Below, one piece after another: positions 1 to 64,000 of a stretch of DNA of 64,000 nucleotides. How positions within the stretch are numbered: the stretch's first letter is position 1; the number at the start of each line of letters is the position of its first letter. This stretch comes from Actinomadura sp. NAK00032 (GTDB taxonomy: Bacteria; Actinomycetota; Actinomycetes; Streptosporangiales; Streptosporangiaceae): the NCBI RefSeq assembly GCF_013364275.1, contig NZ_CP054932.1, forward strand, positions 5,022,001-5,086,000, given 5' to 3'. Made by a program: the position numbers and the translations under genes. The notes below the pieces were generated by a model. The model saw only the letters and a program-made list of their open reading frames with translations, did not search any database and was not told the DNA's origin.

Positions 1-323
1 AGGTCGGACCGGCCGTAGCGGGCCAGGGCCGCGGCCACGGTCTCCACGACGACGCCGACCCCGATGCCGACCCCGCCCGCCCGCGCCAGTTCCTCCGCGA
101 GGATCGCGGCGCGGCCGGGATCGCCGCCCGGGAGCGGCGTCCAGCGCTCCCGGACGAGCCCGGCGCGGCCCAGCGCGGCCAGCGCCGCGCGGGGGAACGC
201 GCCCGCCTCCTCCGCCGCGGGCGTCAGCGGCATGATCTCGTCCCGGACCGCGGCGCGCACGCGGTCCCGGAAGGCGTCCACGTGCGGGCCGGTGAGGCCG
301 GCCGCGTAGAGCGGCCCGGTCAC
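1..323 (-). CDS. Acyl-CoA dehydrogenase, N-terminal part (cut by window edge)
   Basis: The reading frame starts at a GTG whose first bases overlap the TGA of the preceding ligase gene, and it runs off the left edge after about 107 residues. The visible part fits the all-helical N-terminal domain of acyl-CoA dehydrogenases: an AFRDRVRAAVRDEI helix, then a PRAALAALGRAGLV helix and an ILAEELARAGG helix. The family oxidises acyl-CoA or acyl-carrier-bound chains at the alpha-beta bond using FAD. The catalytic base and FAD-binding parts lie outside the window, so activity cannot be judged. It is the last visible gene of a six-gene leftward operon with a fatty acyl-AMP ligase, which suggests that it desaturates the acyl chain activated by that ligase (inference). 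Confidence 0.72.
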   Translation of the reverse strand, partial: MTGPLYAAGLTGPHVDAFRDRVRAAVRDEIMPLTPAAEEAGAFPRAALAALGRAGLVRERWTPLPGGDPGRAAILAEELARAGGVGIGVGVVVETVAAALARYGRSD

Positions 324-1990
324 CGCCCGGCCCCCGCGGGCTCGGACGAGGACAGCAGCGGGCCGTCGATCTCGCCCGCGAGGAGCCTCCGCCACATCGA
401 GCGGCGGCGCGGCTTGCCGCTGGAGGTCAGCTCGATCGCGGCGGCCCGCACCCGCACGACGCGCACGGCCACGTCGGGGCCCACGAGCGGGGCGAGGCAC
501 GCGACGACGCCCTCCGCGGACGGTGCGGTGGTGAGCACGCACACCACGGGGTCGTCGTCCAGGTACCCGGCGAGCACCGCGGTCCGCCGCCGGGCCAGCA
601 GGCCCTCCTCGGCCAGGGCCGCCTCCAGCTCCTCCACGTACACGTTGCGGCCCCGCACCTGGAGGCTGTCGCCGATGCGGCCGACGACGTAGAGCTCGCC
701 GCCGGTCATGAAGCCCGCGTCGCCGGTGAACAGCACGCCGTCCTCGAACCGGGTGGCGGGGTCCTCCTGCGCGCTGGTGTGGCCCAGCGCCACCGAGGGG
801 CCGGCCACGGTGATCTCGCCGAGGCTCCCGTCCGGGACGCGGCGGCCGGCGTCGTCGGCGATCCGCACGGTGAGCCCGTCCAGCGGCGTCCCGCAGCCGA
901 CGTGCCAGACGCCGGGGCCGGCCGGCGCGCGCCGGGAGACCTCCGCCGCGCCGAGCAGCGGGAGCGGCTCCCCCATCCGGAGGGGGCCGGGGGCGACCGC
1001 GACGGCCGGCGCGGCGCGGCCCAGCGGCGCGCAGGTGACGCCGAGCGTCGCCTCCGCCAGCCCGTAGGCGGGGCGCAGCGCCGACGGCCGCAGGCCGCAG
1101 GGGCCCAGCAGGTCCAGGAACGCGGCGGCGGTGTCCAGGCGCACCCGCTCGGCGCCGGTGACGACCGCCTCGACCCCGGACAGGTCGAGCCCGGCGACCT
1201 GCTCGGGCCGGACGCGCCGCACGACGTACTCCAGGCCGAAGTTCGGCATCAGCATGACCATGCCCGGCCGGGCGTGGTGCTCGCGCAGCCAGCGCAGCGG
1301 CCGCTGGACGAACTGCTCGGGCCGCATCAGCGCGACCGGCTCGCCCCGCACGACCGGGGTGAGCAGGCCGAAGACCAGCCCGAGGTCGTGGTGCAGCGGC
1401 AGCCACGGCACGCCGGTCCCGGCGGCCCGGCCGGCCCAGCGCCGCCCGATCATCGCGATGTTGGCCTCCAGGTTGCCCCGGCTCACCCGGACGCCGCGTG
1501 CCCTGCCGCGCGATCCGGAGGTGAACTGCAGGAGGGCCGTCTCGGCCGGTGGCCATGATCCACGCGGGGCGTCGGCGGCGCTCGCGGGCGCCAGGACGGC
1601 GCGTCCCGGCCCGGCGACCGCGGCCGCGGCCCCGGCCAGGTCCGGGTCGGCGAGCACCAGGTTCGCGCCGGACTCGGCGATCACGTGGGCGGCATGGGCG
1701 CGCCACCGGCGGGCGGCGCCGAGTGCGGCGGGCGGCGCGAGCGGCGCGGGGGTGCCGCCCGCGGCGAGGATCCCGAAGAACGCGGCGGCGAACCCGGGCC
1801 CGGTCCGGCGCAGGACGACCGCGGTCTGCCCCGTGGTGAGCCCCCGGTCGCGCAGGTCGCGGGCGGTGGCGCGGACGTGCCCGGCCAGCGCCGCGTACGA
1901 GAGGGCCTCCCACGTCCCGTCCTCGGCGAGGAAGCGCAGGCCGGCGGACTCCGACGGCGCGTCGAGCCAGTCCAGGAGCCCGGCGGTCAC
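320..1990 (-). CDS. Fatty acyl-AMP ligase-like adenylate-forming enzyme
   Basis: This 556-residue protein is an ANL-superfamily adenylating enzyme. Visible motifs are the ATP-binding loop LLQFTSGSRGRARGV, the A5-type YGLAEATLGV, the hinge region FTGDAGFM followed by GRIGDSLQVRGRNVYVEELE, and a C-terminal lysine in TSSGKPRRR. The GRIxDxLxVRGRN and TSSGK forms resemble fatty acyl-AMP ligases, which make acyl-adenylates and pass them to a carrier protein, more than acyl-CoA synthetases (family knowledge). I did not check for the FAAL-specific insertion. The GTG start overlaps the TGA of the upstream gene by GTGA, and no carrier protein is visible. It probably activates a fatty or other carboxylic acid for the pathway of this operon. 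Confidence 0.8.
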   Translation of the reverse strand: MTAGLLDWLDAPSESAGLRFLAEDGTWEALSYAALAGHVRATARDLRDRGLTTGQTAVVLRRTGPGFAAAFFGILAAGGTPAPLAPPAALGAARRWRAHAAHVIAESGANLVLADPDLAGAAAAVAGPGRAVLAPASAADAPRGSWPPAETALLQFTSGSRGRARGVRVSRGNLEANIAMIGRRWAGRAAGTGVPWLPLHHDLGLVFGLLTPVVRGEPVALMRPEQFVQRPLRWLREHHARPGMVMLMPNFGLEYVVRRVRPEQVAGLDLSGVEAVVTGAERVRLDTAAAFLDLLGPCGLRPSALRPAYGLAEATLGVTCAPLGRAAPAVAVAPGPLRMGEPLPLLGAAEVSRRAPAGPGVWHVGCGTPLDGLTVRIADDAGRRVPDGSLGEITVAGPSVALGHTSAQEDPATRFEDGVLFTGDAGFMTGGELYVVGRIGDSLQVRGRNVYVEELEAALAEEGLLARRRTAVLAGYLDDDPVVCVLTTAPSAEGVVACLAPLVGPDVAVRVVRVRAAAIELTSSGKPRRRSMWRRLLAGEIDGPLLSSSEPAGAGR

Positions 1991-2544
1991 GGCAGGTCCA
2001 GGGTGAGCCGCAGGTCGCGGTGCAGTTCCATCCAGACCTCGTGGTAGGAGTCGCAAAGGACGCCCGTGAGCGCCCCGGCGTCGCCCGACTCGAAGCGGTC
2101 GCGGGCGGCGGTGAGGCGGCGCGCGTACCCCGCGTACCGGCCTCGTGCGCCGGCCATGTACACCGCCACGGCGAGCAGGCTCCGGTGCAGGTCCGCCAGT
2201 TCCGCCCGGACGTCCGCCTCGGCGGCCTCCCCGCGCTGCCAGCGGGTGCACAGCTCCTTGACGCGGTGGTCGAGCGGGACGAACCGGTCGTGGCAGGCGC
2301 GCAGCGTCGCGGCGGCGTCCGGGGTGAGGTCCGCGCGCACCTCCGCGGCGTGCCGCGACCGGCCCTGTTCCGTGACCCGCCACACCTCGCGGGCGGCGAC
2401 GAAGACCGCGGCGCCCGCGCCGGCGAGGTTCCGCGCCGCCGGCAGGACGGCGGACTCGGGCCTGCCGGTCATCAGGCTCAGCTGCGCCGTCCCGGCCATG
2501 CCCTTGACGCACAGCGCGTGCAGCACCGCGAACGCGTCCGTCAT
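1987..2544 (-). CDS. Winged-helix-like small protein in the isoprenoid operon
   Basis: This is a 185-residue soluble protein. The N-terminal 70 residues look like a winged helix: HALCVKGMAGTAQLSLMTG, then a possible recognition helix around PAARNLAGAGAAV, then a wing-like VWRVTEQGRSRHA. The C-terminal part is helical, with LDHRVKELCTRWQRGE and ending in CDSYHEVWMELHRDL. I recall similar C-terminal sequences in actinobacterial proteins linked to PEP-utilising enzymes, but I cannot name a family. The start overlaps the upstream flavoprotein stop by ATGA and its own stop overlaps the ligase start, so it is translationally coupled on both sides. It could be a regulator or a scaffold; no catalytic motif is visible. 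Confidence 0.6.
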   Translation of the reverse strand: MTDAFAVLHALCVKGMAGTAQLSLMTGRPESAVLPAARNLAGAGAAVFVAAREVWRVTEQGRSRHAAEVRADLTPDAAATLRACHDRFVPLDHRVKELCTRWQRGEAAEADVRAELADLHRSLLAVAVYMAGARGRYAGYARRLTAARDRFESGDAGALTGVLCDSYHEVWMELHRDLRLTLDLP

Positions 2545-4589
2545 GACCGCGCCCCGGCCGGGGCGGGCACGTCCAGGGCGGGCGCGGCCATCGCCTCGGC
2601 GAAGCCGCGCAGGATGCGCGCGGGCATCTCCTCCGCCACCTCGGCCGCGGCCTTGCGCGCGAGGTCCAGTTCCTCGCGGCAGGCGGCGACCGCGACGGCG
2701 AGCGCCTCGCCGCGCAGCCGCGGGTCGGCGGCCACCGCGCCGGCGGTGAGGCCGGGCGCGCCGAGCAGGTCGGGCAGGGCCGAGACCCGGCCGTCGAGCA
2801 TCGCCTCCAGCGAGGTGTCCAGGCGGGTGCGCAGGCCGCGCACGGCCAGGACGTCCTCGGCGTGCACGAAGACCCGGCCGCAGTGCCGCCCGAACTCGCG
2901 GAGCGGGGCGACGGTCGCGGAGGGGGCGTCCGCCAGCAGCGCGCCGGCCCGCAGCGGGTACTCGAACATCGCCGCGAACACGTCGGTGGCCGAGGTGCCC
3001 GGCGCCCCGTCCAGGTACCGGGCCCGCAGCACCGTCAGCTCCGCGAGCCAGTCCGAGAACGACCACGACAGGCCGGGCGCGTGCTCGGCGACCAGCGTGC
3101 ACGCCTGGGCCAGGAGGAAGTCCCCGGCGAGGACGGTGGTGGCCGACGCCCAGTCGACGCCGCGCCCGCCGGGCAGCGCGGGCGCCGCCGGGCCGAGGAA
3201 GGCCAGCCCGCCGAGCGAGGCCAGCTCGATCGCCGAGCCGGTCGGGGCGTGCCCGATGTCGGGGTGGGCACCGGTGCTCATGAGGCCGGCGCACAGCAGC
3301 GCCGCCGGCCGCAGGCGGCGGTGGGTGGGGCCGGCTCCGGTGATGAGCATCCGCGCGATGAACGGCCACTCGCCCCGCACCGCCGCGACCGACACCTCGT
3401 CGCAGCCCGCGAGGAACGGCCGCAGCACCAGTGACTCGCGCGGGCCCGGGTCGAGGGGCTCGGCGGCGGTCACGCCCGCGATGCCCTCGGGCAGCAGCAC
3501 GGCGCGGCGGCCCTTGCCGAAGAACGGGTGGTCGCTCTCGGCGGTCGCGGCGAGCACCCGCCAGGCGAGGTGGTACCGGCGGGCCGCGTGCCGGGCCGTC
3601 TCGAAGTAGCCGACGAACGCGCGGGTGAGCGCCGCGCGGTAGGAGCGCGCCGCCTTCCCGGGGTCGCCGGGGTGGCGGGCGATGGACTCGGCGGCGAGCA
3701 GGCCGCTCTGCACCGCGTAGCTGAGCCCCTCGCCGGTGAACGGGTTGACGAGGCCGGCGGCGTCGCCGACCGCCAGGCGGCCGTCCTCGGCCGCGCGCTC
3801 GGGGGCGAAGCCGCTGTCGACCGGGCCCCACGACAGCGGGCCGTCCGGGCGCGCCCCGGCGAACCGCGGGTCGGCCTCGGCGAGCCCGGCGACCGCCCCG
3901 GCCATCAGGGACGCGGCGTCCGGGCCGCCGCCGGTGACGCCGATCGTGAACCCGCCGCCGGAGCCGGGCAGCACCCAGACGCAGGACGGCTGGGCCTTGG
4001 GGTCGTTGCCGGCGGGCGTGACCAGCTGGAGGACGATCCGGCCGCCCGGCGCGGCACCGGTGAACCGCTGCGCGCACTGCAGCCGCGCCCCCGCTCCGCC
4101 GGACGCGCCGTCCGGCGCCGGGCCGGTGGCGAGGACGACGTGGCGGGCGGTGACGGCCGTCCCGTCGGCGAGTACGGCACGGTGGCCGCCGTCCGCGCGG
4201 CGCAGATCCGCCACGCGCCCGGCCAGCGTCACGGCGCCCGCCTCGGTCGCGGCCCGGCGCAGCGCGGCCAGCAGCCCGGCGCGGTCGCACACGGCCATCG
4301 CGGCGTCGTCGATCACGCGCCGGGTGCGGGCGCCGAACCACAGGTCGAGCTCTCCGGCCGGACGCGGGAAAGCCTCGTCCCAGCCGCCGAGCGCCGTCAG
4401 CGCGTGCCGGGCCGGGCCGCTGACGAGCACGTCGTGGACCGTTCCCCCGGACGGGTCGTCCACCAGCAGCGTCCGCAGGCCCCGGCGGGCGAGGGCGGCG
4501 GCGGCCGCGGTCCCGGCGGGGCCGCCGCCGGCGACCAGCACATCGACCGGCTCGGTCACAGGCATCTCCAGTGTGTCGGCGACCGTCAT
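2541..4589 (-). CDS. Geranylgeranyl-reductase-type flavoprotein fused to a degenerate prenyl-synthase domain
   Basis: This 682-residue protein has two parts. Residues 12-390 form a FAD-dependent oxidoreductase of the geranylgeranyl reductase type: dinucleotide loop GGGPAG at 21-26, second FAD motif GDAAGLVNPFTGEG at 275-288. Residues 395-680 look like an all-helical isoprenyl diphosphate synthase: HRRLRPAALL at 423-432, ATTVLAGDFLLAQA near 485-496 and EFGRHCGRVF near 565. The residues that matter are gone: the first DDxxD position reads FLGPAAP, the KT position reads EYP, and the second DDxxD reads HAEDVL. The C-terminal part is therefore probably a non-catalytic prenyl-synthase relative. Typical family reductases are about 400 residues, so the extension is unusual. 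The start overlaps the membrane-protein stop (ATGA). Likely role: reduction of a prenyl chain, with the dead domain binding chain or partner (inference). Confidence 0.78.
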   Translation of the reverse strand: MTVADTLEMPVTEPVDVLVAGGGPAGTAAAAALARRGLRTLLVDDPSGGTVHDVLVSGPARHALTALGGWDEAFPRPAGELDLWFGARTRRVIDDAAMAVCDRAGLLAALRRAATEAGAVTLAGRVADLRRADGGHRAVLADGTAVTARHVVLATGPAPDGASGGAGARLQCAQRFTGAAPGGRIVLQLVTPAGNDPKAQPSCVWVLPGSGGGFTIGVTGGGPDAASLMAGAVAGLAEADPRFAGARPDGPLSWGPVDSGFAPERAAEDGRLAVGDAAGLVNPFTGEGLSYAVQSGLLAAESIARHPGDPGKAARSYRAALTRAFVGYFETARHAARRYHLAWRVLAATAESDHPFFGKGRRAVLLPEGIAGVTAAEPLDPGPRESLVLRPFLAGCDEVSVAAVRGEWPFIARMLITGAGPTHRRLRPAALLCAGLMSTGAHPDIGHAPTGSAIELASLGGLAFLGPAAPALPGGRGVDWASATTVLAGDFLLAQACTLVAEHAPGLSWSFSDWLAELTVLRARYLDGAPGTSATDVFAAMFEYPLRAGALLADAPSATVAPLREFGRHCGRVFVHAEDVLAVRGLRTRLDTSLEAMLDGRVSALPDLLGAPGLTAGAVAADPRLRGEALAVAVAACREELDLARKAAAEVAEEMPARILRGFAEAMAAPALDVPAPAGARS

Positions 4590-5308
4590 CGGTCGGTGAA
4601 CAGGACGTGGACGGAAGCGCCCAAGGCCGGCGGCCCGGCGACGGCGTACAGCAGCCAGGGCGACGCGGTCTGCGTGTCGACGACGGTGATGAGCGCCGCC
4701 AGCACGAACGGCGCGGTGAGCGCGGCGCCGGCCTTGTGGCCCGCGACGAGCAGCAGCACCGGCGCCGCGGCCAGGGCCACGCCCGCCAAGCCCGCCACCA
4801 GGCGCGCGGACGCCTGCCGATGCGCCTCCTCCTCGCTGAACGAGCTCATGAAGGGCACGGCCTCCGACACGGCGACCAGCAGGATGCTCCCCGCGACGGC
4901 GACCACGGCGAACACCAGCACCGCGAGGAGCGTGACCGGTGTCTTCGGCGCCAGGACCGCGCGCAGCGCCATCGCCACGGCCACCGGCACCGTGATCAGG
5001 CAGGGCAGGAAGGCGACCGTTCCCCCCGCGAGGCCCGGCGCGACCAGCAGCACGGGGACGAGCACGGTGGCCAGCACCGCGAGGGCGGGCCCGCGCTCTC
5101 CCCCTAGGAGGAGCAGCAGCGCGCCGGCGGCCATCCCGGCGGCGGCCGCGTAGACGACCACGCGGTCGTGCTGGAGCGGCCGCTCCGCGACGCGGGCGGG
5201 CTGGCCGGACCAGTCGTAGGCGCCCTTGAGCACCAGCAGCCCCGCGACGGCCACCAGCACGCAGGCGGGCACCGTCAGCGCCGCCGCCGTCCTGGTCTGC
5301 ACGTCCAT
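4586..5308 (-). CDS. Polytopic membrane protein of the isoprenoid operon
   Basis: This 240-residue, strongly hydrophobic protein has about seven predicted membrane segments, for example TVPACVLVAVAGLLVLKGAY near the N-terminus, VVVYAAAAGMAAGALLLLLGG, then VLATVLVPVLLVAPGLAGG. A charged loop FSEEEAHRQASAR lies after the fifth segment. I do not recognise a family and no catalytic motif stands out. It begins 22 bases after the SGNH esterase gene and its stop overlaps the start of the flavoprotein fusion by ATGA, so it is part of the same leftward operon. In a pathway handling prenyl chains it could anchor enzymes at the membrane or move a lipid product; this is inference from position only. Confidence 0.62.
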   Translation of the reverse strand: MDVQTRTAAALTVPACVLVAVAGLLVLKGAYDWSGQPARVAERPLQHDRVVVYAAAAGMAAGALLLLLGGERGPALAVLATVLVPVLLVAPGLAGGTVAFLPCLITVPVAVAMALRAVLAPKTPVTLLAVLVFAVVAVAGSILLVAVSEAVPFMSSFSEEEAHRQASARLVAGLAGVALAAAPVLLLVAGHKAGAALTAPFVLAALITVVDTQTASPWLLYAVAGPPALGASVHVLFTDR

Positions 5309-5330
5309 GTCCCGGCTCCGCGACCGCAGG

Positions 5331-6824
5331 TCATTCGCCGATCACGACGGGCGCGGCCGCGTCGAACCCCAGCTGGCCGTCGCCGCCGGTGACCGCCAGG
5401 CTGGCGACGTAGGTGCCCGGCTCGGTGTAGGTGTGCGCGACCTTCGCGCCCGTGGCGAGCGTCCCGTCGGCGAACTCCCACAGGTAGCGCTTCACCTCGC
5501 CGCCGGCCGAGCCGGACGACCCGGACGCGTCCAGGACGACCGTGCGGGGACCGGTCCGCGTCACGGTCGCCTTCGCCACCGGCGGGCTCTTGGGCCGCGC
5601 CAGCTCGGTCGTGGTCACGCGGACCTTCACCGGGCGGTCACCGCCGGTCAGCTCCACCTTCCAGCCGCCGGCCGCGGCGCCGGGCACGTACACGCTGTCG
5701 TAGACCGCCCGCTTGGTGCTGTTGCGGCGGTGCCTGGCGCGGGGCGCTGTCGCGCCGTCCGGCGCCAGCACCCGCACCGTGACGTCCCCGGCCGCCCAGG
5801 TCGCGCCGAACCCGGCGCCGAGGCCGCCGCCGCGCAGCGTCACCGGGACCTGGACCTTCTGCCCCGGCGGGACGGTGACGTCCGCCGCCTGCCGGGTCAC
5901 GCCCTCGTCGCCCGCCACCCGCGGCGCGGCGGCCGGCCGCAGGAACGCCTCCTTGATGATGCAGGCGGTGTTGGCGTAGCCGGCCCTGGTCGGGTGGAAC
6001 GAGTCGTTGATGCTCCGGGGCACGATCCCGTTGAGGAACCGCTCCTGGCCCTTGGGCGGGCAGATCTCGTGGCCGTCCGTCGAGTGGTAGATGTCGACCG
6101 GCACGGCCCCGGCGACGGTGGCCGAGGTGACGAGGTAGTTGTCGAGGCGCTGCACCCACTGGTTCATCCACAGCTGGTCGGTGATGCGGATCATCTGGCA
6201 GCGCTTCACCGGGAGCGGGACGGTCGAGGTGCCGTCGGCCCCGCCCTCGTCGGGGAAGAACTTCGGGTAGGTCGGCACGAAGATCTTCGCCTGTGGGGAG
6301 CGCTCCCGGATCTGCTTGAAGACCGCCTGCAGCAGGTTGGCGTTCTGCGCGGTGCCCTCGTCGAGCTTGGCGAAGGCCGCCTGGAGCCCGGGGTCCTGGG
6401 AGGCCTCGCAGGTCCTGATCGCCGAGACCTTGATGCACGCCTGGACGGTGTCGGCGAACCCCATGTCGTTGCCGGAGACTCCCAGGGTCACGTGGGAGAC
6501 GTCGTCGCCGAGCGTGGCGAGCTGGGACGCCTCGCCCGACTTGCCGTTGCGGACGTCGGCGATGGTGGCGCCGCTGCACGCGACGAAGGAGAGGTTCCCG
6601 CCGAGCACGCCGTCCCTGGCGAGCAGCGGGGCGTACGCCCACGGCGACCGGCTGCAGTCGCCGCTGGCGGACAGGTAGTCGCCGGCGCCGACGCCGGCCT
6701 GGTAGGAGTCGCCCATCGCCACCCAGCGGCCGGGCGCGGCGGCGGGCGCCGCCGGCGCCACCGCCGACGAGGCCGCGAGGGCGACGACGCAGGTTCCCGC
6801 GATGAAAAGGCCGCGCTGCCGCAT
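5331..6824 (-). CDS. Secreted SGNH/GDSL esterase with C-terminal PKD domain
   Basis: This 497-residue protein starts with an export signal (MRQRGLFIAGTCVVALAASS, then an AxA stretch to about residue 30). Two ATGs lie six bases apart; the downstream one is chosen because a GGGGGA run sits at ribosome-binding distance. The mature part is an SGNH hydrolase of the SEST-like type: VAMGDSYQAGVG (Ser40), GVSGNDMGF (Asn119) and DSFHPTRAGY (Asp274, His277). Six or so cysteines suggest disulfides. A PKD-like beta domain (AKATVTRTG, YLWEFADGT, VAHTYTEPGTYVASL) fills about residues 415-497. It is the first gene of the six-gene leftward operon and has its own promoter-like sequence upstream. It is likely an extracellular lipase/esterase; its link to the isoprenoid genes downstream is unexplained. 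Confidence 0.85.
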   Translation of the reverse strand: MRQRGLFIAGTCVVALAASSAVAPAAPAAAPGRWVAMGDSYQAGVGAGDYLSASGDCSRSPWAYAPLLARDGVLGGNLSFVACSGATIADVRNGKSGEASQLATLGDDVSHVTLGVSGNDMGFADTVQACIKVSAIRTCEASQDPGLQAAFAKLDEGTAQNANLLQAVFKQIRERSPQAKIFVPTYPKFFPDEGGADGTSTVPLPVKRCQMIRITDQLWMNQWVQRLDNYLVTSATVAGAVPVDIYHSTDGHEICPPKGQERFLNGIVPRSINDSFHPTRAGYANTACIIKEAFLRPAAAPRVAGDEGVTRQAADVTVPPGQKVQVPVTLRGGGLGAGFGATWAAGDVTVRVLAPDGATAPRARHRRNSTKRAVYDSVYVPGAAAGGWKVELTGGDRPVKVRVTTTELARPKSPPVAKATVTRTGPRTVVLDASGSSGSAGGEVKRYLWEFADGTLATGAKVAHTYTEPGTYVASLAVTGGDGQLGFDAAAPVVIGE

Positions 6825-6894
6825 GCACATCCCCCAGCCAGGAGAAGAGCGCGCGCACCAGGTGTGTGCGGACGCCCCGGACGCAATCGCCATG

Positions 6895-6923
6895 ATCGGA
6901 ACATTGGACGATCTTGCTGTCAA
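6895..6923 (-). promoter_or_regulatory. Likely promoter of the leftward isoprenoid/esterase operon
   Basis: On the minus strand a perfect TTGACA (6918-6923) is followed after 17 bases by TCCGAT (6895-6900). The predicted start of transcription is near 6888, which gives a leader of about 64 bases before the esterase start at 6824. The -10 match is modest, so the call rests on the -35 and the spacing. Confidence 0.5.
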
Positions 6924-6971
6924 CGGCCGGTGGCGCGCTCGTCGTTCATTGCCGTCACGGCACGCATTTCC

Positions 6972-6990
6972 CTTGGCGAATTTCGCCAAG
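6972..6990. promoter_or_regulatory. Perfect 19-base palindrome in the divergent control region
   Basis: CTTGGCGAA and TTCGCCAAG flank one central base, a perfect inverted repeat. It lies between the esterase promoter and the rightward Tat/protease/prenyl-synthase operon, in a locally AT-richer stretch. It is a good operator candidate for a dimeric regulator; none of the obvious neighbouring regulators can be assigned to it. Confidence 0.55.
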
Positions 6991-7014
6991 TGGACCCCGG
7001 TTCGAGGCGCGCAC

Positions 7015-7028
7015 GACCGAATTCGGTC
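7015..7028. promoter_or_regulatory. Perfect 14-base palindrome GACCGAATTCGGTC
   Basis: This is a perfect 14-base inverted repeat, 24 bases from the CTTGGCGAA palindrome, with a different sequence. It lies about 85 bases upstream of the rightward operon start, where -35/-10 elements for that operon would be expected (a TTTAGA sits just downstream). It is a second operator candidate, possibly for another regulator. Confidence 0.45.
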
Positions 7029-7113
7029 AACATTCCCATGTTTAGAGATCTCCGGGTTAGCGTGCGCCTGATGATCGACTCGGGCGCCCGCCCGGCTACG
7101 AAACGGTGGTCAG

Positions 7114-7752
7114 ATGGACTCCGCCGCACACCCCGCACCGCCCGATCCCGGCGAGCCGCCCGCCCCGGTCACCCGCCGCCGCTTCCTCGGCCGGACCGCG
7201 GTCGCCGGCTCGGTCGCGGTCGCCGCCGGGTCGACGCCGGCCGGGTCCGGCTCCGCGCCGTCCGGGCGGACGGCCGCCGCGAGCACGCCGGACGCCGGCG
7301 CCGCGCCCGCGCCGCCCGCGGCACCGCTCGACCGGCAGCGGGAGATGCTGCTGCAGGCCGCGCGGGCCGGGGCGGTCTACCCGATCGAGTTCCGCGGCTT
7401 CGGCGAGTCCGCCCGCGGGAGGGCCCGCGTCACCGCGGCCCGCCTGCTGGCCGCCGAGCGGCGGCTCGCCCCCGGACGCCTCGCGCAGGCGCGGGCGGGC
7501 GCGGACGCCCTGATCGCCCAGGGCCTGTTCGGCGCGCCGCAGGGCCGGCTGCTGGCGGGCATCGGGCGGCACGCGGCGCAGGCCGGCGACCGGGCCCGGC
7601 GGGATCTCCGGGCGTTCGTGGCGCTCGGCGTCGCGACCCTGTCGCCCCACTTCGACCCGGCCGACGACGCCATGGCGGAGATCTGGCTCGGGGGGCTCGG
7701 CCGGGAGCACCGGCTCGGCCGGCAACCGCAGCCCATCGTGCGCCGCAACTGA
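7114..7752 (+). CDS. Tat-exported small protein of unknown function
   Basis: This is a 212-residue protein with a twin-arginine signal, TRRRFLGRTAVAGSVAVAAG, followed by a low-complexity Ala/Pro/Ser linker to about residue 70. The mature part (about 140 residues) is helical and Arg/Ala-rich, with the more conserved-looking stretch YPIEFRGFGESARGRARVTAA. There is no cysteine, so it is not a lipoprotein. I do not recognise the family. It is the first gene of a rightward operon, 32 bases ahead of the protease gene, with GGTGG at ribosome-binding distance. Tat export suggests folding before export or a cofactor, but no cofactor motif is visible. It could be a substrate or partner of the next-door protease (inference). 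Confidence 0.6.
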   Translation: MDSAAHPAPPDPGEPPAPVTRRRFLGRTAVAGSVAVAAGSTPAGSGSAPSGRTAAASTPDAGAAPAPPAAPLDRQREMLLQAARAGAVYPIEFRGFGESARGRARVTAARLLAAERRLAPGRLAQARAGADALIAQGLFGAPQGRLLAGIGRHAAQAGDRARRDLRAFVALGVATLSPHFDPADDAMAEIWLGGLGREHRLGRQPQPIVRRN

Positions 7753-7784
7753 CCGGCGCGACCAGGAACCGACGACGGAGGACC

Positions 7785-9398
7785 ATGGAACTCTGCGCGG
7801 ACGACCACGGCAGGCTGGAACGGGCCAAGCAGCAGATCTACGACGCCTACGGCGACGACCCGAACGTCACCGGGGTCGGCATCGGCTTCCGGCGCCGCGC
7901 CGGCGCGTGGACCGGCCGGCCCGCGGTCGTCGTGCTGGTCGCCAAGAAGCGCCGCGAGGCCCTGGTGTCGCGGCGCCGGCTGCTGCCGCGCACCGTCGAG
8001 GTCGACGGCACGACCTACGAGGTCGACGTGGAGCAGGCCGGGCCGTTCTCGGCAGGGGCGCGGACGGCCCTCGCGCCGGCGCGGGCACCGCTCGCCCCGG
8101 CGGGGGTGTCGGACCCGATCACCGGCCGGATGCGGCCGCCGCGGCAGGGCGTCAGCGTCTCCAACCCCGTCGACGGCATCACGGCCGGCACCCTCGGCCT
8201 CTTCGTGATCGACAACACCGACGACACCGTCTGCCTGCTGACCTGCAACCACGTGATCGCGCGCATGGGGCGCGGCAGGGTCGGCGAGCCGATCGTCCAG
8301 CCCGGCACCTACGACGGCGGCACGCCGGCGGACGCGATCGCGAAGCTGAAGCGCTGGGCGCCCATCAACCCGTCGGGCACGCGGGTCGACGGCGCGATCG
8401 CGCAGCTGACCGACCAGAGCGCCTACACCCTGGACGTCGCGAAGGACCTCATGGCGCCCATCTCGGCCACCCATCCGGTCGTCGGCATGGCCGCGGCCGG
8501 CGACTCCTTCGGCGGCAACCTGCTGACCCGGATGGACGCGACGCTGGAAGCCCTCAACGTGCGGCTCCCGCTCGGCCAGCGGGGGGCGATGTCGGAGGCC
8601 GGGCTGCCCTGCGCGGGCCCGGTGCTGGGGCTCGCCGACCCCGAGCCCGGGATGAAGGTCGAGAAGGTCGGGCGGACGACCGGCTACACCTCCAGCGAGA
8701 TCGTCGCGATCGGCGTGCGAGCGGTCGTCACGACGCCGATCGGCGACATCCCCTACAACGACATGATCTACACCGAGTTCCTCATCGCGGCCGGCGACTC
8801 GGGGTCGGTCGTCTTCGCGGGCGGCGACGGCGACACCCATGTGGTCCCCGACGCCCAGTGGGAATGCAAGATTCTGCCGGTGCTGAGCGATTACTACCGG
8901 CTGCCGCTGGTCGAGGACAATCCGATCGCCGACAAAGTGCGCGATGAGTTCTTCCTGCAGAGCATGACCGGAAGGCTGCTGGTCGAACTCACCTATGTGA
9001 ACTCCGAGGCTCTCATCAACCGGTTGAAAGACCGGCAGCCGCAATCGTCCGAAGTGATTTACGCGAAACAGTACTACGACAAATACCACGATTTCATGGA
9101 GGGCGTTCTCAACGACCCCGACTCCGCGGAGGTCGTCACCCAGGAGCACCTCGACGACGCCGAGGTCGTCATCGGCGGCCTCGCGCAGAGCGGCGTCCTG
9201 AAGGCGCCCGAGGCGCAGCTCGCCGTCAAGCTCTACCGGGAGTCGCTCGTGCCCACGCTCGGCATGAACCGGCGGGAGGTCCTGGCGTACATGCGGAATC
9301 CCGCCGTGTACAGCCAGGTCTACGAGGCCGTCAAGGCGACCGCCGGCATCGAGCTGAACGCGCCCTTCAAGCAGATGCCGCCGGAGCCGACCTCGTGA
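7785..9398 (+). CDS. Trypsin-like (S1, NAL1-type) serine protease, no signal peptide
   Basis: This 537-residue protein carries a chymotrypsin-fold triad: His156 in LLTCNHVIA, a likely Asp202 in TRVDGAIA and Ser339 in AAGDSGSVV. The N-terminal 80 residues contain the VTGVGIGF and AVVVLVAKK pattern that precedes the protease domain in bacterial relatives of plant NAL1 (family knowledge). Residues about 375-537 form a helical C-terminal region of unknown fold. There is no export signal, so it is probably cytoplasmic. The start follows GGAGGACC. The stop overlaps the GTG of the polyprenyl synthase gene, so the two are translationally coupled. A cytoplasmic protease tightly paired with a prenyl synthase is unusual. 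Confidence 0.8.
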   Translation: MELCADDHGRLERAKQQIYDAYGDDPNVTGVGIGFRRRAGAWTGRPAVVVLVAKKRREALVSRRRLLPRTVEVDGTTYEVDVEQAGPFSAGARTALAPARAPLAPAGVSDPITGRMRPPRQGVSVSNPVDGITAGTLGLFVIDNTDDTVCLLTCNHVIARMGRGRVGEPIVQPGTYDGGTPADAIAKLKRWAPINPSGTRVDGAIAQLTDQSAYTLDVAKDLMAPISATHPVVGMAAAGDSFGGNLLTRMDATLEALNVRLPLGQRGAMSEAGLPCAGPVLGLADPEPGMKVEKVGRTTGYTSSEIVAIGVRAVVTTPIGDIPYNDMIYTEFLIAAGDSGSVVFAGGDGDTHVVPDAQWECKILPVLSDYYRLPLVEDNPIADKVRDEFFLQSMTGRLLVELTYVNSEALINRLKDRQPQSSEVIYAKQYYDKYHDFMEGVLNDPDSAEVVTQEHLDDAEVVIGGLAQSGVLKAPEAQLAVKLYRESLVPTLGMNRREVLAYMRNPAVYSQVYEAVKATAGIELNAPFKQMPPEPTS

Positions 9399-10351
9399 CC
9401 GCCGTCCGGAGCCCGGCACCCGGCGCGGAGATGGACTACCCCTCCCGGGTCCTGGCGCGCGTCGACGAGCTGGCCGCGGGCCTCGGCCCGTCGCTGCGGG
9501 GCCCGGTGGCGGCGCTGGCGGCCAACCCGGGCAAGAGCCTGCGCTCGGGCCTGCTGGCGGCCTGCGTGGGCGACGCGCCCGTGGACCCGTCCCGGCTGGT
9601 CAGGCTGGGCGCGCTGGTGGAGCTCGTCCATCTGGCGTCGCTGATCCACGACGACGTGGTCGACCGGGCGGCGCTGCGGCGGGGGCGGCCGACCGCGCAC
9701 ACGCTCGTCGGCCCCGAGCGGGCGTCGCTCGCGGGGCTGGCCGCCTTCGCGCTGGCCGGGACCGAGTCGGCCGAGCTCGGCGCCGGGGTCGACATGCTGG
9801 TCAGCCGCACGCTCAGCGAGCTCGCCCACGGCCAGCTGCTGGACATCGAGCGGACCTTCGACACCGCCTACCCGCTCCAGGACTACCTGGAGCTCACCGA
9901 GCGCAAGACCGGCGTCCTGTTCCAGATGACCTGCCTGCTGGGCGCCGCGGAGGCCGCCCGCCCCGAGCCGGAGGCCGCGGCGCTCGCGCTGTTCGGCCGC
10001 GAGTTCGGGATCGCCTTCCAGGTACTGGACGACTGCCTCGACCTCACCCCGGGCGACACCGACAAGTCCGTCGGCACCGACCACATGCTGGGCCTCTTCG
10101 GCGCGCCCACGCTGGCCGCCCTCGCCGCCGACGGCTCCGGCGCGCTGGCCGCGCTCCTGCTGTCGCCGGACTTCACCGCCGGCGACCTGCCGGCCGTGCG
10201 CGCGCTCGTCCAGTCGTCCGGCGGCCTGGACGAGGCGATGGGGCTCGCGCACGAGCACCTCGGCCGCGCGCGGGCCGCCCTGGACGGCGTCGGCGCGGAC
10301 GCGCGGACGGCGATCCTCGCCATCCTGGCGAAAGTCGAGGCCCGCCTGTGA
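9395..10351 (+). CDS. Polyprenyl diphosphate synthase (trans-isoprenyl synthase)
   Basis: This 318-residue member of the isoprenyl diphosphate synthase family has both aspartate-rich motifs: DDVVD at 86-90 followed by RRGRPT, and DDCLD at 212-216 in AFQVLDDCLDLTPGDTDKSVG. KTGVLFQ at 171-177 supplies the usual lysine. The first IPP-binding motif reads NPGKSLRSG rather than GGKRLRP, so it is somewhat divergent. The enzyme condenses isopentenyl diphosphate with an allylic diphosphate to make a C15-C40 chain; length cannot be set from sequence, and the residues before the first DDxxD (ELVHLASLIH) are not bulky. The chosen GTG overlaps the protease stop (GTGA); an ATG 36 bases further in is an alternative. 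It is the likely chain maker for the flavoprotein fusion across the divergent promoter. Confidence 0.87.
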   Translation: MTAVRSPAPGAEMDYPSRVLARVDELAAGLGPSLRGPVAALAANPGKSLRSGLLAACVGDAPVDPSRLVRLGALVELVHLASLIHDDVVDRAALRRGRPTAHTLVGPERASLAGLAAFALAGTESAELGAGVDMLVSRTLSELAHGQLLDIERTFDTAYPLQDYLELTERKTGVLFQMTCLLGAAEAARPEPEAAALALFGREFGIAFQVLDDCLDLTPGDTDKSVGTDHMLGLFGAPTLAALAADGSGALAALLLSPDFTAGDLPAVRALVQSSGGLDEAMGLAHEHLGRARAALDGVGADARTAILAILAKVEARL

Positions 10352-10354
10352 CGG

Positions 10355-10921
10355 TCAGGCCCCGAAGTCGCGCTCCAGCCTCCCGAGGGCCGCGGCCGGG
10401 TTGAGCCGCCGCGCGTTCGCGAGGAGGTCCTCCTCGGCCTGGTCGCCCTGGAGGATGTTGACGACCACCCGCTCGCGCTCGGCGCCCCGCCCGAAGAGCC
10501 CCTCCTCGTCCAGCCGGGCGAGCGCGCGGAAGCACGCCTCGAACCGCCCGTCGATCTCGGCGTCGAACGCGCCCTCCTCCTCGTCGTCATCGTCGCGCTG
10601 CCAGGGGTCGCCGCGCTCGTCCAGCAGTTCCAGGACGCCGGCGAAGTGCTCCTCGCCCAGCATGTGGTACGGCGAGTCGGCCGGGCTCCAGCGCAGCGTG
10701 GCGGCCTGCTCCTCCACCGTCCCGCCGAACTCCCCGAGGTAGCGCTCCGCGACCCGCAGCAGGCCCTCCTCGCTGCCGCACGTCGGCAGGATGTAGGCCG
10801 CGAACACGTCGGAGAAGAACGCGAAGCTGTAGAAGGTCTCACCGGGGTTGCGCTCGCGCGCCTCCCGGAACGCGGCCCGCCCCGCCGCCACCAGCCGGTC
10901 CGCCAGCTCATCGAAGGACAT
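10355..10921 (-). CDS. DUF4303-type protein
   Basis: This 188-residue acidic protein matches the pattern of DUF4303 proteins: FDELADRLVAAGRAAF at the N-terminus, ETFYSFAFFSDVFAAYILPT, then RWSPADSPYH. A run of acidic residues (DDDDEEEGAFDAEID) sits near residue 110. Function is unknown; relatives often occur near polymorphic toxin/immunity loci, but no toxin is visible here. It is convergent with the polyprenyl synthase gene with only three bases between stops, and it lies 7 bases downstream of the VOC gene, so the two are probably co-transcribed. Confidence 0.65.
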   Translation of the reverse strand: MSFDELADRLVAAGRAAFREARERNPGETFYSFAFFSDVFAAYILPTCGSEEGLLRVAERYLGEFGGTVEEQAATLRWSPADSPYHMLGEEHFAGVLELLDERGDPWQRDDDDEEEGAFDAEIDGRFEACFRALARLDEEGLFGRGAERERVVVNILQGDQAEEDLLANARRLNPAAALGRLERDFGA

Positions 10922-10928
10922 CCGGAGA

Positions 10929-11300
10929 TCATCCCAGCCGGGCGCGGAGAAGGCAGAACTCGTTGCCCTCCGGATCCTGGAGGACGACCCAGCTCTCCTC
11001 CCCCGTCTGCCCGACGTCCGCGGGCCGCGCCCCGGCGGCCAGCAGCCGCTCCAGCTCGGCGTCCTGGTCCTGGTCCGTCGCGTTCACGTCGATGTGCAGC
11101 CGCATCTTCCCGGGCGCCGGCGCCTCGCTGCGGCTGAGGACGAGCGTCGGCTGGAGGCCGCCGAACCCCTCCCGCGGCCCGATCTCGACATCGCCGTCCT
11201 CCCGGTGGAGCACGACGAACCCGAGGACCTCGCACCAGAACGCGGCGAGCGCCTCGGGGTCCCGGCAGTCGAGTACCAGCTCACTGATCCGGCAGGCCAT
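10929..11300 (-). CDS. VOC-family (glyoxalase/dioxygenase-fold) protein
   Basis: This 123-residue protein is a single VOC module with two beta-alpha-beta-beta-beta units: SELVLDCRDPEALAAFWCEVLGF at the start, KMRLHIDV in the middle and VVLQDPEGNEFCLL at the end. Actinobacteria have many such glyoxalase-like proteins with no fixed substrate; some bind antibiotics or metals. His in LHIDV and Glu in GNEFCL are at typical metal-ligand positions. GAGGAG lies six bases before the ATG. A single copy must dimerise to form a complete site. It probably forms a two-gene unit with the DUF4303 gene. Confidence 0.72.
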   Translation of the reverse strand: MACRISELVLDCRDPEALAAFWCEVLGFVVLHREDGDVEIGPREGFGGLQPTLVLSRSEAPAPGKMRLHIDVNATDQDQDAELERLLAAGARPADVGQTGEESWVVLQDPEGNEFCLLRARLG

Positions 11301-11387
11301 CCCCCGCTCCTCTCTTCACGGACCCGTCCATGAAACAGGAGATCGCTCAACGCCGCACACTCGAGCCGCGCGCCTCGCGCCGGCCGC

Positions 11388-12008
11388 TCACCCGCCGGCG
11401 CGGGCGGACGTGAGGGCGTCCCAGGCGGCCATCGCGCAGGTGATGACCGCTTCCAGTTCGGCGCGGGTGGCACCGTCGCGGGCCTGGATGGAGAGGCCCT
11501 GCACCACGGTCGTGTAGTAGCGGGCGATGCCGTCGAGTGCGGCGGGCGGCGCGGTGAGGTCGCCGTCGGCGACGCCTCGGGCGAGCCGCTCCTTGATGGC
11601 GGTGTGCATGTCGCGGCGGATGTCGGCCAGGAACTCCCGGACCGGGTGGTTCTCCACGGCGCCGGTGGGCGCGGCGAGGATGAGCATGCAGTAGTGCGGC
11701 GCGTCGGACCGGGTGATCTCATCGGCGGTGGCGCGCAGCATGGCCCCGACCGCGGCGCGCGCGGTCGCCTGCTCGCGCAGCGCGCGCCTGGGCGGCTCGC
11801 CCGACGTCGTGCCGTAGAGCGCCATGACCTTGCGGAACAGCTCCTCCTTGCTGCCGAAGCAGGCGTAGATGCTGGCCGAGGCGATGCCCATGGCCCGGGC
11901 GAGGTCGCTGAGCGAGGTGCCCTCGTAGCCGCGCTCCCAGAACACCTCCAGCGCCTGGCGCAGGGCGGTGTCGGGGTCGAAGGTGCGCGGCCTGCCGCGA
12001 GTGGCCAT
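11388..12008 (-). CDS. TetR-family repressor
   Basis: This 206-residue regulator has a typical N-terminal [23 protein letters not shown], then [30 protein letters not shown], where [14 protein letters not shown] is the recognition helix region. The C-terminal ligand-binding part carries a single [10 protein letters not shown] stretch, as in the YcdC/AcrR-like group. It is divergent from the quinone oxidoreductase gene. Two copies of a 24-base operator-like sequence lie between the two genes, one near its own start and one overlapping the oxidoreductase ribosome-binding region. It is most likely a self-regulating repressor of that oxidoreductase, relieved by an electrophile or quinone-type ligand (inference). 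Confidence 0.85.
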
Positions 12009-12024
12009 CGGGAGGGCCTCCGTA

Positions 12025-12048
12025 CTTGTTTGTCGTTCGATCAACTTT
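12025..12048. promoter_or_regulatory. TetR operator, copy 1 (imperfect)
   Basis: TTGTTTGTCGTTCGAT is shared exactly with copy 2, 56 bases away, but the right arm is degenerate (CAACTTT in place of AAACAAA). It lies 17 bases upstream of the TetR start, a position suited to autoregulation. Confidence 0.6.
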
Positions 12049-12080
12049 ACCTTGACCGGCGGCGCCGGGCCGTGGCACGG

Positions 12081-12104
12081 TTTGTTTGTCGTTCGATAAA
12101 CAAA
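12081..12104. promoter_or_regulatory. TetR operator, copy 2 (near-perfect palindrome)
   Basis: TTTGTTT and AAACAAA arms flank TCG-NN-CGA, making a 24-base imperfect palindrome. It ends inside the GGAGG ribosome-binding region of the quinone oxidoreductase gene, 14 bases before its GTG. Binding of the divergent TetR protein here would block that gene. Confidence 0.7.
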
Positions 12105-12117
12105 GGAGGGGAACGCC

Positions 12118-13116
12118 GTGAGCATTCCCGCGACCATGCGCGCCCTGCGGCAGACGTCCCTGGACGGGCCGGCCGGCCTGCGGCTGGTCACCGACGCGCC
12201 GGTGCCGGCCCCGGGCCCCGGCGAGGTCCTGGTCCGGGTCACCGCCGCCGGCGTCAACTACGCCGACATCTCGCAGTCCCGCGGCACGTACGCGGACGGC
12301 CCGCGGCCGCCGTACCTGGCGGGCATCGAGGCCGCCGGCGAGGTCGTCGCCCTCGGCGAGGGCGCGACCGGCCCGCAGCCCGGCGCGCACGTCGTCGGCG
12401 TCGCCATCACGGGCGGCGCCTTCGCCGAGTACGCGGCGCTGCCCGCCGCCGGCGCGGTGCCGGTGCCGGCGGGCTGGGCGGACGAGCAGGCGCTGGGCCT
12501 GGTCGTGAACTGGCCGACCGCGCTGGCGGCACTCAGACCGCTGGGCGGCGTCACCGCCGGGCAGACCGTGCTGATCCACGCCGCCGCCGGCGGCACCGGC
12601 GAGGCCGCGGTGCGGATGGCCAAGCACTACGGCGCGACGGTGATCGCCGCGGCCTCACCCGGCAAGCACGAGGCGGTCCGGGCGCTGGGCGCCGACCACG
12701 TCGTCGACTCCCGCGGAGCCGGCATCGCCGCCGAGGTCCTGCGGCTGACCGGCGGCGCCGGCGCCGACCTCGTCCTGGAGTCGGCCGGCGGCGCCGCCTT
12801 CGGCGCGAGCCTGGCGGCGGCCAAGCGCGTCACCGGCCGGGTCGTCGTCTACGGCCTGCCCGGCGGCGAGGCCGCGGTCAGCAACTGGGACCTCGTCTAC
12901 AAGCACCAGGTCCAGGTCATCGGCCTGAACATCGGCGTCCTCATCCGGGCGGCGCCGCACGTCTTCGGCGAGGTCATGGCGGAGATGTCCGCGCTCCTCG
13001 CGGCCGGCGTGCTCGGCCCCGGCCGGCCCACCGCCCATGAGCTGGCCGAGGGGCCGAGGGCGCTCGCGGAACTGGAGGCGCGGGCCACCGCGGGCAAGCT
13101 CGCGCTCCTGCCCTGA
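12118..13116 (+). CDS. Zinc-free quinone oxidoreductase (MDR superfamily)
   Basis: This 332-residue medium-chain dehydrogenase/reductase lacks the catalytic-zinc ligands, as NADPH:quinone reductases do. Motifs: [22 protein letters not shown] in the catalytic domain, [23 protein letters not shown] for nucleotide binding (with the AAxGGxG form), and [12 protein letters not shown]. It would reduce quinones or enones with NAD(P)H. The GTG start is preceded by GGAGGGG. The divergent TetR regulator and the two shared operators make this its likely target gene. Its stop is nine bases from the convergent DDN-type gene. Confidence 0.85.
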
Positions 13117-13125
13117 CGCCGCCGG

Positions 13126-13593
13126 TCACCGCCCGGTGAGGCGGATGACCGGGTACTCGCGCTCGGACTTGCCCTGGTACTTGGCGATGCGCGGCTGGGC
13201 TTCGGCGATGCGCCGCCACGCCCGCTCGCGGTCGGCGCCGTCGAGGCGCTGCGGCGTCACCGGGGCGGGCTCCCGACCGGGCAGCTCGATCGTCGCCCGG
13301 TCGGGGTTCGCCATCAGGTTGTCGAACCAGTCCGGATTCCGGCTCCCGCCGCCGGACGCGACGATCAGCCGGGCGTCGCCCTCGTCCGGGAACCACGCCA
13401 CCGGCGTCTCGCGCGGCCGCCCGCTCCGGCAGCCGACCGTGTTCAGGATCAGCACGTCCATGCCCATGAACGTGCCGCGCCCCTTGCGGACCTTGCGGGT
13501 CATGCGGGCGTTCGCGCGGTGCTGCATCCACCGCGAGAACGCCCCCGGCGTCCCGGGGCGGCGCCCGCCGCCCGCCTTGCTGCTCTCTGCCAT
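13126..13593 (-). CDS. Deazaflavin (F420)-dependent nitroreductase-family protein
   Basis: This 155-residue protein has the split-barrel pattern of the Ddn/FDOR family: GMDVLILNTVGCRSGRPRETPVAWFPDEGD, then ASGGGSRNPDWFDNLMANP, and a terminal YPVIRL. These proteins bind cofactor F420 and reduce nitroimidazoles, quinones or other substrates (family knowledge). The N-terminal part (RWMQHRANARMTRKV) is the usual basic helix. The ATG follows GGAGG at eight bases. It is monocistronic and convergent with the quinone oxidoreductase gene. Confidence 0.82.
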   Translation of the reverse strand: MAESSKAGGGRRPGTPGAFSRWMQHRANARMTRKVRKGRGTFMGMDVLILNTVGCRSGRPRETPVAWFPDEGDARLIVASGGGSRNPDWFDNLMANPDRATIELPGREPAPVTPQRLDGADRERAWRRIAEAQPRIAKYQGKSEREYPVIRLTGR

Positions 13594-13714
13594 CGGATTA
13601 CCTCCAGACCCCTCCCTGCCCCGGGAGAGGCCGAGTAAGTGGTGACGTCTATGGCGGTTCACGCTAGGCGCGCCCCGCCGGCCGGCGCTTCTCGATTCCT
13701 GACCACTCCCCCGG

Positions 13715-14095
13715 TCACGGCCGGCCGGCGACGTCCTCCGGGCTCGCCGCGGCCGGGAACCCCGCGCCGGCACCCCACATCTCCGCGAACCGGCCGTCCT
13801 CGAACCGGAAGATCTCGAACAGCACGGGCCGCGCGCCGCCCGGGATCCCCTCGACGGACGACCGGACGGCGGCCCTGTCGCCGTCCACCAGGATGTCCTC
13901 GGCGACGACGCGGATGGCGGGGAACCGGCCGGTCAGCGTCCGCCAGGCGGCCCGGCCCGCCGCGAAGCCCGTGCTGCCGAGCGGATGGCTGACGAAGTCC
14001 GGGGCGTGCAGTTCGGCGGCCTGGTCGAACCGGCGCGTGTTGAAGCACTCCTGCATCCGCCGCACCAGGGCGGTCGCGTGCTCACGGCTGATCAT
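13715..14095 (-). CDS. SnoaL/NTF2-like protein
   Basis: This 126-residue protein shows the NTF2-like cone fold pattern used by SnoaL-type cyclases and ketosteroid-isomerase relatives: MQECFNTRRFDQAAELHAPDFVSH, GRAAWRTLTGRFPAIRVVAEDILVDGD, then FEIFRFEDGRFAEMWG. The ending FEDGRFAEMW is typical of the SnoaL branch. The true substrate of such stand-alone actinobacterial proteins is usually unknown. It is divergent from a TetR regulator gene, and a 39-base inverted repeat lies between the two starts, so it is probably repressed by that regulator. Confidence 0.72.
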   Translation of the reverse strand: MISREHATALVRRMQECFNTRRFDQAAELHAPDFVSHPLGSTGFAAGRAAWRTLTGRFPAIRVVAEDILVDGDRAAVRSSVEGIPGGARPVLFEIFRFEDGRFAEMWGAGAGFPAAASPEDVAGRP

Positions 14096-14143
14096 CGGCG
14101 CGTCTCCTCATGCCGGAGGTGGCGGGCGGCGCAGGTAAGCGGT

Positions 14144-14182
14144 GCGCCGCACCGGTTACGCTCAGCCTAACCGGTGCGGCGC
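14144..14182. promoter_or_regulatory. Long perfect inverted repeat, TetR operator
   Basis: GCGCCGCACCGGTTA (14144-14158) is repeated in inverted form at 14168-14182, with nine bases between: two perfect 15-base arms. It sits between the divergent SnoaL-like gene and the TetR gene, and overlaps the expected -35 region of the TetR promoter, whose TAGGGT -10 is at 14191-14196. It is the clear operator of the TetR protein. Confidence 0.78.
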
Positions 14183-14203
14183 CCCGGTTGTAGGGTTGCC
14201 GGG

Positions 14204-14770
14204 ATGTCCAGACCCTCGCCGCGCGCCGACGCGCGCCGGAACCGCGAGCGGGTGCTGGCGACCGCGCGGCGGCTCTTCGCGGCGGACGGCCTCGGCGTCC
14301 CGCTCGACGAGATCGCCCGCCGCGCGGGCGTCGGCCCCGGCACCGTCCACCGGCACTTCCCCACCAAGGAGGCGCTCTACCTGGCCGTCGCGACCGAGAT
14401 GCTGCGGCACCTGATCGCGGAGGCGGAGGAGCTCGCCGCCACCGGTGACCCCGCGGCCCTCTTCACGCTGCTGTCCCGGATGATCGCGACGGGCGCCGAG
14501 AACGTCGCGGTGAAGAGCGCGCTCGCGGCCGCCGAGTTCGACCTGCGCACCGCCGCCCCGGACGTCGCGGCCGACCTCACCGGCCACGTCGCCGGCCTGC
14601 TGGCGCGCGCGCACGCGGCCGGCGCCGCACGCCGCGACGCCACCGTGGACGAGGTGATGGCACTGGTCGCCGGCGCCTTCGCCGCGATCCGCCACGCCGG
14701 AGCGGAGACCAGCCCCGAACGCTCGGCGCACATCGCCCGGCTCATCCTCGACGGCCTGCGCCCCCAGTAG
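14204..14770 (+). CDS. TetR-family regulator
   Basis: This 188-residue protein has the HTH DARRNRERVLATARRLFAADG, VPLDEIARRAGVGPGTVHRHFPTKEALYLAV, and a helical effector domain of the SbtR-like type seen in actinobacterial TetR proteins. There is no Shine-Dalgarno site, but TAGGGT lies exactly seven bases before the ATG, the layout of a leaderless transcript, and this decides the start. The strong inverted repeat just upstream implies autoregulation and control of the divergent SnoaL-like gene. Confidence 0.85.
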   Translation: MSRPSPRADARRNRERVLATARRLFAADGLGVPLDEIARRAGVGPGTVHRHFPTKEALYLAVATEMLRHLIAEAEELAATGDPAALFTLLSRMIATGAENVAVKSALAAAEFDLRTAAPDVAADLTGHVAGLLARAHAAGAARRDATVDEVMALVAGAFAAIRHAGAETSPERSAHIARLILDGLRPQ

Positions 14771-14800
14771 GCCCACGCCCTGGAGGCCGGGGGCTTGCCC

Positions 14801-14831
14801 TTGACCCCGGGGTGGGTCACTCTCCTGATAT
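14801..14831 (+). promoter_or_regulatory. Possible promoter with overlapping inverted repeat
   Basis: TTGACC (14801-14806) and TGATAT (14826-14831) are 19 bases apart ahead of the membrane-protein gene at 14865. TGACCC and GGGTCA (14802-14807, 14814-14819) form an inverted repeat across the -35 side. Spacing is slightly long, so this is tentative. Confidence 0.32.
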
Positions 14832-14864
14832 GAGCGTGCATCTCATGTGAAGGCGGGGCGGCCC

Positions 14865-15428
14865 ATGGCCACAGAGCCCGATGAGGGGTCCGGGTACTCG
14901 CTGAACTACCAGTGCTCCCCGCCCGGAGGGATCACGTTCCTCGTGTTGGCGCTGGTGGTGGGGGCCTTGTGCGCGCTCGTCATCCCCGCCATGGACGCGG
15001 GCCTGCCGACTTTCTGGCTGACCATGGCCAGCGCCCTCGCCGGCGCCTTCATCGGATCCGGGCCGGCGCGCCGTGTCGTGCTGACGGACGGCGGCCACCT
15101 GCTCGTCACCGGGTTCGGACAGCATGTCGACGTCGAGGCGCGCAGCATCACCGCGGTCAGCGTCTCGAGATGGGCGCGCCTCGGGTTCGGGTCCGCGGTC
15201 GTCCACTGGACGGGCGGGCAGTTCCGGATCTGGCGGAGCATGAGGTACACGCCCGAACGGCGGCACTCCTTCTGGTCCATGAGGCACGCCACCGGGCGCG
15301 GCGGCAAGGACTTCGGTGACCTGGTGTACCGCCTCCGCCTGTGCAACCCGGCCTTGACCATCGAGGGCGTCAGACCACCGGCCTGGGCGCTGCCCCCGCC
15401 AATGCGTCAGCCCCCGCACTGGAACTAG
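14865..15428 (+). CDS. Small membrane protein with PH-like domain
   Basis: This 187-residue protein has two adjacent membrane segments (ITFLVLALVVGALCALVIP and TFWLTMASALAGAFIGSG, about residues 24-42 and 51-68), then a soluble, beta-rich part starting with RRVVLTDGGHLLVTGF, which resembles the bacterial PH-like domains placed after a membrane hairpin. The C-terminus is proline-rich. Function is unknown. The ATG at 14865 follows a purine-rich stretch; a GTG 18 bases earlier is possible. The gene has lower codon bias than its neighbours and no obvious partner. Confidence 0.55.
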   Translation: MATEPDEGSGYSLNYQCSPPGGITFLVLALVVGALCALVIPAMDAGLPTFWLTMASALAGAFIGSGPARRVVLTDGGHLLVTGFGQHVDVEARSITAVSVSRWARLGFGSAVVHWTGGQFRIWRSMRYTPERRHSFWSMRHATGRGGKDFGDLVYRLRLCNPALTIEGVRPPAWALPPPMRQPPHWN

Positions 15429-15491
15429 CACCCGCCTGCAACCGAGTACGGCGGACCGGGGTTCTTGTGGTCGTCGCCGAACAAGGGAGTG

Positions 15492-15977
15492 ATGGACGTG
15501 GGAGCCCCTGTGGAAGAGGGACATGCCGTCGCGGAAGCGGATGCCGCGTGGGCGGTGATGGAGAAGTTCTACGCGGCCGAGGCCGCGTACGTGGCCGCGG
15601 GCGGATACGGCGAAGCCGACTACGACCGGGTCGCCGAGTACCTGGACCCGGACGTCGTCCTGCACCAGGCTCCGGGCCTCCCGTTCACCGGAACCGGGAC
15701 GTGGCGGGGACGGGACGGCCTGGAGCGCTTCCTCGCCGTCTTCAGCGAACTCTGGGAGTCGATGGAGTTCCTGGAACAGGAGCACTGGGGCGACGGGAAC
15801 ACCGTGGTGGTGCGCAACCGGGTGCGCTTCCGCGCCCGGTCGACGGGCCGGGAGGCCGAGACCCTGATCGTGCAGTTGATCAAGGTCCGGGACGGTCGCA
15901 TGCTGGAGTGCCGCCCCTTCTACTGGGACCCGTCCGCCATCACCGGCGCCTGCGCCGGGCCGCCCCCGCAGGGGTGA
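15492..15977 (+). CDS. SnoaL-like (NTF2-fold) protein
   Basis: This is a 161-residue NTF2-fold protein: AWAVMEKFYAAEAAYVAAGG, a YDRVAEYLDPDVVLHQAPGLPF strand, WRGRDGLERFLAVFSELWESM, and a closing VRDGRMLECRPFYWDP. It follows the pattern of SnoaL-like and ketosteroid-isomerase-like proteins, whose substrates vary. GGGAG lies just before the ATG. It ends 28 bases before the SDR gene, so the two may be co-transcribed; the pair would fit a small hydroxy/keto metabolite pathway, but no more can be said. Confidence 0.7.
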   Translation: MDVGAPVEEGHAVAEADAAWAVMEKFYAAEAAYVAAGGYGEADYDRVAEYLDPDVVLHQAPGLPFTGTGTWRGRDGLERFLAVFSELWESMEFLEQEHWGDGNTVVVRNRVRFRARSTGREAETLIVQLIKVRDGRMLECRPFYWDPSAITGACAGPPPQG

Positions 15978-16005
15978 TCGTCGCGGCGCTGGGAACGTTC
16001 GTCCC

Positions 16006-16800
16006 ATGCGCATCGATCTCACCGGACGGACCGCCTTCGTCAGCGGCTCCACGCAGGGCATCGGCCGTGCCATCGCCGCCGGGCTGGCACGGTCCGGCGC
16101 CACCACAGTGATCAACGGCCGTTCCGAGCGGAGCGTCGAGGAGGCCCTGCGGGCGCTCCGCAACGACCTGCCGGACGCCCGGCTGCACGGCGTCGCCGCG
16201 GACGTCGCCACCGCCGAGGGCGCGCGGGCCGTCGCCGAGGCGCACCCCGGGGTGGACATCCTGGTCAACAACCTCGGCATCTTCGAGGCGCGCCCGGCGC
16301 TGGAGATCGACGACGACGAGTGGCGGCGGTACTTCGAGGTCAACGTGCTGTCGGGGGTGCGCCTCGCCCGCCGCTACCTGCCCGGCATGATCGACCGCGG
16401 CTGGGGGCGGGTGCAGTTCATCGCCAGCGACTCCGCCGTGGCGATCCCGGCGGAGATGGTGCACTACGGCATGTCGAAGACCGCGCTGCTCGCCGTCTCG
16501 CGCGGCTACGCGAAGGCCGTCGCCGGGACGGGCGTCACGGTGAACACGGTGCTGGCGGGTCCGACCCACACCGGCGGCGTCGAGGACTTCGTGGCCGACA
16601 TGGTCGGCGACGACCTGCCCTGGGACGAGCGGCAGCGCCGCTTCATGGCCGAGCACCGCCCGAACTCGCTGCTGCGGCGGCTCATCGAGCCGGAGGAGAT
16701 CGCGAACATGGTCGTCTACCTCGGCTCCGACCACGCGTCCGCCACGACGGGAGGCGCGCTCCGGGTGGACGGCGGCTACGTCGACGCGATCCTGCCCTGA
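16006..16800 (+). CDS. Short-chain dehydrogenase/reductase (SDR)
   Basis: This 264-residue classical SDR shows TAFVSGSTQGIGRAIAAGL (cofactor loop TGxxxGxG type with Ser), DVATAEGARAV, LVNNLGIFEARP (NNxG), catalytic Ser in FIASDSAVAIP and YGMSK (Tyr/Lys, with Tyr in HYGMSKTAL), and a C-terminal GGALRVDGGYVDA. An Arg after the first strand (NGRSERS) favours NADPH. The substrate is unknown. The last 25 bases overlap the 3' end of the convergent kinase gene. Confidence 0.88.
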   Translation: MRIDLTGRTAFVSGSTQGIGRAIAAGLARSGATTVINGRSERSVEEALRALRNDLPDARLHGVAADVATAEGARAVAEAHPGVDILVNNLGIFEARPALEIDDDEWRRYFEVNVLSGVRLARRYLPGMIDRGWGRVQFIASDSAVAIPAEMVHYGMSKTALLAVSRGYAKAVAGTGVTVNTVLAGPTHTGGVEDFVADMVGDDLPWDERQRRFMAEHRPNSLLRRLIEPEEIANMVVYLGSDHASATTGGALRVDGGYVDAILP

Positions 16801-17348
16801 GGCCCGAGGGCCAGCCGGAGGCGGCCCTCGGCGAGGGCCTCCGCCACGCGGCGTTCGGTTTCGGAGGCGTCCTCGCCGGAGGTGTCCAGGACGTGCGGCT
16901 CCAGGTCGCCGAGGTCGGCGAACTGGTCCCACATCGTCAGGATCGGCGCCCGGTCGACCAGCGCGCCGGGCGCGCTGCGGCTCTGCGCGCGGGCGAGCGC
17001 GGCGTCGCGCGCCGGCCGCAGGACCGCGTAGTGGACGGGCACCCGCGGGTGGAGCCGGGCCTGCTCGCGGAAGTGGCCGAGCATCCAGGGGCCGACGATC
17101 CCGTCCACGACGGTGGTGAAGCCTCCGGCCGCGTAGGTGAACGCGGCGCCGGCGATGACGTCCATGACGGTCTCGTTCTGCGCGCGCGACGCCGGATCGT
17201 AGGGCGGGATCACCCCGGCCGCGATGTAGTGCCAGAAGTCGTCGGTGTGCAGGTGGACGGCCTTGGGGTACCGGCGGGCGATCCGCGCCGCGACCGTCGA
17301 TTTGCCCGCGCCCGGCGGGCCGGTCAGGAGGGTGACGCTGCTGGCCAT
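16776..17348 (-). CDS. P-loop kinase-like ATPase
   Basis: This 190-residue protein has a Walker A LLTGPPGAGKSTVA at the N-terminus and a HLHTDDFWHYIAAG segment after strand 2, the pattern of small-molecule or antibiotic-type kinases in the AAA_33/zeta-like group. TTVVDGIVGPWML and HYAVLRPARDAALARAQSR are the later core strands and arginine-rich lid. It would phosphorylate a small metabolite; the substrate is unknown. TAGGAT lies six bases before the ATG, with no Shine-Dalgarno site, which suggests a leaderless transcript. The 3' end overlaps the convergent SDR gene by 25 bases. Confidence 0.78.
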   Translation of the reverse strand: MASSVTLLTGPPGAGKSTVAARIARRYPKAVHLHTDDFWHYIAAGVIPPYDPASRAQNETVMDVIAGAAFTYAAGGFTTVVDGIVGPWMLGHFREQARLHPRVPVHYAVLRPARDAALARAQSRSAPGALVDRAPILTMWDQFADLGDLEPHVLDTSGEDASETERRVAEALAEGRLRLALGPQGRIAST

Positions 17349-17443
17349 GCGCCGATCCTAGGCCGGATCCGCCACGCCCAGGGTCGGTGAGTCATGGCCC
17401 GCGCGTACGCCATGAATCCAAATCCTTACGGTGAGTAACCGAC

Positions 17444-17731
17444 ATGGCGGAGGCCGGGCATGGGTCGGGGACGTCGAAACCCCCGAAGAGGAGCCGCACA
17501 TGCCAGATCGTGCCGGACCAGTACCCCGGCTACGCCCTCGGCCTCTACAACAACCACGTCGCCGACGACCAGTGGGTGGTGCCGACGCCGACCTGGGGCG
17601 GGCCGCCGACGCTCTTCCACGCCTGGTCGGCGGTGCCCACCACCATCCCGGTGGGCGAGGTCGACAAGGAGGACGCGTGGCTCGTCGGCGAGGACGCCGG
17701 TGAGCCCCCCGAACCACGCACGGCGATGTGA
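17444..17731 (+). CDS. Short hypothetical protein (possible remnant)
   Basis: This is a 95-residue reading frame with sensible codon use only from about residue 20 on. The later part (QIVPDQYPGYALGLYNNHVA, then DDQWVVPTPTWGGPPTLFH) looks like real protein sequence rich in aromatic residues and prolines, while the first 20 residues (MAEAGHGSGTSKPPKRSRTC) look like chance coding. I recognise no family. It may be a small secreted-type or enzyme fragment left from a larger gene, or a real short gene with a different start. GGTGAG is about 11 bases before the ATG. Confidence 0.35.
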   Translation: MAEAGHGSGTSKPPKRSRTCQIVPDQYPGYALGLYNNHVADDQWVVPTPTWGGPPTLFHAWSAVPTTIPVGEVDKEDAWLVGEDAGEPPEPRTAM

Positions 17732-17831
17732 CGGGCCGGCCGGACCGGATCTTCGTCCCGGTCCGGCCGGCGCCCCGGAGTCGCCGGCGTGATCGCCTTC
17801 GCGCGGCTCGGCGACGTCCCGCGTCGACCGT

Positions 17832-18611
17832 CTAGCGGTGCGTCGTCCAGGTGCGGGTGATCTCCTCGGCGGCGTCGACGACGAGGGTCCGGTAGCGGTC
17901 GATGGCCTCCGGGGTGAAGCGGTGCCGGGGCCCGCACACGCTGATGGAGCCGTGCACCTCCCCGTCCGGGCCGAACAGCGGCGCGGCGACCGAGCCCGCG
18001 TCGGCCTGGCGCTCGCCGAGGGAGACGGCGACGCCCTCCCGGACCGTCTCGGCGAGCTCGGCGCGCAGCCGGGCCTCGTCGGTGACGGTCCGGTGGGTCA
18101 TCGCCGCCAGCGGCCGGCCGAGGACCAGCTCCCGGCGCTCCGCGGGCAGGAACGCGAGGATCACCCGGCCCGAGGAGCCGGCGTGCAGCGGGAACCGGCG
18201 CCCGACCTCGACCGTCATCTTGACCTCGTGCGGGCTCTCGAACTGGTCGAGGTAGACCCGCTCGTCCCCGACGAGGCCCGACAGCGTGGTGGTCTCGCCG
18301 GTCGCGTCGCGCAGCCGCCGCAGCACGGGCGCGGCGGCGTTGCGGACGTTGAACCGGCGCAGCGCGCTCACCCCGAGCGCGACGGCGGCCGGGCCGAGCC
18401 GGTAGCCCGCCGTGCCCGCCTCCAGCATCTCGCGGGACACCAGCGACTGCAGGATGCGGTACACGACGGCCTTGGAGATGCCCAGCTCGCGGCTGATGGC
18501 GGTGACGCCGAGGTACTCCGGGCCGCCGGCGAACAGCAGCAGCACGTCGGCGACCCGCCCGGCGACCTCGGTTCCCCCCGACGGCGGCGCGGTGGCGGTC
18601 TGGTTGGTCAC
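17832..18611 (-). CDS. IclR-family regulator of the catabolic regulon
   Basis: This 259-residue protein has the winged helix (VAGRVADVLLLFAGGPEYLGV, ISRELGISKAVVYRILQSLV) and the IclR effector domain (VGRRFPLHAGSSGRVILAFL, then VREGVAVSLGERQADAGSVAAPLFG, GSISVCGP). IclR proteins sense pathway intermediates. It lies 16 bases downstream of the hydrolase gene as the last of the leftward ten-gene operon. The GTG start has no Shine-Dalgarno site, but TAGGAT lies six bases ahead of it, so it may also be transcribed on its own as a leaderless message. It is the natural candidate to bind the paired inverted repeats at 28301-28481. Confidence 0.87.
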   Translation of the reverse strand: MTNQTATAPPSGGTEVAGRVADVLLLFAGGPEYLGVTAISRELGISKAVVYRILQSLVSREMLEAGTAGYRLGPAAVALGVSALRRFNVRNAAAPVLRRLRDATGETTTLSGLVGDERVYLDQFESPHEVKMTVEVGRRFPLHAGSSGRVILAFLPAERRELVLGRPLAAMTHRTVTDEARLRAELAETVREGVAVSLGERQADAGSVAAPLFGPDGEVHGSISVCGPRHRFTPEAIDRYRTLVVDAAEEITRTWTTHR

Positions 18612-18627
18612 GCCAAGATCCTAGGGT

Positions 18628-20097
18628 TCACCGGCCGCGGCGCAGGTAGCGTCCGACGGGGTCGCCGGTCACCGCGCCGTCCTTGTACACGTGGTTGCCG
18701 CGCACGAAGGTGTCGGTGACCCGCGCGGTCATCGCGAACCCCTCGAACGGCGTGTACTCCTGCGTCGACTCGGAGTCGGCGGCGCGGACCGTCCAGTTCG
18801 CGTCGGGGTCGACCAGGGCGATGTCGGCGTCGAAGCCCTCGGCGATGGTGCCCTTGTTGACCAGCCCGTAGCGGCGGGCCGGGTTCCAGGAGGTGAGCCG
18901 GGCGACCTGCTGGAGCGGCAGGCCGCGCTTGAGGCCCTCGCCGACCAGGCCGGGCAGCAGGTACTCGGCACCGCCGAACCCGGACTTGGCGAGGAAGATG
19001 TCGTCGCGGTCGGCGCCGAACTTCATCTCGTCGCGGCAGCAGGCGTGGTCGCTGACGACCCAGTCGACCTCCCCGGCCAGGACGTGCCGCCACAGCGCCT
19101 CGACGTCGGCGCGGTCGCGCAGCGGCGGGTTGACCTTGCCGCCGAGGCCGTGCGCGGTGTCGACGTCGGCGAGCAGGTGCCCGATGGTGACCTCGCGGCG
19201 GAAGTCGATGTGCGGGAACGCACCCGCCATGGTGAGGGCGGCCGACAGCGCCTTCTCCGACGACAGGTGCAGCAGGTTGATGTTGGGCAGGCCCGTCTCG
19301 TGCGCGAGGTAGGAGGCGATCGTGACGGCGAGGCCCTCCGAGTGCGGCGGGCGGGACGCGCTGTAGGCGCGCAGGCCGGTCAGGTTCCCCTCCCGCTCGA
19401 CCATCTTGGTGTAGGCGGTCATGATCTCGGCGGTCTCGCAGTGCAGCGACAGCGAGATGTGCGGGGCGTAGTCGGCGAGCTGCTCGCGGGCCCGCTGGAC
19501 GCCGCGCATGACGAACTCGAAGTGCGCGATGTCGTAGCGCTCGTCCGGCGGGGTCATGAGGAAGTCGCTCTGGCTGGACGAGCGGCCGTGCAGCCCGTGG
19601 CTCCCGTAGAACATGAAGATCTTGAACGAGGTGACGCCGTGCTCCTCGACGAGGTAGGGGATCTCGTCGATGTGCTCGGCCATCATCGGCGCCAGGTGGA
19701 AGGCGTAGTCGACGTAGGCGTTGCCCTGCGCGGCGCTCAGCACCTCGGGGAAGAACTCCCGGTACGGCCCGCCCTTGTTCAGGTAGTACTGGCCGGTGCG
19801 CATGTAGGTCAGCGCGGTGGTGACGCCGCCCTGGGCGCTGGCGCGGCTCTCGGTGCGGGAGTCGGTGGCCAGCTCGTTGTAGATGCCCCAGTGCTGGTGG
19901 GCGTCCACGACGCCGGGGAACGCGAGGCGCCCGCCCCCGTCGACCACGGTGGCGGCGTCGTCGCCGGGCAGGTCCGGCGCGATCCGGACGATCGTGCCGT
20001 CGTTGACGGCGATGTCCGCGCGCTCCGGCTCGGTGCCGTCGGGGGCGTCGGGGCGGACCACCCGCACGTTCTTCAGCAGCAGTTCGGTCGTGGCCAT
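18628..20097 (-). CDS. Dihydropyrimidinase/hydantoinase-like cyclic amidohydrolase
   Basis: This 489-residue protein is in the amidohydrolase superfamily, dihydroorotase/hydantoinase group. Metal-site residues appear in order: His67 and His69 in VVDAHQHWG, a carbamylatable Lys159 in TSFKIFMFY, His219 in LSLHCET, His277 in NLLHLSS and Asp350 in VVSDHACC. NPARRYGLVNKGTIAEGFDADI is the typical C-terminal return to the small beta domain. Such enzymes hydrolyse a cyclic amide such as hydantoin, dihydropyrimidine, allantoin or a related imide. VDAHQHWG instead of the usual VDxHxH with a second small residue and the long FYGSHGLHGRSSS loop suggest a divergent substrate. It starts ten bases after the flavin dehydrogenase stop. 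Confidence 0.86.
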   Translation of the reverse strand: MATTELLLKNVRVVRPDAPDGTEPERADIAVNDGTIVRIAPDLPGDDAATVVDGGGRLAFPGVVDAHQHWGIYNELATDSRTESRASAQGGVTTALTYMRTGQYYLNKGGPYREFFPEVLSAAQGNAYVDYAFHLAPMMAEHIDEIPYLVEEHGVTSFKIFMFYGSHGLHGRSSSQSDFLMTPPDERYDIAHFEFVMRGVQRAREQLADYAPHISLSLHCETAEIMTAYTKMVEREGNLTGLRAYSASRPPHSEGLAVTIASYLAHETGLPNINLLHLSSEKALSAALTMAGAFPHIDFRREVTIGHLLADVDTAHGLGGKVNPPLRDRADVEALWRHVLAGEVDWVVSDHACCRDEMKFGADRDDIFLAKSGFGGAEYLLPGLVGEGLKRGLPLQQVARLTSWNPARRYGLVNKGTIAEGFDADIALVDPDANWTVRAADSESTQEYTPFEGFAMTARVTDTFVRGNHVYKDGAVTGDPVGRYLRRGR

Positions 20098-20107
20098 GGC
20101 GTACTCC

Positions 20108-21517
20108 TCAATTCTCGCGGGTGGTCGTGCGGCGGGCGGTCCGGTCGCGGGCGCTCTGGTCGCGCGCGACGGCGCCGGCCGCCAGGTAGGCGAGCCCGAA
20201 GGCGGGCAGCAGGCCGTTGCCGGGCAGGTAGCCGTCGGCGCCGTGGCCGGAGATCCCGGCGGCGGCGCCGCCCGCCGCGTACAGGCCGGGGATCGGCCGG
20301 TCGCCGGTGTCGACGACGGCGGCGTCCTCGTTGACGATCAGGCCGCCCTGGGTGTGGAAGAGGGCGGGGACGACCCGGACGGCGGCGTAGGGCGCGGCGA
20401 GGGGCCGCTCCCAGTGGGTGCGTCCGTGCTCGTCGGGGCGCTCGCCGCGGGCCGCGGCGGCACTGGCGGCCAGTTCCGCGGCGAGGGCGTCCGGCGGCAG
20501 GCCGGTGGCCTTGGCGAGGGCCTCGGCGTCGGCGGCCCGGACGAGGACGCCCGACTCGACGGTGTCGCGGTAGTCCTTGAACTCCTGGCAATGCTCGTGG
20601 ACCGTCTCGTCCAGGACGATCCAGCCGGTGGAGCCGGGCCGGGCGGCGAGTTCGGCGGCGTACTCGGAGTAGCCGCGGGTCTCGTCGCCGAACCGGCGGC
20701 CGCCGAGGTCCACCATGACCGCGCCGTGGATGATCGTGGCCCAGCCGACGAGGGTGCCGGCGCCGGCGGCGATGGCGCCGTGCCCCTGGTAGGCGTCGAG
20801 GTAGCCGGTGGCGGCGCCGAGGCCGCCGCCGATGCGCAGCGCGTCGCCGAGCGACTGGTCGCCGCCCTGGTAGTGGGCGCCGGCGATCTCGGGGACGTGC
20901 CGTTCGACGAGGCCGCGGTCGGCGCCGAAGCCGTTGGTGGCGAGCAGCACCGCGCCGGTGGGGATCTCCTCGGTCGTCCCGTCCGGGTACTGGACGACGG
21001 CGGCGCGCACCGCCCCGTCCGGGCCGGTCGCCACGTCGGCGAGCCGCGCCGGGACGAGCAGGTCGATGCCGGGGTGCGCGCGGACGCGCCGGGCGAGGTG
21101 GTCGATCACGCTCGACCCGTGCCGCCCCGGGACCGAGTGGCAGCGCGTGACGGAGTGCCCGGGGTAGTTGAAGTCGGTCACCAGGGACAGCGGCAGCTCC
21201 ACCGAGTCGGCGAGCCACTCCACGAGCGGGCCGCTGACCTCGGCGAGGGTGCGGGCGAGCCGGGCGTCGGCGCTGCCCTTGGTCTTGGCCATGATGTCGG
21301 CGACGAACTGGTCCGGGGAGTCGTAGACGCCCTCGGCCGCCTGCCAGCGCGAGCCCGCGCCGGGGAACATCGCGGTCGACATCGAGGTGTTGTTGCCGCG
21401 CCGGAAGTGCTCGCTGGCCTCCACGACGACCACGCTGAGGCCGAGTTCGGCGGCGCGCAGCGCGCCGGCGAGGCCGCCGCCGGCGCCCGCGACGACGAGG
21501 TCGGGTCCGTCGGTCAC
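20108..21517 (-). CDS. FAD-dependent dehydrogenase of the fumarate reductase/ketosteroid dehydrogenase type
   Basis: This 469-residue flavoprotein has the FAD loop DLVVAGAGGGLAGALRAAELG, then SVVVVEASEHFRRGNN, and the C-terminal FAD motif GLYAAGGAAAGISGHGADGYLPGNGL. The middle capping domain carries GGLIVNEDAAVVD, a substrate-side signature of the succinate dehydrogenase/fumarate reductase flavoprotein family. It could add or remove a double bond next to a carboxyl or keto group. No export signal or heme motif is visible, so it is soluble. It is translationally coupled by GTGA to the racemase homologue upstream. In the regulon it may prepare the ring compound or reduce an unsaturated intermediate (inference). 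Confidence 0.83.
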   Translation of the reverse strand: MTDGPDLVVAGAGGGLAGALRAAELGLSVVVVEASEHFRRGNNTSMSTAMFPGAGSRWQAAEGVYDSPDQFVADIMAKTKGSADARLARTLAEVSGPLVEWLADSVELPLSLVTDFNYPGHSVTRCHSVPGRHGSSVIDHLARRVRAHPGIDLLVPARLADVATGPDGAVRAAVVQYPDGTTEEIPTGAVLLATNGFGADRGLVERHVPEIAGAHYQGGDQSLGDALRIGGGLGAATGYLDAYQGHGAIAAGAGTLVGWATIIHGAVMVDLGGRRFGDETRGYSEYAAELAARPGSTGWIVLDETVHEHCQEFKDYRDTVESGVLVRAADAEALAKATGLPPDALAAELAASAAAARGERPDEHGRTHWERPLAAPYAAVRVVPALFHTQGGLIVNEDAAVVDTGDRPIPGLYAAGGAAAGISGHGADGYLPGNGLLPAFGLAYLAAGAVARDQSARDRTARRTTTREN

Positions 21518-22170
21518 GCTGCTCCCTCCGCGGTCATGAGCTTCAGGGCGAGGGCCGTCGGGTCGACGACGCGGGCCGCGAGCCGGTCCTGCCCGACGTC
21601 GACGGCCGAGCAGCCGTTGATCACGGCCGCGGCGCCGGCGGCGGCGAGCGCCGCCACGGCCTCGCCGAGGGCGGCGTTCCAGGCGGCGGCGTCGGCGACG
21701 GCGTCGAAGGGCAGCTCCAGTACCGCGATCCCGGCGACGTACTCGTCCAGGCCGTAGCCCTTGAGGCGGCGGCCCAGCTCCGCGCCGATCGCCTCGTTCC
21801 GCACCACAGCACCAAACCGAACATTCATCGCCGAAAGGTGCATACTACTCAGCTTCAGCAGGCCGATCGGCCGTACGCCCTGGTCAGGGCCGGTGCCCGG
21901 ACCGGACGGGCCGTCCGGGACGGCCGGGTCGAGCACGCAGTCGGGGAAGGCGAGGTCCCACCCGTCCCCGGCCCGCGCCAGCGCGGCGGCGACCTCCCGC
22001 TCGGAGGCGCGGATCGCCGCCTCGTCGTCCAGCGCGCCGGGCGCGGCCGGGCCGACGTCGCGCAGCTCGACGGTCAGGCCCGGCGGGGCCAGCCGGTCGT
22101 AGCGGGCCTGCCGCCGCCGGATCTCCTCCGGCGGCAGATGGATCGGCGTCACGGCCAGGGCGCGCGTCAC
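21514..22170 (-). CDS. Asp/Glu/hydantoin racemase-family protein (first copy)
   Basis: This 218-residue protein fits the aspartate/glutamate racemase superfamily in its hydantoin-racemase-like form. Two cysteines are at the expected sites: Cys78 in DLAFPDCVLDP and Cys187 in AAVINGCSAVD. The family includes hydantoin racemases, maleate cis-trans isomerase, allantoin racemase and arylmalonate decarboxylase, all acting next to a carboxyl or carbonyl through one or two cysteines. Next to a hydantoinase-like hydrolase, a hydantoin-type racemase or a maleate-type isomerase is plausible. The GTG start overlaps the upstream MmgE/PrpD stop and its stop overlaps the downstream gene. It shares little sequence with the second copy at 32776. 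Confidence 0.72.
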   Translation of the reverse strand: MTRALAVTPIHLPPEEIRRRQARYDRLAPPGLTVELRDVGPAAPGALDDEAAIRASEREVAAALARAGDGWDLAFPDCVLDPAVPDGPSGPGTGPDQGVRPIGLLKLSSMHLSAMNVRFGAVVRNEAIGAELGRRLKGYGLDEYVAGIAVLELPFDAVADAAAWNAALGEAVAALAAAGAAAVINGCSAVDVGQDRLAARVVDPTALALKLMTAEGAA

Positions 22171-23513
22171 TTCGGCTCCTTCGTCTCGTCGCCGGCGAGG
22201 CCGCGCAGGCGCTCCCCGGCATGGTCCAGGCCCGGCAGCTCGCGGGAGAGCGCCGCCGCCCGGTCGATCAGTTCCTCGCGTCCCGGCAGCCACCGGCGCA
22301 GCATGGCCAGGACGTCCCCCTCTCCCAGGGGCCGGTGGTCGGCGTCGCCGACCGGGTTCGGGACCTCGCGGGTCCGGCGCGTCCCGTCGTCCAGCTCGAC
22401 GGTGACTCGGGCGGCGCGCTCGTCCGGCAGCCGCGCGGTCAGGTCGCCCGCCTCGGCCAGCCGGACCCGCCGCGCCAGCGCCCGCAGGGCCGGGTCGGCG
22501 AGGTCGGCGCCGGGCGCGACCTCGCCGTGCAGCAGCGCGGCGGCGACGGCGAACGGCGTGGAGAACATCGCCGACAGCCGGTTGTCCCACTCCGGCGACG
22601 CCAGCCCGGCGCCGAGCGCGTGCGTCTCGACCAGCACGCCGCTGATCCGGGACGGGTCGAGCCCGCCGCGCAGGCCGAGGACGGCGTCGGCGGCGGGATG
22701 GGTGAACGAGCAGGACGCGTGCCGCTTGAAGTAGCCGCGCGTGATGTCCCAGCGCTCGCCGAGCCCGCCGGTCAGCTCGGCCGGGTCGAACTCGCCGAGC
22801 AGGGTGCCGAGCGACAGCGCGGCGGTACCGGTGTTGCGGGCGAGCCCGGCCGCCGCCATCCGCGCCGCGGCCAGGCCCGACATGTTGGACGCGCCCATCC
22901 AGGCGTCCCGCACCGGGTTCCCGTCCGTCGCCGAGGCGAAGTGCCCGGCGACCGGCAGGCCGGCGCCGGTGTCGATCGCGGCCGCGACGGCGTCCGGGCC
23001 GAGGCCCAGCAGCCGCGCGCAGCCTGCGGCGGCGCCCGCGACGCCCCAGCTTCCGTGCGGGTGCGCGCCCGGCCGCAGCCGGGCCGCCCGCCCGAACCGG
23101 GACGCCGTCTCGTAGGCGGCGAGCAGCGCCGCCGCCGTGTCCGGGCCGGAGGCGTCCCGCTCGGCCGCCAGCGCCAGCACGGCCGGGAAGCCGTGCGCCG
23201 CGGGATGCCCCTTGGCGTACTTGTTGCCCTCGTCCAGCTCCAGGCAGACGAGCGCCACGGCGTTCAGCCAGGCGGCGGCGTCGACCGAGGCGCACCGCCC
23301 CGCCCCGATCAGCGGCGCGGGCCCGCCGGGGGCGTCCCACGCCGCGCGCAGCGCGCGCGTCTCCGCCAGCCCGGCGCCGAGCGCCGTCACGCCGATCGCG
23401 TCGAGCAGGACCAGGGAGAGCCGGTCGAGCACCGGGCCCGGCACGTCCGCGACGTCCAGTCCCGCGACCCACTCCCCCAGCCGGGCCGTCGCGGCCCCCG
23501 TGTCCACGTCCAT
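22167..23513 (-). CDS. MmgE/PrpD-family protein (first copy)
   Basis: This 448-residue MmgE/PrpD protein has the family marks LVLLDAIGVTALGAG, WLNAVALVCLELDEGNKYAKGHPAAH (usually a HxxDxDDxH-type stretch), RPGAHPHGSWGVAGAAAG and YFKRHASCSFTHPAADAV. PrpD-type proteins hydrate, isomerise or decarboxylate small di- and tricarboxylates (2-methylcitrate dehydratase, cis-aconitate decarboxylase, iminodisuccinate epimerase). Here the metal-free acid/base residues may be His in GHPAAHG and Lys/His in FKRHASC. The ATG overlaps the LivF stop by one base (TGATG); a TTG one codon upstream is possible. It is coupled to the racemase homologue downstream. Confidence 0.82.
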   Translation of the reverse strand: MDVDTGAATARLGEWVAGLDVADVPGPVLDRLSLVLLDAIGVTALGAGLAETRALRAAWDAPGGPAPLIGAGRCASVDAAAWLNAVALVCLELDEGNKYAKGHPAAHGFPAVLALAAERDASGPDTAAALLAAYETASRFGRAARLRPGAHPHGSWGVAGAAAGCARLLGLGPDAVAAAIDTGAGLPVAGHFASATDGNPVRDAWMGASNMSGLAAARMAAAGLARNTGTAALSLGTLLGEFDPAELTGGLGERWDITRGYFKRHASCSFTHPAADAVLGLRGGLDPSRISGVLVETHALGAGLASPEWDNRLSAMFSTPFAVAAALLHGEVAPGADLADPALRALARRVRLAEAGDLTARLPDERAARVTVELDDGTRRTREVPNPVGDADHRPLGEGDVLAMLRRWLPGREELIDRAAALSRELPGLDHAGERLRGLAGDETKEPK

Positions 23514-24214
23514 CAAAGCCCCAGGTACGCCTTCCTGACCTCGGCCGACCCGGCCAGCTCGTCACCGGTCCCGTGCAGGACGGTCGAGCCGCTCTCCAGC
23601 ACGTAGGCGCGGTCGGCGATGCCGAGGGCCTGCTTGGCGTTCTGCTCCACCAGCAGCACCGCGACGCCGGTGTCGCGGATCCGCTTGACCGCGTCGAGCA
23701 TCGCCCACGTCAGCTTGGGCGACAGGCCGGTGGACGGCTCGTCCAGCATGAGCAGCTTCGGCCGGGCCATCAGCGCGCGGCCGATCGCGAGCATCTGCTG
23801 CTGCCCGCCGCTGAAGGTCTGCGCGACCTGCCCGCGGCGCTCGGCGAGGACGGGGAACAGCGCGAACACCTCGCGCATCGCCGCCTCGACCTCGCCGTGC
23901 GGGCGGGTCCAGGCGCCCATCCGCAGGTTCTCCTCGACGGTGAGGGTGCCGAACAGGGCGCGGTCCTCGGGGACGTGCACGAGCCCGTCGCGGACGAGCT
24001 TGTCGGGGCGGCGCCCGGCGGTGGACTCGCCCGCGAACGTGATCGTCCCGGACGTCGGCCGCAGCTGCCCGCACACCGCGCGCAGCGTCGTGGTCTTCCC
24101 CGCGCCGTTCGCGCCGACGAGCGCGACGATCTCGCCCTCGCCGAGCGTCAGGTCGATGTCGTGCAGGATCTGCATGCGCCCGTAGCCGGCGCAGAGCCGC
24201 TCAAGCTTCAGCAT
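23513..24214 (-). CDS. Branched-chain-type ABC importer ATPase (LivF-like)
   Basis: This 233-residue ABC ATPase has Walker A LVGANGAGKTTTL, signature TFSGGQQQMLAIGRALM, Walker B LLMLDEPSTGLSP and switch His region LLVEQNAKQAL. ATPases of this length with VPEDRALFGTLTVEENL are LivF. It pairs with LivG to drive import of amino acids, urea, carboxylates or amides. Its start lies inside the end of the LivG gene (14-base overlap), so the two are coupled. Placed in a degradation operon, it takes up the pathway substrate. Confidence 0.92.
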   Translation of the reverse strand: MLKLERLCAGYGRMQILHDIDLTLGEGEIVALVGANGAGKTTTLRAVCGQLRPTSGTITFAGESTAGRRPDKLVRDGLVHVPEDRALFGTLTVEENLRMGAWTRPHGEVEAAMREVFALFPVLAERRGQVAQTFSGGQQQMLAIGRALMARPKLLMLDEPSTGLSPKLTWAMLDAVKRIRDTGVAVLLVEQNAKQALGIADRAYVLESGSTVLHGTGDELAGSAEVRKAYLGL

Positions 24215-24935
24215 CGCCGGGCTCCTCTCCGAGGTAGGCCTCGATCACGCGGGGGTCGGAGGTGACCTCCTCGGCCGAGCCGGCCGCCAGCACCCGGCCC
24301 TGGTCCAGGACGAGGACCCGGTCCGACAGGCGCATCACGGCCGCCATGATGTGCTCGATGAACAGCAGCGTCGTGCCGTCCTCGGCGCGCAGCGCGGACA
24401 GCAGGTCCAGCACCGGCTCGCGCTCCGACGGGACAAGCCCGGCGAGGACCTCGTCCAGCAGCAGGACCTTCGGCCGCATCGCGAGCGCGCGGGCGAGTTC
24501 CAGCCGCTTCAGCCCGGCCGTCGGCAGCTCGGTGGCGTTGCGGTGCGCCCACTGGCCGAGGCCGACGCGCTCCACGACGTCCAGCGACCGCTTGCGCAGC
24601 CGGTGCGGCGACGCCCGCCGGTGCTGGGCGGCCAGGCTCACGTTCTCCAGCACGGTCATGCTCCCGAACGGGCGCATGAGCTGGAAGGTGCGGACCATGC
24701 CGGCGCGGGCGATGCGGTCCGGGGAGGAGCCGGTGACGTCCCGGTCGCCGAACACGACCTGCCCGGTGTCGGGGGCCAGGGCGCCGCAGATGACGTTGAA
24801 CAGCGTCGTCTTCCCGGCGCCGTTCGGGCCGATGATGCCGAGGATCTCCCCCTGCTCGACCTGGAACTCCACGTCCGACAGGGCGCGCAGGCCGCGGAAG
24901 TCCTTGCCCACTCCGGTCACGTTCAGGATGCTCAT
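24201..24935 (-). CDS. Branched-chain-type ABC importer ATPase (LivG-like)
   Basis: This 244-residue ATPase has Walker A IIGPNGAGKTTLFNVI and Walker B KVLLLDEVLAGLVPSE. The signature region reads LPTAGLKRLELARALAM where LSxGxxR is usual, as in many LivG proteins. DGTTLLFIEHIMAAVMRLSDRV is the typical H-loop ending. The ATG overlaps the LivM stop (ATGA). It works with LivF, the two permeases and the binding lipoprotein of the same operon. Confidence 0.92.
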   Translation of the reverse strand: MSILNVTGVGKDFRGLRALSDVEFQVEQGEILGIIGPNGAGKTTLFNVICGALAPDTGQVVFGDRDVTGSSPDRIARAGMVRTFQLMRPFGSMTVLENVSLAAQHRRASPHRLRKRSLDVVERVGLGQWAHRNATELPTAGLKRLELARALAMRPKVLLLDEVLAGLVPSEREPVLDLLSALRAEDGTTLLFIEHIMAAVMRLSDRVLVLDQGRVLAAGSAEEVTSDPRVIEAYLGEEPGDAEA

Positions 24936-26008
24936 CGGCGCCACCTCGCGGCGATCGTGCCGACGATGCCCTTGGGCAGCAGCCGGACGATGAGGATCAG
25001 CAGGACCGCGTAGACCGCGACGTCCAGGCCGCTGCGGCCCTGCAGGAAGTTCAGGAAGTCGGGCGGGGTGCGCAGCAGCGTCGCGGTGACGTCCGACAGC
25101 GCCCCGAGGATGACCGCGCCGACGATCGGGCCCCAGATGGTGCCGATGCCGCCGATGACCACGGTCGCGATCGCCTGGATCGACACCGACGACCCGAACG
25201 CCAGGTCGGGGTTCACGAACAGGTAGTACTGCGTGTAGAAGGCGCCGGCCACCGAGGTGATCGCGGCCGACAGCGCGACCGTGACCAGCTTGTAGCGCAG
25301 CACGGGCGTGCCGAGGGACGCCGCCGCCAGCTCGTCGTCGCGGATCGCGGTGACGTAGCGGCCGGTCCGCGAGTGCAGGAACACGATGCTGACCGCGGCG
25401 GCGATCCCGGCGAGGCCGAGCGCGATCCAGAAGTAGGCGGGCGAGTCCGCGGCGAACTGGATCTTCCAGAACGAGGAGCCCTGGATCAGCGGGACGGTGA
25501 ACCCGACCGCCTTGTTGGTGAAGTCGCTGGTCGTGACGATCAGCCGCAGCATCTCGGCGAACGCGAACGTCGCCAGCGCGAAGTAGGCGCCCTGCAGCTT
25601 GTAGCGGAACGCGAAGTAGCCGATGACGACGGCGACCGCGGCGGCGACCGCCATCCCGGCGAGCATCCCGATCCACGGCGACACGCCGTGCTCGACGAGC
25701 AGGTAGGCGCTGGTGTAGGCGCCGAGGCCGAAGAACGCGGCGTGCCCGAAGCTGAACATCCCGCCGAACCCGCTCATCACGTTCCAGCCGACGGCCATCA
25801 GCGCGAAGATCAGGATGCGGACGGCGACGGCGCCCTGCGCAGGCGGCAGCACCAGCGGCAGCGGGATCGCGACGAGCAGCAGCACCCCGAGCACGGCGAG
25901 CTGCCGGTGGTGCGGGCGCAGCGGCGGCGCCTTCGCCGGCCGGGCGGCGTCCCCGTCCGGGCGGCGGGTGAGGGTGATGCCCGTGTCCGTCATGCCCGTG
26001 TCCGTCAT
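24932..26008 (-). CDS. Branched-chain-type ABC importer permease (LivM-like)
   Basis: This 358-residue permease has about nine to ten membrane segments and the LivM pattern: MSGFGGMFSFGHAAFFGLGAY, GAYFALATFAFAEMLRLIVT, a cytoplasmic RYVTAIRDDELAAASLG coupling loop, and GGIGTIWGPIVGAVILGAL. The N-terminus carries a direct 15-base duplication, giving MTDTGMTDTG, so either ATG (26008 or 25993) could be used. It overlaps LivH by four bases. Confidence 0.92.
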   Translation of the reverse strand: MTDTGMTDTGITLTRRPDGDAARPAKAPPLRPHHRQLAVLGVLLLVAIPLPLVLPPAQGAVAVRILIFALMAVGWNVMSGFGGMFSFGHAAFFGLGAYTSAYLLVEHGVSPWIGMLAGMAVAAAVAVVIGYFAFRYKLQGAYFALATFAFAEMLRLIVTTSDFTNKAVGFTVPLIQGSSFWKIQFAADSPAYFWIALGLAGIAAAVSIVFLHSRTGRYVTAIRDDELAAASLGTPVLRYKLVTVALSAAITSVAGAFYTQYYLFVNPDLAFGSSVSIQAIATVVIGGIGTIWGPIVGAVILGALSDVTATLLRTPPDFLNFLQGRSGLDVAVYAVLLILIVRLLPKGIVGTIAARWRR

Positions 26009-26009
26009 G
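25980..26009. repeat. Tandem 15-base duplication at the LivM start
   Basis: CCCGTGTCCGTCATG occurs twice in a row (25980-25994, 25995-26009). On the coding strand it duplicates the start codon and the next four codons, so two in-frame ATGs result. It looks like a recent slippage event with little effect on the protein. Confidence 0.8.
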
Positions 26010-27027
26010 ACCGCCTCCCGAAGAGCCCCTGCGGGCGGAGGAACAGCACGATCACGAAGACGGCGAACACGCCGAGCAGCGAGCTCTGCCCGTCCATGTA
26101 GATCGTGGTGAGCTGCTCGACCAGCCCGATCAGCAGCCCGCCGACGAGCGCGCCGGCGACGTTGCCCATGCCGCCGAGCACCACGACGACGAACGCGGTG
26201 ATGTTGAACTGCTCGCCGAGCGTCGGCGTGACCGTGACCAGCGGCGCGGCGAGCACCGCCGCGGCACCGGCGCAGGCCGTGCCGATCGCGAACGTCAGGG
26301 TGTGGACGCGCCGGACGTTCACGCCGACCAGCTCGGCGCCCTGCCCGTTGGCGGCGACCGCGCGGATCGCCGTGCCGAACCGGGTGCGGCGCAGCAGCCA
26401 GAACAGCACCGCGCCGATCAGGATCGCGCCGAGGAAGGCGTACAGCCGGGCGCCCGACACGACCGCGCCGAACAGCGAGAACTGGAAGTCGCCGGGCAGC
26501 GCCACGGTCTTCGGCTCGGCGCCGAAGAACATCAGCAGGCCGTTCTCCAGCAGCAGCGACAGGCCGAGCGTGATGAGGAGCTGGTTCTCCAGCGACGCGC
26601 CGCCCGTCCCGCTGAGCAGGCCGCGGTGCACGGCGGCGCCGAGCAGGAACAGCGCGGGCACCGCGACGAGGAGCGTCAGGTACGGGTGGACGCCGGTGCC
26701 CTGCACGACGCCGAACGCGATGAACATCGCGATGGCCAGCAGCGCGCCGTGCGCGAAGTTGACGATGTCCAGCACGCCGAAGATCAGCGTGAGGCCCATC
26801 GCGATGAGCCCGTAGAGCCCGCCCATCAGCAGGCCGGTCACCACCGACTGCCAGACGACCAGGCCGCTGCCGGACTTGATCAGGGCGACCGCGATCGCGA
26901 CCGCCACCAGGCCGCCGGTGACGGCGGCGCGCTTGAGGACGGCGCCCGTCCCGTCGCCGCCCAGCAGCGGGCGCCGCCGGGCGGCGGGGGCGGGTGGGGA
27001 CTGCGCCTTGGTTCCGATGTTGCTCAT
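26005..27027 (-). CDS. Branched-chain-type ABC importer permease (LivH-like)
   Basis: This 340-residue permease has the LivH pattern: GLLMGGLYGLIAMGLTLIFGVLDIVNFAHG early on, ITLGLSLLLENGLLMFFG, the coupling loop RTRFGTAIRAVAANGQGAELVGVN, and GGMGNVAGALVGGLLIGLVEQ. An N-terminal cytoplasmic stretch of about 30 residues is longer than usual. The ATG at 27027 is chosen because it overlaps the binding-protein stop by ATGA; a GTG three codons upstream is less likely. Confidence 0.92.
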   Translation of the reverse strand: MSNIGTKAQSPPAPAARRRPLLGGDGTGAVLKRAAVTGGLVAVAIAVALIKSGSGLVVWQSVVTGLLMGGLYGLIAMGLTLIFGVLDIVNFAHGALLAIAMFIAFGVVQGTGVHPYLTLLVAVPALFLLGAAVHRGLLSGTGGASLENQLLITLGLSLLLENGLLMFFGAEPKTVALPGDFQFSLFGAVVSGARLYAFLGAILIGAVLFWLLRRTRFGTAIRAVAANGQGAELVGVNVRRVHTLTFAIGTACAGAAAVLAAPLVTVTPTLGEQFNITAFVVVVLGGMGNVAGALVGGLLIGLVEQLTTIYMDGQSSLLGVFAVFVIVLFLRPQGLFGRRS

Positions 27028-28274
27028 GACCGCCACGTCACCGAGTAGTTGGGCTGGGATTCGGCCTTCTCCGCGGGATAGACCTGCTTGACCTGGCCGC
27101 CCTGCACCTGCATGAGGACGGGCAGCGCGGTCTTGTTGTCGCCGTTGGGGGCGAAGGAGATCGGGCCGGTGCCGACCGTGAGGGGCTCGACGCTGGAGGA
27201 GGCGATCGCGTCGCGGACCTTCTCGGCGTCGGTGGAGCCGGCGCGCTCCACCGCCTGCGCGATCACCTGGACCGCGTCGTAGGCGAGGACGGCGCCGGTG
27301 CGCATGGGGGCGCCGTAGCGGCGCTGGTACTCCTGCCGCAGCTTCGCGGTCTGCGGGTTCTTGGCGTCGAAGTGGTAGTTGGTGCTGAAGATCCGCTCGG
27401 CGACGGCTCCGGCGTCGGAGACGAACTTCGGCTGGTCGTAGGCGCCGTTGGACACGCCCCAGACCGCGTTCAGGTCCGGTTTCACCGCGGCGATGGCCTT
27501 GGCGGCGAGCAGGCTGTCGCGGTAGTAGCCGGCGACGGCGAGGACGTCCGCGCCGGACGCCTTGACCTGCGTGACCTGCGCGGTGAGGTCGGACACCGTG
27601 AGCGCGTCGTAGCTGATGTTCGGGCCGACCTCGATGCCGAGCTTCTTCGCCGCGGCGGTGAACGCCTCGGCGGCGCCGCTGCCGAAGTCGGTCTGCTCGT
27701 GCAGGAAGGCGACCTTCCGGACCGGCTTGCCCGCCTGCTCGGAGACCTCCTTGAGATAGCGGGCGGCGGCGCCGGCGATGGCGGCGCTGCCGGGCTGCAC
27801 CCGGAAGGAGTATTTGTAGCCGTTGGCGAAGATCGCGTCGGAGGCGGTGACGTCCATCACGAACGGCACCCGGTTGCGCTCGGCGACGACGGCCGCGTTC
27901 GTGCTGACGGCGCTCTGGTAGGTGCCGACGAAGCCGACCGCGCCCTCGGAGATCAGCCGCTGGGCCTCGCTCTGCCCGACCTCCGCCTTGCCCTGGGTGT
28001 CGCCGGTGGCGAGCTCGACCTTGCGGCCGCCGAGGGACTTGATGCCGCCGGCGGCGTTGATCGCCTCGACGGCGAGCTGCGCGCCGCGGCGCATCTGCTG
28101 GCCGTCGACGGCGTTGGCGCCGCTGACCGGATGCAGCGCGCCGATCTTGACCGGGCCCCGGTCGCGCCCGGCGGCCACTCCGGCCGCGCCGGACGGCGCC
28201 GAGCCACCGCAGCCGGCCGCGGCGGCCAGGACCGCGCAGGCGCCGAGCCCGGCGGCGAGCTTACGAGCCCACAT
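27024..28274 (-). CDS. ABC importer substrate-binding lipoprotein (LivK-like)
   Basis: This 416-residue binding protein has a lipobox at LAAAAGC (Cys22) and the two-lobed Leu/Ile/Val-binding-protein fold: VKIGALHPVSGANAVDGQQM, AAVEAINAAGGI-like LAVEAINAAGG, VGFVGTYQSAVSTNAAVVAE, and VAFLHEQTDFGSGAAEAFTAA. Proteins of this family bind amino acids, amides, urea or aromatic acids, so ligand prediction is not safe. It is the first gene of the ten-gene leftward operon, with AGAGGTG before its ATG, and the operator-like repeat at 28305-28321 lies in its leader. Confidence 0.9.
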   Translation of the reverse strand: MWARKLAAGLGACAVLAAAAGCGGSAPSGAAGVAAGRDRGPVKIGALHPVSGANAVDGQQMRRGAQLAVEAINAAGGIKSLGGRKVELATGDTQGKAEVGQSEAQRLISEGAVGFVGTYQSAVSTNAAVVAERNRVPFVMDVTASDAIFANGYKYSFRVQPGSAAIAGAAARYLKEVSEQAGKPVRKVAFLHEQTDFGSGAAEAFTAAAKKLGIEVGPNISYDALTVSDLTAQVTQVKASGADVLAVAGYYRDSLLAAKAIAAVKPDLNAVWGVSNGAYDQPKFVSDAGAVAERIFSTNYHFDAKNPQTAKLRQEYQRRYGAPMRTGAVLAYDAVQVIAQAVERAGSTDAEKVRDAIASSSVEPLTVGTGPISFAPNGDNKTALPVLMQVQGGQVKQVYPAEKAESQPNYSVTWRS

Positions 28275-28300
28275 TCACCTCTCCCGCCCTCTCTGCCGGT

Positions 28301-28321
28301 GATCGTTCCGCTAGGAGGAAC
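28301..28321. promoter_or_regulatory. Operator-like site in the leader of the leftward operon
   Basis: GTTCC and GGAAC (28305-28309, 28317-28321) form a short inverted repeat. GATCGTTCCGCT (28301-28312) is repeated exactly, in inverted orientation, at 28470-28481 in front of the rightward operon. The position downstream of the predicted leftward start of transcription suits repression by blocking. It is a candidate for the IclR protein of this regulon. Confidence 0.5.
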
Positions 28322-28340
28322 ACCAGGTCGCTGATGCGTC

Positions 28341-28370
28341 ATCGTGGCACCCGTCACGGCATCCGGTCAA
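28341..28370 (-). promoter_or_regulatory. Possible promoter of the leftward importer/catabolic operon
   Basis: On the minus strand TTGACC (28365-28370) is followed after 18 bases by CACGAT (28341-28346), giving a start near 28334 and a leader of about 60 bases. The -35 is good; the -10 is moderate. Confidence 0.4.
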
Positions 28371-28459
28371 TATCTGGGTGAAACTTGACGTAACTCGCCG
28401 TGCAGTGCCAACTTGTGAAGTCCGGGGCGCCCGCGCGAACCGGCCGAGCCATCCATATT

Positions 28460-28481
28460 CGTTTCTCTAAGCGGAACGATC
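28460..28481. promoter_or_regulatory. Operator-like site ahead of the rightward catabolic operon
   Basis: AGCGGAACGATC (28470-28481) is the exact inverted copy of the site at 28301-28312. Together with CGTTTC (28460-28465) it also makes a local imperfect palindrome. It lies 22 bases before the CoA transferase start, suggesting that both operons answer to the same regulator. Confidence 0.5.
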
Positions 28482-28503
28482 GTCCGTGAAGGCGGTACCG
28501 TCC

Positions 28504-29691
28504 ATGACCGACGCGCTGTCCGGAGTCCGGGTCCTCGACACGGCCACGCTGTTCGCCGGCCCGCTCGCCGCGACACTGCTCGGCGACTTCGGGGCCGAGG
28601 TCATCAAGATCGAGCACCCGAAGGGCGACCCGGTGCGCAGCCACGGCGCCCAGCGCGACGGCGTCGGGCTCTGGTGGAAGATGCTCGGCCGCAACAAGAA
28701 GGCGATGACGCTCTACCTCGGCTCACCCGAGGGCCAGGAGCTGTTCCGCCGGATGGTCGCCGACGCCGACGTCGTGATCGAGAACTTCCGTCCCGGGACG
28801 CTGGAGCGCTGGGGCCTAGGGTACGACGAGTTGAAGCAGGTCAATCCAGGTCTGGTGCTCGCCCGGGTCACCGGGTTCGGGCAGACCGGCCCGTACTCCA
28901 GGCGCCCCGGGTTCGGCACGCTCGCCGAGGCGATGAGCGGGTTCGCCGCGATCACCGGCGAGCCGGACGGCCCGCCGACCCTGCCGCCGTTCGGCCTCGC
29001 CGACGGGATCGCCGCCCTCACCACCGCGTTCGCGGTCATGACGGCGCTGCGGGCGCGGGAGGCGACCGGCGAGGGCCAGGTCGTCGACCTCGCCATCATC
29101 GAGCCGATCCTGACCCTGCTCGGCCCGCAGATCATCACCTACGACCAGCTCGGCGAGCTGCAGGCCCGCACCGGCAACCGGTCGCACAACAACGCGCCGC
29201 GCAACACCTACCGGACCCGCGACGGCAGCTGGGTCGCGATCTCCACCAGCGCCCAGTCGATCGCCGAGCGCGTGATGCGGCTGGTCGGCCGGCCCGAGCT
29301 GATCGACGAGCCGTGGTTCGCGACCGGCGCCGAGCGCGCCAAGCACGCCGACGTGCTGGACGAGGCCGTCGGGTCGTGGATCGCCGAGCGCGACCGCGAC
29401 GAGGTCGTCAAGGCGTTCGAGGACGCCCAGGCCGCCGTCGCCCCCATCTACAACGCCGCCGACGTCATGGCCGACCCGCAGTTCCAGGCGCTCGGCACCA
29501 TCGCGACCGTCCCCGACGACGAGCTCGGCCCGGTGAAGATGCAGAACGTCCTGTTCCGGCTGTCGCAGACGCCGGGCCGGATCGAGTCGGCCGGGCCGCC
29601 GCTCGGCGCGCACACCGCCGAGATCCTCGCCCGCTACGGGGTGGACGAGGCCGCGCTGGCCGAACTGCGCGGCAAGGGCGTGGTCAAGTGA
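28504..29691 (+). CDS. CaiB/BaiF-type (class III) CoA transferase
   Basis: This 395-residue protein is a family III CoA transferase: GVRVLDTATLFAGPLAATLLGDFGAEVIKIEHP at the N-terminus, then LGRNKKAMTLYLGSPEGQEL, RPGTLERWGLGYDEL and EGQVVDLAIIEP, where the Asp is the usual catalytic aspartate. These enzymes move CoA from a donor such as succinyl-CoA to a carboxylate without free intermediates. The ATG at 28504 is chosen because a GAAGGCGG sits upstream. As the first gene of the rightward operon, and next to a CitE-like lyase, it probably activates the carboxylic intermediate for cleavage. Confidence 0.9.
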   Translation: MTDALSGVRVLDTATLFAGPLAATLLGDFGAEVIKIEHPKGDPVRSHGAQRDGVGLWWKMLGRNKKAMTLYLGSPEGQELFRRMVADADVVIENFRPGTLERWGLGYDELKQVNPGLVLARVTGFGQTGPYSRRPGFGTLAEAMSGFAAITGEPDGPPTLPPFGLADGIAALTTAFAVMTALRAREATGEGQVVDLAIIEPILTLLGPQIITYDQLGELQARTGNRSHNNAPRNTYRTRDGSWVAISTSAQSIAERVMRLVGRPELIDEPWFATGAERAKHADVLDEAVGSWIAERDRDEVVKAFEDAQAAVAPIYNAADVMADPQFQALGTIATVPDDELGPVKMQNVLFRLSQTPGRIESAGPPLGAHTAEILARYGVDEAALAELRGKGVVK

Positions 29692-30539
29692 CGCCGCGGT
29701 CCTGGCTGTACGTGCCGGGCGACCGGCCGGACCGGATCGGCAAGGCGCTCGCGTCCGGCGCCGACGCGGTGATCCTCGACCTGGAGGACGCCGTCGCGCC
29801 GGCCGCCAAGCGGGACGCGCGCCGCAACGTGCTCGACGCCCTCGACGCCGGGAACACCGCCTACGTGCGGATCAACGCGCCCGGCACCCCCGACGGCGCC
29901 GACGACATCGCCCTGCTGGCGACCGCGCCCGCCGCGCTCGCCGGGGTCCGCGTGCCCAAGTGCGAGGACCCGGGCGAGCTGCGCCGCGTCGCCGACGCGC
30001 TCGGCGTGCCGGTGTTCCCGATCCTGGAGTCGGCGCTCGGCGTGGAGAACGCCCTGCTGCTCGCGACCGCGCACCCGCTGGTCGCCGGGATCTCGCTCGG
30101 CGAGGCCGATCTCGCCGCCGACCTGCGCGCGGGCGGCGAAGCCCTCGCCTGGCCGCGCTCGCGGGTCGTGGTCGCCGCCCGCGCGGCCGGACTGCCGTCC
30201 CCGGCGCAGAGCGTGTGGACCGCCGTCCGCGACCTGGACGGCCTGCGCGCCGACACGCTCGCGGGCCGCCGGGCCGGGTTCTTCGGCCGGTCGGTGATCC
30301 ACCCCGCGCAGCTCCCCGTCGTCCACGAGGCGTGCGTCCCCGACCCCGACGACGTCGCGTGGGCCCGCGACCTCATGAGCCAGCTCACCGAACGCGCCGC
30401 GGCAGGCGGCGGCGCCGCATGGATCGACTCCGCCGGCCGGTTCGTGGACAAGGCCGTCGTCGAGCGCGCCGCCTGGCTGCTCGACGCCGCCGCGTCCGCC
30501 GAGTCCGCCGCCCGGCCCGTCAAGGAAGGCCAGAAATGA
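29688..30539 (+). CDS. CitE-like acyl-CoA lyase
   Basis: This 283-residue protein belongs to the HpcH/HpaI aldolase/CitE family: RSWLYVPGDRPDRIGKAL, DAVILDLEDAVAP (Asp/Glu near 31-34), TAYVRINAPGT (substrate Arg), PILESALGVENA (Glu ligand) and SLGEADLAADL (Asp ligand), the Mg-binding pair. Relatives cleave citramalyl-CoA, malyl-CoA, methylmalyl-CoA or citryl-CoA to pyruvate or glyoxylate plus an acyl-CoA. Single-gene CitE-like lyases next to a CoA transferase act on CoA thioesters rather than on a citrate-lyase acyl carrier. The GTG overlaps the CoA transferase stop. Confidence 0.88.
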   Translation: MTPRSWLYVPGDRPDRIGKALASGADAVILDLEDAVAPAAKRDARRNVLDALDAGNTAYVRINAPGTPDGADDIALLATAPAALAGVRVPKCEDPGELRRVADALGVPVFPILESALGVENALLLATAHPLVAGISLGEADLAADLRAGGEALAWPRSRVVVAARAAGLPSPAQSVWTAVRDLDGLRADTLAGRRAGFFGRSVIHPAQLPVVHEACVPDPDDVAWARDLMSQLTERAAAGGGAAWIDSAGRFVDKAVVERAAWLLDAAASAESAARPVKEGQK

Positions 30540-31354
30540 CCACGCAGGACCCGCTGCTCGCGGCCGTCGCCGGGGGCGTCCGGCTGATCGAGCTTGGCCA
30601 GCCGTTCTTCACCGGCATGCCCTGCTCCCCCAACCACCCCGGGTTCCGGATGACGCTGATCCGGCGGCACGGCGACATGGAGCGCCCGGACGGCGGCTCC
30701 GCCGCCAACGAGATCATCGTGACCGGCGGCCACGTCGGCACGCACATCGACGCGCTCTCCCATGTCAGCCACAACGGCGAGCTGCACGGCGGGATCTCGG
30801 CCGCCGACGCCCAGCGCGGCGGCGCCTTCACCAGCCACGGGGCGGAGAACCTGCCCGGCCTGCTGCGCCGCGGCGTCCTGCTCGACGTCGCCGCCGTCCA
30901 CGGCGTCCCGACGCTGCCGCCCGGCTACGGCGTCACCGTCGAGGACCTGGAGCTGGCCGCCGAGCGCGCCGGCGCCGAGCCCGGCGAGGGCGACGTGGCG
31001 CTGATCCGCACCGGCTGGGCCCGCAACTTCGGCGACACCACCGCCTACCTCGGCAAGGAGACCGGCGTCCCCGGCGCGACCCCGGCCGCCGCGCGGTGGC
31101 TGGCGGAGCGGCGGATCGCCGCGACCGGCGCCGACACGACCGCCTACGAGCAGATTCCCGAGGGCGCCGGGCACGCGGTCCTGCCGGTCCACCGGATCCT
31201 GCTGGTCGAGTCGGGGATCTTCATCCTGGAGCACCTGAACCTGGAGGCGCTCGCCGAGGCCGGGCTGCACGAGTTCGTGTTCGTGCTCGCCCCGCTGCGG
31301 ATCAGGGGCGGCACCGGCTCCCCCGTCCGCCCGCTCGCGGCGGTGTCGGCATGA
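30536..31354 (+). CDS. Cyclase/kynurenine-formamidase-type metal hydrolase
   Basis: This 272-residue protein has the metal motif GGHVGTHIDALSH (His66, His70, Asp72, His76) of the cyclase family (PF04199-type), which includes kynurenine formamidase, isatin hydrolase and other amide- or lactam-opening enzymes. DVALIRTGWARNF and TGADTTAYEQIP are the later family stretches. The likely reaction here is opening of an amide, imide or lactone ring or deformylation. ATGA overlap with CitE and ATG overlap with the second MmgE/PrpD gene make it fully coupled. It is the second ring-opening-type enzyme of the regulon. Confidence 0.85.
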   Translation: MTTQDPLLAAVAGGVRLIELGQPFFTGMPCSPNHPGFRMTLIRRHGDMERPDGGSAANEIIVTGGHVGTHIDALSHVSHNGELHGGISAADAQRGGAFTSHGAENLPGLLRRGVLLDVAAVHGVPTLPPGYGVTVEDLELAAERAGAEPGEGDVALIRTGWARNFGDTTAYLGKETGVPGATPAAARWLAERRIAATGADTTAYEQIPEGAGHAVLPVHRILLVESGIFILEHLNLEALAEAGLHEFVFVLAPLRIRGGTGSPVRPLAAVSA

Positions 31355-32754
31355 CCGCCGGGACCCCCGTCCAGCGGCTCGCCGGGCTCGCCGCCGCCAC
31401 CGCCGCCGGCGGGCTGCCGCCGGAACTGCGCGACGACGCCGCCCGCCGCGTCCTGGACGTCCTCGGCAACAGCCTCGCCGCCACCGCGGAACCGCCCGCG
31501 CGGGCCGTCGGGGAACTCGTCGGCGAATGGGGCGGCGCGGGCCGCGCCACCGCGATCGGCACCGGGACGCGGCTGCCCGAGCCGAGCGCCGCGCTGCTGA
31601 ACGGCACGCTCGCCCACTCCCTGGACTTCGACGACACGCACCTGCCGTCCGTCCTGCACCCGTCGGCGTCGGTGGTGCCCACCGCGCTCGCCGTGGCCGA
31701 GGCCCGGGGCGCGTCCGGCGCCGCGCTGCTGGACGCGGTCGGCGTCGGCGTCGAGATCACCGTGCGGCTCGGCATGGCCGGGTACGACCGCGACCTCGGC
31801 AACTCGGTGTTCTTCGAACGCGGGCAGCACGCCACCGCGATCTGCGGGGCGGTCGGCGCCGCCGCGTCCGCGGCGATGCTGTCCGGGCTGGACGCCGCCG
31901 GCATCGCGCACGCGATGGGCATCGCCGCGAGCATGGGCTCGGGGATCCTGGAGGCCAACCGCACCGGCGGCACCGTCAAGCGGATCCACTGCGGCTGGGC
32001 CGCGCACGCCGCCGTCACCGCCGCCGGCCTGGCCCGCACGGGCATCACCGGCCCGCCGACCGTCCTCGAAGGGCGGTTCGGGTTCCTCCAGGCGTTCTGC
32101 GGCGACCAGGTCGACCTGGACGCCCTCACCTCCGGCCTGGGCGAGCACTGGGAGCTCCCCGGGATCTTCTTCAAGCCCTACCCGTGCAACCACTTCACCC
32201 ACGCGGGCATCGACGCCGCGCTGCGGCTGCGCGAGCGGGGCCTGGACCCGGCGGCGGTCGAGTCGATCGAACTGGGCGCGCCGACGCCGGTGCTGCGCAC
32301 GATCGGCGAGCCGCACGAGGACAAGATCCGCCCGAAGTCGGGGTACCACGCGGCCTTCTCCGGCCCCTACACCGTCGCGGCGGCGCTGCTCGGCGGCGGC
32401 GGGCTCGGCGTCTTCCACGAGGACTTCACCGACGAGGCCGCCGCCGACCCGGACCGGCTCGCGCTGGCCGCGAAGGTCCGCTGCGTCCCCGACGCCCGCT
32501 GCGACGAGATCTTCCCGCACCAGTTCCCGGCCGTCCTGCGGGTCCGCACCCGCGCCGGGGACCTGCTGGAGGAGCGGGTGGACGTCAACCGGGGCGGGCC
32601 CGGCAACCCGCTGTCGGCGGAGGAGCTGGCGACGAAGTTCCGGCTGAACGCCTCCCGCCGCGTCACCGGCGCGCAGGCCGAGCAGATCACCTCCCTCACC
32701 TACGGCCTGGCCGGGATCGAGGACCTGCGCGACCTCACGTCACTGCTGGAGTAG
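31351..32754 (+). CDS. MmgE/PrpD-family protein (second copy)
   Basis: This 467-residue PrpD-type protein keeps the fuller family signature: NGTLAHSLDFDDTHLPSVLHPSASVVPTALA (the LDFDDTH motif with likely acid/base His and Asp), GVEITVRLGMA, KRIHCGWAAHAAVTAAGLA and FFKPYPCNHFTHAGIDAA. The first copy at 22167 has LDEGNKYAKGH in place of LDFDDTH, so the two have different chemistry or substrates. Relatives are methylcitrate dehydratase, cis-aconitate decarboxylase and iminodisuccinate epimerase. It could hydrate an unsaturated dicarboxylate ahead of lyase cleavage (inference). The ATG overlaps the cyclase stop. Confidence 0.86.
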   Translation: MTAGTPVQRLAGLAAATAAGGLPPELRDDAARRVLDVLGNSLAATAEPPARAVGELVGEWGGAGRATAIGTGTRLPEPSAALLNGTLAHSLDFDDTHLPSVLHPSASVVPTALAVAEARGASGAALLDAVGVGVEITVRLGMAGYDRDLGNSVFFERGQHATAICGAVGAAASAAMLSGLDAAGIAHAMGIAASMGSGILEANRTGGTVKRIHCGWAAHAAVTAAGLARTGITGPPTVLEGRFGFLQAFCGDQVDLDALTSGLGEHWELPGIFFKPYPCNHFTHAGIDAALRLRERGLDPAAVESIELGAPTPVLRTIGEPHEDKIRPKSGYHAAFSGPYTVAAALLGGGGLGVFHEDFTDEAAADPDRLALAAKVRCVPDARCDEIFPHQFPAVLRVRTRAGDLLEERVDVNRGGPGNPLSAEELATKFRLNASRRVTGAQAEQITSLTYGLAGIEDLRDLTSLLE

Positions 32755-32775
32755 CCGCGCCGTAGGGTCGGGGCC

Positions 32776-33507
32776 ATGAGGCATCTCGGCATCCTGGCCC
32801 ACAGCGCGGAGGGCGCCGCGCTGTGCTTCCGGACCTTCTGCCACGAAGGGTTCCGCGAGCTCGGCCCCGACGACCACCCCGACGTGACGCTCGACCTGAT
32901 CGCGCTGGCCCGCAGCATGCCCGCCTGGGACGCCGGCGACCACGGCGCGGTCAGGGAGGTGCTGGCCGAGAGCGCCCGCCGCCTCGCGGCGGCGGGCGCC
33001 GACTTCTTCGTCTGCCCCGACAACACCGCCCACATGGCGCTGGAGCTCCCCGGCGGCGACCTGGCCCTGCCCGGCCTGCACATCGCGCGGGTCGTCGCGG
33101 ACCGGGCCGCCGCCGACGGCCGCGCCCGCGTCGGCGTGCTCGGCACCCGCTACACGATGGACGGCCCCGTCTACCCGCGCGAGCTGGCCGCGCGCGGCAT
33201 CGCCGCCGAGGTCCCGGAACCGGCCGACCGGGAGACCGTCCACCGGATCATCTTCGACGAGCTGGTCAACGGGGTGATCACCGAGGAGTCGCGGCGCGAG
33301 TACGCGCGGATCATCGGCCGGCTGGCCGAGCGCGGCTGCGACGCGGTCGCGCTCGTGTGCACCGAGATCCCGCTGCTGGTCACCCCGGACGTCTCGCCGC
33401 TGCCCACGCTCGACTCCACCCGCCTGCTGGCCCGCGCCGCCTTCGAGACGGCGGTCGGCCGCCGCCCCCTGCCCACCTGGCGCGGCGGAGGCTTCGACGG
33501 AGGCTGA
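32776..33507 (+). CDS. Asp/Glu racemase-family protein (second copy)
   Basis: This 243-residue protein is a clear aspartate/glutamate racemase family member: Cys80 in DFFVCPDNTAH and Cys195 in DAVALVCTEIPLL, the paired catalytic cysteines, with GVLGTRYTMDGPVY as the inter-domain strand. It differs from the first copy at 21514, which has its cysteines in PDC and NGC contexts. TAGGGT lies seven bases before the ATG with no Shine-Dalgarno site, so this gene may have its own leaderless promoter besides read-through from the operon. It probably isomerises an amino or unsaturated acid in the pathway. Confidence 0.85.
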   Translation: MRHLGILAHSAEGAALCFRTFCHEGFRELGPDDHPDVTLDLIALARSMPAWDAGDHGAVREVLAESARRLAAAGADFFVCPDNTAHMALELPGGDLALPGLHIARVVADRAAADGRARVGVLGTRYTMDGPVYPRELAARGIAAEVPEPADRETVHRIIFDELVNGVITEESRREYARIIGRLAERGCDAVALVCTEIPLLVTPDVSPLPTLDSTRLLARAAFETAVGRRPLPTWRGGGFDGG

Positions 33508-33547
33508 AACGGGGCAGACCTAGGGTGGGTGCGGAAAAGGGGGCCAG

Positions 33548-34315
33548 ATGGACTTCAGGAAGATGCACCACGGCGACCGTCCGCTGGTGCTGCCGAACGC
33601 GTGGGACTTCGCGAGCGGCGCCGCGCTGGTCGAGGCGGGCTTCCCGGCGGTCGGGACGACGAGCCTCGGCGTCGCGGCGGCCGCCGGGAAGCCCGACGCC
33701 GCCGGGGACACCCGCGCCGAGACGCTGGCCCTCGCCCGCGCCCTGTCGCGGCTGCCCGTGCCGGTGACCGTCGACATCGAGGGCGGGTTCTCCGGCCGGG
33801 TCGCCGACGTGGCCGAGCTGGTCACCGAGCTGGCCTCGTTCGGGATCGCCGGGATCAACCTGGAGGACGGGCGCCCCGACGGGACGCTCGCGCCTCTCGA
33901 CCACCAGACGACGGTGATCGCCGCCGTGAAGCGGGCCGCGCCGCAGGTGTTCCTCAACGCCCGCACCGACACGTTCTGGCTCGGCGACCCCGACCGCGAC
34001 GAGACCCTGCGGCGGGCGGGCGCGTACGCGGCGGCGGGCGCGGACGGGATCTTCGTCCCCGGGATCGTGGACGACGCCGACATCACCGCCGTGCTGGAGA
34101 CGGCGGAGCTGCCGCTCAACGTCCTGTACCTGCCGGGCAAGACCGAGTACGAGCGACTCGCGCGGCTGGGCGTGCACCGGGTCAGCACCGGGTCGCTGCT
34201 GTTCCGGAAGGCGCTCCACGCCGCCGTGACCGCGGCCCTCGGCGTCACCGGCGCCGGCGGGGACGGCCACCCGCCGTCGTACGGGGACGTGCAGCGCCTC
34301 GTCAGCGGGCGGTGA
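33548..34315 (+). CDS. Isocitrate lyase/PEP mutase superfamily enzyme
   Basis: This 255-residue protein has the ICL/PEPM barrel pattern: LVLPNAWDFASGAALVEAGFPAVGTTSLG, VPVTVDIEGGFSG (Asp ligand), GINLEDGRPDG (Glu), NARTDTFWLG and GADGIFVPGI. The short class that includes methylisocitrate lyase, dimethylmalate lyase and oxaloacetate hydrolase fits; the KKCGH loop of isocitrate lyases is missing. It could split a hydroxy-dicarboxylate into pyruvate or oxaloacetate plus an acid. It ends the rightward operon 40 bases after the racemase gene, with its own TAGGGT -10 at 33521 and a ribosome-binding GGGGG. It is convergent with the oxidase gene. Confidence 0.82.
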   Translation: MDFRKMHHGDRPLVLPNAWDFASGAALVEAGFPAVGTTSLGVAAAAGKPDAAGDTRAETLALARALSRLPVPVTVDIEGGFSGRVADVAELVTELASFGIAGINLEDGRPDGTLAPLDHQTTVIAAVKRAAPQVFLNARTDTFWLGDPDRDETLRRAGAYAAAGADGIFVPGIVDDADITAVLETAELPLNVLYLPGKTEYERLARLGVHRVSTGSLLFRKALHAAVTAALGVTGAGGDGHPPSYGDVQRLVSGR

Positions 34316-34338
34316 GCAGGGTCAGCGGATGAGCGGAG

Positions 34339-35772
34339 TCAGTGGCCGGTGATCCGGTCGGCGAGGCGCGCGAGCGCCGACGTCCCCGCCGCGCCCGAGG
34401 CCGATTCGCGGGCGTCCGCCGCCCGGTAGAGGGCGTACATCGCGTGGACGCCCAGCCAGCGGAGGGGTTCGGGCTCCCAGCGGCGGACGCGCCGGTCCAC
34501 CCACGGCAGCGCGGTCAGCGCGGTGTCCTCGCGCAGCAGCAGGTCGCGGAGGGTGCGGCCGGCGAGGTTGGCGGTGGCGACGCCGTGCCCGGTGTAGCCG
34601 CCCGCGTGGCCGAGGCCCGTCGCGTGGTCGAGGACGGCCGTCGCGCACCAGTCGCGGGGGACGCCGAGGACGCCCGACCACGCGTGGTCGACCCGCGCCT
34701 CGCGGGCGGCGGCGGGGAACATCGCGGCGAGCATCCGCCAGAGCGCGTCGACCGTGGCGGGCGCGGTGCGCCCGCCGTCGTCGACGCGGGAGCCGTAGCG
34801 GTAGGGGCGGCCCCGGCCGCCGAAGGCGATCCGGTCGTCGGCGGTGCGCTGGGCGTACATGTAGGAGTGCGCCATGTCGCCGAGCAGTTCCCGGCGCTCC
34901 CAGCCGATCGCCTCCCACACCGCGGCCGGCAGCGGCGTGGTGACGATCATGGAGCTGTTCATCGGGAGCCAGTCGCGGCGGTGGCCGGGCAGCCCGGCGG
35001 TGAAGCCCTCGGTGGCGCGCAGCACGTACTCGGCGGCGACCGTGCCGTACGGGGTGACGGCCGCGGCGGCGCCGCCGCGCCGCGGGGCGATCCGGACGAC
35101 CGGCGTCCTCTCGTAGACCTCCACGCCGAGGCGGCGGACCGCCGCCGCGAGGCCGCGCGCGAGGGCGGCGGGCTGGACGCGGGCGCCGTGCGGGCTCCAC
35201 GCCGCCCCGGTCGCGCCCGCGACGCGGAGCCGGCCGTCGCGCTCGGCGGCGGGCAGCGGGACGAGGTCGCCGTCCGTCCAGCCCCAGGCGCGGGCCTCGT
35301 CGACCATGGCGGCGAGGCGGGCGCGCTGGGCGGCGCCGCGGGCGACGTGCAGCACGCCGCCCTTCACCAGACCGGCGTCGACGCCCTCCTCGGCGGCGGC
35401 CCGGACGACCTCGTCCACCGCCTCGAACATGGCGCGCTGGAGCGCGACCGCGGCGGGGCGGCCGTGCCGGGCGGCGTAGCGCTCCCGGGAGCCGGCGATC
35501 TCCCCCAGCACCCAGCCGCCGTTGCGGCCGGACGCGCCGAACCCGGCGAACTCGCGCTCCAGCACGACGATCCGCAGCCCGGGGCGGGCGCGCTTGAGGT
35601 AGTAGGCGGTCCAGAGGCCGGTGTAGCCGGCGCCGACGACGCACACGTCCGCGGTGCGCGGGCCGGGGAGGCGGGGGCCGGGGGCGGGCCGGCCGGCGGC
35701 CCGGTACCAGAAGGAGACGCCGCCGTTGGCGAAGCCGGGGGCGAGCGGTGCCCGGCCCGAGGTGGAACTCAT
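34339..35772 (-). CDS. FAD-dependent amine/amino-acid oxidase (DAO family)
   Basis: This 477-residue flavoenzyme has ADVCVVGAGYTGLWTAYYLK for FAD binding, then VLEREFAGFGASGRNGGWV, the GASGRNxG motif of the glycine/gamma-glutamylputrescine oxidase group, plus SRVDDGGRTAPAT and GGYTGHGVATANLAGR near the C-terminus. The family oxidises secondary or primary amines (sarcosine, putrescine derivatives, D-amino acids). The N-terminal 40 residues are proline/arginine-rich and may bind at a membrane or be unstructured. A promoter-like pair with an inverted repeat in its spacer sits directly at the start codon. It is convergent with the PEP-mutase-like gene and may share substrates with the catabolic regulon, but this is unproven. 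Confidence 0.83.
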   Translation of the reverse strand: MSSTSGRAPLAPGFANGGVSFWYRAAGRPAPGPRLPGPRTADVCVVGAGYTGLWTAYYLKRARPGLRIVVLEREFAGFGASGRNGGWVLGEIAGSRERYAARHGRPAAVALQRAMFEAVDEVVRAAAEEGVDAGLVKGGVLHVARGAAQRARLAAMVDEARAWGWTDGDLVPLPAAERDGRLRVAGATGAAWSPHGARVQPAALARGLAAAVRRLGVEVYERTPVVRIAPRRGGAAAAVTPYGTVAAEYVLRATEGFTAGLPGHRRDWLPMNSSMIVTTPLPAAVWEAIGWERRELLGDMAHSYMYAQRTADDRIAFGGRGRPYRYGSRVDDGGRTAPATVDALWRMLAAMFPAAAREARVDHAWSGVLGVPRDWCATAVLDHATGLGHAGGYTGHGVATANLAGRTLRDLLLREDTALTALPWVDRRVRRWEPEPLRWLGVHAMYALYRAADARESASGAAGTSALARLADRITGH

Positions 35773-35776
35773 GCGC

Positions 35777-35806
35777 TCATAGTGCTGAATTCCGCAGCAA
35801 AATCAA
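35777..35806 (-). promoter_or_regulatory. Promoter with operator in its spacer, oxidase gene
   Basis: On the minus strand TTGATT (35801-35806) and CTATGA (35777-35782) are 18 bases apart. TGCTG-N7-CAGCA (35783-35799) fills almost the whole spacer. The start codon is only a few bases after the -10, so the transcript is likely leaderless. Confidence 0.5.
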
Positions 35807-35822
35807 GAGCGCGCAACGGAAT

Positions 35823-36428
35823 CTATGTGATGGCGTCCATGATTCGACGGGATCCGATCCACCGGGTGCGGTCCGCGGCATAGTAGGCGGCGCCGTCGGG
35901 GCCGGCCGGGCCGTCCCGCCACCGCCGCATCCCGAGCTGGAACGCGATCTCCGCGGACGCCGGGTTGGCCAGGTCGATCTCGGCGGTGACCCGGTGCACC
36001 CCGACCACCCCGAACGCGTAGTCGAGCACCGCGCGGGACGCCTCGGCCGCCAGGCCCCGGCCCCAGTGGTCCGGCTCCAGGCTGTAGAGGATCTCGACGT
36101 CCACGCCGTGGCCGAGCGGGCCCTCGTGGTGGCTGAGCCCGGCCACGCCGATCAGCGGGTCGCCGGGAGCGGCGGCGGGCAGCGCCTCGGGCAGGGCGTC
36201 GGGCCCGGAGGCGGCGGCCGGGCGCAGCGCCCAGAGCCCGTACCCCTCGGTCGCGAAGTCCCGCTCACTCGTCTCGATGATCTCGCTGACCTGGACGGGG
36301 GTGACCGTCCGGTCGTCGAACAGGTGGCGCCGCACCCGCGGCCCCGTCCAGTGCGTCAGCAGCGCGCGGTGGTCGCGCATCGACACCGGATGCAGCGCCA
36401 GCCGCACCGTGCGCAGCACGTCGCTCAT
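35823..36428 (-). CDS. GNAT acetyltransferase
   Basis: This 201-residue protein is a RimJ/RimL-type GNAT: TVRLALHPVSMRDHRALLTHW at the start, DVEILYSLEPDHWGRGLAAEASRAVLDYAFGVVGVHRVTAEI with the Q/RxxGx(G/A)-like WGRGLAAEA acetyl-CoA loop, and NPASAEIAFQLGMRRW. It may acetylate an N-terminal amine, antibiotic or other small molecule. The start overlaps the upstream AhpD-like gene stop by ATGA. The two share a bicistronic unit. Confidence 0.8.
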   Translation of the reverse strand: MSDVLRTVRLALHPVSMRDHRALLTHWTGPRVRRHLFDDRTVTPVQVSEIIETSERDFATEGYGLWALRPAAASGPDALPEALPAAAPGDPLIGVAGLSHHEGPLGHGVDVEILYSLEPDHWGRGLAAEASRAVLDYAFGVVGVHRVTAEIDLANPASAEIAFQLGMRRWRDGPAGPDGAAYYAADRTRWIGSRRIMDAIT

Positions 36429-37117
36429 GCGCCCGCACCGCCCGGGCCCTGCTCCGCCGGGTCGCCGGCCGGCCACGCGGGCGCGTCCTCGCCGTCCGGG
36501 ACGCCCACCCGGAACACCCGCAGCTGCAGGGCGAGCGCCTTGTAGTAGCCGACGAGCGCGACCAGCTCGACGACGGCGCCGCGGCCGAGCGTCGCGACCG
36601 CCTCGGTGTAGACGGCGTCGGCGAGGTCGCCCTCGGCGGCGAGCTGCCGGGCCGCCTCGTGCACGACGCGCTCGCGGACGTCGCCGAGCATCGGCGCGCG
36701 GCCCTCGCGCAGCGCGTCCAGCTCCGCGCCGGTGAGCCCGTGCCGGCGCCCGATCCGCTCGTGCGCGTACCACTCGTAGTCGGACCGGACGTGCGCGGCG
36801 ACGACCAGCGTGGCGATCTCCCGCTCGCGCTCGGTGAACGCCGTCCGGAAGCGCAGCGCGGCCCCGAGGTCCTGAAGGGGCAGCCCCACGGACGGGCTGT
36901 AGAGCATCGCGTTGAAGGGGCCGTGCAGCCGCCCGATGTCGTCGGCCAGGCCGAACGGCGGGGTGCGGCCGGCGGCGCGGGGGCCGCCCGTCACCGCCTC
37001 GTACACGGCCCGCTGCTCGTCGCTGAGGGAACCGGGGAGCAGCAGCGGCAGCCTGGTCGCGGACGGGCCGCGCCGCGGTCGATCGTTGACGTCCTCACCG
37101 CTCACGGGGTCGATCAC
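36425..37117 (-). CDS. Carboxymuconolactone decarboxylase-family protein, cysteine-free
   Basis: This 230-residue protein has the AhpD/carboxymuconolactone decarboxylase helical pattern: FTEREREIATLVVAAHVRSDYEWYAHERIGRRHGLTGAELDAL, where the E-x-WYAH stretch fills the site of the CxxC peroxidase motif. No cysteine pair is present, so an AhpD-type thiol peroxidase is unlikely; a decarboxylase/isomerase-like role is possible. The start is a GTG with weak ribosome-binding context, and other GTGs downstream cannot be excluded. It is coupled to the GNAT gene. Confidence 0.75.
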   Translation of the reverse strand: MIDPVSGEDVNDRPRRGPSATRLPLLLPGSLSDEQRAVYEAVTGGPRAAGRTPPFGLADDIGRLHGPFNAMLYSPSVGLPLQDLGAALRFRTAFTEREREIATLVVAAHVRSDYEWYAHERIGRRHGLTGAELDALREGRAPMLGDVRERVVHEAARQLAAEGDLADAVYTEAVATLGRGAVVELVALVGYYKALALQLRVFRVGVPDGEDAPAWPAGDPAEQGPGGAGA

Positions 37118-37247
37118 TTACCGCACGCTAGGCGGTCGGCGCGGGCGGCTCAACCCCTGGTCCGCAATGTGAAACCCCGGGCACACGGTGACGTGGCGGT
37201 CGCGTGACACGCGCCGGCGAGCCGCCGGACGCTGGCAGGATGGCGGG

Positions 37248-38039
37248 GTGAGCGGCATCTACGACGACCCCTGGGCCTACGAGCTGGCGTGCTCGTTCCG
37301 CGACGTGGCCGCCGAGGCGGACGTCCTGCTCCGCTGGTGCGCCGGGCTCGGCGCGCGGCCCGCGACCGTGCTGGAGCTGGCCGCCGGGCCCGCCGAGCAC
37401 GCCCGCGAGTTCGCGCGCCGCGGCCTCGCCGCGACGGCGCTCGACCTGAACCCGGCGATGTGCGCCTACGCCGCCCGCGAGGCCGAGCGGGCCGGGGTGG
37501 AACTGGAGGTCGTCCGGGACGACATGACCCGCTTCGACCTGGGCCGCGCCTTCGACCTCGTGGTCACCATGCTGGACTCGACGTCCCACCTGATGACGCT
37601 GGAGGCGTTCGTCGCGCACCTGCGCCGCGCCGCCGCGCACCTGTCCCCCGGCGGCCTGTACGTCGTGGAGATGTCGCACCCCCGCGACCGGCTGGGCGAC
37701 GAGCCGAGCGTCAGCACCGGCTGGACGGTCGAGCGCGGCGCCGTCCGCGCGAGCGTCCGCTGGGGCGAGCCCGGTGACCGGCTCGACCCGGTCACCCAGA
37801 TCGCCGACGACCACGTCACGATGACGATCACCGACGGGGCCGGCACGCGGGTGATCCGCGACGTCGTCCCGTACCGGTTCTGGACGGCGACCGAGCTGGA
37901 CGCCGCGATCCGCCTCGCCGGCGGGCTCGACACCGTCGCGCGGTACGGCGACTTCGGGGCCGGCGAGGACGCGGTGGCCCTCACCGACCCCGAGGCGTGG
38001 CGCATGATCACGATCCTGCGCCGCACGCCCGGCGCCTAG
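37248..38039 (+). CDS. SAM-dependent methyltransferase
   Basis: This 263-residue class I methyltransferase has motif I VLELAAGPAEHAREFARRG, the acidic ATALDLNPAMC end of strand 2, VVRDDMTRFDLG and FDLVVTMLDSTSHL, followed by SPGGLYVVEMSHPRD. The family member is close to small-molecule methyltransferases that carry an extended C-terminal beta sheet. GTG at 37248 follows CAGGAT by six bases, so a leaderless start is possible; codon use supports this start over the upstream ATG-less region. It is convergent with glyA with only three bases between stops. Confidence 0.82.
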   Translation: MSGIYDDPWAYELACSFRDVAAEADVLLRWCAGLGARPATVLELAAGPAEHAREFARRGLAATALDLNPAMCAYAAREAERAGVELEVVRDDMTRFDLGRAFDLVVTMLDSTSHLMTLEAFVAHLRRAAAHLSPGGLYVVEMSHPRDRLGDEPSVSTGWTVERGAVRASVRWGEPGDRLDPVTQIADDHVTMTITDGAGTRVIRDVVPYRFWTATELDAAIRLAGGLDTVARYGDFGAGEDAVALTDPEAWRMITILRRTPGA

Positions 38040-38042
38040 GGC

Positions 38043-39320
38043 CTACGCGCGGGGCGCGGGGGCCCAGCCGGGCATCGGGTAGGACGCGAGCAGCTCGCGG
38101 ACCTGCCCGGCGACCCGCTCGGCGGCGCTCCCGTCCTGCTTGGCGACGCCCTGCACGACCTCGTCGATCCACGCCGCGACCTGCGGCATCTGCTCCGCGC
38201 CGAGCCCGCGCGTGGTGATCGCGGCCGTGCCGATCCGCAGCCCGGACGGGTCGAACGGCTTGCGCGGGTCGAACGGCACGGCGTTGTAGTTCAGCTCGAT
38301 CCCGGCGCGGTCGAGGGCCTGCGCGGCGGGCTTGCCCGCGACGCCCTTGTTCGTCAGGTCGATGAGGATCAGGTGGTTGTCGGTGCCGCCGGAGATCAGG
38401 TCGTAGCCCCGGTCGGTCAGCGCCGCGGCCAGGACCTGCGCGTTCGCGACGATCTGCCGCGCGTACCGGGGGAACTCGGGCTGCGCCGCCTCCTTCAGCG
38501 CGACGGCGATCGCCGCGGTCGTGTGGTCGTGGGGGCCGCCCTGCAGCCCCGGGAACACCGCCTTGTCGACCGCCTTGGCGTGCTCGGCGGTCGACAGGAT
38601 CATGGCGCCGCGCGGGCCGCGCAGCGTCTTGTGCGTGGTCGTGGTGACGACGTCCGCGTGCCCGATCGGGGACGGGTGGGCGCCGCCCGCGATCAGCCCG
38701 GCGATGTGCGCGACGTCGGCGGCGAGCACCGCGCCGGTCTCGCGGGCGATCTCCGCGAACGCCGGGAAGTCGATCGTCCGCGGGATCGCGGTGCCGCCGC
38801 ACCAGATCAGCTTCGGCCGCTCCCGGCGCGCGAGGTCGCGGACCTGGTCCATGTCGACCCGCCCGGTGTCGGCGCGCACGTCGTAGCGGACGGGGCGGAA
38901 CCACTTGCCGGTGGCCGACACCGACCAGCCGTGCGTGAGGTGCCCGCCCATCGGCAGCGACAGCCCCATCACCGGGTCGCCGGGCTCCAGGAACGCCAGG
39001 TAGACGGCGAGGTTCGCGGGCGACCCCGAGTACGGCTGGACGTTGGCGTGCTCGGCGCCGAACACCTCCTTCGCCCGCCGGATCGCCAGCAGCTCGACCG
39101 GGTCGACGTTCTGCTGGCCCTCGTAGTACCGCTTGCCGGCGTAGCCCTCGGAGTACTTGTTCGTCAGGACCGACCCGGTGGCCTCCAGCACCGCCGGCGA
39201 CACGTAGTTCTCGGACGCGATCAGCCGGAGCTTCTCGTACTGGCGGCGGGCCTCGGCCTCCACCAGCCCGGCGATCTCCGGGTCCTCGGCCGACAGGTGG
39301 GATACGGACGGTACGTGCAT
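38043..39320 (-). CDS. glyA: Serine hydroxymethyltransferase
   Basis: This 425-residue protein is a full-length SHMT: RLIASENYVSPAVLEATGSVLTNKYSEGYAGKRYYEG, HVQPYSGSPANLA-like NVQPYSGSPANLAVYLAFLEPGDPVMGL, and the PLP lysine in VVTTTTHKTLRGPRGAMI. It interconverts serine and glycine with tetrahydrofolate and supplies one-carbon units. A GGAGG is placed before the ATG. The upstream leader carries a ZTP (pfl) riboswitch, consistent with glyA control by purine-one-carbon stress. It is monocistronic downstream of the EamA transporter, which supplies part of its riboswitch sequence. Confidence 0.96.
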   Translation of the reverse strand: MHVPSVSHLSAEDPEIAGLVEAEARRQYEKLRLIASENYVSPAVLEATGSVLTNKYSEGYAGKRYYEGQQNVDPVELLAIRRAKEVFGAEHANVQPYSGSPANLAVYLAFLEPGDPVMGLSLPMGGHLTHGWSVSATGKWFRPVRYDVRADTGRVDMDQVRDLARRERPKLIWCGGTAIPRTIDFPAFAEIARETGAVLAADVAHIAGLIAGGAHPSPIGHADVVTTTTHKTLRGPRGAMILSTAEHAKAVDKAVFPGLQGGPHDHTTAAIAVALKEAAQPEFPRYARQIVANAQVLAAALTDRGYDLISGGTDNHLILIDLTNKGVAGKPAAQALDRAGIELNYNAVPFDPRKPFDPSGLRIGTAAITTRGLGAEQMPQVAAWIDEVVQGVAKQDGSAAERVAGQVRELLASYPMPGWAPAPRA

Positions 39321-39374
39321 CGTGAGCCTCCGCGCTGCTCGCGCCGGGACCTCGGGTGCCCGGCGGACGGGACC

Positions 39375-39458
39375 CGTACACCCAGGCGCGCGGTGTGCGG
39401 ACTAGTTTCGCTCCCCGGTGGTCGTCTCCACCTTCACTGCGCCAGTCACGTGCCCGCC
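39375..39458 (-). ncRNA. ZTP (pfl) riboswitch upstream of glyA, overlapping the EamA gene end
   Basis: On the minus strand the pfl consensus is readable: GTGACTGGC (39441-39449), a hairpin, CCACCGGGGAGCGA (about 39408-39421) and GCCTGGGT (39380-39387) as the conserved pseudoknot side. A P1 stem can form between 39452-39457 and 39397-39402 (GCGGGC with GTCCGC, one G-U). These elements sense ZMP/ZTP and control folate and purine genes; glyA is a classic target (established). The aptamer begins inside the final 18 codons of the EamA gene, whose TAG stop lies within it. The region to the start codon could pair CCGCGC with GCGCGG at the ribosome-binding site, so translational control is plausible (inference). 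Confidence 0.85.
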
Positions 39459-40352
39459 ATCATAACGGGCCCGCCGCGGCCTGACCGGGACGGAGACGAC
39501 GAGCAGCCCGCCGAGCAGGAGCAGCGACCCGGCGGCGACCGGCGCCGACAGCCGCTCCCCCAGCACGGCGACGGCGAGGACGGCGGCCACCAGCGGCTCC
39601 GCCAGGCTCAGCGTCCCGGCGGTCGCGGCGGCCACCCGGCCGAGGCCGGTGACGAAGAACATGTACGCGGCCGCCGTCGCGGCGATCCCGAGCCAGCCGA
39701 CCAGCACCGCCGACCGGGGCGCGGCGAGGGCCGGCAGCTCCGCCAGCGTCCAGGGCAGCAGCACCGCTCCCCCCGCGAGCAGCGTCACCGACACGGCGGC
39801 GGCCATCCCCGCGTCCCGCCCGGTGAGGACCTTGGCCGCCACCGTGTAGACGCCGAAGCACGCCCCGGCGGCGAGGCTGAGCAGCACCCCGGCCGGATCG
39901 ACGGGGACGGACGAACCGGGGACCATCAGCAGCGCGACGCCGCCGACCGCGCACCCCGTCCCCGCCCACCAGCGGCGGCTCAGCCGGGTGCGCAGGACGA
40001 ACCGCTCGCAGAGCCCGGTGGAGACCGGGGCCAGCCCGAAGACCACGGCGGTCGCGACGGCGGCGCCGGTGCGGTCGACCGCGCTGAAGAACGCCGCCTG
40101 GAAGGTTCCGGTGGCGGCGGAGGCCGCCGCGAGCGGCGCCCACGTGCGCCGGGTCAGCCCCCGGAACGCGCGCCGGTCCAGCGCGAGCACCAGCAGCGCC
40201 AGGACCAGCCCGCCGGACATGATCCGCGCCCCGCCGACCGCGACCGGCCCCGCGTCCGGTGCGGCCAGCACCTGCGCGGGCCCGACCGTCCCCCAGAGCA
40301 CCCCGGCGGCCAGCACCAGCAGAGCCCCCGATGCATCGTTTCGTCGGTCCAT
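39402..40352 (-). CDS. EamA-family (DMT) transporter
   Basis: This 316-residue transporter has ten membrane segments in two EamA repeats: GALLVLAAGVLWGTVGPAQVL, TAVVFGLAPVSTGLCERFVL, VLLSLAAGACFGVYTVAAKVL and GTLSLAEPLVAAVLAVAVLGERL. Family members export amino acids or metabolites. A TAGGTT lies seven bases before the ATG with no Shine-Dalgarno site (leaderless layout). The final residues (ARYDGGHVTGAVKVETTTGE) are encoded by the same bases as the glyA riboswitch aptamer and are unlike a normal transporter tail. The Lrp gene upstream on the same strand may regulate it, as Lrp proteins often control amino-acid exporters. Confidence 0.86.
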   Translation of the reverse strand: MDRRNDASGALLVLAAGVLWGTVGPAQVLAAPDAGPVAVGGARIMSGGLVLALLVLALDRRAFRGLTRRTWAPLAAASAATGTFQAAFFSAVDRTGAAVATAVVFGLAPVSTGLCERFVLRTRLSRRWWAGTGCAVGGVALLMVPGSSVPVDPAGVLLSLAAGACFGVYTVAAKVLTGRDAGMAAAVSVTLLAGGAVLLPWTLAELPALAAPRSAVLVGWLGIAATAAAYMFFVTGLGRVAAATAGTLSLAEPLVAAVLAVAVLGERLSAPVAAGSLLLLGGLLVVSVPVRPRRARYDGGHVTGAVKVETTTGERN

Positions 40353-40462
40353 GAGAGCGAACCTAGAAGGACATGCGGGGGTGACGGCTGTTCGTCGGTC
40401 ACTTGTTCGGGCTGGCCGCCCTCGACCGTTGATGCTTCGCTCCGATGCGAGATGGGCGCCGC

Positions 40463-40954
40463 TCAGCTGTAGGACGTTCGGCCCTCGCGTGAGCCCGCCG
40501 CCGGAAGTTCGGACTGCTCCACCGGCTGGACGTAGTCGTAGACGACCGTGGTGCGGACGTCCACGAACTCCTTGCGGCGCGCCAGCCGGTCCAGCACGAA
40601 GTCGCGCAGGTAGGCGGTGCTCGGCACCGCCACGTGGACCAGCAGGTCCTCGTTGCCGGTCACGACGAAGACCCCGACCGCCTCGGGCATCGCGGCCATG
40701 CCGTCGCGCGCCGACTCGATGGCCTCCCGCGACTGCGGCCGGATCCGGATCGAGATCAGCGCCTGCACCCCGCGGCCGAGGCGCTCGAAGTCCACGGCGG
40801 CGTGGAACCCGGTGAGGACGCCCCGCGCCCGCAGCGCCCGCGTGCGCTCCAGCGCCGTGGACGGCGCGATGCCCACCGCCTCGGCCAGCTCCCGGTTGGT
40901 CTGCCGCCCGTCCCGCTGCAACCGCCGCAGGATCGCCTGATCGACCGCGTCCAC
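40463..40954 (-). CDS. Lrp/AsnC-family regulator
   Basis: This 163-residue regulator has the AsnC-type HTH DQAILRRLQRDGRQTNRELAEAVGIAPSTALERTRALRARGVLTG and the RAM effector domain (VQALISIRIRPQS, VGVFVVTGNEDLLVHVAVPS, VDVRTTVVYDYV). Lrp proteins form multimers and respond to amino acids. It lies 110 bases ahead of the EamA gene on the same strand, a typical regulator-exporter pairing. The GTG start has little ribosome-binding support. Confidence 0.87.
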   Translation of the reverse strand: MDAVDQAILRRLQRDGRQTNRELAEAVGIAPSTALERTRALRARGVLTGFHAAVDFERLGRGVQALISIRIRPQSREAIESARDGMAAMPEAVGVFVVTGNEDLLVHVAVPSTAYLRDFVLDRLARRKEFVDVRTTVVYDYVQPVEQSELPAAGSREGRTSYS

Positions 40955-41152
40955 CGGTGCCCCTCCCCGAGATCTCCGCCGATGCCGAACGCCCGCGCGC
41001 GAACCACGCCCGGATGCCCCGCCATCCGAAGATTATTCGACCGCGAGCCGTGCTTCGAGACCGTCCGGCATGCCCGCACGTGGAGCGGCCGGACGCGGTG
41101 AACGCGGCGCCGCGCGCCCTGTGGACGTCGTAGGGCGGCGCGGGGACGCGAA

Positions 41153-41181
41153 CGGCCCGGCTCCCTCGCGGGGCCGGGCCG
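41153..41181 (-). terminator. Terminator-like hairpin after rbpA
   Basis: CGGCCCGGC and GCCGGGCCG are perfect nine-base arms around an 11-base loop, 22 bases after the rbpA stop. No T-tract follows, as is common in high-GC actinobacteria, so this is an I-type terminator call. The remaining bases up to the Lrp start (40955-41152) show nothing else clear. Confidence 0.55.
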
Positions 41182-41203
41182 GGATGCGCCGGTGCGCGTG
41201 CGG

Positions 41204-41575
41204 CTAGCGGGCCGCGGCCTCCATGGCCTGCTTCACGGCGGCGCGCTTCTCGCGGAGCTTGGCGAGCGCCTCCTCCAGGATGGCCTCGCCGTCCTCGTCG
41301 CTCCGGCGCTCCTTCACGTACGCCAGGTGCGTCTTGTAGGGCTCGGTCTTCGGCGGCGCCGGGGGGTTGTCCGCGTCCTGGCCGGCGGGGAACCCGCAGC
41401 GCGGGCAGTCCCACGTCTCGGGGACCGCGACGTCCGTCGCGAAGCTGGGCCGGGTCTCGTGCCGGTTGGCGCAGTAGAAGGTCACCCAGACACGGGGGGC
41501 GGCGTCGCCGCGCTCCGCCTCTCCCATCGGACCGGCCCCGACGCGGCTGCCCCGAATCGCGTTGCCACTACCCAC
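41204..41575 (-). CDS. rbpA: RNA polymerase-binding protein RbpA
   Basis: This 123-residue protein is RbpA: AIRGSRVGAGP near the N-terminus (the AxRGSRxG motif that contacts polymerase), a zinc-binding core with YCANRHE and WDCPRCG (Cys, His, Cys, Cys), a basic linker KTEPYKTHLAYVKERRS and the sigma-binding helix DEDGEAILEEALAKLREK. It stabilises open complexes with the housekeeping sigma factor and can aid rifampicin tolerance (established). The zinc ligands are intact, as in Streptomyces and unlike M. tuberculosis. The GTG start follows GAGGAG by seven bases. It is the last gene of the gap-pgk-tpiA-secG run. Confidence 0.93.
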   Translation of the reverse strand: MGSGNAIRGSRVGAGPMGEAERGDAAPRVWVTFYCANRHETRPSFATDVAVPETWDCPRCGFPAGQDADNPPAPPKTEPYKTHLAYVKERRSDEDGEAILEEALAKLREKRAAVKQAMEAAAR

Positions 41576-41597
41576 GGAATACTCCTCGCTCGGTGTT

Positions 41598-41632
41598 CCG
41601 CCGCCGTCCGTGACCTCCTGGGACGGCGGCGG
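41598..41632 (-). terminator. Hairpin between secG and rbpA
   Basis: CCGCCGCCGTCC (41598-41609) and GGACGGCGGCGG (41621-41632) are perfect 12-base arms with an 11-base loop. It lies 25 bases beyond the secG stop and 23 bases before the rbpA start and has no T-tract, so it could terminate transcription, protect secG mRNA or reduce read-through into rbpA. Confidence 0.55.
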
Positions 41633-41657
41633 CGATCGCAAATGTCAGACGGGTGGC

Positions 41658-41900
41658 TCAGCCGACGCCCTTGTGCTTGAACAGCAGCCCCAGCACGACG
41701 ATCGAGGCGAACCACAGCACCCCGACGCCGACCGTCAGCCGGTCGAGGTTGCGCTCGACCACGGACGACCCGCCCAGGGACGACGAGACTCCGCCGCCGA
41801 ACATGTCCGACAGCCCGCCGCCCTTGCCCTTGTGCATCAGGACGAGGACCACCATCAGCAGGCTCGTGACGATGAGCACGATGGACGTTGCGATGATCAC
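41658..41900 (-). CDS. secG: Preprotein translocase subunit SecG
   Basis: This 80-residue protein has two membrane segments (IIATSIVLIVTSLLMVVLVLM and VGVLWFASIVVLGLLF) around a cytoplasmic HKGKGGGLSDMFGGG loop, the normal SecG layout. It helps SecYE in protein export. It starts at a GTG 138 bases after tpiA. Conserved position after tpiA in actinobacteria supports the call. Confidence 0.95.
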   Translation of the reverse strand: MIIATSIVLIVTSLLMVVLVLMHKGKGGGLSDMFGGGVSSSLGGSSVVERNLDRLTVGVGVLWFASIVVLGLLFKHKGVG

Positions 41901-42037
41901 GATTCTTCAGCGCCTTTGTCTGTAGGTCGGGGACGGAGGGTCGGCCGGGCGGTTTACCCGTCAGCTACGAAGGGTACGACGAACTACCCGCTGGTTCGGC
42001 AAGAACCCCCAGTTCACGCAGAATTGATCAGTTTTGA

Positions 42038-42850
42038 TCAGACGGGGAGATCCCGGTACCGGCAGATCTTGACGAATTCTCCCGGGTCCAGGCTGGCACC
42101 ACCGACCAGGGCGCCGTCCACGTCCTCCTGCGCCATGAGCTTGGCGACGTTGCCGCTCTTGACCGAACCGCCGTACAGGATACGCACCTCGTCGGCCAGT
42201 CCGCCGTCGTACAGCTCGGCGAGCCGCGTCCTGATCGCGGCGCAGACCTCCTGCGCGTCCTGCGGGGTGGCGACCTCGCCGGTGCCGATCGCCCAGACCG
42301 GCTCGTAGGCGATCACGGTGCGCCGCACATGCTCGGCGGGGATCTTCTCCAGCCCGCCGACCAGCTGGGTGAGGCAGTGGTGGACGTGCCCGCCGGCCTT
42401 GCGGACCTCCAGGCCCTCCCCGATGCACAGGATCGGGGTGATGTCGGCGGCGAGCGCCGCCTTGGCCTTGGCGTTGACGACCGCGTCGTCCTCGGCGTGG
42501 AACTGGCGGCGCTCGGAGTGCCCCACGACGGCGTAGTCGCAGCCGAGCTTGGCGAGCATCGACGCGGCGATCTCGCCGGTGTAGGCGCCGGAGGCGTGCT
42601 GGGAGACGTCCTGCGCGCCGTACTGGATGGCGAGCCGGTCGGCGTCGACGAGCGTCTGCACCGACCGGATCGCCGTGAACGGCGGGATCACGGCGATGTC
42701 GACGGCGTCGTAGTCGGCGTCCTTGAGCGCGAACGCCATCTTCTGGACGAGCGCGATCGCCTCGAGGTGGTTGTTGTTCATCTTCCAGTTGCCCGCCATG
42801 AGCGGCTTGCGGCCGCTCTGCTTGCCGGAAGAAGGGGTCGCGGGGGCCAT
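42038..42850 (-). CDS. tpiA: Triosephosphate isomerase
   Basis: This 270-residue protein has all TIM signatures: [10 protein letters not shown] (substrate Lys), [10 protein letters not shown] (catalytic His) and [13 protein letters not shown] (catalytic Glu), with GGSVKSGN for phosphate binding near the end. It interconverts dihydroxyacetone phosphate and glyceraldehyde 3-phosphate. A 14-residue N-terminal extension ([14 protein letters not shown]) precedes the core. It lies three bases after pgk in the glycolytic run. Confidence 0.97.
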
Positions 42851-42853
42851 CGG

Positions 42854-44041
<1,188 letters not shown>

Positions 44042-44072
44042 CGGGATGCGATGTCCTTCCGTACACGGCCGC

Positions 44073-44115
44073 GCCGTGGCCGCGCGCCCCCTTCCGGGCG
44101 CGCCGCGGCCACGGC
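44073..44115 (-). terminator. Strong hairpin between gap and pgk
   Basis: GCCGTGGCCGCG (44073-44084) and CGCGGCCACGGC (44104-44115) are perfect 12-base arms; an inner CGCCC/GGGCG stem extends it with a small bulge. It lies 14 bases past the gap stop, with no T-tract, and before the pgk ribosome-binding site. It may attenuate or stabilise so that gap exceeds pgk in expression. Confidence 0.62.
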
Positions 44116-44129
44116 GGCGACGGCTTCGG

Positions 44130-45188
<1,059 letters not shown>

Positions 45189-45360
45189 CTACGGTGATTC
45201 CGGGGTTCTCCCCTGCCTCGACCCTATCCAATGACTCATGAGTAGCCCGACACCGGTGGTGTGGGTTTTCACGGGTGAGACCGCCGTCCCCCGGCCGGGG
45301 GATCCTCCCGCTTCCACCCCAGCTCACGTGATTCATCGATCATCACTACACTCGCCCACC

Positions 45361-46125
45361 ATGTGGCGCGCGTGCTCTGCTCTGGTGATAGGCGTCCTGC
45401 TCGCGTGCCTGCCGGCGCCCGCGGCCGCGGCGGCGCTGGAGCGTGCCAAGCCGGTGAGCCGCGTCGACCACCTCGCGGCCGAGCTGCGCCGCGACCCGGT
45501 GTACGTCACCGACCACGCCCCGCGGGCGCTGCCGCCGGACGCCGCCCAGCGGATCAGGAAGGCGGTCGCCCGCCTCGGCGTGCCCGTCTTCGTCGCCGTG
45601 ACCCCGACCTACCTCGTCGACCGCTACTCCACCGACGACCTGGTCCCGCTCCTGCACGACAGCCTCGGCAAGCCGGGCGTCTACATCGTGGCCGACCCGG
45701 CGCACACGTCCCTCTCCGCCGTCCAGTACGGCGGAGCGACGCTCCCGGTGAGGGACGCGATGCGGGCCGCGACGTCCGAGCTGGCCGGCGACGCGGGCGC
45801 GGTGGCGGTGATCGAGCGGTTCGTGGAGGTCGCCCTGTCCGGCCGCGCCAAGGAGCGGAGCGACAACGCGGGCCCGCGCCCGAAGTCCAAGGTCCGCATC
45901 GCCCTCGACGCCCGCGACCGGTCCGAGCGCGAGGCGGCCCGCGCGGAGCAGGTCGCCTTCGCCACCGGCGCGGTCCTCAGCGCCGTCCCTCTCCTCCTGC
46001 TGCTGCTGTGGGTGCGCTGGTGGCGACACCGACGGCGGCCCGCCGAGGCGGCAAAGACGGCGCAGCCCCGAACGACGGCGCGCAAACAGAAGAGCAAGGG
46101 CGGAAGGCAGGGGAAGCGCCGGTGA
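45361..46125 (+). CDS. Secretory membrane protein, first of three tandem paralogues
   Basis: This 254-residue protein has a signal peptide (MWRACSALVIGVLLACLPAPAAAAA), a soluble external domain, then one C-terminal membrane segment (VLSAVPLLLLLLWVRWW) and a basic tail. The external domain carries a module shared with the next two genes: RDPVYVTDHAPRALPPDAAQRIRKAVARLGVPVFVAVTPT. It lacks the CxxC-type C-terminal domain that the next two have. TACACT is eight bases before the ATG and no Shine-Dalgarno site is seen, so it may be leaderless. The family is not recognised; it is conserved-looking and likely acts in or at the membrane. Confidence 0.7.
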   Translation: MWRACSALVIGVLLACLPAPAAAAALERAKPVSRVDHLAAELRRDPVYVTDHAPRALPPDAAQRIRKAVARLGVPVFVAVTPTYLVDRYSTDDLVPLLHDSLGKPGVYIVADPAHTSLSAVQYGGATLPVRDAMRAATSELAGDAGAVAVIERFVEVALSGRAKERSDNAGPRPKSKVRIALDARDRSEREAARAEQVAFATGAVLSAVPLLLLLLWVRWWRHRRRPAEAAKTAQPRTTARKQKSKGGRQGKRR

Positions 46126-47393
46126 ACCCCATCATCCGGATCCTGGCCCTCACGGCCGTACTGCTGGCCGCCTCCCCGCTTGTCACCGCGCCCGCCGCCG
46201 CGAGCGAGCCCGTCCCCGCGTACGCGCGGCACCGGCTGGACCGGGTGGCCGCGGCCCTCGGCAAGGACCCCCTCTTCATCGACCCCGACATGGCCTCGGC
46301 GCTCGACGAGACCGGGCGCGCCCGCGTCCGCGCGGCCATGAAGTCGGCGGCGGGCACGCTCGGCGCGCCCGTCTACGTGGTGGTGATCCCGAACAAGTCC
46401 GACTCGGAGAGCCAGGGCAGGGACGACGTCTTCCTGCACGGGATCCACGACCGGCTCCGCCGCGACGGCCTCTACGTCCTGGTCAACTCGTCCGCCTGGT
46501 TCGAGGAGGAGGCGTTCGGCGTGCCGCGCCGGATGTACGCCATCGACGACGACCGCGCGCAGCGCCCCGCCGACTCCGAGCGCCGCTTCGCCGACCTGGC
46601 CGACCGCCTCGCCCTCCGGCTGCGGATCATCCAGGACGCCCCGTCCCGGACCCCGCAGACCCCCCGCCTCTACACCACGCCCGACCCGTTCGGGCAGGAG
46701 CACACGCTGCGGACGGTCGAGCCCGAGACCGGGCCCCCCTTCCTCGCCGGCCTGCTGCTCGTCGGCCCGCTCAGCGCGCTCGTGCTCTACGGCGCCGGCG
46801 CGGGCGCCGCCGCCTACCGCCGCCACCGCCGCCACCGCACACCCCGTGCCCCCGCGGGCGTCGAGACCCATGCCAACGCCCCCGCCGAGCCGTCCGTGAA
46901 ATGGCTGCGCCGGACAGGCGCCAAGGAGCTGGACCGCCTGCGGGGCCTGCTCCCGGACGCCGCGGAGGACAACCCCGGCCGCGAGTACGCGGCGTCCGCC
47001 TACGACGTCGCGCAGATCCTCTACGACGACGCCGGCGAGGACCCCGAACGCGTCCTGGACCTCGCCGGAGTGATCGTGCTGGCCCGCCAGGGCCGGGCGG
47101 CACTGGCGGACAAGACCGCGGCGCCACCGCCGCCGTGCTTCATCAACCCGCTGCACGGCCCGTCCGCCCAGCGCCGCAAGGTGCACGCGGGCGACGGCCG
47201 CACCAGGCGGCGCCCCGTCTGCTCGGCGTGCGCCGCCAGAAGCTCGTCGGCCCTGGCCGAACGGAGGCTGAGGGTCCCCGGCCCCCACGGCCGGCGCCCG
47301 CACTACGCCGTCCCCGGGGTCTGGAAGGACACCGGCTTCGGGGCGGACGGCAACATGATCCCCCGCATCCAGGAGTATCTCGGTGTCGAGTGA
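46122..47393 (+). CDS. Membrane protein, second tandem paralogue with C-terminal cysteine domain
   Basis: This 423-residue protein has a signal peptide (MNPIIRILALTAVLLAASPLV...), the shared external module (DPLFIDPDMASALDETGRARVRAAM, then GAPVYVVVIPN), one membrane segment (FLAGLLLVGPLSALVLYGAGAG) and a cytoplasmic C-terminal domain with PPCFINPLHGPSAQRRK, then RRPVCSACAARSS and WKDTGFGADGNMIPRIQEYL. The single-spaced Cys residues (VCSAC) could bind zinc. The GTG overlaps the stop of the first paralogue. Function is unknown; I do not recognise the family. Confidence 0.72.
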   Translation: MNPIIRILALTAVLLAASPLVTAPAAASEPVPAYARHRLDRVAAALGKDPLFIDPDMASALDETGRARVRAAMKSAAGTLGAPVYVVVIPNKSDSESQGRDDVFLHGIHDRLRRDGLYVLVNSSAWFEEEAFGVPRRMYAIDDDRAQRPADSERRFADLADRLALRLRIIQDAPSRTPQTPRLYTTPDPFGQEHTLRTVEPETGPPFLAGLLLVGPLSALVLYGAGAGAAAYRRHRRHRTPRAPAGVETHANAPAEPSVKWLRRTGAKELDRLRGLLPDAAEDNPGREYAASAYDVAQILYDDAGEDPERVLDLAGVIVLARQGRAALADKTAAPPPPCFINPLHGPSAQRRKVHAGDGRTRRRPVCSACAARSSSALAERRLRVPGPHGRRPHYAVPGVWKDTGFGADGNMIPRIQEYLGVE

Positions 47394-48591
47394 ACCGTCC
47401 CCGGGCGAGCGGCTCGCCGCGGCGCTGCGGCGCTCCCCCGTCTACGTCGACCCGTCGCTCGCGTCCGCGCTGCCGAAGGCCGACCGCGACCGGCTCATCG
47501 CCAAGTTCCGCAAGCTGCCCGTGCCGGTGTTCGTCGTCCTCGTCCCGCTGATCAAGGGCGGCACGTGGAGCGACGACGACCAGCTCGCGACGGTCGTGCA
47601 CGCGAAACTCGGCCGGGACGGCGTCTACATCACCTTCAGCGACAGCGGCGACGACCTGCGCGCCAAGGAGTTCGGCGGCGACCACCAGGCCCGCTACGCC
47701 GCGTGGGCGGTGTCGTTCGACCGCGCCTACGACGACGCGTCCGTCGCGACCCGCCTCGACCGGATCGCCGACCTCATGCTGTCGGGCAACGCGAAGAAGG
47801 AGTACGACCGCCAGTCGGCGGCGATCGAGAAGCGCGCCAAGCAGCGCCGCTCCGAGCAGGGCCTCCCCACCGGCGATGGCGAGGACTCCTCCGCGCTCCC
47901 CTTCGCCCTCGGCGCCGCGGGCATCGCGGCGGCCGGGGCGGCGGGCCTGCTGCTGTGGCGCCGCCGCCGCATGGCGTCCGTCCGCCGCGACGGCAGCGCG
48001 CTGCTGCTGCCCCGCACGGTGTTCTCCACGGCGAAGCGCGCCAGCGAGGACCAGCTCCGCGAGCAGGCGTCCCATGAGGTCATCGCGTTCGGCGAGCTCC
48101 TGGACACCACCGACGTGCCGGTGTCCGGGGAGCGGACCGGCGAGCTGATGACCCGGGCCCTGGACGCCTACCAGGCGGCCGGCAAGGTCCTGGACCGCTC
48201 GCGCGGCGTCCCCGACCTGGCCGGCGTGCTCGTCCTGGTCGACCAGGGCCGCGACGCGCTCGCGTCCGCCCGCGCCGTCGCCGCCGGGAAGCCGGAGATC
48301 CCGCCGAGCCCGCTCTGCTTCTTCAACCCGCTGCACGGCGACGCGGGCCCCCGCATCGACTGGCGCCCCATCGGCTCCCGCCGCCGCCTCCGCGTCCACG
48401 CCTGCCGCGACTGCGCCCGCGCCGCCCGCGCGAAGCAGACCCCCGACATCCTCATGGACCGCCGCGACGGCCGCGAAGTCCCCTACTTCGAAGCCGACCC
48501 CACCAAGAGCGTCTGGGCCGAAACCGGCTACGGCCACCTAAGAGAGGACCTGGTCCCCCGAATCCTCAGAGGCGACCACACCCAGACCTGA
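47383..48591 (+). CDS. Membrane protein, third tandem paralogue
   Basis: This 402-residue protein has the same parts as the second copy but no export signal: SPVYVDPSLASALPKADRDRLIAKFRKLPVPVFVVLVPL at the start, one membrane segment (LPFALGAAGIAAAGAAGLLLW), then SPLCFFNPLHGDAG, HACRDCARAARAKQ and WAETGYGHLREDLVPRI. The CFxNPLHG, CxxC and W-x-(D/E)TG(F/Y)G ... PRI parts are shared with the second copy. The missing signal peptide means the topology may differ, or the start may lie elsewhere. It overlaps the second copy by 11 bases. A strong bidirectional terminator follows. Confidence 0.72.
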   Translation: MSSEPSPGERLAAALRRSPVYVDPSLASALPKADRDRLIAKFRKLPVPVFVVLVPLIKGGTWSDDDQLATVVHAKLGRDGVYITFSDSGDDLRAKEFGGDHQARYAAWAVSFDRAYDDASVATRLDRIADLMLSGNAKKEYDRQSAAIEKRAKQRRSEQGLPTGDGEDSSALPFALGAAGIAAAGAAGLLLWRRRRMASVRRDGSALLLPRTVFSTAKRASEDQLREQASHEVIAFGELLDTTDVPVSGERTGELMTRALDAYQAAGKVLDRSRGVPDLAGVLVLVDQGRDALASARAVAAGKPEIPPSPLCFFNPLHGDAGPRIDWRPIGSRRRLRVHACRDCARAARAKQTPDILMDRRDGREVPYFEADPTKSVWAETGYGHLREDLVPRILRGDHTQT

Positions 48592-48699
48592 CCAGCACCC
48601 CCGGGGCCCGAACCCCAGCCCCCAGGGCCCGAAGCTCAGCGCCGGCCCACGGGTCGTGCGGCCGGAGGGCGCCCAACGCCCGGAGGCCGCCCGACCCGC

Positions 48700-48757
48700 C
48701 GGCCGAGAGGCCGTTTCACGAGACGCGCCAGCGGCTCGGGAAACGGCCTCTCGGCCG
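48700..48757. terminator. Bidirectional terminator between the paralogue operon and whiA
   Basis: CGGCCGAGAGGCCGTTTC (48700-48717) and GAAACGGCCTCTCGGCCG (48740-48757) are perfect 18-base arms around a 22-base loop. It lies between two convergent genes, so it can stop both. The rest of the 218-base gap shows nothing else. Confidence 0.82.
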
Positions 48758-48809
48758 CTGACGGGGGTTCCAGGGGGTCGCCCCCCTGGATAAACACAGC
48801 CCCCCTGGG

Positions 48810-49787
48810 CTAGCCGAGCATGTCCGCGGTGAGGTTCGCCTCCGTGCCGGGGATGCCCTGGTCGGTGGCGCGTTTGTCGGCCATGGCGAGGAGGCGGCGG
48901 ATGCGGCCGGCGATGGCGTCCTTGGTGAGGGGCGGGTCGGCGAGCTGGCCGAGTTCCTCCAGGGACGCCTGCTTGTGCTCCAGGCGGAGGCGGCCGGCCT
49001 TGACGAGGTGGTCGGGGGCGTCGTCGCCGAGGATCTCCAGGGCGCGGGCGACGCGGGCGCCGGCGGCGACGGCGGCGCGGGCGGAGCGGCGCAGGTTCGC
49101 GTCGTCGAAGTTGGCGAGCCGGTTGGCGGTGGCGCGGACCTCGCGGCGCATGCGGCGCTCCTCCCAGGCGAGGACGCTGTCGTGCGCGCCGAGCCGGGTG
49201 AGCAGGGCGCTGATGGCGTCGCCGTCGCGGACGACGACGCGGTCGACGCCGCGGACCTCGCGGGCCTTGGCGTGGATCTTGAGCCGGCGGGCGGCGCCGA
49301 CGAGGGCGAGCGCGGCCTCGGGGCCGGGGCAGGTCACCTCCAGCGACATGGAGCGGCCGGGCTCGGTGAGGGAGCCGTGGGCGAGGAACGCGCCGCGCCA
49401 GGCCGACTCGGCGTCGCAGGCCGCCCCCGCGACCACGTGCCGGGGCAGCCCGCGGACGGGCCGGCCGTTGTTGTCGATGAGCCCGGTCTGCCGGGCGAGC
49501 GACTCGCCGTCGCGGAACACGCGGACGACGTAGCGGTTGCCCTTGCGCAGCCCGCTCGGCGCGAGCACGACGACCTCGGAGGTGTGCCCGAACACCTCCG
49601 CGATGTCCTTGATCAGGCGCCGTGCCGCGACGCCGGTGTCGATCTCGGCCTCGATCACGATCCGCCCGCTGACCAGGTGCAGGCCGCCCGCGAACCGCAG
49701 CAGCGTCGAGACCTCGGCCTTGCGGCAGCACGGCTTCATGACCGTGAGCCTGCTCAGCTCGTCCTTGACCACACCGGTCATCGCCAT
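48810..49787 (-). CDS. whiA: Sporulation regulator WhiA
   Basis: This 325-residue protein is Whi[34 protein letters not shown] at the N-terminus (LAGLIDADG-like domain) and [34 protein letters not shown] with the C-terminal [28 protein letters not shown]. It controls sporulation septation genes in actinobacteria (established). The ATG at 49787 follows GGAGGG by eight bases. It sits with yvcK and rapZ, the conserved actinobacterial order. Confidence 0.95.
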
Positions 49788-49848
49788 CTGATGAACCCTC
49801 CCCCTATCGGACTCCCAGCAGTGTGGCCGATGCCGACCACGCGGGATG

Positions 49849-50826
49849 TCACTCGCTGAAAATCTGTACCAAGGCTTGGGCCAGCCGGGCGGGTTCATGA
49901 CGCGGCGAGCCGTCGTCGGCGGCGACGTCGGCGAGGACCAGCCGCCCCCCGAGCGCCTGGACGGCCTTGTCGAGCGCGGCCGGGTCGTCCACCACGCCCC
50001 GGTCGGCGAGGACGACGTCGACCCGCAGGTCCGGGGCGTGCGCCTGCAGGACCTCCAGGTGGGTCTGCGGCGAGAAGTCGTCGGTCTCGCCGGGCTGCGG
50101 CGCGAGGTTCAGCGCGACGACGCGGCGGGCGCGGGCGGTGGTGAGCGCGCGGGCCAGCGCGGGCACCTTGAGGTGCGGCAGGACGCTGGTGAACCAGGAG
50201 CCGGGGCCGAACACGATCCAGTCGGCGTCCTCGACGGCGGCGAGCGCCTCGGGGCAGGCGGGCGGGTCGGCGGGCACGAGCGAGATCCCGAGCACGCTGC
50301 CGGGCGTCTTCGCGCACGCCACCTGCCCTTTGACCCGGGTGACCTCGCCGGGGCGGGCCGGGTCGGCGCCGCGGACCTCGGCGACGATGTCCATCGGGAC
50401 GGCCGCCATCGGCAGCACGCGGCCGTGCGCGCCGAGCAGCCGGCCGACCCAGTCGAGGCCGGCGACGGTGGAGCCCGCGGTCCCGGCGCCGCCGAGCAGC
50501 TCCCACAGCGCGACGATCAGCAGGTTGCCGACGGCGTGGTCCTTCAGGTCGCCCTCGCTGCCGAACCGGTGCTGGACGACGTCCCGCCAGGTCTGGCCCC
50601 ATTCGTCGTCGCCGCAGAGGGCGGCGAGCGCCATCCGCAGGTCGCCGGGCGGCAGCACGCCCAGTTCGCGGCGGAGCCGGCCGCTGGAGCCGCCGTCGTC
50701 GGCGACGGTGACGACGGCGGTCAGCCGGTCGGTGACGCGGCGCAGCGCCGACAGGGAGGCGTACAGGCCATGGCCGCCGCCGAGCGCGACGACCTTCGGG
50801 CCCTCCGTCGAGCCAGAAGGCTTCAC
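49849..50826 (-). CDS. yvcK: YvcK/GlmR-like gluconeogenesis factor
   Basis: This 325-residue protein has the YvcK/CofD-like pattern: [61 protein letters not shown], then [23 protein letters not shown] and [22 protein letters not shown]. YvcK supports growth on gluconeogenic carbon and cell-wall precursor supply in other bacteria. It lies between rapZ and whiA, its usual neighbours. The GTG start follows GAGGAG at about 13 bases, so spacing is long. Confidence 0.94.
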
Positions 50827-50863
50827 CGTGCCGTTTCTCTCCTCGTCCGGGACCCGCGGCTGC

Positions 50864-51742
50864 TCATTCGCGGCCGAGGTCACGGTGGGCGACCTGCACC
50901 TCGATGCCCTCGTCCCGCAGCCGGGCGGCGATCTGTTCCGCCATGGCCACACTACGGTGTTTTCCACCGGTGCATCCCACGGCGAGCGTCACGTAGTGCT
51001 TGCCCTCGCGCTCGTAGCCGTCGGCGAGCAGCCGCAGGACCTCGGAGTAGGCGTCCAGGAACTCCTTGGCGCCGCGCTGCCCGAGCACGTAGTCGCGGAC
51101 GGCGGTGTCGCGGCCGGTCTTCGGGCGCAGCTCCGGCACCCAGTGCGGGTTCGGCAGGAACCGGCAGTCGACGACGAGGTCGGCGTCGACCGGCAGGCCG
51201 TACTTGTAGCCGAACGACACCACGGTGGCGCGCAGGCTGGACTCGCCGGTGTCGTTGCCGAAGAACCCGATGATCTTGTTGCGCAGCTCGTGCACGTTGA
51301 GCCCGCTGGTGTCGATCACCAGGTCGGCCTCGGCGCGCACCTCGCGGACCAGTTCCCGCTCGCGGGCGATGCCGTCGACCAGCCGGCCGTCGCCCTGCAG
51401 CGGGTGCGGGCGGCGGACGCTCTCGAACCGGCGCACCAGGTCGGCGTCGCTCGCCTCCAGGAACACCACCCGCGGGTGGACGCCCCGCGCCTCCAGCTCC
51501 GCGATCGAGGAGTGCAGGTCGGCGGTGAAGGCGCGGCTGCGCACGTCCACCACGACGGCGATGCGGGGCACCGCGTCCTTCACCCGGCCGCCGAGGTCGG
51601 CCATCGTGGCGAGCAGCCCCGGCGGCAGGTTGTCGACCACGTACCAGTCGAGGTCCTCCAGGGACTTGGCCGCGGTGCTGCGGCCCGCCCCCGACATGCC
51701 GGTCACGATCACGATGTCCGGGATCTTCGTCTCGCTGGTCAT
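50864..51742 (-). CDS. rapZ: RNase adapter/nucleotide-binding protein RapZ
   Basis: This 292-residue protein has the P-loop [33 protein letters not shown], the C-terminal [21 protein letters not shown] and [29 protein letters not shown], which are RapZ hallmarks. RapZ binds nucleotides and, in enterobacteria, an sRNA for glmS control; the role in actinobacteria is not set. It overlaps uvrC by ATGA and lies ahead of yvcK, conserved in this order. Confidence 0.95.
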
Positions 51743-53724
51743 CCCCGTCTCCCCCTGTGCTCCCCGTCGCCCGTGCCGCCCGCCGCCTCGCGCGCCGGGA
51801 CGGTACCGCCGTGCAGCGCCGCGACGATGCCCTCGGCGCTGCGCATGCCGATCCCCGGGACCTCGGCGACCTGCTCGGGCGTCGCGTCCTTCAGCCGCTT
51901 CACCGAGCCGAAGTGCTTCAGCAGCGCCGCGCGCCGCGCCGGGCCCAGACCCGGAACGTTATCGAGTTCGCTGACCGTCATGGACTTGGACCGCCGCTGC
52001 CGGTGGAAGGTGATGGCGAAACGGTGCGCCTCGTCGCGTACCCGCTGGACCAGGAACATGCCCTCGCTGTTGCGCGGCAGGATCACCGGATCGGCCTCGC
52101 CGGGCAGCCACAGCTCCTCCAGGCGCTTGGCGATGCCGCACACGGCGATGTCGTCCACGCCCAGCTCGTCGAGGGCGCGCTGCGCGGCGGCGACCTGCGG
52201 CGGGCCGCCGTCGACGATCACCAGGTTGGGCGGGTAGGCGAACTTGCGCGGCCGACCGGTCTCGGGGTCGATCGGCTGGTGCGCGCCCTCCTCCTCCGGA
52301 TCACCGAGGTGGTCGAGCTCGCCCATCTTCTCGCTCTCGGCGAGGTAGCGGCGGAACCGGCGGGTAATCACCTCGTGGATGGAGCGGACGTCGTCCTGCC
52401 CCTCGACGGCCTTGATCGTGAACCGGCGGTACTCGCCCTTGCGGGCCAGGCCGTCCTCGAACACGACCATGGAGGCGACCACGTTCGTGCCCTGCAGGTT
52501 CGACACGTCGTAGCACTCGATGCGCAGCGGCGCCTCGTCCAGCTCCAGCGCCTCCTGGATCTCCTGGAGGGCGCGGCTGCGGGTGGTGAGGTCGGACGCG
52601 CGGCGCGTCTTGTGCTGCTTCAGCGCCTCGTGGGCATTGCGGGCGACCGTCTCCAGCAGGGCCTTCTTGTCGCCGCGCTGCGGGACGCGCAGCCGCACCG
52701 GCCCGTCGCGCTCCTCCGACAGCAGCTCGGCCATGGCGTCCGCGTCGGGCGGCAGCGCCGGGACGAGCACCTCCCGGGGCACCGACTCGCTCTCGCCGTA
52801 GATCTGGATGAGGAAGTTCTCGACCAGGTCGGCGGTGGTGACCTCCTCGACCTTGTCGACCACCCAGCCGCGCTGCCCCCGGATGCGGCCGCCGCGCACG
52901 TAGAACACCTGGACGGCCGCCTCCAGCTCGTCCTCGGCGAATGCGATCATGTCGCAGTCGGTGCTGTCGGGCAGCACGACGGCCTGCTTCTCCAGCGCCC
53001 GCTCCAGCGCGCGGATGTCGTCGCGGAGCCGGGCGGCGCGCTCGTACTCCTGGGACGCGGCGGCCTCGCGCATGTCGCGTTCGAGGCGCCGGATGAACCG
53101 GGAGGTGTTGCCCGCCATGAAGTCGCAGAAGTCCTCGGCGAGGAGGCGGTGCTCGTCCGGCGAGACGCGGCCGACGCACGGCGCGGAGCACTTGCCGATG
53201 TAGCCGAGCAGGCAGGGCCGGTCGAGCTGGTGCTGCCGCTTGAACACGCCGGCGCTGCACGTCCGGACGGGGAACACGCGCAGCAGCTGGTCGACCGTCT
53301 CCCGGATCGCCCACGCGTGCGAGTACGGCCCGAAGTAGCGCACGCCCTTGCGTTTCGCGCCGCGCATCACCATCACCCTCGGGAACTCCTCGTTCAGGGT
53401 GACGGCGAGATACGGATAGGACTTGTCGTCCCGGTAGCGGACGTTGAACCGGGGGTCGAACTCCTTGATCCAGGAGTACTCCAGTTGGAGGGCCTCGACC
53501 TCGGTACCGACGACCGTCCAGTCGACCCAGGCGGCCGTGCGCACCATCGTCTGCGTGCGCGGGTGCAGCGCCGAGAAGTCGGCGAAGTAGGAGTTCAGCC
53601 GCGAGCGCAGGCTCTTCGCCTTGCCCACGTAGATGACCCGGCCGTGCTCGTCGCGGAATCGGTACACCCCCGGGGACTCCGGGATGGAGCCGGGTGCGGG
53701 TCGGTAGGTCGCCGGATCTGCCAC
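51739..53724 (-). CDS. uvrC: Excinuclease ABC subunit C
   Basis: This 661-residue protein has the GIY-YIG domain ([29 protein letters not shown]), a UVR helix pair ([25 protein letters not shown]), the RNase H-like endonuclease domain ([38 protein letters not shown]) and C-terminal helix-hairpin-helix motifs ([44 protein letters not shown]). It makes the two incisions of nucleotide excision repair. The GTG at 53724 follows TAGGCT by seven bases, so leaderless; this fits the usual [12 protein letters not shown] start. Confidence 0.97.
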
Positions 53725-53826
53725 GCTCAGAAGCCTAGTGGGCGGCACCGACACGCCGTGCTCCCGTGCGCGTCCGGTCCGATCGGGGACGGCGCGGGGG
53801 TGACATAGATCTCCCTTCCGGGTCGG

Positions 53827-55104
53827 ATGACCGCAAAGCCAGTGGAAAGAGAAGGTCGAACGGAGGTCGCCGATCAGCCGGAGGAGGTCGCCCCGCACAT
53901 GTCCGCACTCTGGGCGTGGGCCGTCCTGGCGGGCGTCGTCGCCACGTCCGTGATCGTCGTGGAGGCCGGGCGCCGGCTGCTCGCCGGGCGGCTGTCGCAC
54001 CGCTGGCCGGGCGCGGGCCGGGTCGCCCGCCGCGTCGCGGCGCCCGCGTTCGCGTTCGCGGCGGTCGTCAGCGCCAACGCCGCGATGCCCTACCACCTGC
54101 TGCACGGGCAGCCCGACGGCGCCGTCCGGCACGCGCTGCGGATCGCGGCCATCGGCGCCACCACCTGGCTGGTCCTGCGGATCGGGTACGCGCTGAGCGA
54201 CCCGCCGCTGGAGCGGCTGATGCGGATCGAGGGCGAGCGCAACCGGCGGGCCCGCCGCGCCCGCACCCAGATGCTGCTGCTGCGCCGGATCGCGGCCGTG
54301 CTGATCGTGATCCTCGCGGTGGGCGCGGCGCTGTTCACCTTCCCGGGCGTGCGCGCGGTCGGCGCCGGGGTGCTCGCCTCGGCGGGCGTCGCCGGGCTGG
54401 TGGTCGGCATCGCGGCGCGGCCCACCCTCGGCAACCTGCTCGCCGGGCTGCAGCTGGCGTTCAGCGACGCGCTGCGACTGGACGACATCGTCGTCACCCA
54501 GGGCACCTGGGGGCGGGTCGAGGAGCTGACCCTGTCGTACGTGGTGCTCCGGCTCTGGGACGACCGGCGGATGATCTTCCCGGTGTCGCACTTCACCGAG
54601 CAGCCGTTCGAGAACTGGACCCGGCACTCCAGCCGCCTGCTCGGCTCGGTCGAGCTGCACGTGGACTGGACGGTGCCGGTCGAGGAGCTGCGGGCCGAAC
54701 TGTACTCGGCGCTCCGGGACAACCCGCTGTGGGACAGGCGCGAGTGGGTGCTGCAGGTCGTGGAGACCCAGCCGAACGGGCTGATCACGCTGCGCGCGCT
54801 GATGAGCGCCGCCGACTCGGCGAGCACCTGGGACCTGCGCTGCGACATCCGCGAGCATCTCATCGCCTACATCCGCGACCACCACCCCGAGGCGGTCCCC
54901 CGGTTCCGGGTCGGGTCCGTCCCCGTCGCCGACGGGGCCGCGCCGTCCGCCGACGGGGCCGCCCCGGACGCCGCCCCGCGGACCGAGGGCGGCGCCTCGG
55001 CCGGGGTGAACGCGCCCGAGGACCCCGACGGCGGGCGGGCCGACACGCCCGGGGACGGCCCGCCCGGGGACGGCCCGCCGCCGAAGCGGCTCAGGCGAGC
55101 ATGA
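53827..55104 (+). CDS. MscS-type mechanosensitive channel
   Basis: This 425-residue protein has three to five membrane segments, the last ([46 protein letters not shown]) fitting the MscS pore helix TM3 with its Gly/Ala-rich packing face, then a beta domain ([44 protein letters not shown]) typical of MscS. The C-terminal tail is long, disordered and Ala/Pro/Gly-rich, with ADGAAP repeated. It protects against osmotic downshock. Two possible starts exist (53827 or 53899); the upstream one adds a charged 24-residue segment. Its last 14 bases overlap the convergent Rieske gene. Confidence 0.82.
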
Positions 55105-55585
55105 TCTTGTCGCCCTGCACGGTGACCTTCCGGGCCTCCAGCGGCTCGTCGGCGGGCGGGTTCACCACCGAGCCGTCGCTGATCTTGAACTTGCTGCCGT
55201 GGCAGGGGCAGTTGATCGTCCCGCCGGACACCGACCCGACGCTGCACCCGCGATGGGTGCAGGCGGCGGAGAACGCCGTGAACTGACCCTGCTGCGGCTG
55301 GCAGACGACGACCTTGGCGTCCTCGAACACCTTGCCGCCGCCGACCGGGATCTCGCCGGCGGACGCGAGCGCCGTACCGCCCGCCCCGCCCGCGCCGCCG
55401 CTCGCCCCCGGCTCCGCTCCGGTGTCCGCGCCGCCGGACCCGCCGTCGTCACCGGACCCGCCGCACGCGGCGGCCAGCCCGGCCACGCCCGCGAGCCCCG
55501 CGCCGATGAGCAGCGTCCTGCGGCTGCGCGGTTCCCCCGGCGCCCGCTCCGTCCCGTCCGCCTGCGTCTCGGACGCCTCTGCCAT
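55091..55585 (-). CDS. Rieske [2Fe-2S] lipoprotein, first of two
   Basis: This 164-residue protein has a Tat-like [13 protein letters not shown] signal followed by a lipobox-like LAAACGG, a Gly/Ala-rich linker, then a small Rieske domain with the ligand pair CTHRGCSVG and CPCHGSKFK (two Cys, two His, plus the disulfide Cys). It is probably a membrane-anchored periplasmic electron carrier. It is 85 bases from the second Rieske gene with which it shares about 45 percent of the domain by eye. It is convergent with, and overlaps, the MscS gene. No redox partner is visible. Confidence 0.88.
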
Positions 55586-55670
55586 GCTCGACCCTCCGGT
55601 GGGTTCTCTCGATCGGTCCATCACCGGAAGCACGGACGGGCGCGCCGGATGGTTCAAACCAGAACGAAAA

Positions 55671-56111
55671 TCAGGTGACGACGATGCCGCCGTTCTTCAC
55701 CTGGACGGGGTACTCCCGCAGCGGCTCGTCCGCCGGCCCCTTCGCCACCGAGCCGTCGGTGATCTTGAACTCGCTGCCGTGGCACGGGCAGTTGATCAGC
55801 CCCTGCTTCACGCTGCCCACCGTGCAGCCCTGGTGGGTGCAGACCGCCGTGAACGCCTTGAAGGTGCCCTGCGCGGGCTGCGTCACGACGATCTTCTCGT
55901 CCCCGTAGATCTTCCCGCCGCCGACCGGGACGTCCGCGGCCTTCGCAATCTCCTTGCCCTTGAGCTCCTGCGCGGACTTCTCCTCGCCGCCCGAAGCGCA
56001 CCCGGCGAGCGCGGCCGCGCCGATCACCCCGGCGCCGCACAGCACCGTACGCCGCCCGATGTCCCCGTCCCCGGCAGCCCGGGGCGTCGCGTTCTCTCCC
56101 ATGGGTCCCAT
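55671..56111 (-). CDS. Rieske [2Fe-2S] lipoprotein, second of two
   Basis: This 146-residue protein has a GRRTVLCGAGVIGAAALAGC signal with twin arginines and lipobox Cys, then DVPVGGGKIYGDEKIVVTQPAQG and the Rieske ligands CTHQGCTVG and CPCHGSEFK. It is closely related to the copy at 55091, with a similar VGGGK(V/I) lead-in and EPLREYPVQV ending, and so a likely tandem duplicate. A second ATG three codons in is possible. It lies 39 bases downstream of uvrA on the same strand. The electron partner is unknown. Confidence 0.87.
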   Translation of the reverse strand: MGPMGENATPRAAGDGDIGRRTVLCGAGVIGAAALAGCASGGEEKSAQELKGKEIAKAADVPVGGGKIYGDEKIVVTQPAQGTFKAFTAVCTHQGCTVGSVKQGLINCPCHGSEFKITDGSVAKGPADEPLREYPVQVKNGGIVVT

Positions 56112-56150
56112 CTTGGTGGACGGGCCCGGGGACCTCGAACCGGCCCCGGC

Positions 56151-58988
<2,838 letters not shown>

Positions 58989-59158
58989 GGTGTGAATCCG
59001 GTTCCTCTTCTGGGGCGCGGCGATCTGGAGAGAGACGGGCCGTCTCAAGGCTAGCCACGGGGTAGGACAGAATCCCCCGACTCTTCAACGACGGCGCCCG
59101 CCGCCGCATTTCATGAAGCTACCCGCCCGTCCCCACCGGTCCGGACGGCACACCCGAC

Positions 59159-59172
59159 CGTACACGTGTTCG
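59159..59172. promoter_or_regulatory. lexA-box: SOS (LexA) box upstream of uvrA
   Basis: CGTACACGTGTTCG matches the actinobacterial LexA consensus CGAAC-N4-GTTCG with one mismatch (CGTAC for CGAAC). It lies about 170 bases upstream of uvrA, between it and the MBL-fold gene. It overlaps GTGTTCGAACAC, another palindrome. The uvrA location supports real LexA control; the long distance lowers confidence. Confidence 0.45.
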
Positions 59173-59200
59173 AACACCCCCCGCCACCACAACACCCGAA

Positions 59201-59227
59201 CCCCGCCGGCCCCACGGGAGGGCGGGG
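59201..59227 (-). terminator. Possible terminator of the MBL-fold gene
   Basis: CCCCGCC and GGCGGGG are seven-base arms around a 13-base loop, directly at the stop codon of the MBL-fold gene. No T-tract follows. It may separate that gene from uvrA. Confidence 0.38.
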
Positions 59228-59228
59228 G

Positions 59229-60020
59229 CTACTCGTCGTCCAGGGCGTAGCTGAGGTAGCGGTCGGCGGAGCGGCGCACCGCGTCCTTGCCGCCGGTGTA
59301 GACGATCTTCTTCCACCAGGCGCCGTAGACGCGGTCGAAGTCGTAGGGCTCCAGCAGGCGCAGCGCGCGGCGGACGGTGCGGGGGCGCTCCGGGATGTAG
59401 TTCGGGTAGGAGTACATGAAGCTCACCCAGTCCCGGTCGTTGACGACCTGGAGGATGTCGCCGGAGAACAGGGCGCGGGCGTCGCGCCAGTGCAGCACCT
59501 GGCCGCCGTCGAAGTGGACGCCGGCGTTGATGAGCGTCATGCCGTCCGCCAGCTCGTGGGTGTCGCCCTCCCAGAAGACGACCGCGTCGTCCGGGCGGGC
59601 CACCCACCGGCGGTCGGCCTCGTGGATGTAGACCGGGGCGTCGAACGCGTGCGCCCACTCGATCATGGTGCCGTAGTAGTGCGGGTGGCTGATCGCGATC
59701 GCCGAGACGCCGCCGAGCGCGTTCACCCGGCGGACCAGGTCGTCGTCCAGGTAGGTGATCATGTCCCAGAGGACGTTGCCGGACGGGGCGCGCAGCAGCA
59801 GGGCGCGCTGGCCGATGGCGAAGGACGGCTCGGTGCCGATCCCGACGATGCCCGGCCCCTCCTCGGCGATCCGCGCCCGGTGGTTCTCGCGGAGTTCGGT
59901 GAGGGTCGTCCACCGCTGGCCGTCCCAGCCGACGTACTGGCGCTCGTCCTCGCAGATGGGGCAGTCGGGCCGCGGGCCGCCGTACTGGGCGCCGCAGGTC
60001 GCGCAGATCGGAAGGTCCAT
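59229..60020 (-). CDS. Metallo-beta-lactamase-fold protein with N-terminal zinc ribbon, degenerate metal site
   Basis: This 263-residue protein begins with a zinc-ribbon-like CATCGAQYGGPRPDCPIC, then an MBL fold. The usual HxHxDH metal motif reads HPHYYGTM, keeping two His but replacing Asp-His with Tyr-Gly; later metal sites GVHFDGG and FSGDILQV remain. It may bind one metal or none and act other than as a hydrolase. It is a likely uvrA neighbour in related genomes, from memory. The ATG at 60020 has no strong ribosome-binding site. Confidence 0.78.
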   Translation of the reverse strand: MDLPICATCGAQYGGPRPDCPICEDERQYVGWDGQRWTTLTELRENHRARIAEEGPGIVGIGTEPSFAIGQRALLLRAPSGNVLWDMITYLDDDLVRRVNALGGVSAIAISHPHYYGTMIEWAHAFDAPVYIHEADRRWVARPDDAVVFWEGDTHELADGMTLINAGVHFDGGQVLHWRDARALFSGDILQVVNDRDWVSFMYSYPNYIPERPRTVRRALRLLEPYDFDRVYGAWWKKIVYTGGKDAVRRSADRYLSYALDDE

Positions 60021-60089
60021 GATCACCACTCTGGCACGGGACGGGCGGGTGCGACAGGATGGAGCGTCGTTTCCGGCCGAGGAGGGGTC

Positions 60090-60836
60090 ATGGACTGGCG
60101 GGACGTGATCGGGGAGCTGGACGCGGGCACCGAGCGCATCATCGGGACCCTGGAAGGGCTCGGCGAGGCCGAGCTGCGCGGCCCGTCGGCCCTGCCGGGG
60201 TGGAGCCGGGGCCATGTCGCCACCCATATCGCCCGCAACGCCGACTCCCTGTGGAACCTGCTCGAATGGGCGCGGACGGGCGTGGAGATCCCGCAGTACC
60301 CGAGCCTGGACAAGCGCAACGCCGACCTCGACGCGGGCGCCGGGCGCAGCGGCGCCGAACTGGTCGCGGACGTCCGCGCCACCGCCGAGCGCTTCGCCGG
60401 GCAGGCCCGGAGCCTGCCCGAGGACGTCTGGGACGCTCCGGTGAAGGCGATGCAGGGCTGGGCGCATCCGGCCTGGTACGCGGTGTACCGCCGGTGGAAC
60501 GAGGTGGAGGCCCACCACGCCGACCTCGCCGCCGGGTACGGCGCCGCCGACTGGCCCGAGTCCTACGTCCGGTGGGCGTCGGCCGCCACGCTGGCGGACA
60601 TGGCGGCCCTGCCGGACGGGCTCCGCGGCGGGCTGGCCGGGTACCGGATCACCGCGACCGACTCTGGGGAGTCCGCCGCCCTCGGCTGGACGGCGGGCGG
60701 GCCGGAGGCGTCCGGCTCGGGGCGGGCGCTGCTCGGCTGGCTGTCCGGCCGCACCGGCGGCGCGGGCGTGCACGTCCGCCCGGACGGCCCGCTGCCGGCG
60801 CCGCCGCCCTGGCCGCACCCGCCGGCGGGGTTCTAG
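60090..60836 (+). CDS. Maleylpyruvate isomerase/mycothiol-dependent DinB-like protein
   Basis: This 248-residue protein has the MDMPI N-terminal helical bundle: LPGWSRGHVATHIARNADSLWNLLEWARTG with the metal-binding His (HVATHIARN) and a later RRWNEVEAHHADLAAGYG (HH pair), the three His positions typical of mycothiol-dependent maleylpyruvate isomerase and DinB/YfiT relatives. The C-terminal MDMPI_C-like part follows (GYRITATDSGESAALGWTAG). Such proteins use mycothiol for isomerisation or bacillithiol-type conjugation; no maleylpyruvate pathway is visible here. GGAGGGG precedes the ATG. It is divergent from the MBL gene and convergent with the Crp gene. Confidence 0.8.
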   Translation: MDWRDVIGELDAGTERIIGTLEGLGEAELRGPSALPGWSRGHVATHIARNADSLWNLLEWARTGVEIPQYPSLDKRNADLDAGAGRSGAELVADVRATAERFAGQARSLPEDVWDAPVKAMQGWAHPAWYAVYRRWNEVEAHHADLAAGYGAADWPESYVRWASAATLADMAALPDGLRGGLAGYRITATDSGESAALGWTAGGPEASGSGRALLGWLSGRTGGAGVHVRPDGPLPAPPPWPHPPAGF

Positions 60837-60838
60837 CG

Positions 60839-61528
60839 TCAGTCGCGGCCGGCGAGGCGGCGCAGGGCGCCGGCGGAGCGCACGACGATCGCGTTGCGCG
60901 CGACGGTCAGGCCGCCGCGCAGCGGCTCGGCGGCGAGGATCTGCGCGACCTTGCGGCGGCCCATCCCGGCCCAGCGGCCGAGGTCCTGCTGGGTGATCGG
61001 GATCTGCACGTGCACGCCCTCCTCCGGCGCGCCGTCCGGCCGCTCCTGCTTGACCGGGGTGCCGAACCGCGCGGCCAGGCGCAGCAGCCGGCTCGCGAGG
61101 CGGCGCTCGGGGTCGTCGGGGAAGTGGGCGACGCGCAGGTCGTTGGAGTCGCGCAGCCGCTCGGCGAGGACGGCGGCGACGGCCCAGACGGCGCCGGGGT
61201 GGGCGTCCAGGACGGCGCGGAACCGGGCGGCGGGCAGCACGAGCGCCTCCACCCGGGTCATCGCCTCGACGTTGGCGTGCCGGATGCCGCCGTCGGCCGC
61301 CTCCACCTCGCCGACCAGGTCGCCGGGCCCGAGGACGTCGAGGATCGCGGTCTCGCCGTCCCGGTCCACCCAGATCTTCACGGCGCCCGCGCGCAGCACG
61401 AAGACCTGGGACGCGCGGGTGTGCTCGCGCATCAGGAACGCGCCCGGCCTGATCACGACCGGTGCTCCGGCGGCGCGCAGCGCCTCCTGGGTGCGCGGGC
61501 TCAGCGCGTCCCAGAACGGGCTCTCCAC
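60839..61528 (-). CDS. Crp/Fnr-family regulator
   Basis: This 229-residue protein has a cNMP-binding beta barrel (APVVIRPGAFLMREHTRASQVFVLRAGAVKIWVDRDGETAILDVLGPGDLVGEVE) and a winged HTH (VQIPITQQDLGRWAGMGRRKVAQILAAEPLRGGL). It lacks the Fnr cysteines, and the ligand is unknown. A GTG at 61528 is chosen because GAGGAGG sits six bases upstream; another in-frame GTG at 61636 overlaps the stop of the NB-ARC/TPR gene and would add 36 poorly folded basic residues. It may be co-transcribed with that gene. Confidence 0.83.
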   Translation of the reverse strand: MESPFWDALSPRTQEALRAAGAPVVIRPGAFLMREHTRASQVFVLRAGAVKIWVDRDGETAILDVLGPGDLVGEVEAADGGIRHANVEAMTRVEALVLPAARFRAVLDAHPGAVWAVAAVLAERLRDSNDLRVAHFPDDPERRLASRLLRLAARFGTPVKQERPDGAPEEGVHVQIPITQQDLGRWAGMGRRKVAQILAAEPLRGGLTVARNAIVVRSAGALRRLAGRD

Positions 61529-61632
61529 CTCTCGCCTCCTCACCGCCGGGGCCGCGACCCGCACACGTGTCCTCGTCCACGGGACTCCTCGTCCAGTGAA
61601 CGCGCCACCCCGCCGCCGAACCAGGTCGTTCG

Positions 61633-64000
61633 TCACGTGTCGAGTGATCTTTCCGATTCAAGCAGGTTGTCGAGGGCGCGGACGCGCCGGGCGCAGTCCG
61701 CCGCGGCGGCCCGGTCGCCGAGCGCGCGGTGCGAGTCGCCGAGCAGCTCCAGCGCCGCGCGGAGCCCGCGCCGGTCGTCCATGTCGCGGCGGACGACGAT
61801 CTCCGCGCCGACGTGCTCGACCGCGCGGGCGTGCTTGCCGAGCAGCTGCGACGCGCGGGCCATCGTGTGCAGCGCGTGCGCCTGCTCGCGGGCGGCGCCC
61901 AGCCCGGCGGCGAGGTCCAGGGCGCGCCGCCCGGTCTCCAGGGCGTCGTCGGCGCGGCCGAGGTCGAGGTGGATGGCGGCGAGGTGGACCAGGCCGGTGG
62001 CCTCGCTGTGCCGGTCGCCGACCTCGCCGAGGAAGCGCAGCGCCTCCAGCTCCTCGGCGAGGGCCTCCGCCGGGCGCCCGGCGCGGCGCAGCACGGCGGC
62101 GAGGGTGTCCAGGCCGACGCCGAGGCCGTACCAGTCGCCGCCCGACCTGCGCAGGTGCAGCGCCTGCCGGGCCGCGTGCTCGGCCTCCACCGGCAGGCCG
62201 AGCCAGGAGTAGGTGCGGGCGAGGCTGCCGAGGGTGCCGGCCATGCCGCTGCGCGCGCCGAGCCGGTGCCACAGGTCGAGGGCCTCCAGGCCGAGGACGA
62301 GCGCCTCCTGGGGGCGGCCGAGGCGGCGCATCACGACCGACAGGTGCTCCAGGTCGTGGGCCTCGCCGTGCTGGTCGCCGATCTCGCGGCGGATGTCCAG
62401 CGCGCGCAGCAGGTGCTCGCGCGCCTCCCGGTACCGCCCGAGCCGCCAGTGGACGATCCCGATCTGCGCGAGCGCCTCGGACTCGCCGTGCCGGTCGCTG
62501 GTGTCGCGGTGCAGCCGCAGCGCCTCCCCGCAGTAGGTGAACGCCTCGGCGAACTTGCTGGCCTCGCACATCAGCATCCCGAGCGTGTTCAGCGCGCGCG
62601 CCTCCCCGTGGCGTCCGCCCAGGGCGCGGTAGGTGCGCAGGGCCTGCTCGGCGTCCTGCTGGGCCATGTCGCGCAGGCCGAGGGCGGCGTTCATGCGCGC
62701 CAGCTCCGTCAGCGCCTGCGCGGCGCCGTGCATGTCCGCGAGCTCCTGCCGGATGGACAGCGCCTCCAGCGCGTGCGTCACGGCCTCGTGGACGTTGCCC
62801 TGGCGGCGGTGGACGCCGGCCACGGTGATCAGGGTCTCGGCCACGCCCGCCTGGTCGTCGATCCGGCGCCGGACGGCGAGCGCGCGGTCGGCGTGCACCA
62901 GCGCCGTCTCGTAGTCGCCGACGCCCAGGTGGGCGCGGGCGAGCGTGCTGCGGCTCTTGGCCACTCCCCCGTCGTCGCGGAGCCGCTCGTGGATCTCCAG
63001 TGAGCGGCGCGCGTGGTCGATCGCCGTCAGGTAGCGGCCGAGGACGACGTGGACGTCGGCGAGCGTGGCCAGCGTGACGGCCTCCCCGTACGGGTCGGGC
63101 GGGTCGACGGCCCGGAACCCGCGGCGCGCGTCCTCGCCGTAGCCGATGGCCTCGACGGAGCCGCCCAGCTCGAAGTGCGCGACCGCGAGGTTGTGCAGCA
63201 TGACGGCCGCCGCCGCCCAGTCCTCCTCGGTGCGGGCGGCGTGCAGGCCCGCCTGCTGGACGGCGATGTTGTCCTCGCTGTAGCGGCGGAACTCCTGGAA
63301 GTCGAACAGCGCGTCGGCCAGTTCCCAGCAGGTGCGGTGCAAGCCGAGCCGGGCGGCCTGGTGGACGGCGGCGACCAGGTTGCGCCGCTCGGCCTCGAAC
63401 CAGGCGAGCGCCTCCGCGCGCTCGGCGGCCGACGGGCGGGCCCGCGCCTCGCCCCGGTGCGCGGTGGGGCGGGGCCGCCCCGGCAGCGCCGCGCCGGCCG
63501 CGCGGGCGTCGGCGAGGTAGCCGGCCAGCAGCCGCCGCTGCGCCGCCTGCCGCTCGCCGTCGGAGTCCTCGCCGAGGCCGCGCTCGCGGGCGAAGTCGCG
63601 CAGCAGGTCGTGCATCCGGTACCGGCCGGGGCCGACGTCCTGCACGAGGTAGGCCTGCCGGAGGCCCTCCAGGCACTCGCGGGCCGCGTCGGCCGTGCGG
63701 TCCTGGAGGGCGGCGAGGGCGGCGGGCGTGAAGTCGGGGCCCGCGAGGAGCCCGAGGCGGCGGAACGCCTCCCGCTGGTCGCGGCGCAGGCTGCGGTAGG
63801 CGACGTCGAACGTCGGGTCGACGGCGGCGCTCAGGCCCGGTCCCGGCGTCCCGGGCGGGGCGCCGGCGGGGGCGTCCCGGGCGGCCAGCTCCCGGACGGT
63901 CCCGGCGATCGACTCGCCGGGGTTCTCGGCGAGCCGGCCGGCGATGACGCCGAGCGCCAGCGGCAGGTGCCCGCACTCGCGGGCGAGCCGCTCGACGGCC
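61633..64000 (-). CDS. NB-ARC/TPR regulatory protein, C-terminal part (cut by window edge)
   Basis: The frame is open from the right edge to the stop at 61633 (about 789 residues visible). It starts within the NB-ARC/AAA ATPase (ARECGHLPLALGVIAGRLAENPGESI, the GLPLA-like motif), followed by a winged-helix-like TFDVAYRSLRRDQREAFRRLGLL and RYRMHDLLRDFARERG (the RMHDLLR motif of such proteins), and then about 12 TPR-type repeats (for example LARAHLGVGDYETALVHADRALAVRR). Such proteins are STAND ATPases, often AfsR/SARP-type or defence-type sensors. Any N-terminal BTAD, HTH or effector part lies outside. Its stop overlaps an upstream GTG of the Crp frame. Confidence 0.85.
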   Translation of the reverse strand, partial: AVERLARECGHLPLALGVIAGRLAENPGESIAGTVRELAARDAPAGAPPGTPGPGLSAAVDPTFDVAYRSLRRDQREAFRRLGLLAGPDFTPAALAALQDRTADAARECLEGLRQAYLVQDVGPGRYRMHDLLRDFARERGLGEDSDGERQAAQRRLLAGYLADARAAGAALPGRPRPTAHRGEARARPSAAERAEALAWFEAERRNLVAAVHQAARLGLHRTCWELADALFDFQEFRRYSEDNIAVQQAGLHAARTEEDWAAAAVMLHNLAVAHFELGGSVEAIGYGEDARRGFRAVDPPDPYGEAVTLATLADVHVVLGRYLTAIDHARRSLEIHERLRDDGGVAKSRSTLARAHLGVGDYETALVHADRALAVRRRIDDQAGVAETLITVAGVHRRQGNVHEAVTHALEALSIRQELADMHGAAQALTELARMNAALGLRDMAQQDAEQALRTYRALGGRHGEARALNTLGMLMCEASKFAEAFTYCGEALRLHRDTSDRHGESEALAQIGIVHWRLGRYREAREHLLRALDIRREIGDQHGEAHDLEHLSVVMRRLGRPQEALVLGLEALDLWHRLGARSGMAGTLGSLARTYSWLGLPVEAEHAARQALHLRRSGGDWYGLGVGLDTLAAVLRRAGRPAEALAEELEALRFLGEVGDRHSEATGLVHLAAIHLDLGRADDALETGRRALDLAAGLGAAREQAHALHTMARASQLLGKHARAVEHVGAEIVVRRDMDDRRGLRAALELLGDSHRALGDRAAAADCARRVRALDNLLESERSLDT

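Follow-up and report, generated by a model that had tools for sequence, protein, structure and literature searches.

What do the inverted repeats between two divergent catabolic operons do, and which protein, if any, reads them? The locus lies near the middle of a 64-kb stretch of the Actinomadura sp. NAK00032 chromosome (hereafter, the window). The earlier note, made from the letters of this DNA, had placed a 12-base sequence and its exact reverse complement 157 bases apart in the divergent promoter region, and had proposed them as targets of the IclR-family regulator encoded nearby. The placement is correct: GATCGTTCCGCT lies at 28301-28312 on the plus strand and its exact reverse complement at 28470-28481, with 157 bases between them, and these are the only two exact copies of the 12-mer in the 64-kb window. 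A bare inverted 12-mer pair is nevertheless unremarkable, because such pairs are common in this DNA; we counted 41 exact inverted 12-mer pairs no more than 200 bp apart in the window, against 2-20 in ten dinucleotide shuffles. When extended, the repeat has 21-nt arms that are 86% complementary, and each arm contains one 17-bp pseudo-palindrome of the form GTTYC-N7-GRAAC. We named these candidate operators O1 and O2 (see table); they lie 156 bp apart, start to start.

The palindrome is a much rarer object than the inverted pair. O1 and O2 are the only GTTYCN7GRAAC sites in the window, and 52 of 60 shuffles contained none. The whole 9.43-Mb genome has three exact GTTYCNCYNRGNGRAAC sites, two of which are O1 and O2. 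Allowing up to one mismatch to GTTYCNCYNRGNGRAAC gave 19 genome sites versus 7 for the reversed pattern, so the weaker matches are partly due to chance. Both palindromes are kept in all 17 close relatives examined. The exact 12-mer is found in only three of the 17 (twice in L036 and once each in L038 and L040), and on this ground we ruled it out as the functional unit. Neither the GATC flanks nor the inverted orientation is conserved, and in L040 both sites point in the same direction. Hence, the conserved unit is the 17-bp palindrome, one per operon, and the inverted arrangement is incidental: the positions put forward as targets stand, whereas the 12-base unit and its inversion do not.

The genes on either side are listed in the table together with the elements of the intergenic region.

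Table. Features of the divergent cluster and its intergenic region (window positions).
Feature	Position	Strand	Basis or remark
IclR-family regulator (HTH_IclR + IclR_C), last gene of importer operon	17832..18611	-	domain matches; 16 bases from the amidohydrolase gene
MmgE/PrpD protein, racemase-like small protein, flavoprotein (FAD_binding_2), allantoinase/hydantoinase-like amidohydrolase	18628..23516	-	profile matches and ORFs
livH, livM, livG, livF, branched-chain-amino-acid-type ABC importer	23513..27036	-	ORFs; named by eye from translations; livG start chosen by hand
Substrate-binding protein (Peripla_BP_6), first gene of importer operon	27024..28274	-	domain match
Candidate operator O1, GTTCCGCTAGGAGGAAC	28305..28321	.	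upstream of importer operon (minus strand); conserved in relatives; matrix score 25.8, O1 being among the sites that built the matrix
Inferred weak -10 (CACGAT, TGC before it), importer promoter; start ~28334 inferred	28341..28346	-	largely conserved block; position inferred
Inferred -35 (TTGACC), importer promoter	28365..28370	-	GTCAA invariant in 16 aligned gaps; recurrent in operator pairs
Inferred -35 (TTGACG), enzyme promoter	28385..28390	+	ACTTGAC invariant in 16 aligned gaps; recurrent in operator pairs
Inferred weak -10 (CAACTT, TGC before it), enzyme promoter; start ~28421 inferred	28409..28414	+	largely conserved block; position inferred
Candidate operator O2, GTTTCTCTAAGCGGAAC	28461..28477	.	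upstream of enzyme operon (plus strand); conserved in relatives; matrix score 29.1, O2 being among the sites that built the matrix
Enzyme operon: CoA-transferase family III, CitE-like lyase, cyclase-family hydrolase, second MmgE/PrpD-like protein, Asp/Glu racemase, isocitrate-lyase/PEP-mutase-like protein	28504..34315	+	profile matches and ORFs

The minus-strand run comprises ten genes whose neighbours overlap or are separated by at most 16 bases, and the ten are likely to share one transcript. Since this tight run ends in iclR, iclR itself would be placed under O1. The regulator passes the domain test for the IclR family, with 142 bits against PF01614 (cut-off 24) and 42.6 bits against PF09339 (cut-off 22). 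Its best NCBIfam match is the BhcR equivalog NF045644, at 149.3 bits and thus below the cut-off of 350, and it scores 119.1 bits against the PcaR/PcaU/PobR subfamily model TIGR02431, below the cut-off of 284.75. Besides the four ABC importer proteins, two cluster proteins were named by eye: the racemase-like small protein, which had no Pfam match at 1e-5 and whose start was chosen by hand, and the second MmgE/PrpD-like protein of the enzyme operon, which had no NCBIfam match. In a search of 27900-28700 for structured RNA, no Rfam family reached its gathering score. A gene for an FAD-dependent oxidoreductase (34339-35772, minus strand) converges on the enzyme operon; its product resembles aminophosphonate oxidoreductases, below the model cut-off, and the gene is kept beside the enzyme operon in four relatives (L037, L038, L043, and L045).

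We then asked how far the palindromes extend through the family of the window, where the cluster amidohydrolase occurs in 74 of 298 genomes. Sixty of the 76 places outside the window's genome were fetched, a choice made before sites were sought there. Orthologous clusters, to which the earlier note had looked for retention of the repeats, have mostly lost the 12-mer and have kept the 17-bp palindromes, albeit not universally: 24 of the 60 loci carry an exact pair in the divergent gap, with only one extra site elsewhere in these 24 (in L049), six have one site, L061 and L095 each have two outside the gap, and 28 have no exact site. The distribution is tied to the regulator. Every family locus with an IclR protein at least 50% identical to that of the window has the pair (20/20), as do four loci with no IclR in view (L068, L083, L090, and L091), whereas the 12 loci with an IclR 41-46% identical are without a pair between the divergent operons of the cluster. 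In L061, a pair 163 bp apart precedes a livG homologue and then iclR, and scattered sites occur in L059, L060, L093, and L095. Amycolatopsis pretoriensis and Prauserella salsuginis retain the pair, at 155 and 156 bp, respectively. Palindromes were also enumerated in 18 divergent regions, all chosen from loci in which the pair had already been found: GTTYC-N7-GRAAC had at least two copies in 16, compared with one of the 18 for the best unrelated palindromic pattern. The palindrome kept before each operon in 24 family loci supports the predicted co-regulation of importer and enzymes.

The sites also follow iclR through rearrangements of gene order. Where iclR is the first gene of the plus operon (L054, L055, L057, L078, and L086), the sites are with iclR, and in L218, where iclR stands apart, a further palindrome lies 70 bp before it. 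Part of the L051-L082 set represents a second amidohydrolase-cluster lineage, in which the enzyme genes run in one direction, the IclR is 41-45% identical where in view, and the palindrome is mostly missing; the regulator of this lineage may read another site.

A pattern-only search for pairs across the class gave hits in 3 of 394 genomes, G540 included, too few for statistics; the pair in G426 was judged to be a tandem-repeat artefact. A second family was selected because G540 (locus L238) had surfaced in this search. It has the amidohydrolase in 40 of 301 genomes, and the 40 loci (788 kb) were scanned with a symmetric matrix built from 54 sites, of which the window and its family contributed 50. 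At a score of at least 15, there were 64 sites in the 40 loci versus 1 in reversed sequences, and for 61 of the 64 a cluster gene began no more than 350 bp downstream; such upstream zones make up 15% of the DNA. A site scoring at least 12 was found in the 350 bp before each of the 37 second-family IclR genes, whose products are 47-75% identical to the window's. Leaving out L238, the locus that led to this family, the scan yields 62 sites, 1 control site, 59 upstream sites, and a site in 37 of 39 loci. Many of these loci have a single good site only.

A search with the CoA-transferase reached more distant clusters. Named loci with the cyclase and PrpD genes had a site in 13 of 19 cases versus 5 of 56 for loci without these genes (Fisher p 1.1e-6), in a comparison that took in the 75 of 80 loci at least 8 kb long and in which three of the 13 positives overlap the matrix set. 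The six named clusters without a site are L117 (which begins at iclR), L161, L162, L163, L171, and L178. Nothing scoring at least 15 was found in L161 and L162 (Micromonospora; IclR 51-52% identical) or in L163 (IclR 45% identical), and L171 and L178 have no IclR in view. Hence, the rule that an IclR at least 50% identical goes with the sites holds in the window's family and fails in some more distant clusters. Several loci of this search had other arrangements. In L115 and L118, a second palindrome pair, with spacings of 108 and 112 bp, lies beyond the cluster, some 4.3 kb past the CoA-transferase start, which suggests a further operon under the same regulator. L160, a Nocardioides metagenome cluster, has two pairs, one before the enzymes (133 bp) and one between iclR and the importer (143 bp), the second lying 6.6 kb downstream of the CoA-transferase start. 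In part of the L119-L157 set, CoA-transferase homologues 62-75% identical adjoin a CitE homologue, the rest of the cluster is absent, and the palindromes are mostly absent (L148 has one); these loci apparently belong to another pathway.

Are O1 and O2 read by the regulator of the cluster itself? The genome of the window has 22 IclR_C matches. In a scan of about 3.5 kb around each gene, a span too short to reach distant operators such as the candidate ones of the cluster's iclR, sites scoring at least 15 came up for two of the 21 other IclR paralogues. Of all the paralogues, these two, at 5.248 and 8.078 Mb, resemble the regulator of the cluster most closely. Their recognition helices read SKAVVHR and SKPAVHR, compared with SKAVVYR in the window's protein; a third paralogue, with the helix SKAAVHR, showed no site scoring at least 15 in the 3.5 kb or so around it. 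Judging from these helices and sites, two IclR paralogues of the genome probably read similar palindromes. One locus of the genome (L258, 5241500-5261400) has an IclR gene 49.6% identical to the window's next to genes for a Liv-type importer; palindromes of this type occur there at local positions 6227, 7647, and 8285, and cross-talk of this IclR with the window's regulon is possible. Local positions 8448-8464 of L111 hold the third exact palindrome of the genome. This site is close to where a family-5 solute-binding protein gene begins, in the company of ABC permease genes; it is also downstream of two other genes, one for a glyoxalase-fold protein and one for an IclR (45.9% identical).

Although near-identical helices with similar palindromes nearby make it conceivable that real sites at O1 and O2 are bound mainly by another IclR paralogue, we regard this as very improbable, given that the pair lies in the regulator's own cluster wherever a family locus has an IclR of at least 50% identity and that every second-family IclR gene has its upstream site. 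That the repeat arose by chance in GC-rich DNA is harder still to entertain: the abundance of inverted 12-mer pairs in the window would allow it, but conservation across families, the outcome in the second family, and the rarity of the palindrome in the genome leave it next to no probability. The comparative evidence, together with a published motif class described below, thus supports the proposal that these are IclR targets, and the palindromes are very probably binding sites of the cluster's own IclR-type regulator.

The DNA between O1 and O2 gives an indication of how such binding might act. Two blocks, GTCAA and ACTTGAC, do not vary across an alignment of 16 gaps, and 18 bases outward of them the alignment has blocks that are less strongly conserved. 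We read the two invariant blocks as putative back-to-back -35 elements. Of 50 operator pairs, 35 contain GTCAA, and each of these has one copy 56-65 bp from the O1 start; back-to-back -35-like elements are present in 25 of the 50, compared with 0.14 expected from shuffles; the 50 pairs are related sequences, many from close relatives. A consensus scan of 28200-28560 found no sigma-70-like promoter and no terminator, so the case for the promoter elements is one of conservation. O1 and O2 probably both fall in leaders, which, if the elements are promoters, is the position expected of sites for a repressor. Their distances to the start codons are those usual for IclR sites (PMC8222616).

We propose that the cluster's IclR-family regulator has its operators at O1 and O2, and that two outward-facing promoters, their -35 elements back to back, lie between them. 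The leader containing O1 would then belong to the importer-amidohydrolase-iclR operon, and the leader containing O2 to the CoA-transferase/lyase/hydrolase operon. Bound either as one dimer per palindrome or as a dimer-of-dimers spanning the two, the regulator would repress both operons and iclR with them, and a pathway metabolite would release it, so that importer, enzymes, and regulator come on together. IclR proteins usually respond to a pathway metabolite, and the release step is drawn from this behaviour of the family. We give this reading as a whole, with O1 and O2 as leader operators, repression, and metabolite release, a probability of about 0.78. The sequences show the palindromes, their conservation, their association with this IclR lineage, and the conserved promoter-like elements; that the protein binds there, that it represses instead of activating, and that a ligand frees it are steps that we infer. 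It is unlikely that the regulator instead activates the operons, in the manner of BhcR, PobR, or PcaU. BhcR is the best NCBIfam match, if below cut-off, and is reported to activate its cluster (PMC11323563), but the conserved -35-like elements inside the O1-O2 interval put both sites downstream of the inferred promoters, which is unexpected for an activator. A different elaboration leaves repression in place and concerns the two sites as a unit: a dimer-of-dimers would hold O1 and O2 at once and loop out the 156 bp that carry both promoters, so that the operons could not be switched separately. In 25 pairs, the window's included, the spacing is 151-157 bp in 20, 132 bp in three, and 120 bp in two, and the prevalence of 151-157 bp despite variable flanking genes and outer distances would fit such a loop, as would the reports that IclR proteins act as tetramers (mentioned for the family, TtgV, or IclR; PMC8222616, PMC11323563); in passages of PMC13273656, a paper that came up for IclR and DNA looping, the word tetramer does not occur. 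Common ancestry and a fixed promoter anatomy also give constant spacing, however, and over all pairs the spacing ranges from 74 to 163 bp, while many second-family loci make do with one good site.

The spacings also cluster by phase, with a best period of 11.65 bp that 0 of 10,000 jitter trials reached on equal grids, for 26 spacings that were collapsed by hand (near-equal values of one lineage merged, some pairs having a weak second site) and are not independent. With 17 unique spacings, 83 of 10,000 jittered sets reached the observed clustering. The 26- and 17-value sets leave out the 122- and 163-bp pairs, which belong to another regulator lineage; adding these two values weakens the result to 167 of 10,000. 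The best period differs from that of free B-DNA: for the unique spacings, p is 0.07 at 11.0 bp, and at 10.5 bp the phase is poor. Given the hand-collapsed, non-independent values, we set helical phasing aside as proof of looping, and we consider the loop at this locus a tentative idea with the odds against it. More doubtful by a small step is the general form, in which a two-operator module would be widespread among actinobacteria: a dimer-of-dimers of the IclR protein would clamp a fixed-phase loop around back-to-back promoters and switch importer, enzymes, and regulator as one, the spacing stepping by about one turn between lineages (~74, 84, 108-112, 120, 132, 143, and 155 bp).

With O1 and O2 read as leader operators, a catabolic cluster found in several actinobacterial families would become a defined regulon, with two operons and a regulator sharing one type of operator. 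Should a pathway metabolite be what the regulator responds to, the O1-O2 promoter could serve directly as a reporter in the search for the substrate. Whether IclR proteins loop DNA could, in turn, be examined with the series of operator spacings that occurs in nature. Searches of a literature collection for the operator core with IclR, and separately for the enzyme set of the cluster, found no report of this regulon, although an earlier prediction may exist; the main text of PMC8222616 does not mention MmgE, PrpD, or three COG numbers for such enzymes, and its supplements may list the regulator group.

Both the regulator and the motif belong to known kinds, and the type of switch is ordinary. 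TtgV and E. coli IclR use operators and serve pathways that differ from those of the window's regulator. Both are of the IclR family and are listed as its sequence relatives (structures 2xrn/2xro and 2o99); tetramers are mentioned in the literature for the family, TtgV, or IclR, and the window's protein is known here from sequence alone. BhcR of Paracoccus denitrificans (PMC11323563) shares with our protein the family and a divergent promoter region, which BhcR binds. It differs in the score, which is far below the equivalog cut-off, in its pathway, and in that BhcR activates, with a predicted BhcR site upstream of the -35 region. The closest precedent for the sites is the IclR group 1 motif of Suvorova and Gelfand 2021 (PMC8222616), subgroup GTT-11-AAC, GTTYCRYW3RYGRAAC. 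The subgroup is likewise a 17-bp palindrome with GTTYC and GRAAC arms, is common in Actinobacteria, and has sites close upstream of start codons, and Liv-type importer genes are among the IclR-family targets. O1 and O2 match the GTTYC/GRAAC arms exactly, with GTT and AAC 11 bases apart, and their inner bases (GCTAGGA in O1 and TCTAAGC in O2) fit RYW3RY in part; relatives vary there. The same study stresses tandem sites with centres 18-22 nt apart. The long-range arrangement of candidate operators described here differs: 74-163 nt separate the members of a pair, and in the window two inferred promoters lie between the sole GTTYCN7GRAAC sites.

Follow-up and report, generated by a model that had tools for sequence, protein, structure and literature searches.

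A glyA ZMP/ZTP riboswitch overlapped by the 3' end of an upstream EamA transporter gene in Actinomadura

Both glyA and folD are listed targets of ZMP/ZTP (pfl) riboswitches (PMC2864571). An involvement of translation in riboswitch function has been described for the B12 riboswitches of metE and ppe2 in Mycobacterium tuberculosis, where translation of a uORF alters the downstream gene (PMC11260477). Here, we analyzed a 64,000-nucleotide stretch of the genome of Actinomadura sp. NAK00032, referred to as the window, in which a ZMP/ZTP riboswitch precedes glyA. This riboswitch resembles the known members of Rfam family RF01750 in its sequence, core motifs, P2, P3, and regulated gene, but differs from them in that 58 nt of the match are codons of an upstream gene, in that P1 has only ~3 bp and adjoins a predicted promoter, and in that a terminator is absent. 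The locus shares with the M. tuberculosis B12 switches the presence of a coding frame inside an aptamer or expression platform. In M. tuberculosis, however, a short uORF begins within the leader, whereas in Actinomadura a complete upstream gene enters the aptamer with its 3' end; moreover, glyA is apparently transcribed from a start site of its own, so that most glyA mRNA would lack the upstream frame, unlike in the case of the uORFs. We found no account of the 3' end of an upstream gene lying inside a riboswitch aptamer in the openly licensed literature.

A covariance-model search of the 64-kb window (cmscan) gave one Rfam match above the cut-off, RF01750 (ZMP-ZTP), at positions 39459–39373 on the minus strand, with 47.2 bits compared with a gathering score of 39 bits and an E-value of 0.00014 for 64 kb. 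The match is full-length (model positions 1–86 complete) and contains the conserved cores GACUGGCG, CCACCGGGGAGCG, and GCGCCUGGG in this order, as well as P2 and the non-coding P3 hairpin (ACACC...GGUGU; 39378–39396, minus strand). A preliminary description of this DNA had proposed a ZTP riboswitch for glyA at 39375–39458, based on pfl/ZTP motifs in the correct order on the glyA strand; the identification, the motifs, and the site are borne out by the search, while the limits of the match lie slightly further out. The start of glyA is 53 nt downstream of the aptamer on the same strand. The gene (38043–39320, minus strand) encodes serine hydroxymethyltransferase (Pfam SHMT PF00464, 504 bits), and its Shine-Dalgarno (SD) sequence, GGAGG (39327–39331, minus strand), is near-invariant in an alignment of Actinomadura leaders. 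Judged by its sequence, this is a glyA-linked ZMP/ZTP riboswitch, for which ZMP/ZTP binding and switching are predicted.

The gene upstream encodes an EamA-family transporter of 316 residues (39402–40352, minus strand; Pfam PF00892, 113.3 bits with a cut-off of 28.2). Its reading frame, ...HVTGAVKVETTTGERN*, terminates at a TAG (39404–39402, minus strand) in the linker between the P1/P2 half of the aptamer and P3, and its end reads CAC GTG ACT GGC GCA GTG AAG GTG GAG ACG ACC ACC GGG GAG CGA AAC TAG. The whole P1/P2 half (39405–39449, minus strand) is therefore coding and corresponds to 15 EamA codons (VTGAVKVETTTGERN), with the stop placed before P3. Bases shared by protein and aptamer, and a TAG inside the aptamer, had both been noted before; the overlap measures 58 nt when counted over the Rfam match and 50 nt when counted over the predicted glyA transcript. 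The predicted glyA -10 box, TATGAT (39459–39464, minus strand), lies inside the EamA codons R-Y-D. By sequence, the EamA tail is mostly translated putative glyA promoter and aptamer.

All 60 Actinomadura glyA loci, with or without EamA, have TATGAT or a close variant at a constant spacing upstream of the aptamer, and an A located 8 nt past the box (39451 in the window, minus strand) is present in 59 of the 60. Elsewhere in the class, too, TAnnnT-like boxes adjoin the aptamer, in further genera and families. A sequence scan matched no -35 element at the glyA promoter and called no sigma70 consensus promoter, and the case for a promoter therefore rests on conservation. Because the -10-like box and the downstream A are conserved both with and without EamA, glyA probably has its own promoter, with an mRNA that starts near 39451, at the edge of the aptamer. 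As far as the sequence tells, transcription does not start downstream of 39400, where the aptamer would be left out of the glyA mRNA. A start at the aptamer edge would explain the short P1: the model has 10 pairs, of which five are non-standard in the window match, and some 3 bp lie beside the junction, a length that is seen genus-wide, including in Actinomadura lacking EamA. An own start would also mean that the ordinary glyA mRNA carries neither the EamA start nor EamA ribosomes, and that EamA translation could reach the switch solely on read-through transcripts. The idea that ribosomes translating EamA disrupt the aptamer may thus apply to read-through RNA, but it would not concern the main glyA mRNA. 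A suggested influence of the riboswitch on where the EamA mRNA ends is unsupported, since a terminator scan found no intrinsic terminator or terminator-like site after the aptamer.

The window comes from a soil bacterium of the genus Actinomadura, and its nearest named relatives include A. meyerae and A. geliboluensis. RF01750 scored above the cut-off in 65 of 65 Actinomadura genomes searched, usually with two matches each; in the window's genome, the two copies precede glyA and folD, the latter judged from the ORF sequence. We examined 60 Actinomadura glyA loci, including that of the window. A same-strand EamA gene lies upstream of glyA in 33 of these, overlaps the aptamer in 31, and ends at exactly the linker TAG in 28, a number that includes one locus in a draft assembly where the body of EamA is broken (L046). 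Three EamA frames run beyond P3. In two of them (L060 and L056), the linker TAG is lost and the frame, after crossing P3 and the expression platform, reaches just past or into the glyA start, and in the third (L074), EamA enters the aptamer in another frame and terminates after P3. In the remaining two loci (L019 and L051), EamA stops upstream of the aptamer. As RF01750 is present in all 65 genomes and the overlap recurs in most of the EamA-carrying members, the observation is not due to chance. In L036 (reverse strand, 3285–1633), an unrelated MFS transporter (102.9 bits) takes the place of EamA and uses the same frame and the same TAG inside the aptamer.

Species without EamA have rbpA or an unrelated gene upstream of glyA (by Pfam, RbpA, TetR, a methyltransferase, or an acyltransferase), and several of them retain the TAG. 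Long antisense-type frames in these species were set aside, the upstream genes having been identified by Pfam. The gene order in relatives lacking EamA is tpiA-secG-rbpA-glyA; in the window, an AsnC/Lrp-type regulator and EamA appear between rbpA and glyA (40463–42850).

The core of the aptamer is near-invariant in an alignment of 59 Actinomadura loci, and the aptamer scores are alike in loci with the EamA overlap (mean 48.5 bits) and in other loci (49.2 bits; p 0.24). What we see is a real, conserved, and ordinary riboswitch in an unusual genomic overlap. The idea that the aptamer is a decayed, non-functional remnant overridden by coding could draw on the P1 of just 3 pairs and the five non-standard pairs in the match, but these scores, the invariance of the core in 59 species, and the occurrence of the short P1 in EamA-less Actinomadura, where a start at the aptamer edge fits, make it highly improbable.

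Conservation differs along the EamA gene. Codon-position differences of 0.146/0.057/0.279 in the EamA core indicate strong purifying selection on the protein, the Arg-rich spacer that follows shows a weak bias (0.35/0.28/0.45), and no amino-acid selection was detectable in the aptamer part of the tail (0.061/0.031/0.059). The spacer between the VVSVP end of EamA and the aptamer occurs in 11 lengths of 30 to 198 nt that are all multiples of three, the sole off-frame length being 26 nt (L074), so that 11 of 12 lengths keep the frame across spacer indels; on the glyA tree, spacer length changed at least 12 times. The chance of at least 11 in-frame lengths is roughly 5e-5 if the frame is free and 0.003 if only frames 0 and 2 are tolerable, in a binomial calculation where the twelve lengths stand proxy for events, many nodes of the glyA tree being poorly supported. 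Of 30 frame-0 EamA loci, 28 have the TAG, versus 8 of 18 EamA-less loci with equal linker length (Fisher p 0.0003, uncorrected for kinship). It would thus seem that the residues of the tail are unimportant and that the reading frame is what is kept. As the aptamer part shows no amino-acid selection, the frame may be constrained by the Arg-rich stretch of the tail or because the other frames would be harmful.

EamA homologues encoded elsewhere than at this locus, in Pseudonocardia and A. hibisca, end in ordinary tails that are about as long but different. In the preliminary description, the transporter tail seemed to have been extended into the riboswitch. The tail does differ from those of outside homologues and does enter the switch, but the similar length of the outside tails speaks against lengthening; replacement of the tail by regulatory DNA fits the sequences better.

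Outside Actinomadura, no overlap deeper than ~11 nt was seen in ~95 ZTP loci, which were picked by score and so represent a sample rather than a census, and in which upstream frames were judged by GC content by codon position, a crude caller. Within the family (~67 loci), upstream frames reach at most 4–6 nt into the match, and none of 27 usable loci of the wider class goes deeper than +11, the +11 case being weakly called. In sister genera (L133, L141, L142, L144, L136, L145, and L147), the upstream coding sequence reaches across the glyA -10 box near locus position 1500 and ends with a TAA 4–6 nt inside the aptamer match (TCCGCTATCGTCTAAGC); this overlap of promoter and coding sequence is an independent one. 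These loci are like Actinomadura in that the upstream frame covers the -10 box and stops shortly after entering the Rfam match (with TAA at +4 in, for example, L133, L141, and L144), and unlike it in that the overlap of ~6 nt spares the aptamer core.

Since an intrinsic terminator is absent, control of glyA is likely translational. Directly after the EamA stop and beside the base of P3 lies UCCGC (39397–39401, minus strand), a candidate anti-SD whose predicted partner is GCGGA in the glyA SD (pairing probability 0.81 in the window and >0.5 in 33 of 59 loci). The two sides of this pairing hardly vary and do not covary, and covariation is almost absent from an RNAalifold analysis of the 59 leaders. 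Folded without constraints, the window leader is no more stable than shuffles (z 0.20) and lends no support to a particular platform. When the aptamer was imposed as a constraint, the SD opened weakly, in 36 of 59 loci, and when the linker was masked as by a terminating ribosome, predicted SD openness rose in 49 of 59. An ON-switch that acts by release of the SD would be in line with the riboswitch family, and the predicted folds agree with it weakly. With UCCGC placed right after the TAG and predicted to pair with the SD, a translational coupling of EamA and glyA is a plausible hypothesis.

The explanation that we favor, with a probability of roughly 0.7, is that of a ZTP ON-switch with its own promoter that was later overrun by a stop-less EamA frame. 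A rise in ZMP/ZTP upon shortage of 10-formyl-THF would turn on glyA through the riboswitch. The transcript would begin at a promoter of glyA's own, whose -10 box touches the aptamer, with the first base pairs of the ~3-bp P1. Early in Actinomadura, EamA, probably together with the adjacent AsnC/Lrp-type gene, would have taken up its place between rbpA and glyA. With the loss of its own stop, the EamA frame would have continued through the -10 box and then the P1/P2 half, ending only at the linker TAG, the first stop met in frame. On the main glyA mRNA, the aptamer would be free of ribosomes; on read-through mRNA from EamA, ribosomes would halt at the TAG, beside the UCCGC that may mask the glyA SD.

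As an alternative, a pure accident would entail that EamA lost its stop, that the frame drifted through harmless regulatory DNA to the next stop, and that the frame is kept only because the Arg-rich tail acts as an anchor in the cytoplasm and a shift to frame 1 would lead toward or into glyA. We consider this account to have somewhat better than even odds. The aptamer and -10 sequences by themselves leave frame 0 open, the TAG is one base from the CAG of EamA-less species, codon-position bias is weak in the Arg-rich spacer and lacking in the aptamer part, and in the sister genera, too, upstream genes extend over the promoter and a few initial nucleotides of the aptamer. However, none of the EamA genes uses frame 2, although it would end harmlessly at a TGA within the -10 box, and p is ~0.003 if either of frames 0 and 2 could be freely chosen.

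The persistence of frame and TAG across spacer changes, the MFS replacement with the same frame and stop, and the effect of masking the linker would all suit translational coupling, in which EamA ribosomes at the TAG cover UCCGC (39401–39397) on read-through mRNA and open the glyA SD, so that EamA translation, as a second input, adds to the effect of ZMP or overrides it, and frame and stop are kept for that reason. Intact glyA switches are nevertheless retained where EamA stops upstream (L019 and L051), enters in another frame (L074), or has lost the TAG (L060 and L056). Fold predictions for a GC-rich RNA of 140 nt are also unreliable, and the SD may open whichever 30 nt are masked. Finally, transcription of EamA and glyA on one mRNA is an assumption, and the conserved promoter box suggests separate transcripts. 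On balance, coupling appears unlikely, and we are a little more doubtful still of its strongest form, in which EamA would be a built-in second input whose ribosomes at the TAG, on read-through mRNA, force glyA expression or prevent the aptamer from folding, with selection keeping frame and stop even where an MFS gene replaces EamA. The occurrence of the same-frame overlap in many relatives is a hint that synthesis of the transporter may influence the switch.

The locus appears to be a natural and species-rich case (~30 Actinomadura species) in which one set of bases serves as promoter, aptamer, and coding sequence. A ready comparison for any effect of translation through an aptamer is offered by species that have the overlap, lack the gene, or show a shifted frame, a lost stop, or a replaced gene. 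For annotators, the locus is a warning that a conserved C-terminal tail (RYDGxHxTGAVKVETTTGER) can arise where regulatory DNA is read through and need not be a protein motif.

The second ZTP switch of the genome, at folD (L002, ~1587–1502, minus strand), also has a TAnnnT-like box, followed by ACGCGACTGG at equal distance, and lacks a coding overlap. An apparent EamA-GlyA fusion in L019, seen as a long open frame 1, was rejected, as the true EamA frame stops upstream. In L051, the EamA-glyA intergenic region is expanded by degenerate short repeats (with translations such as GLLKVRPAEGA), and the EamA overlap is lost. L049 carries, at ~1300–1655, an EamA remnant with large internal deletions that is still in frame with the aptamer tail, with a TetR gene upstream.
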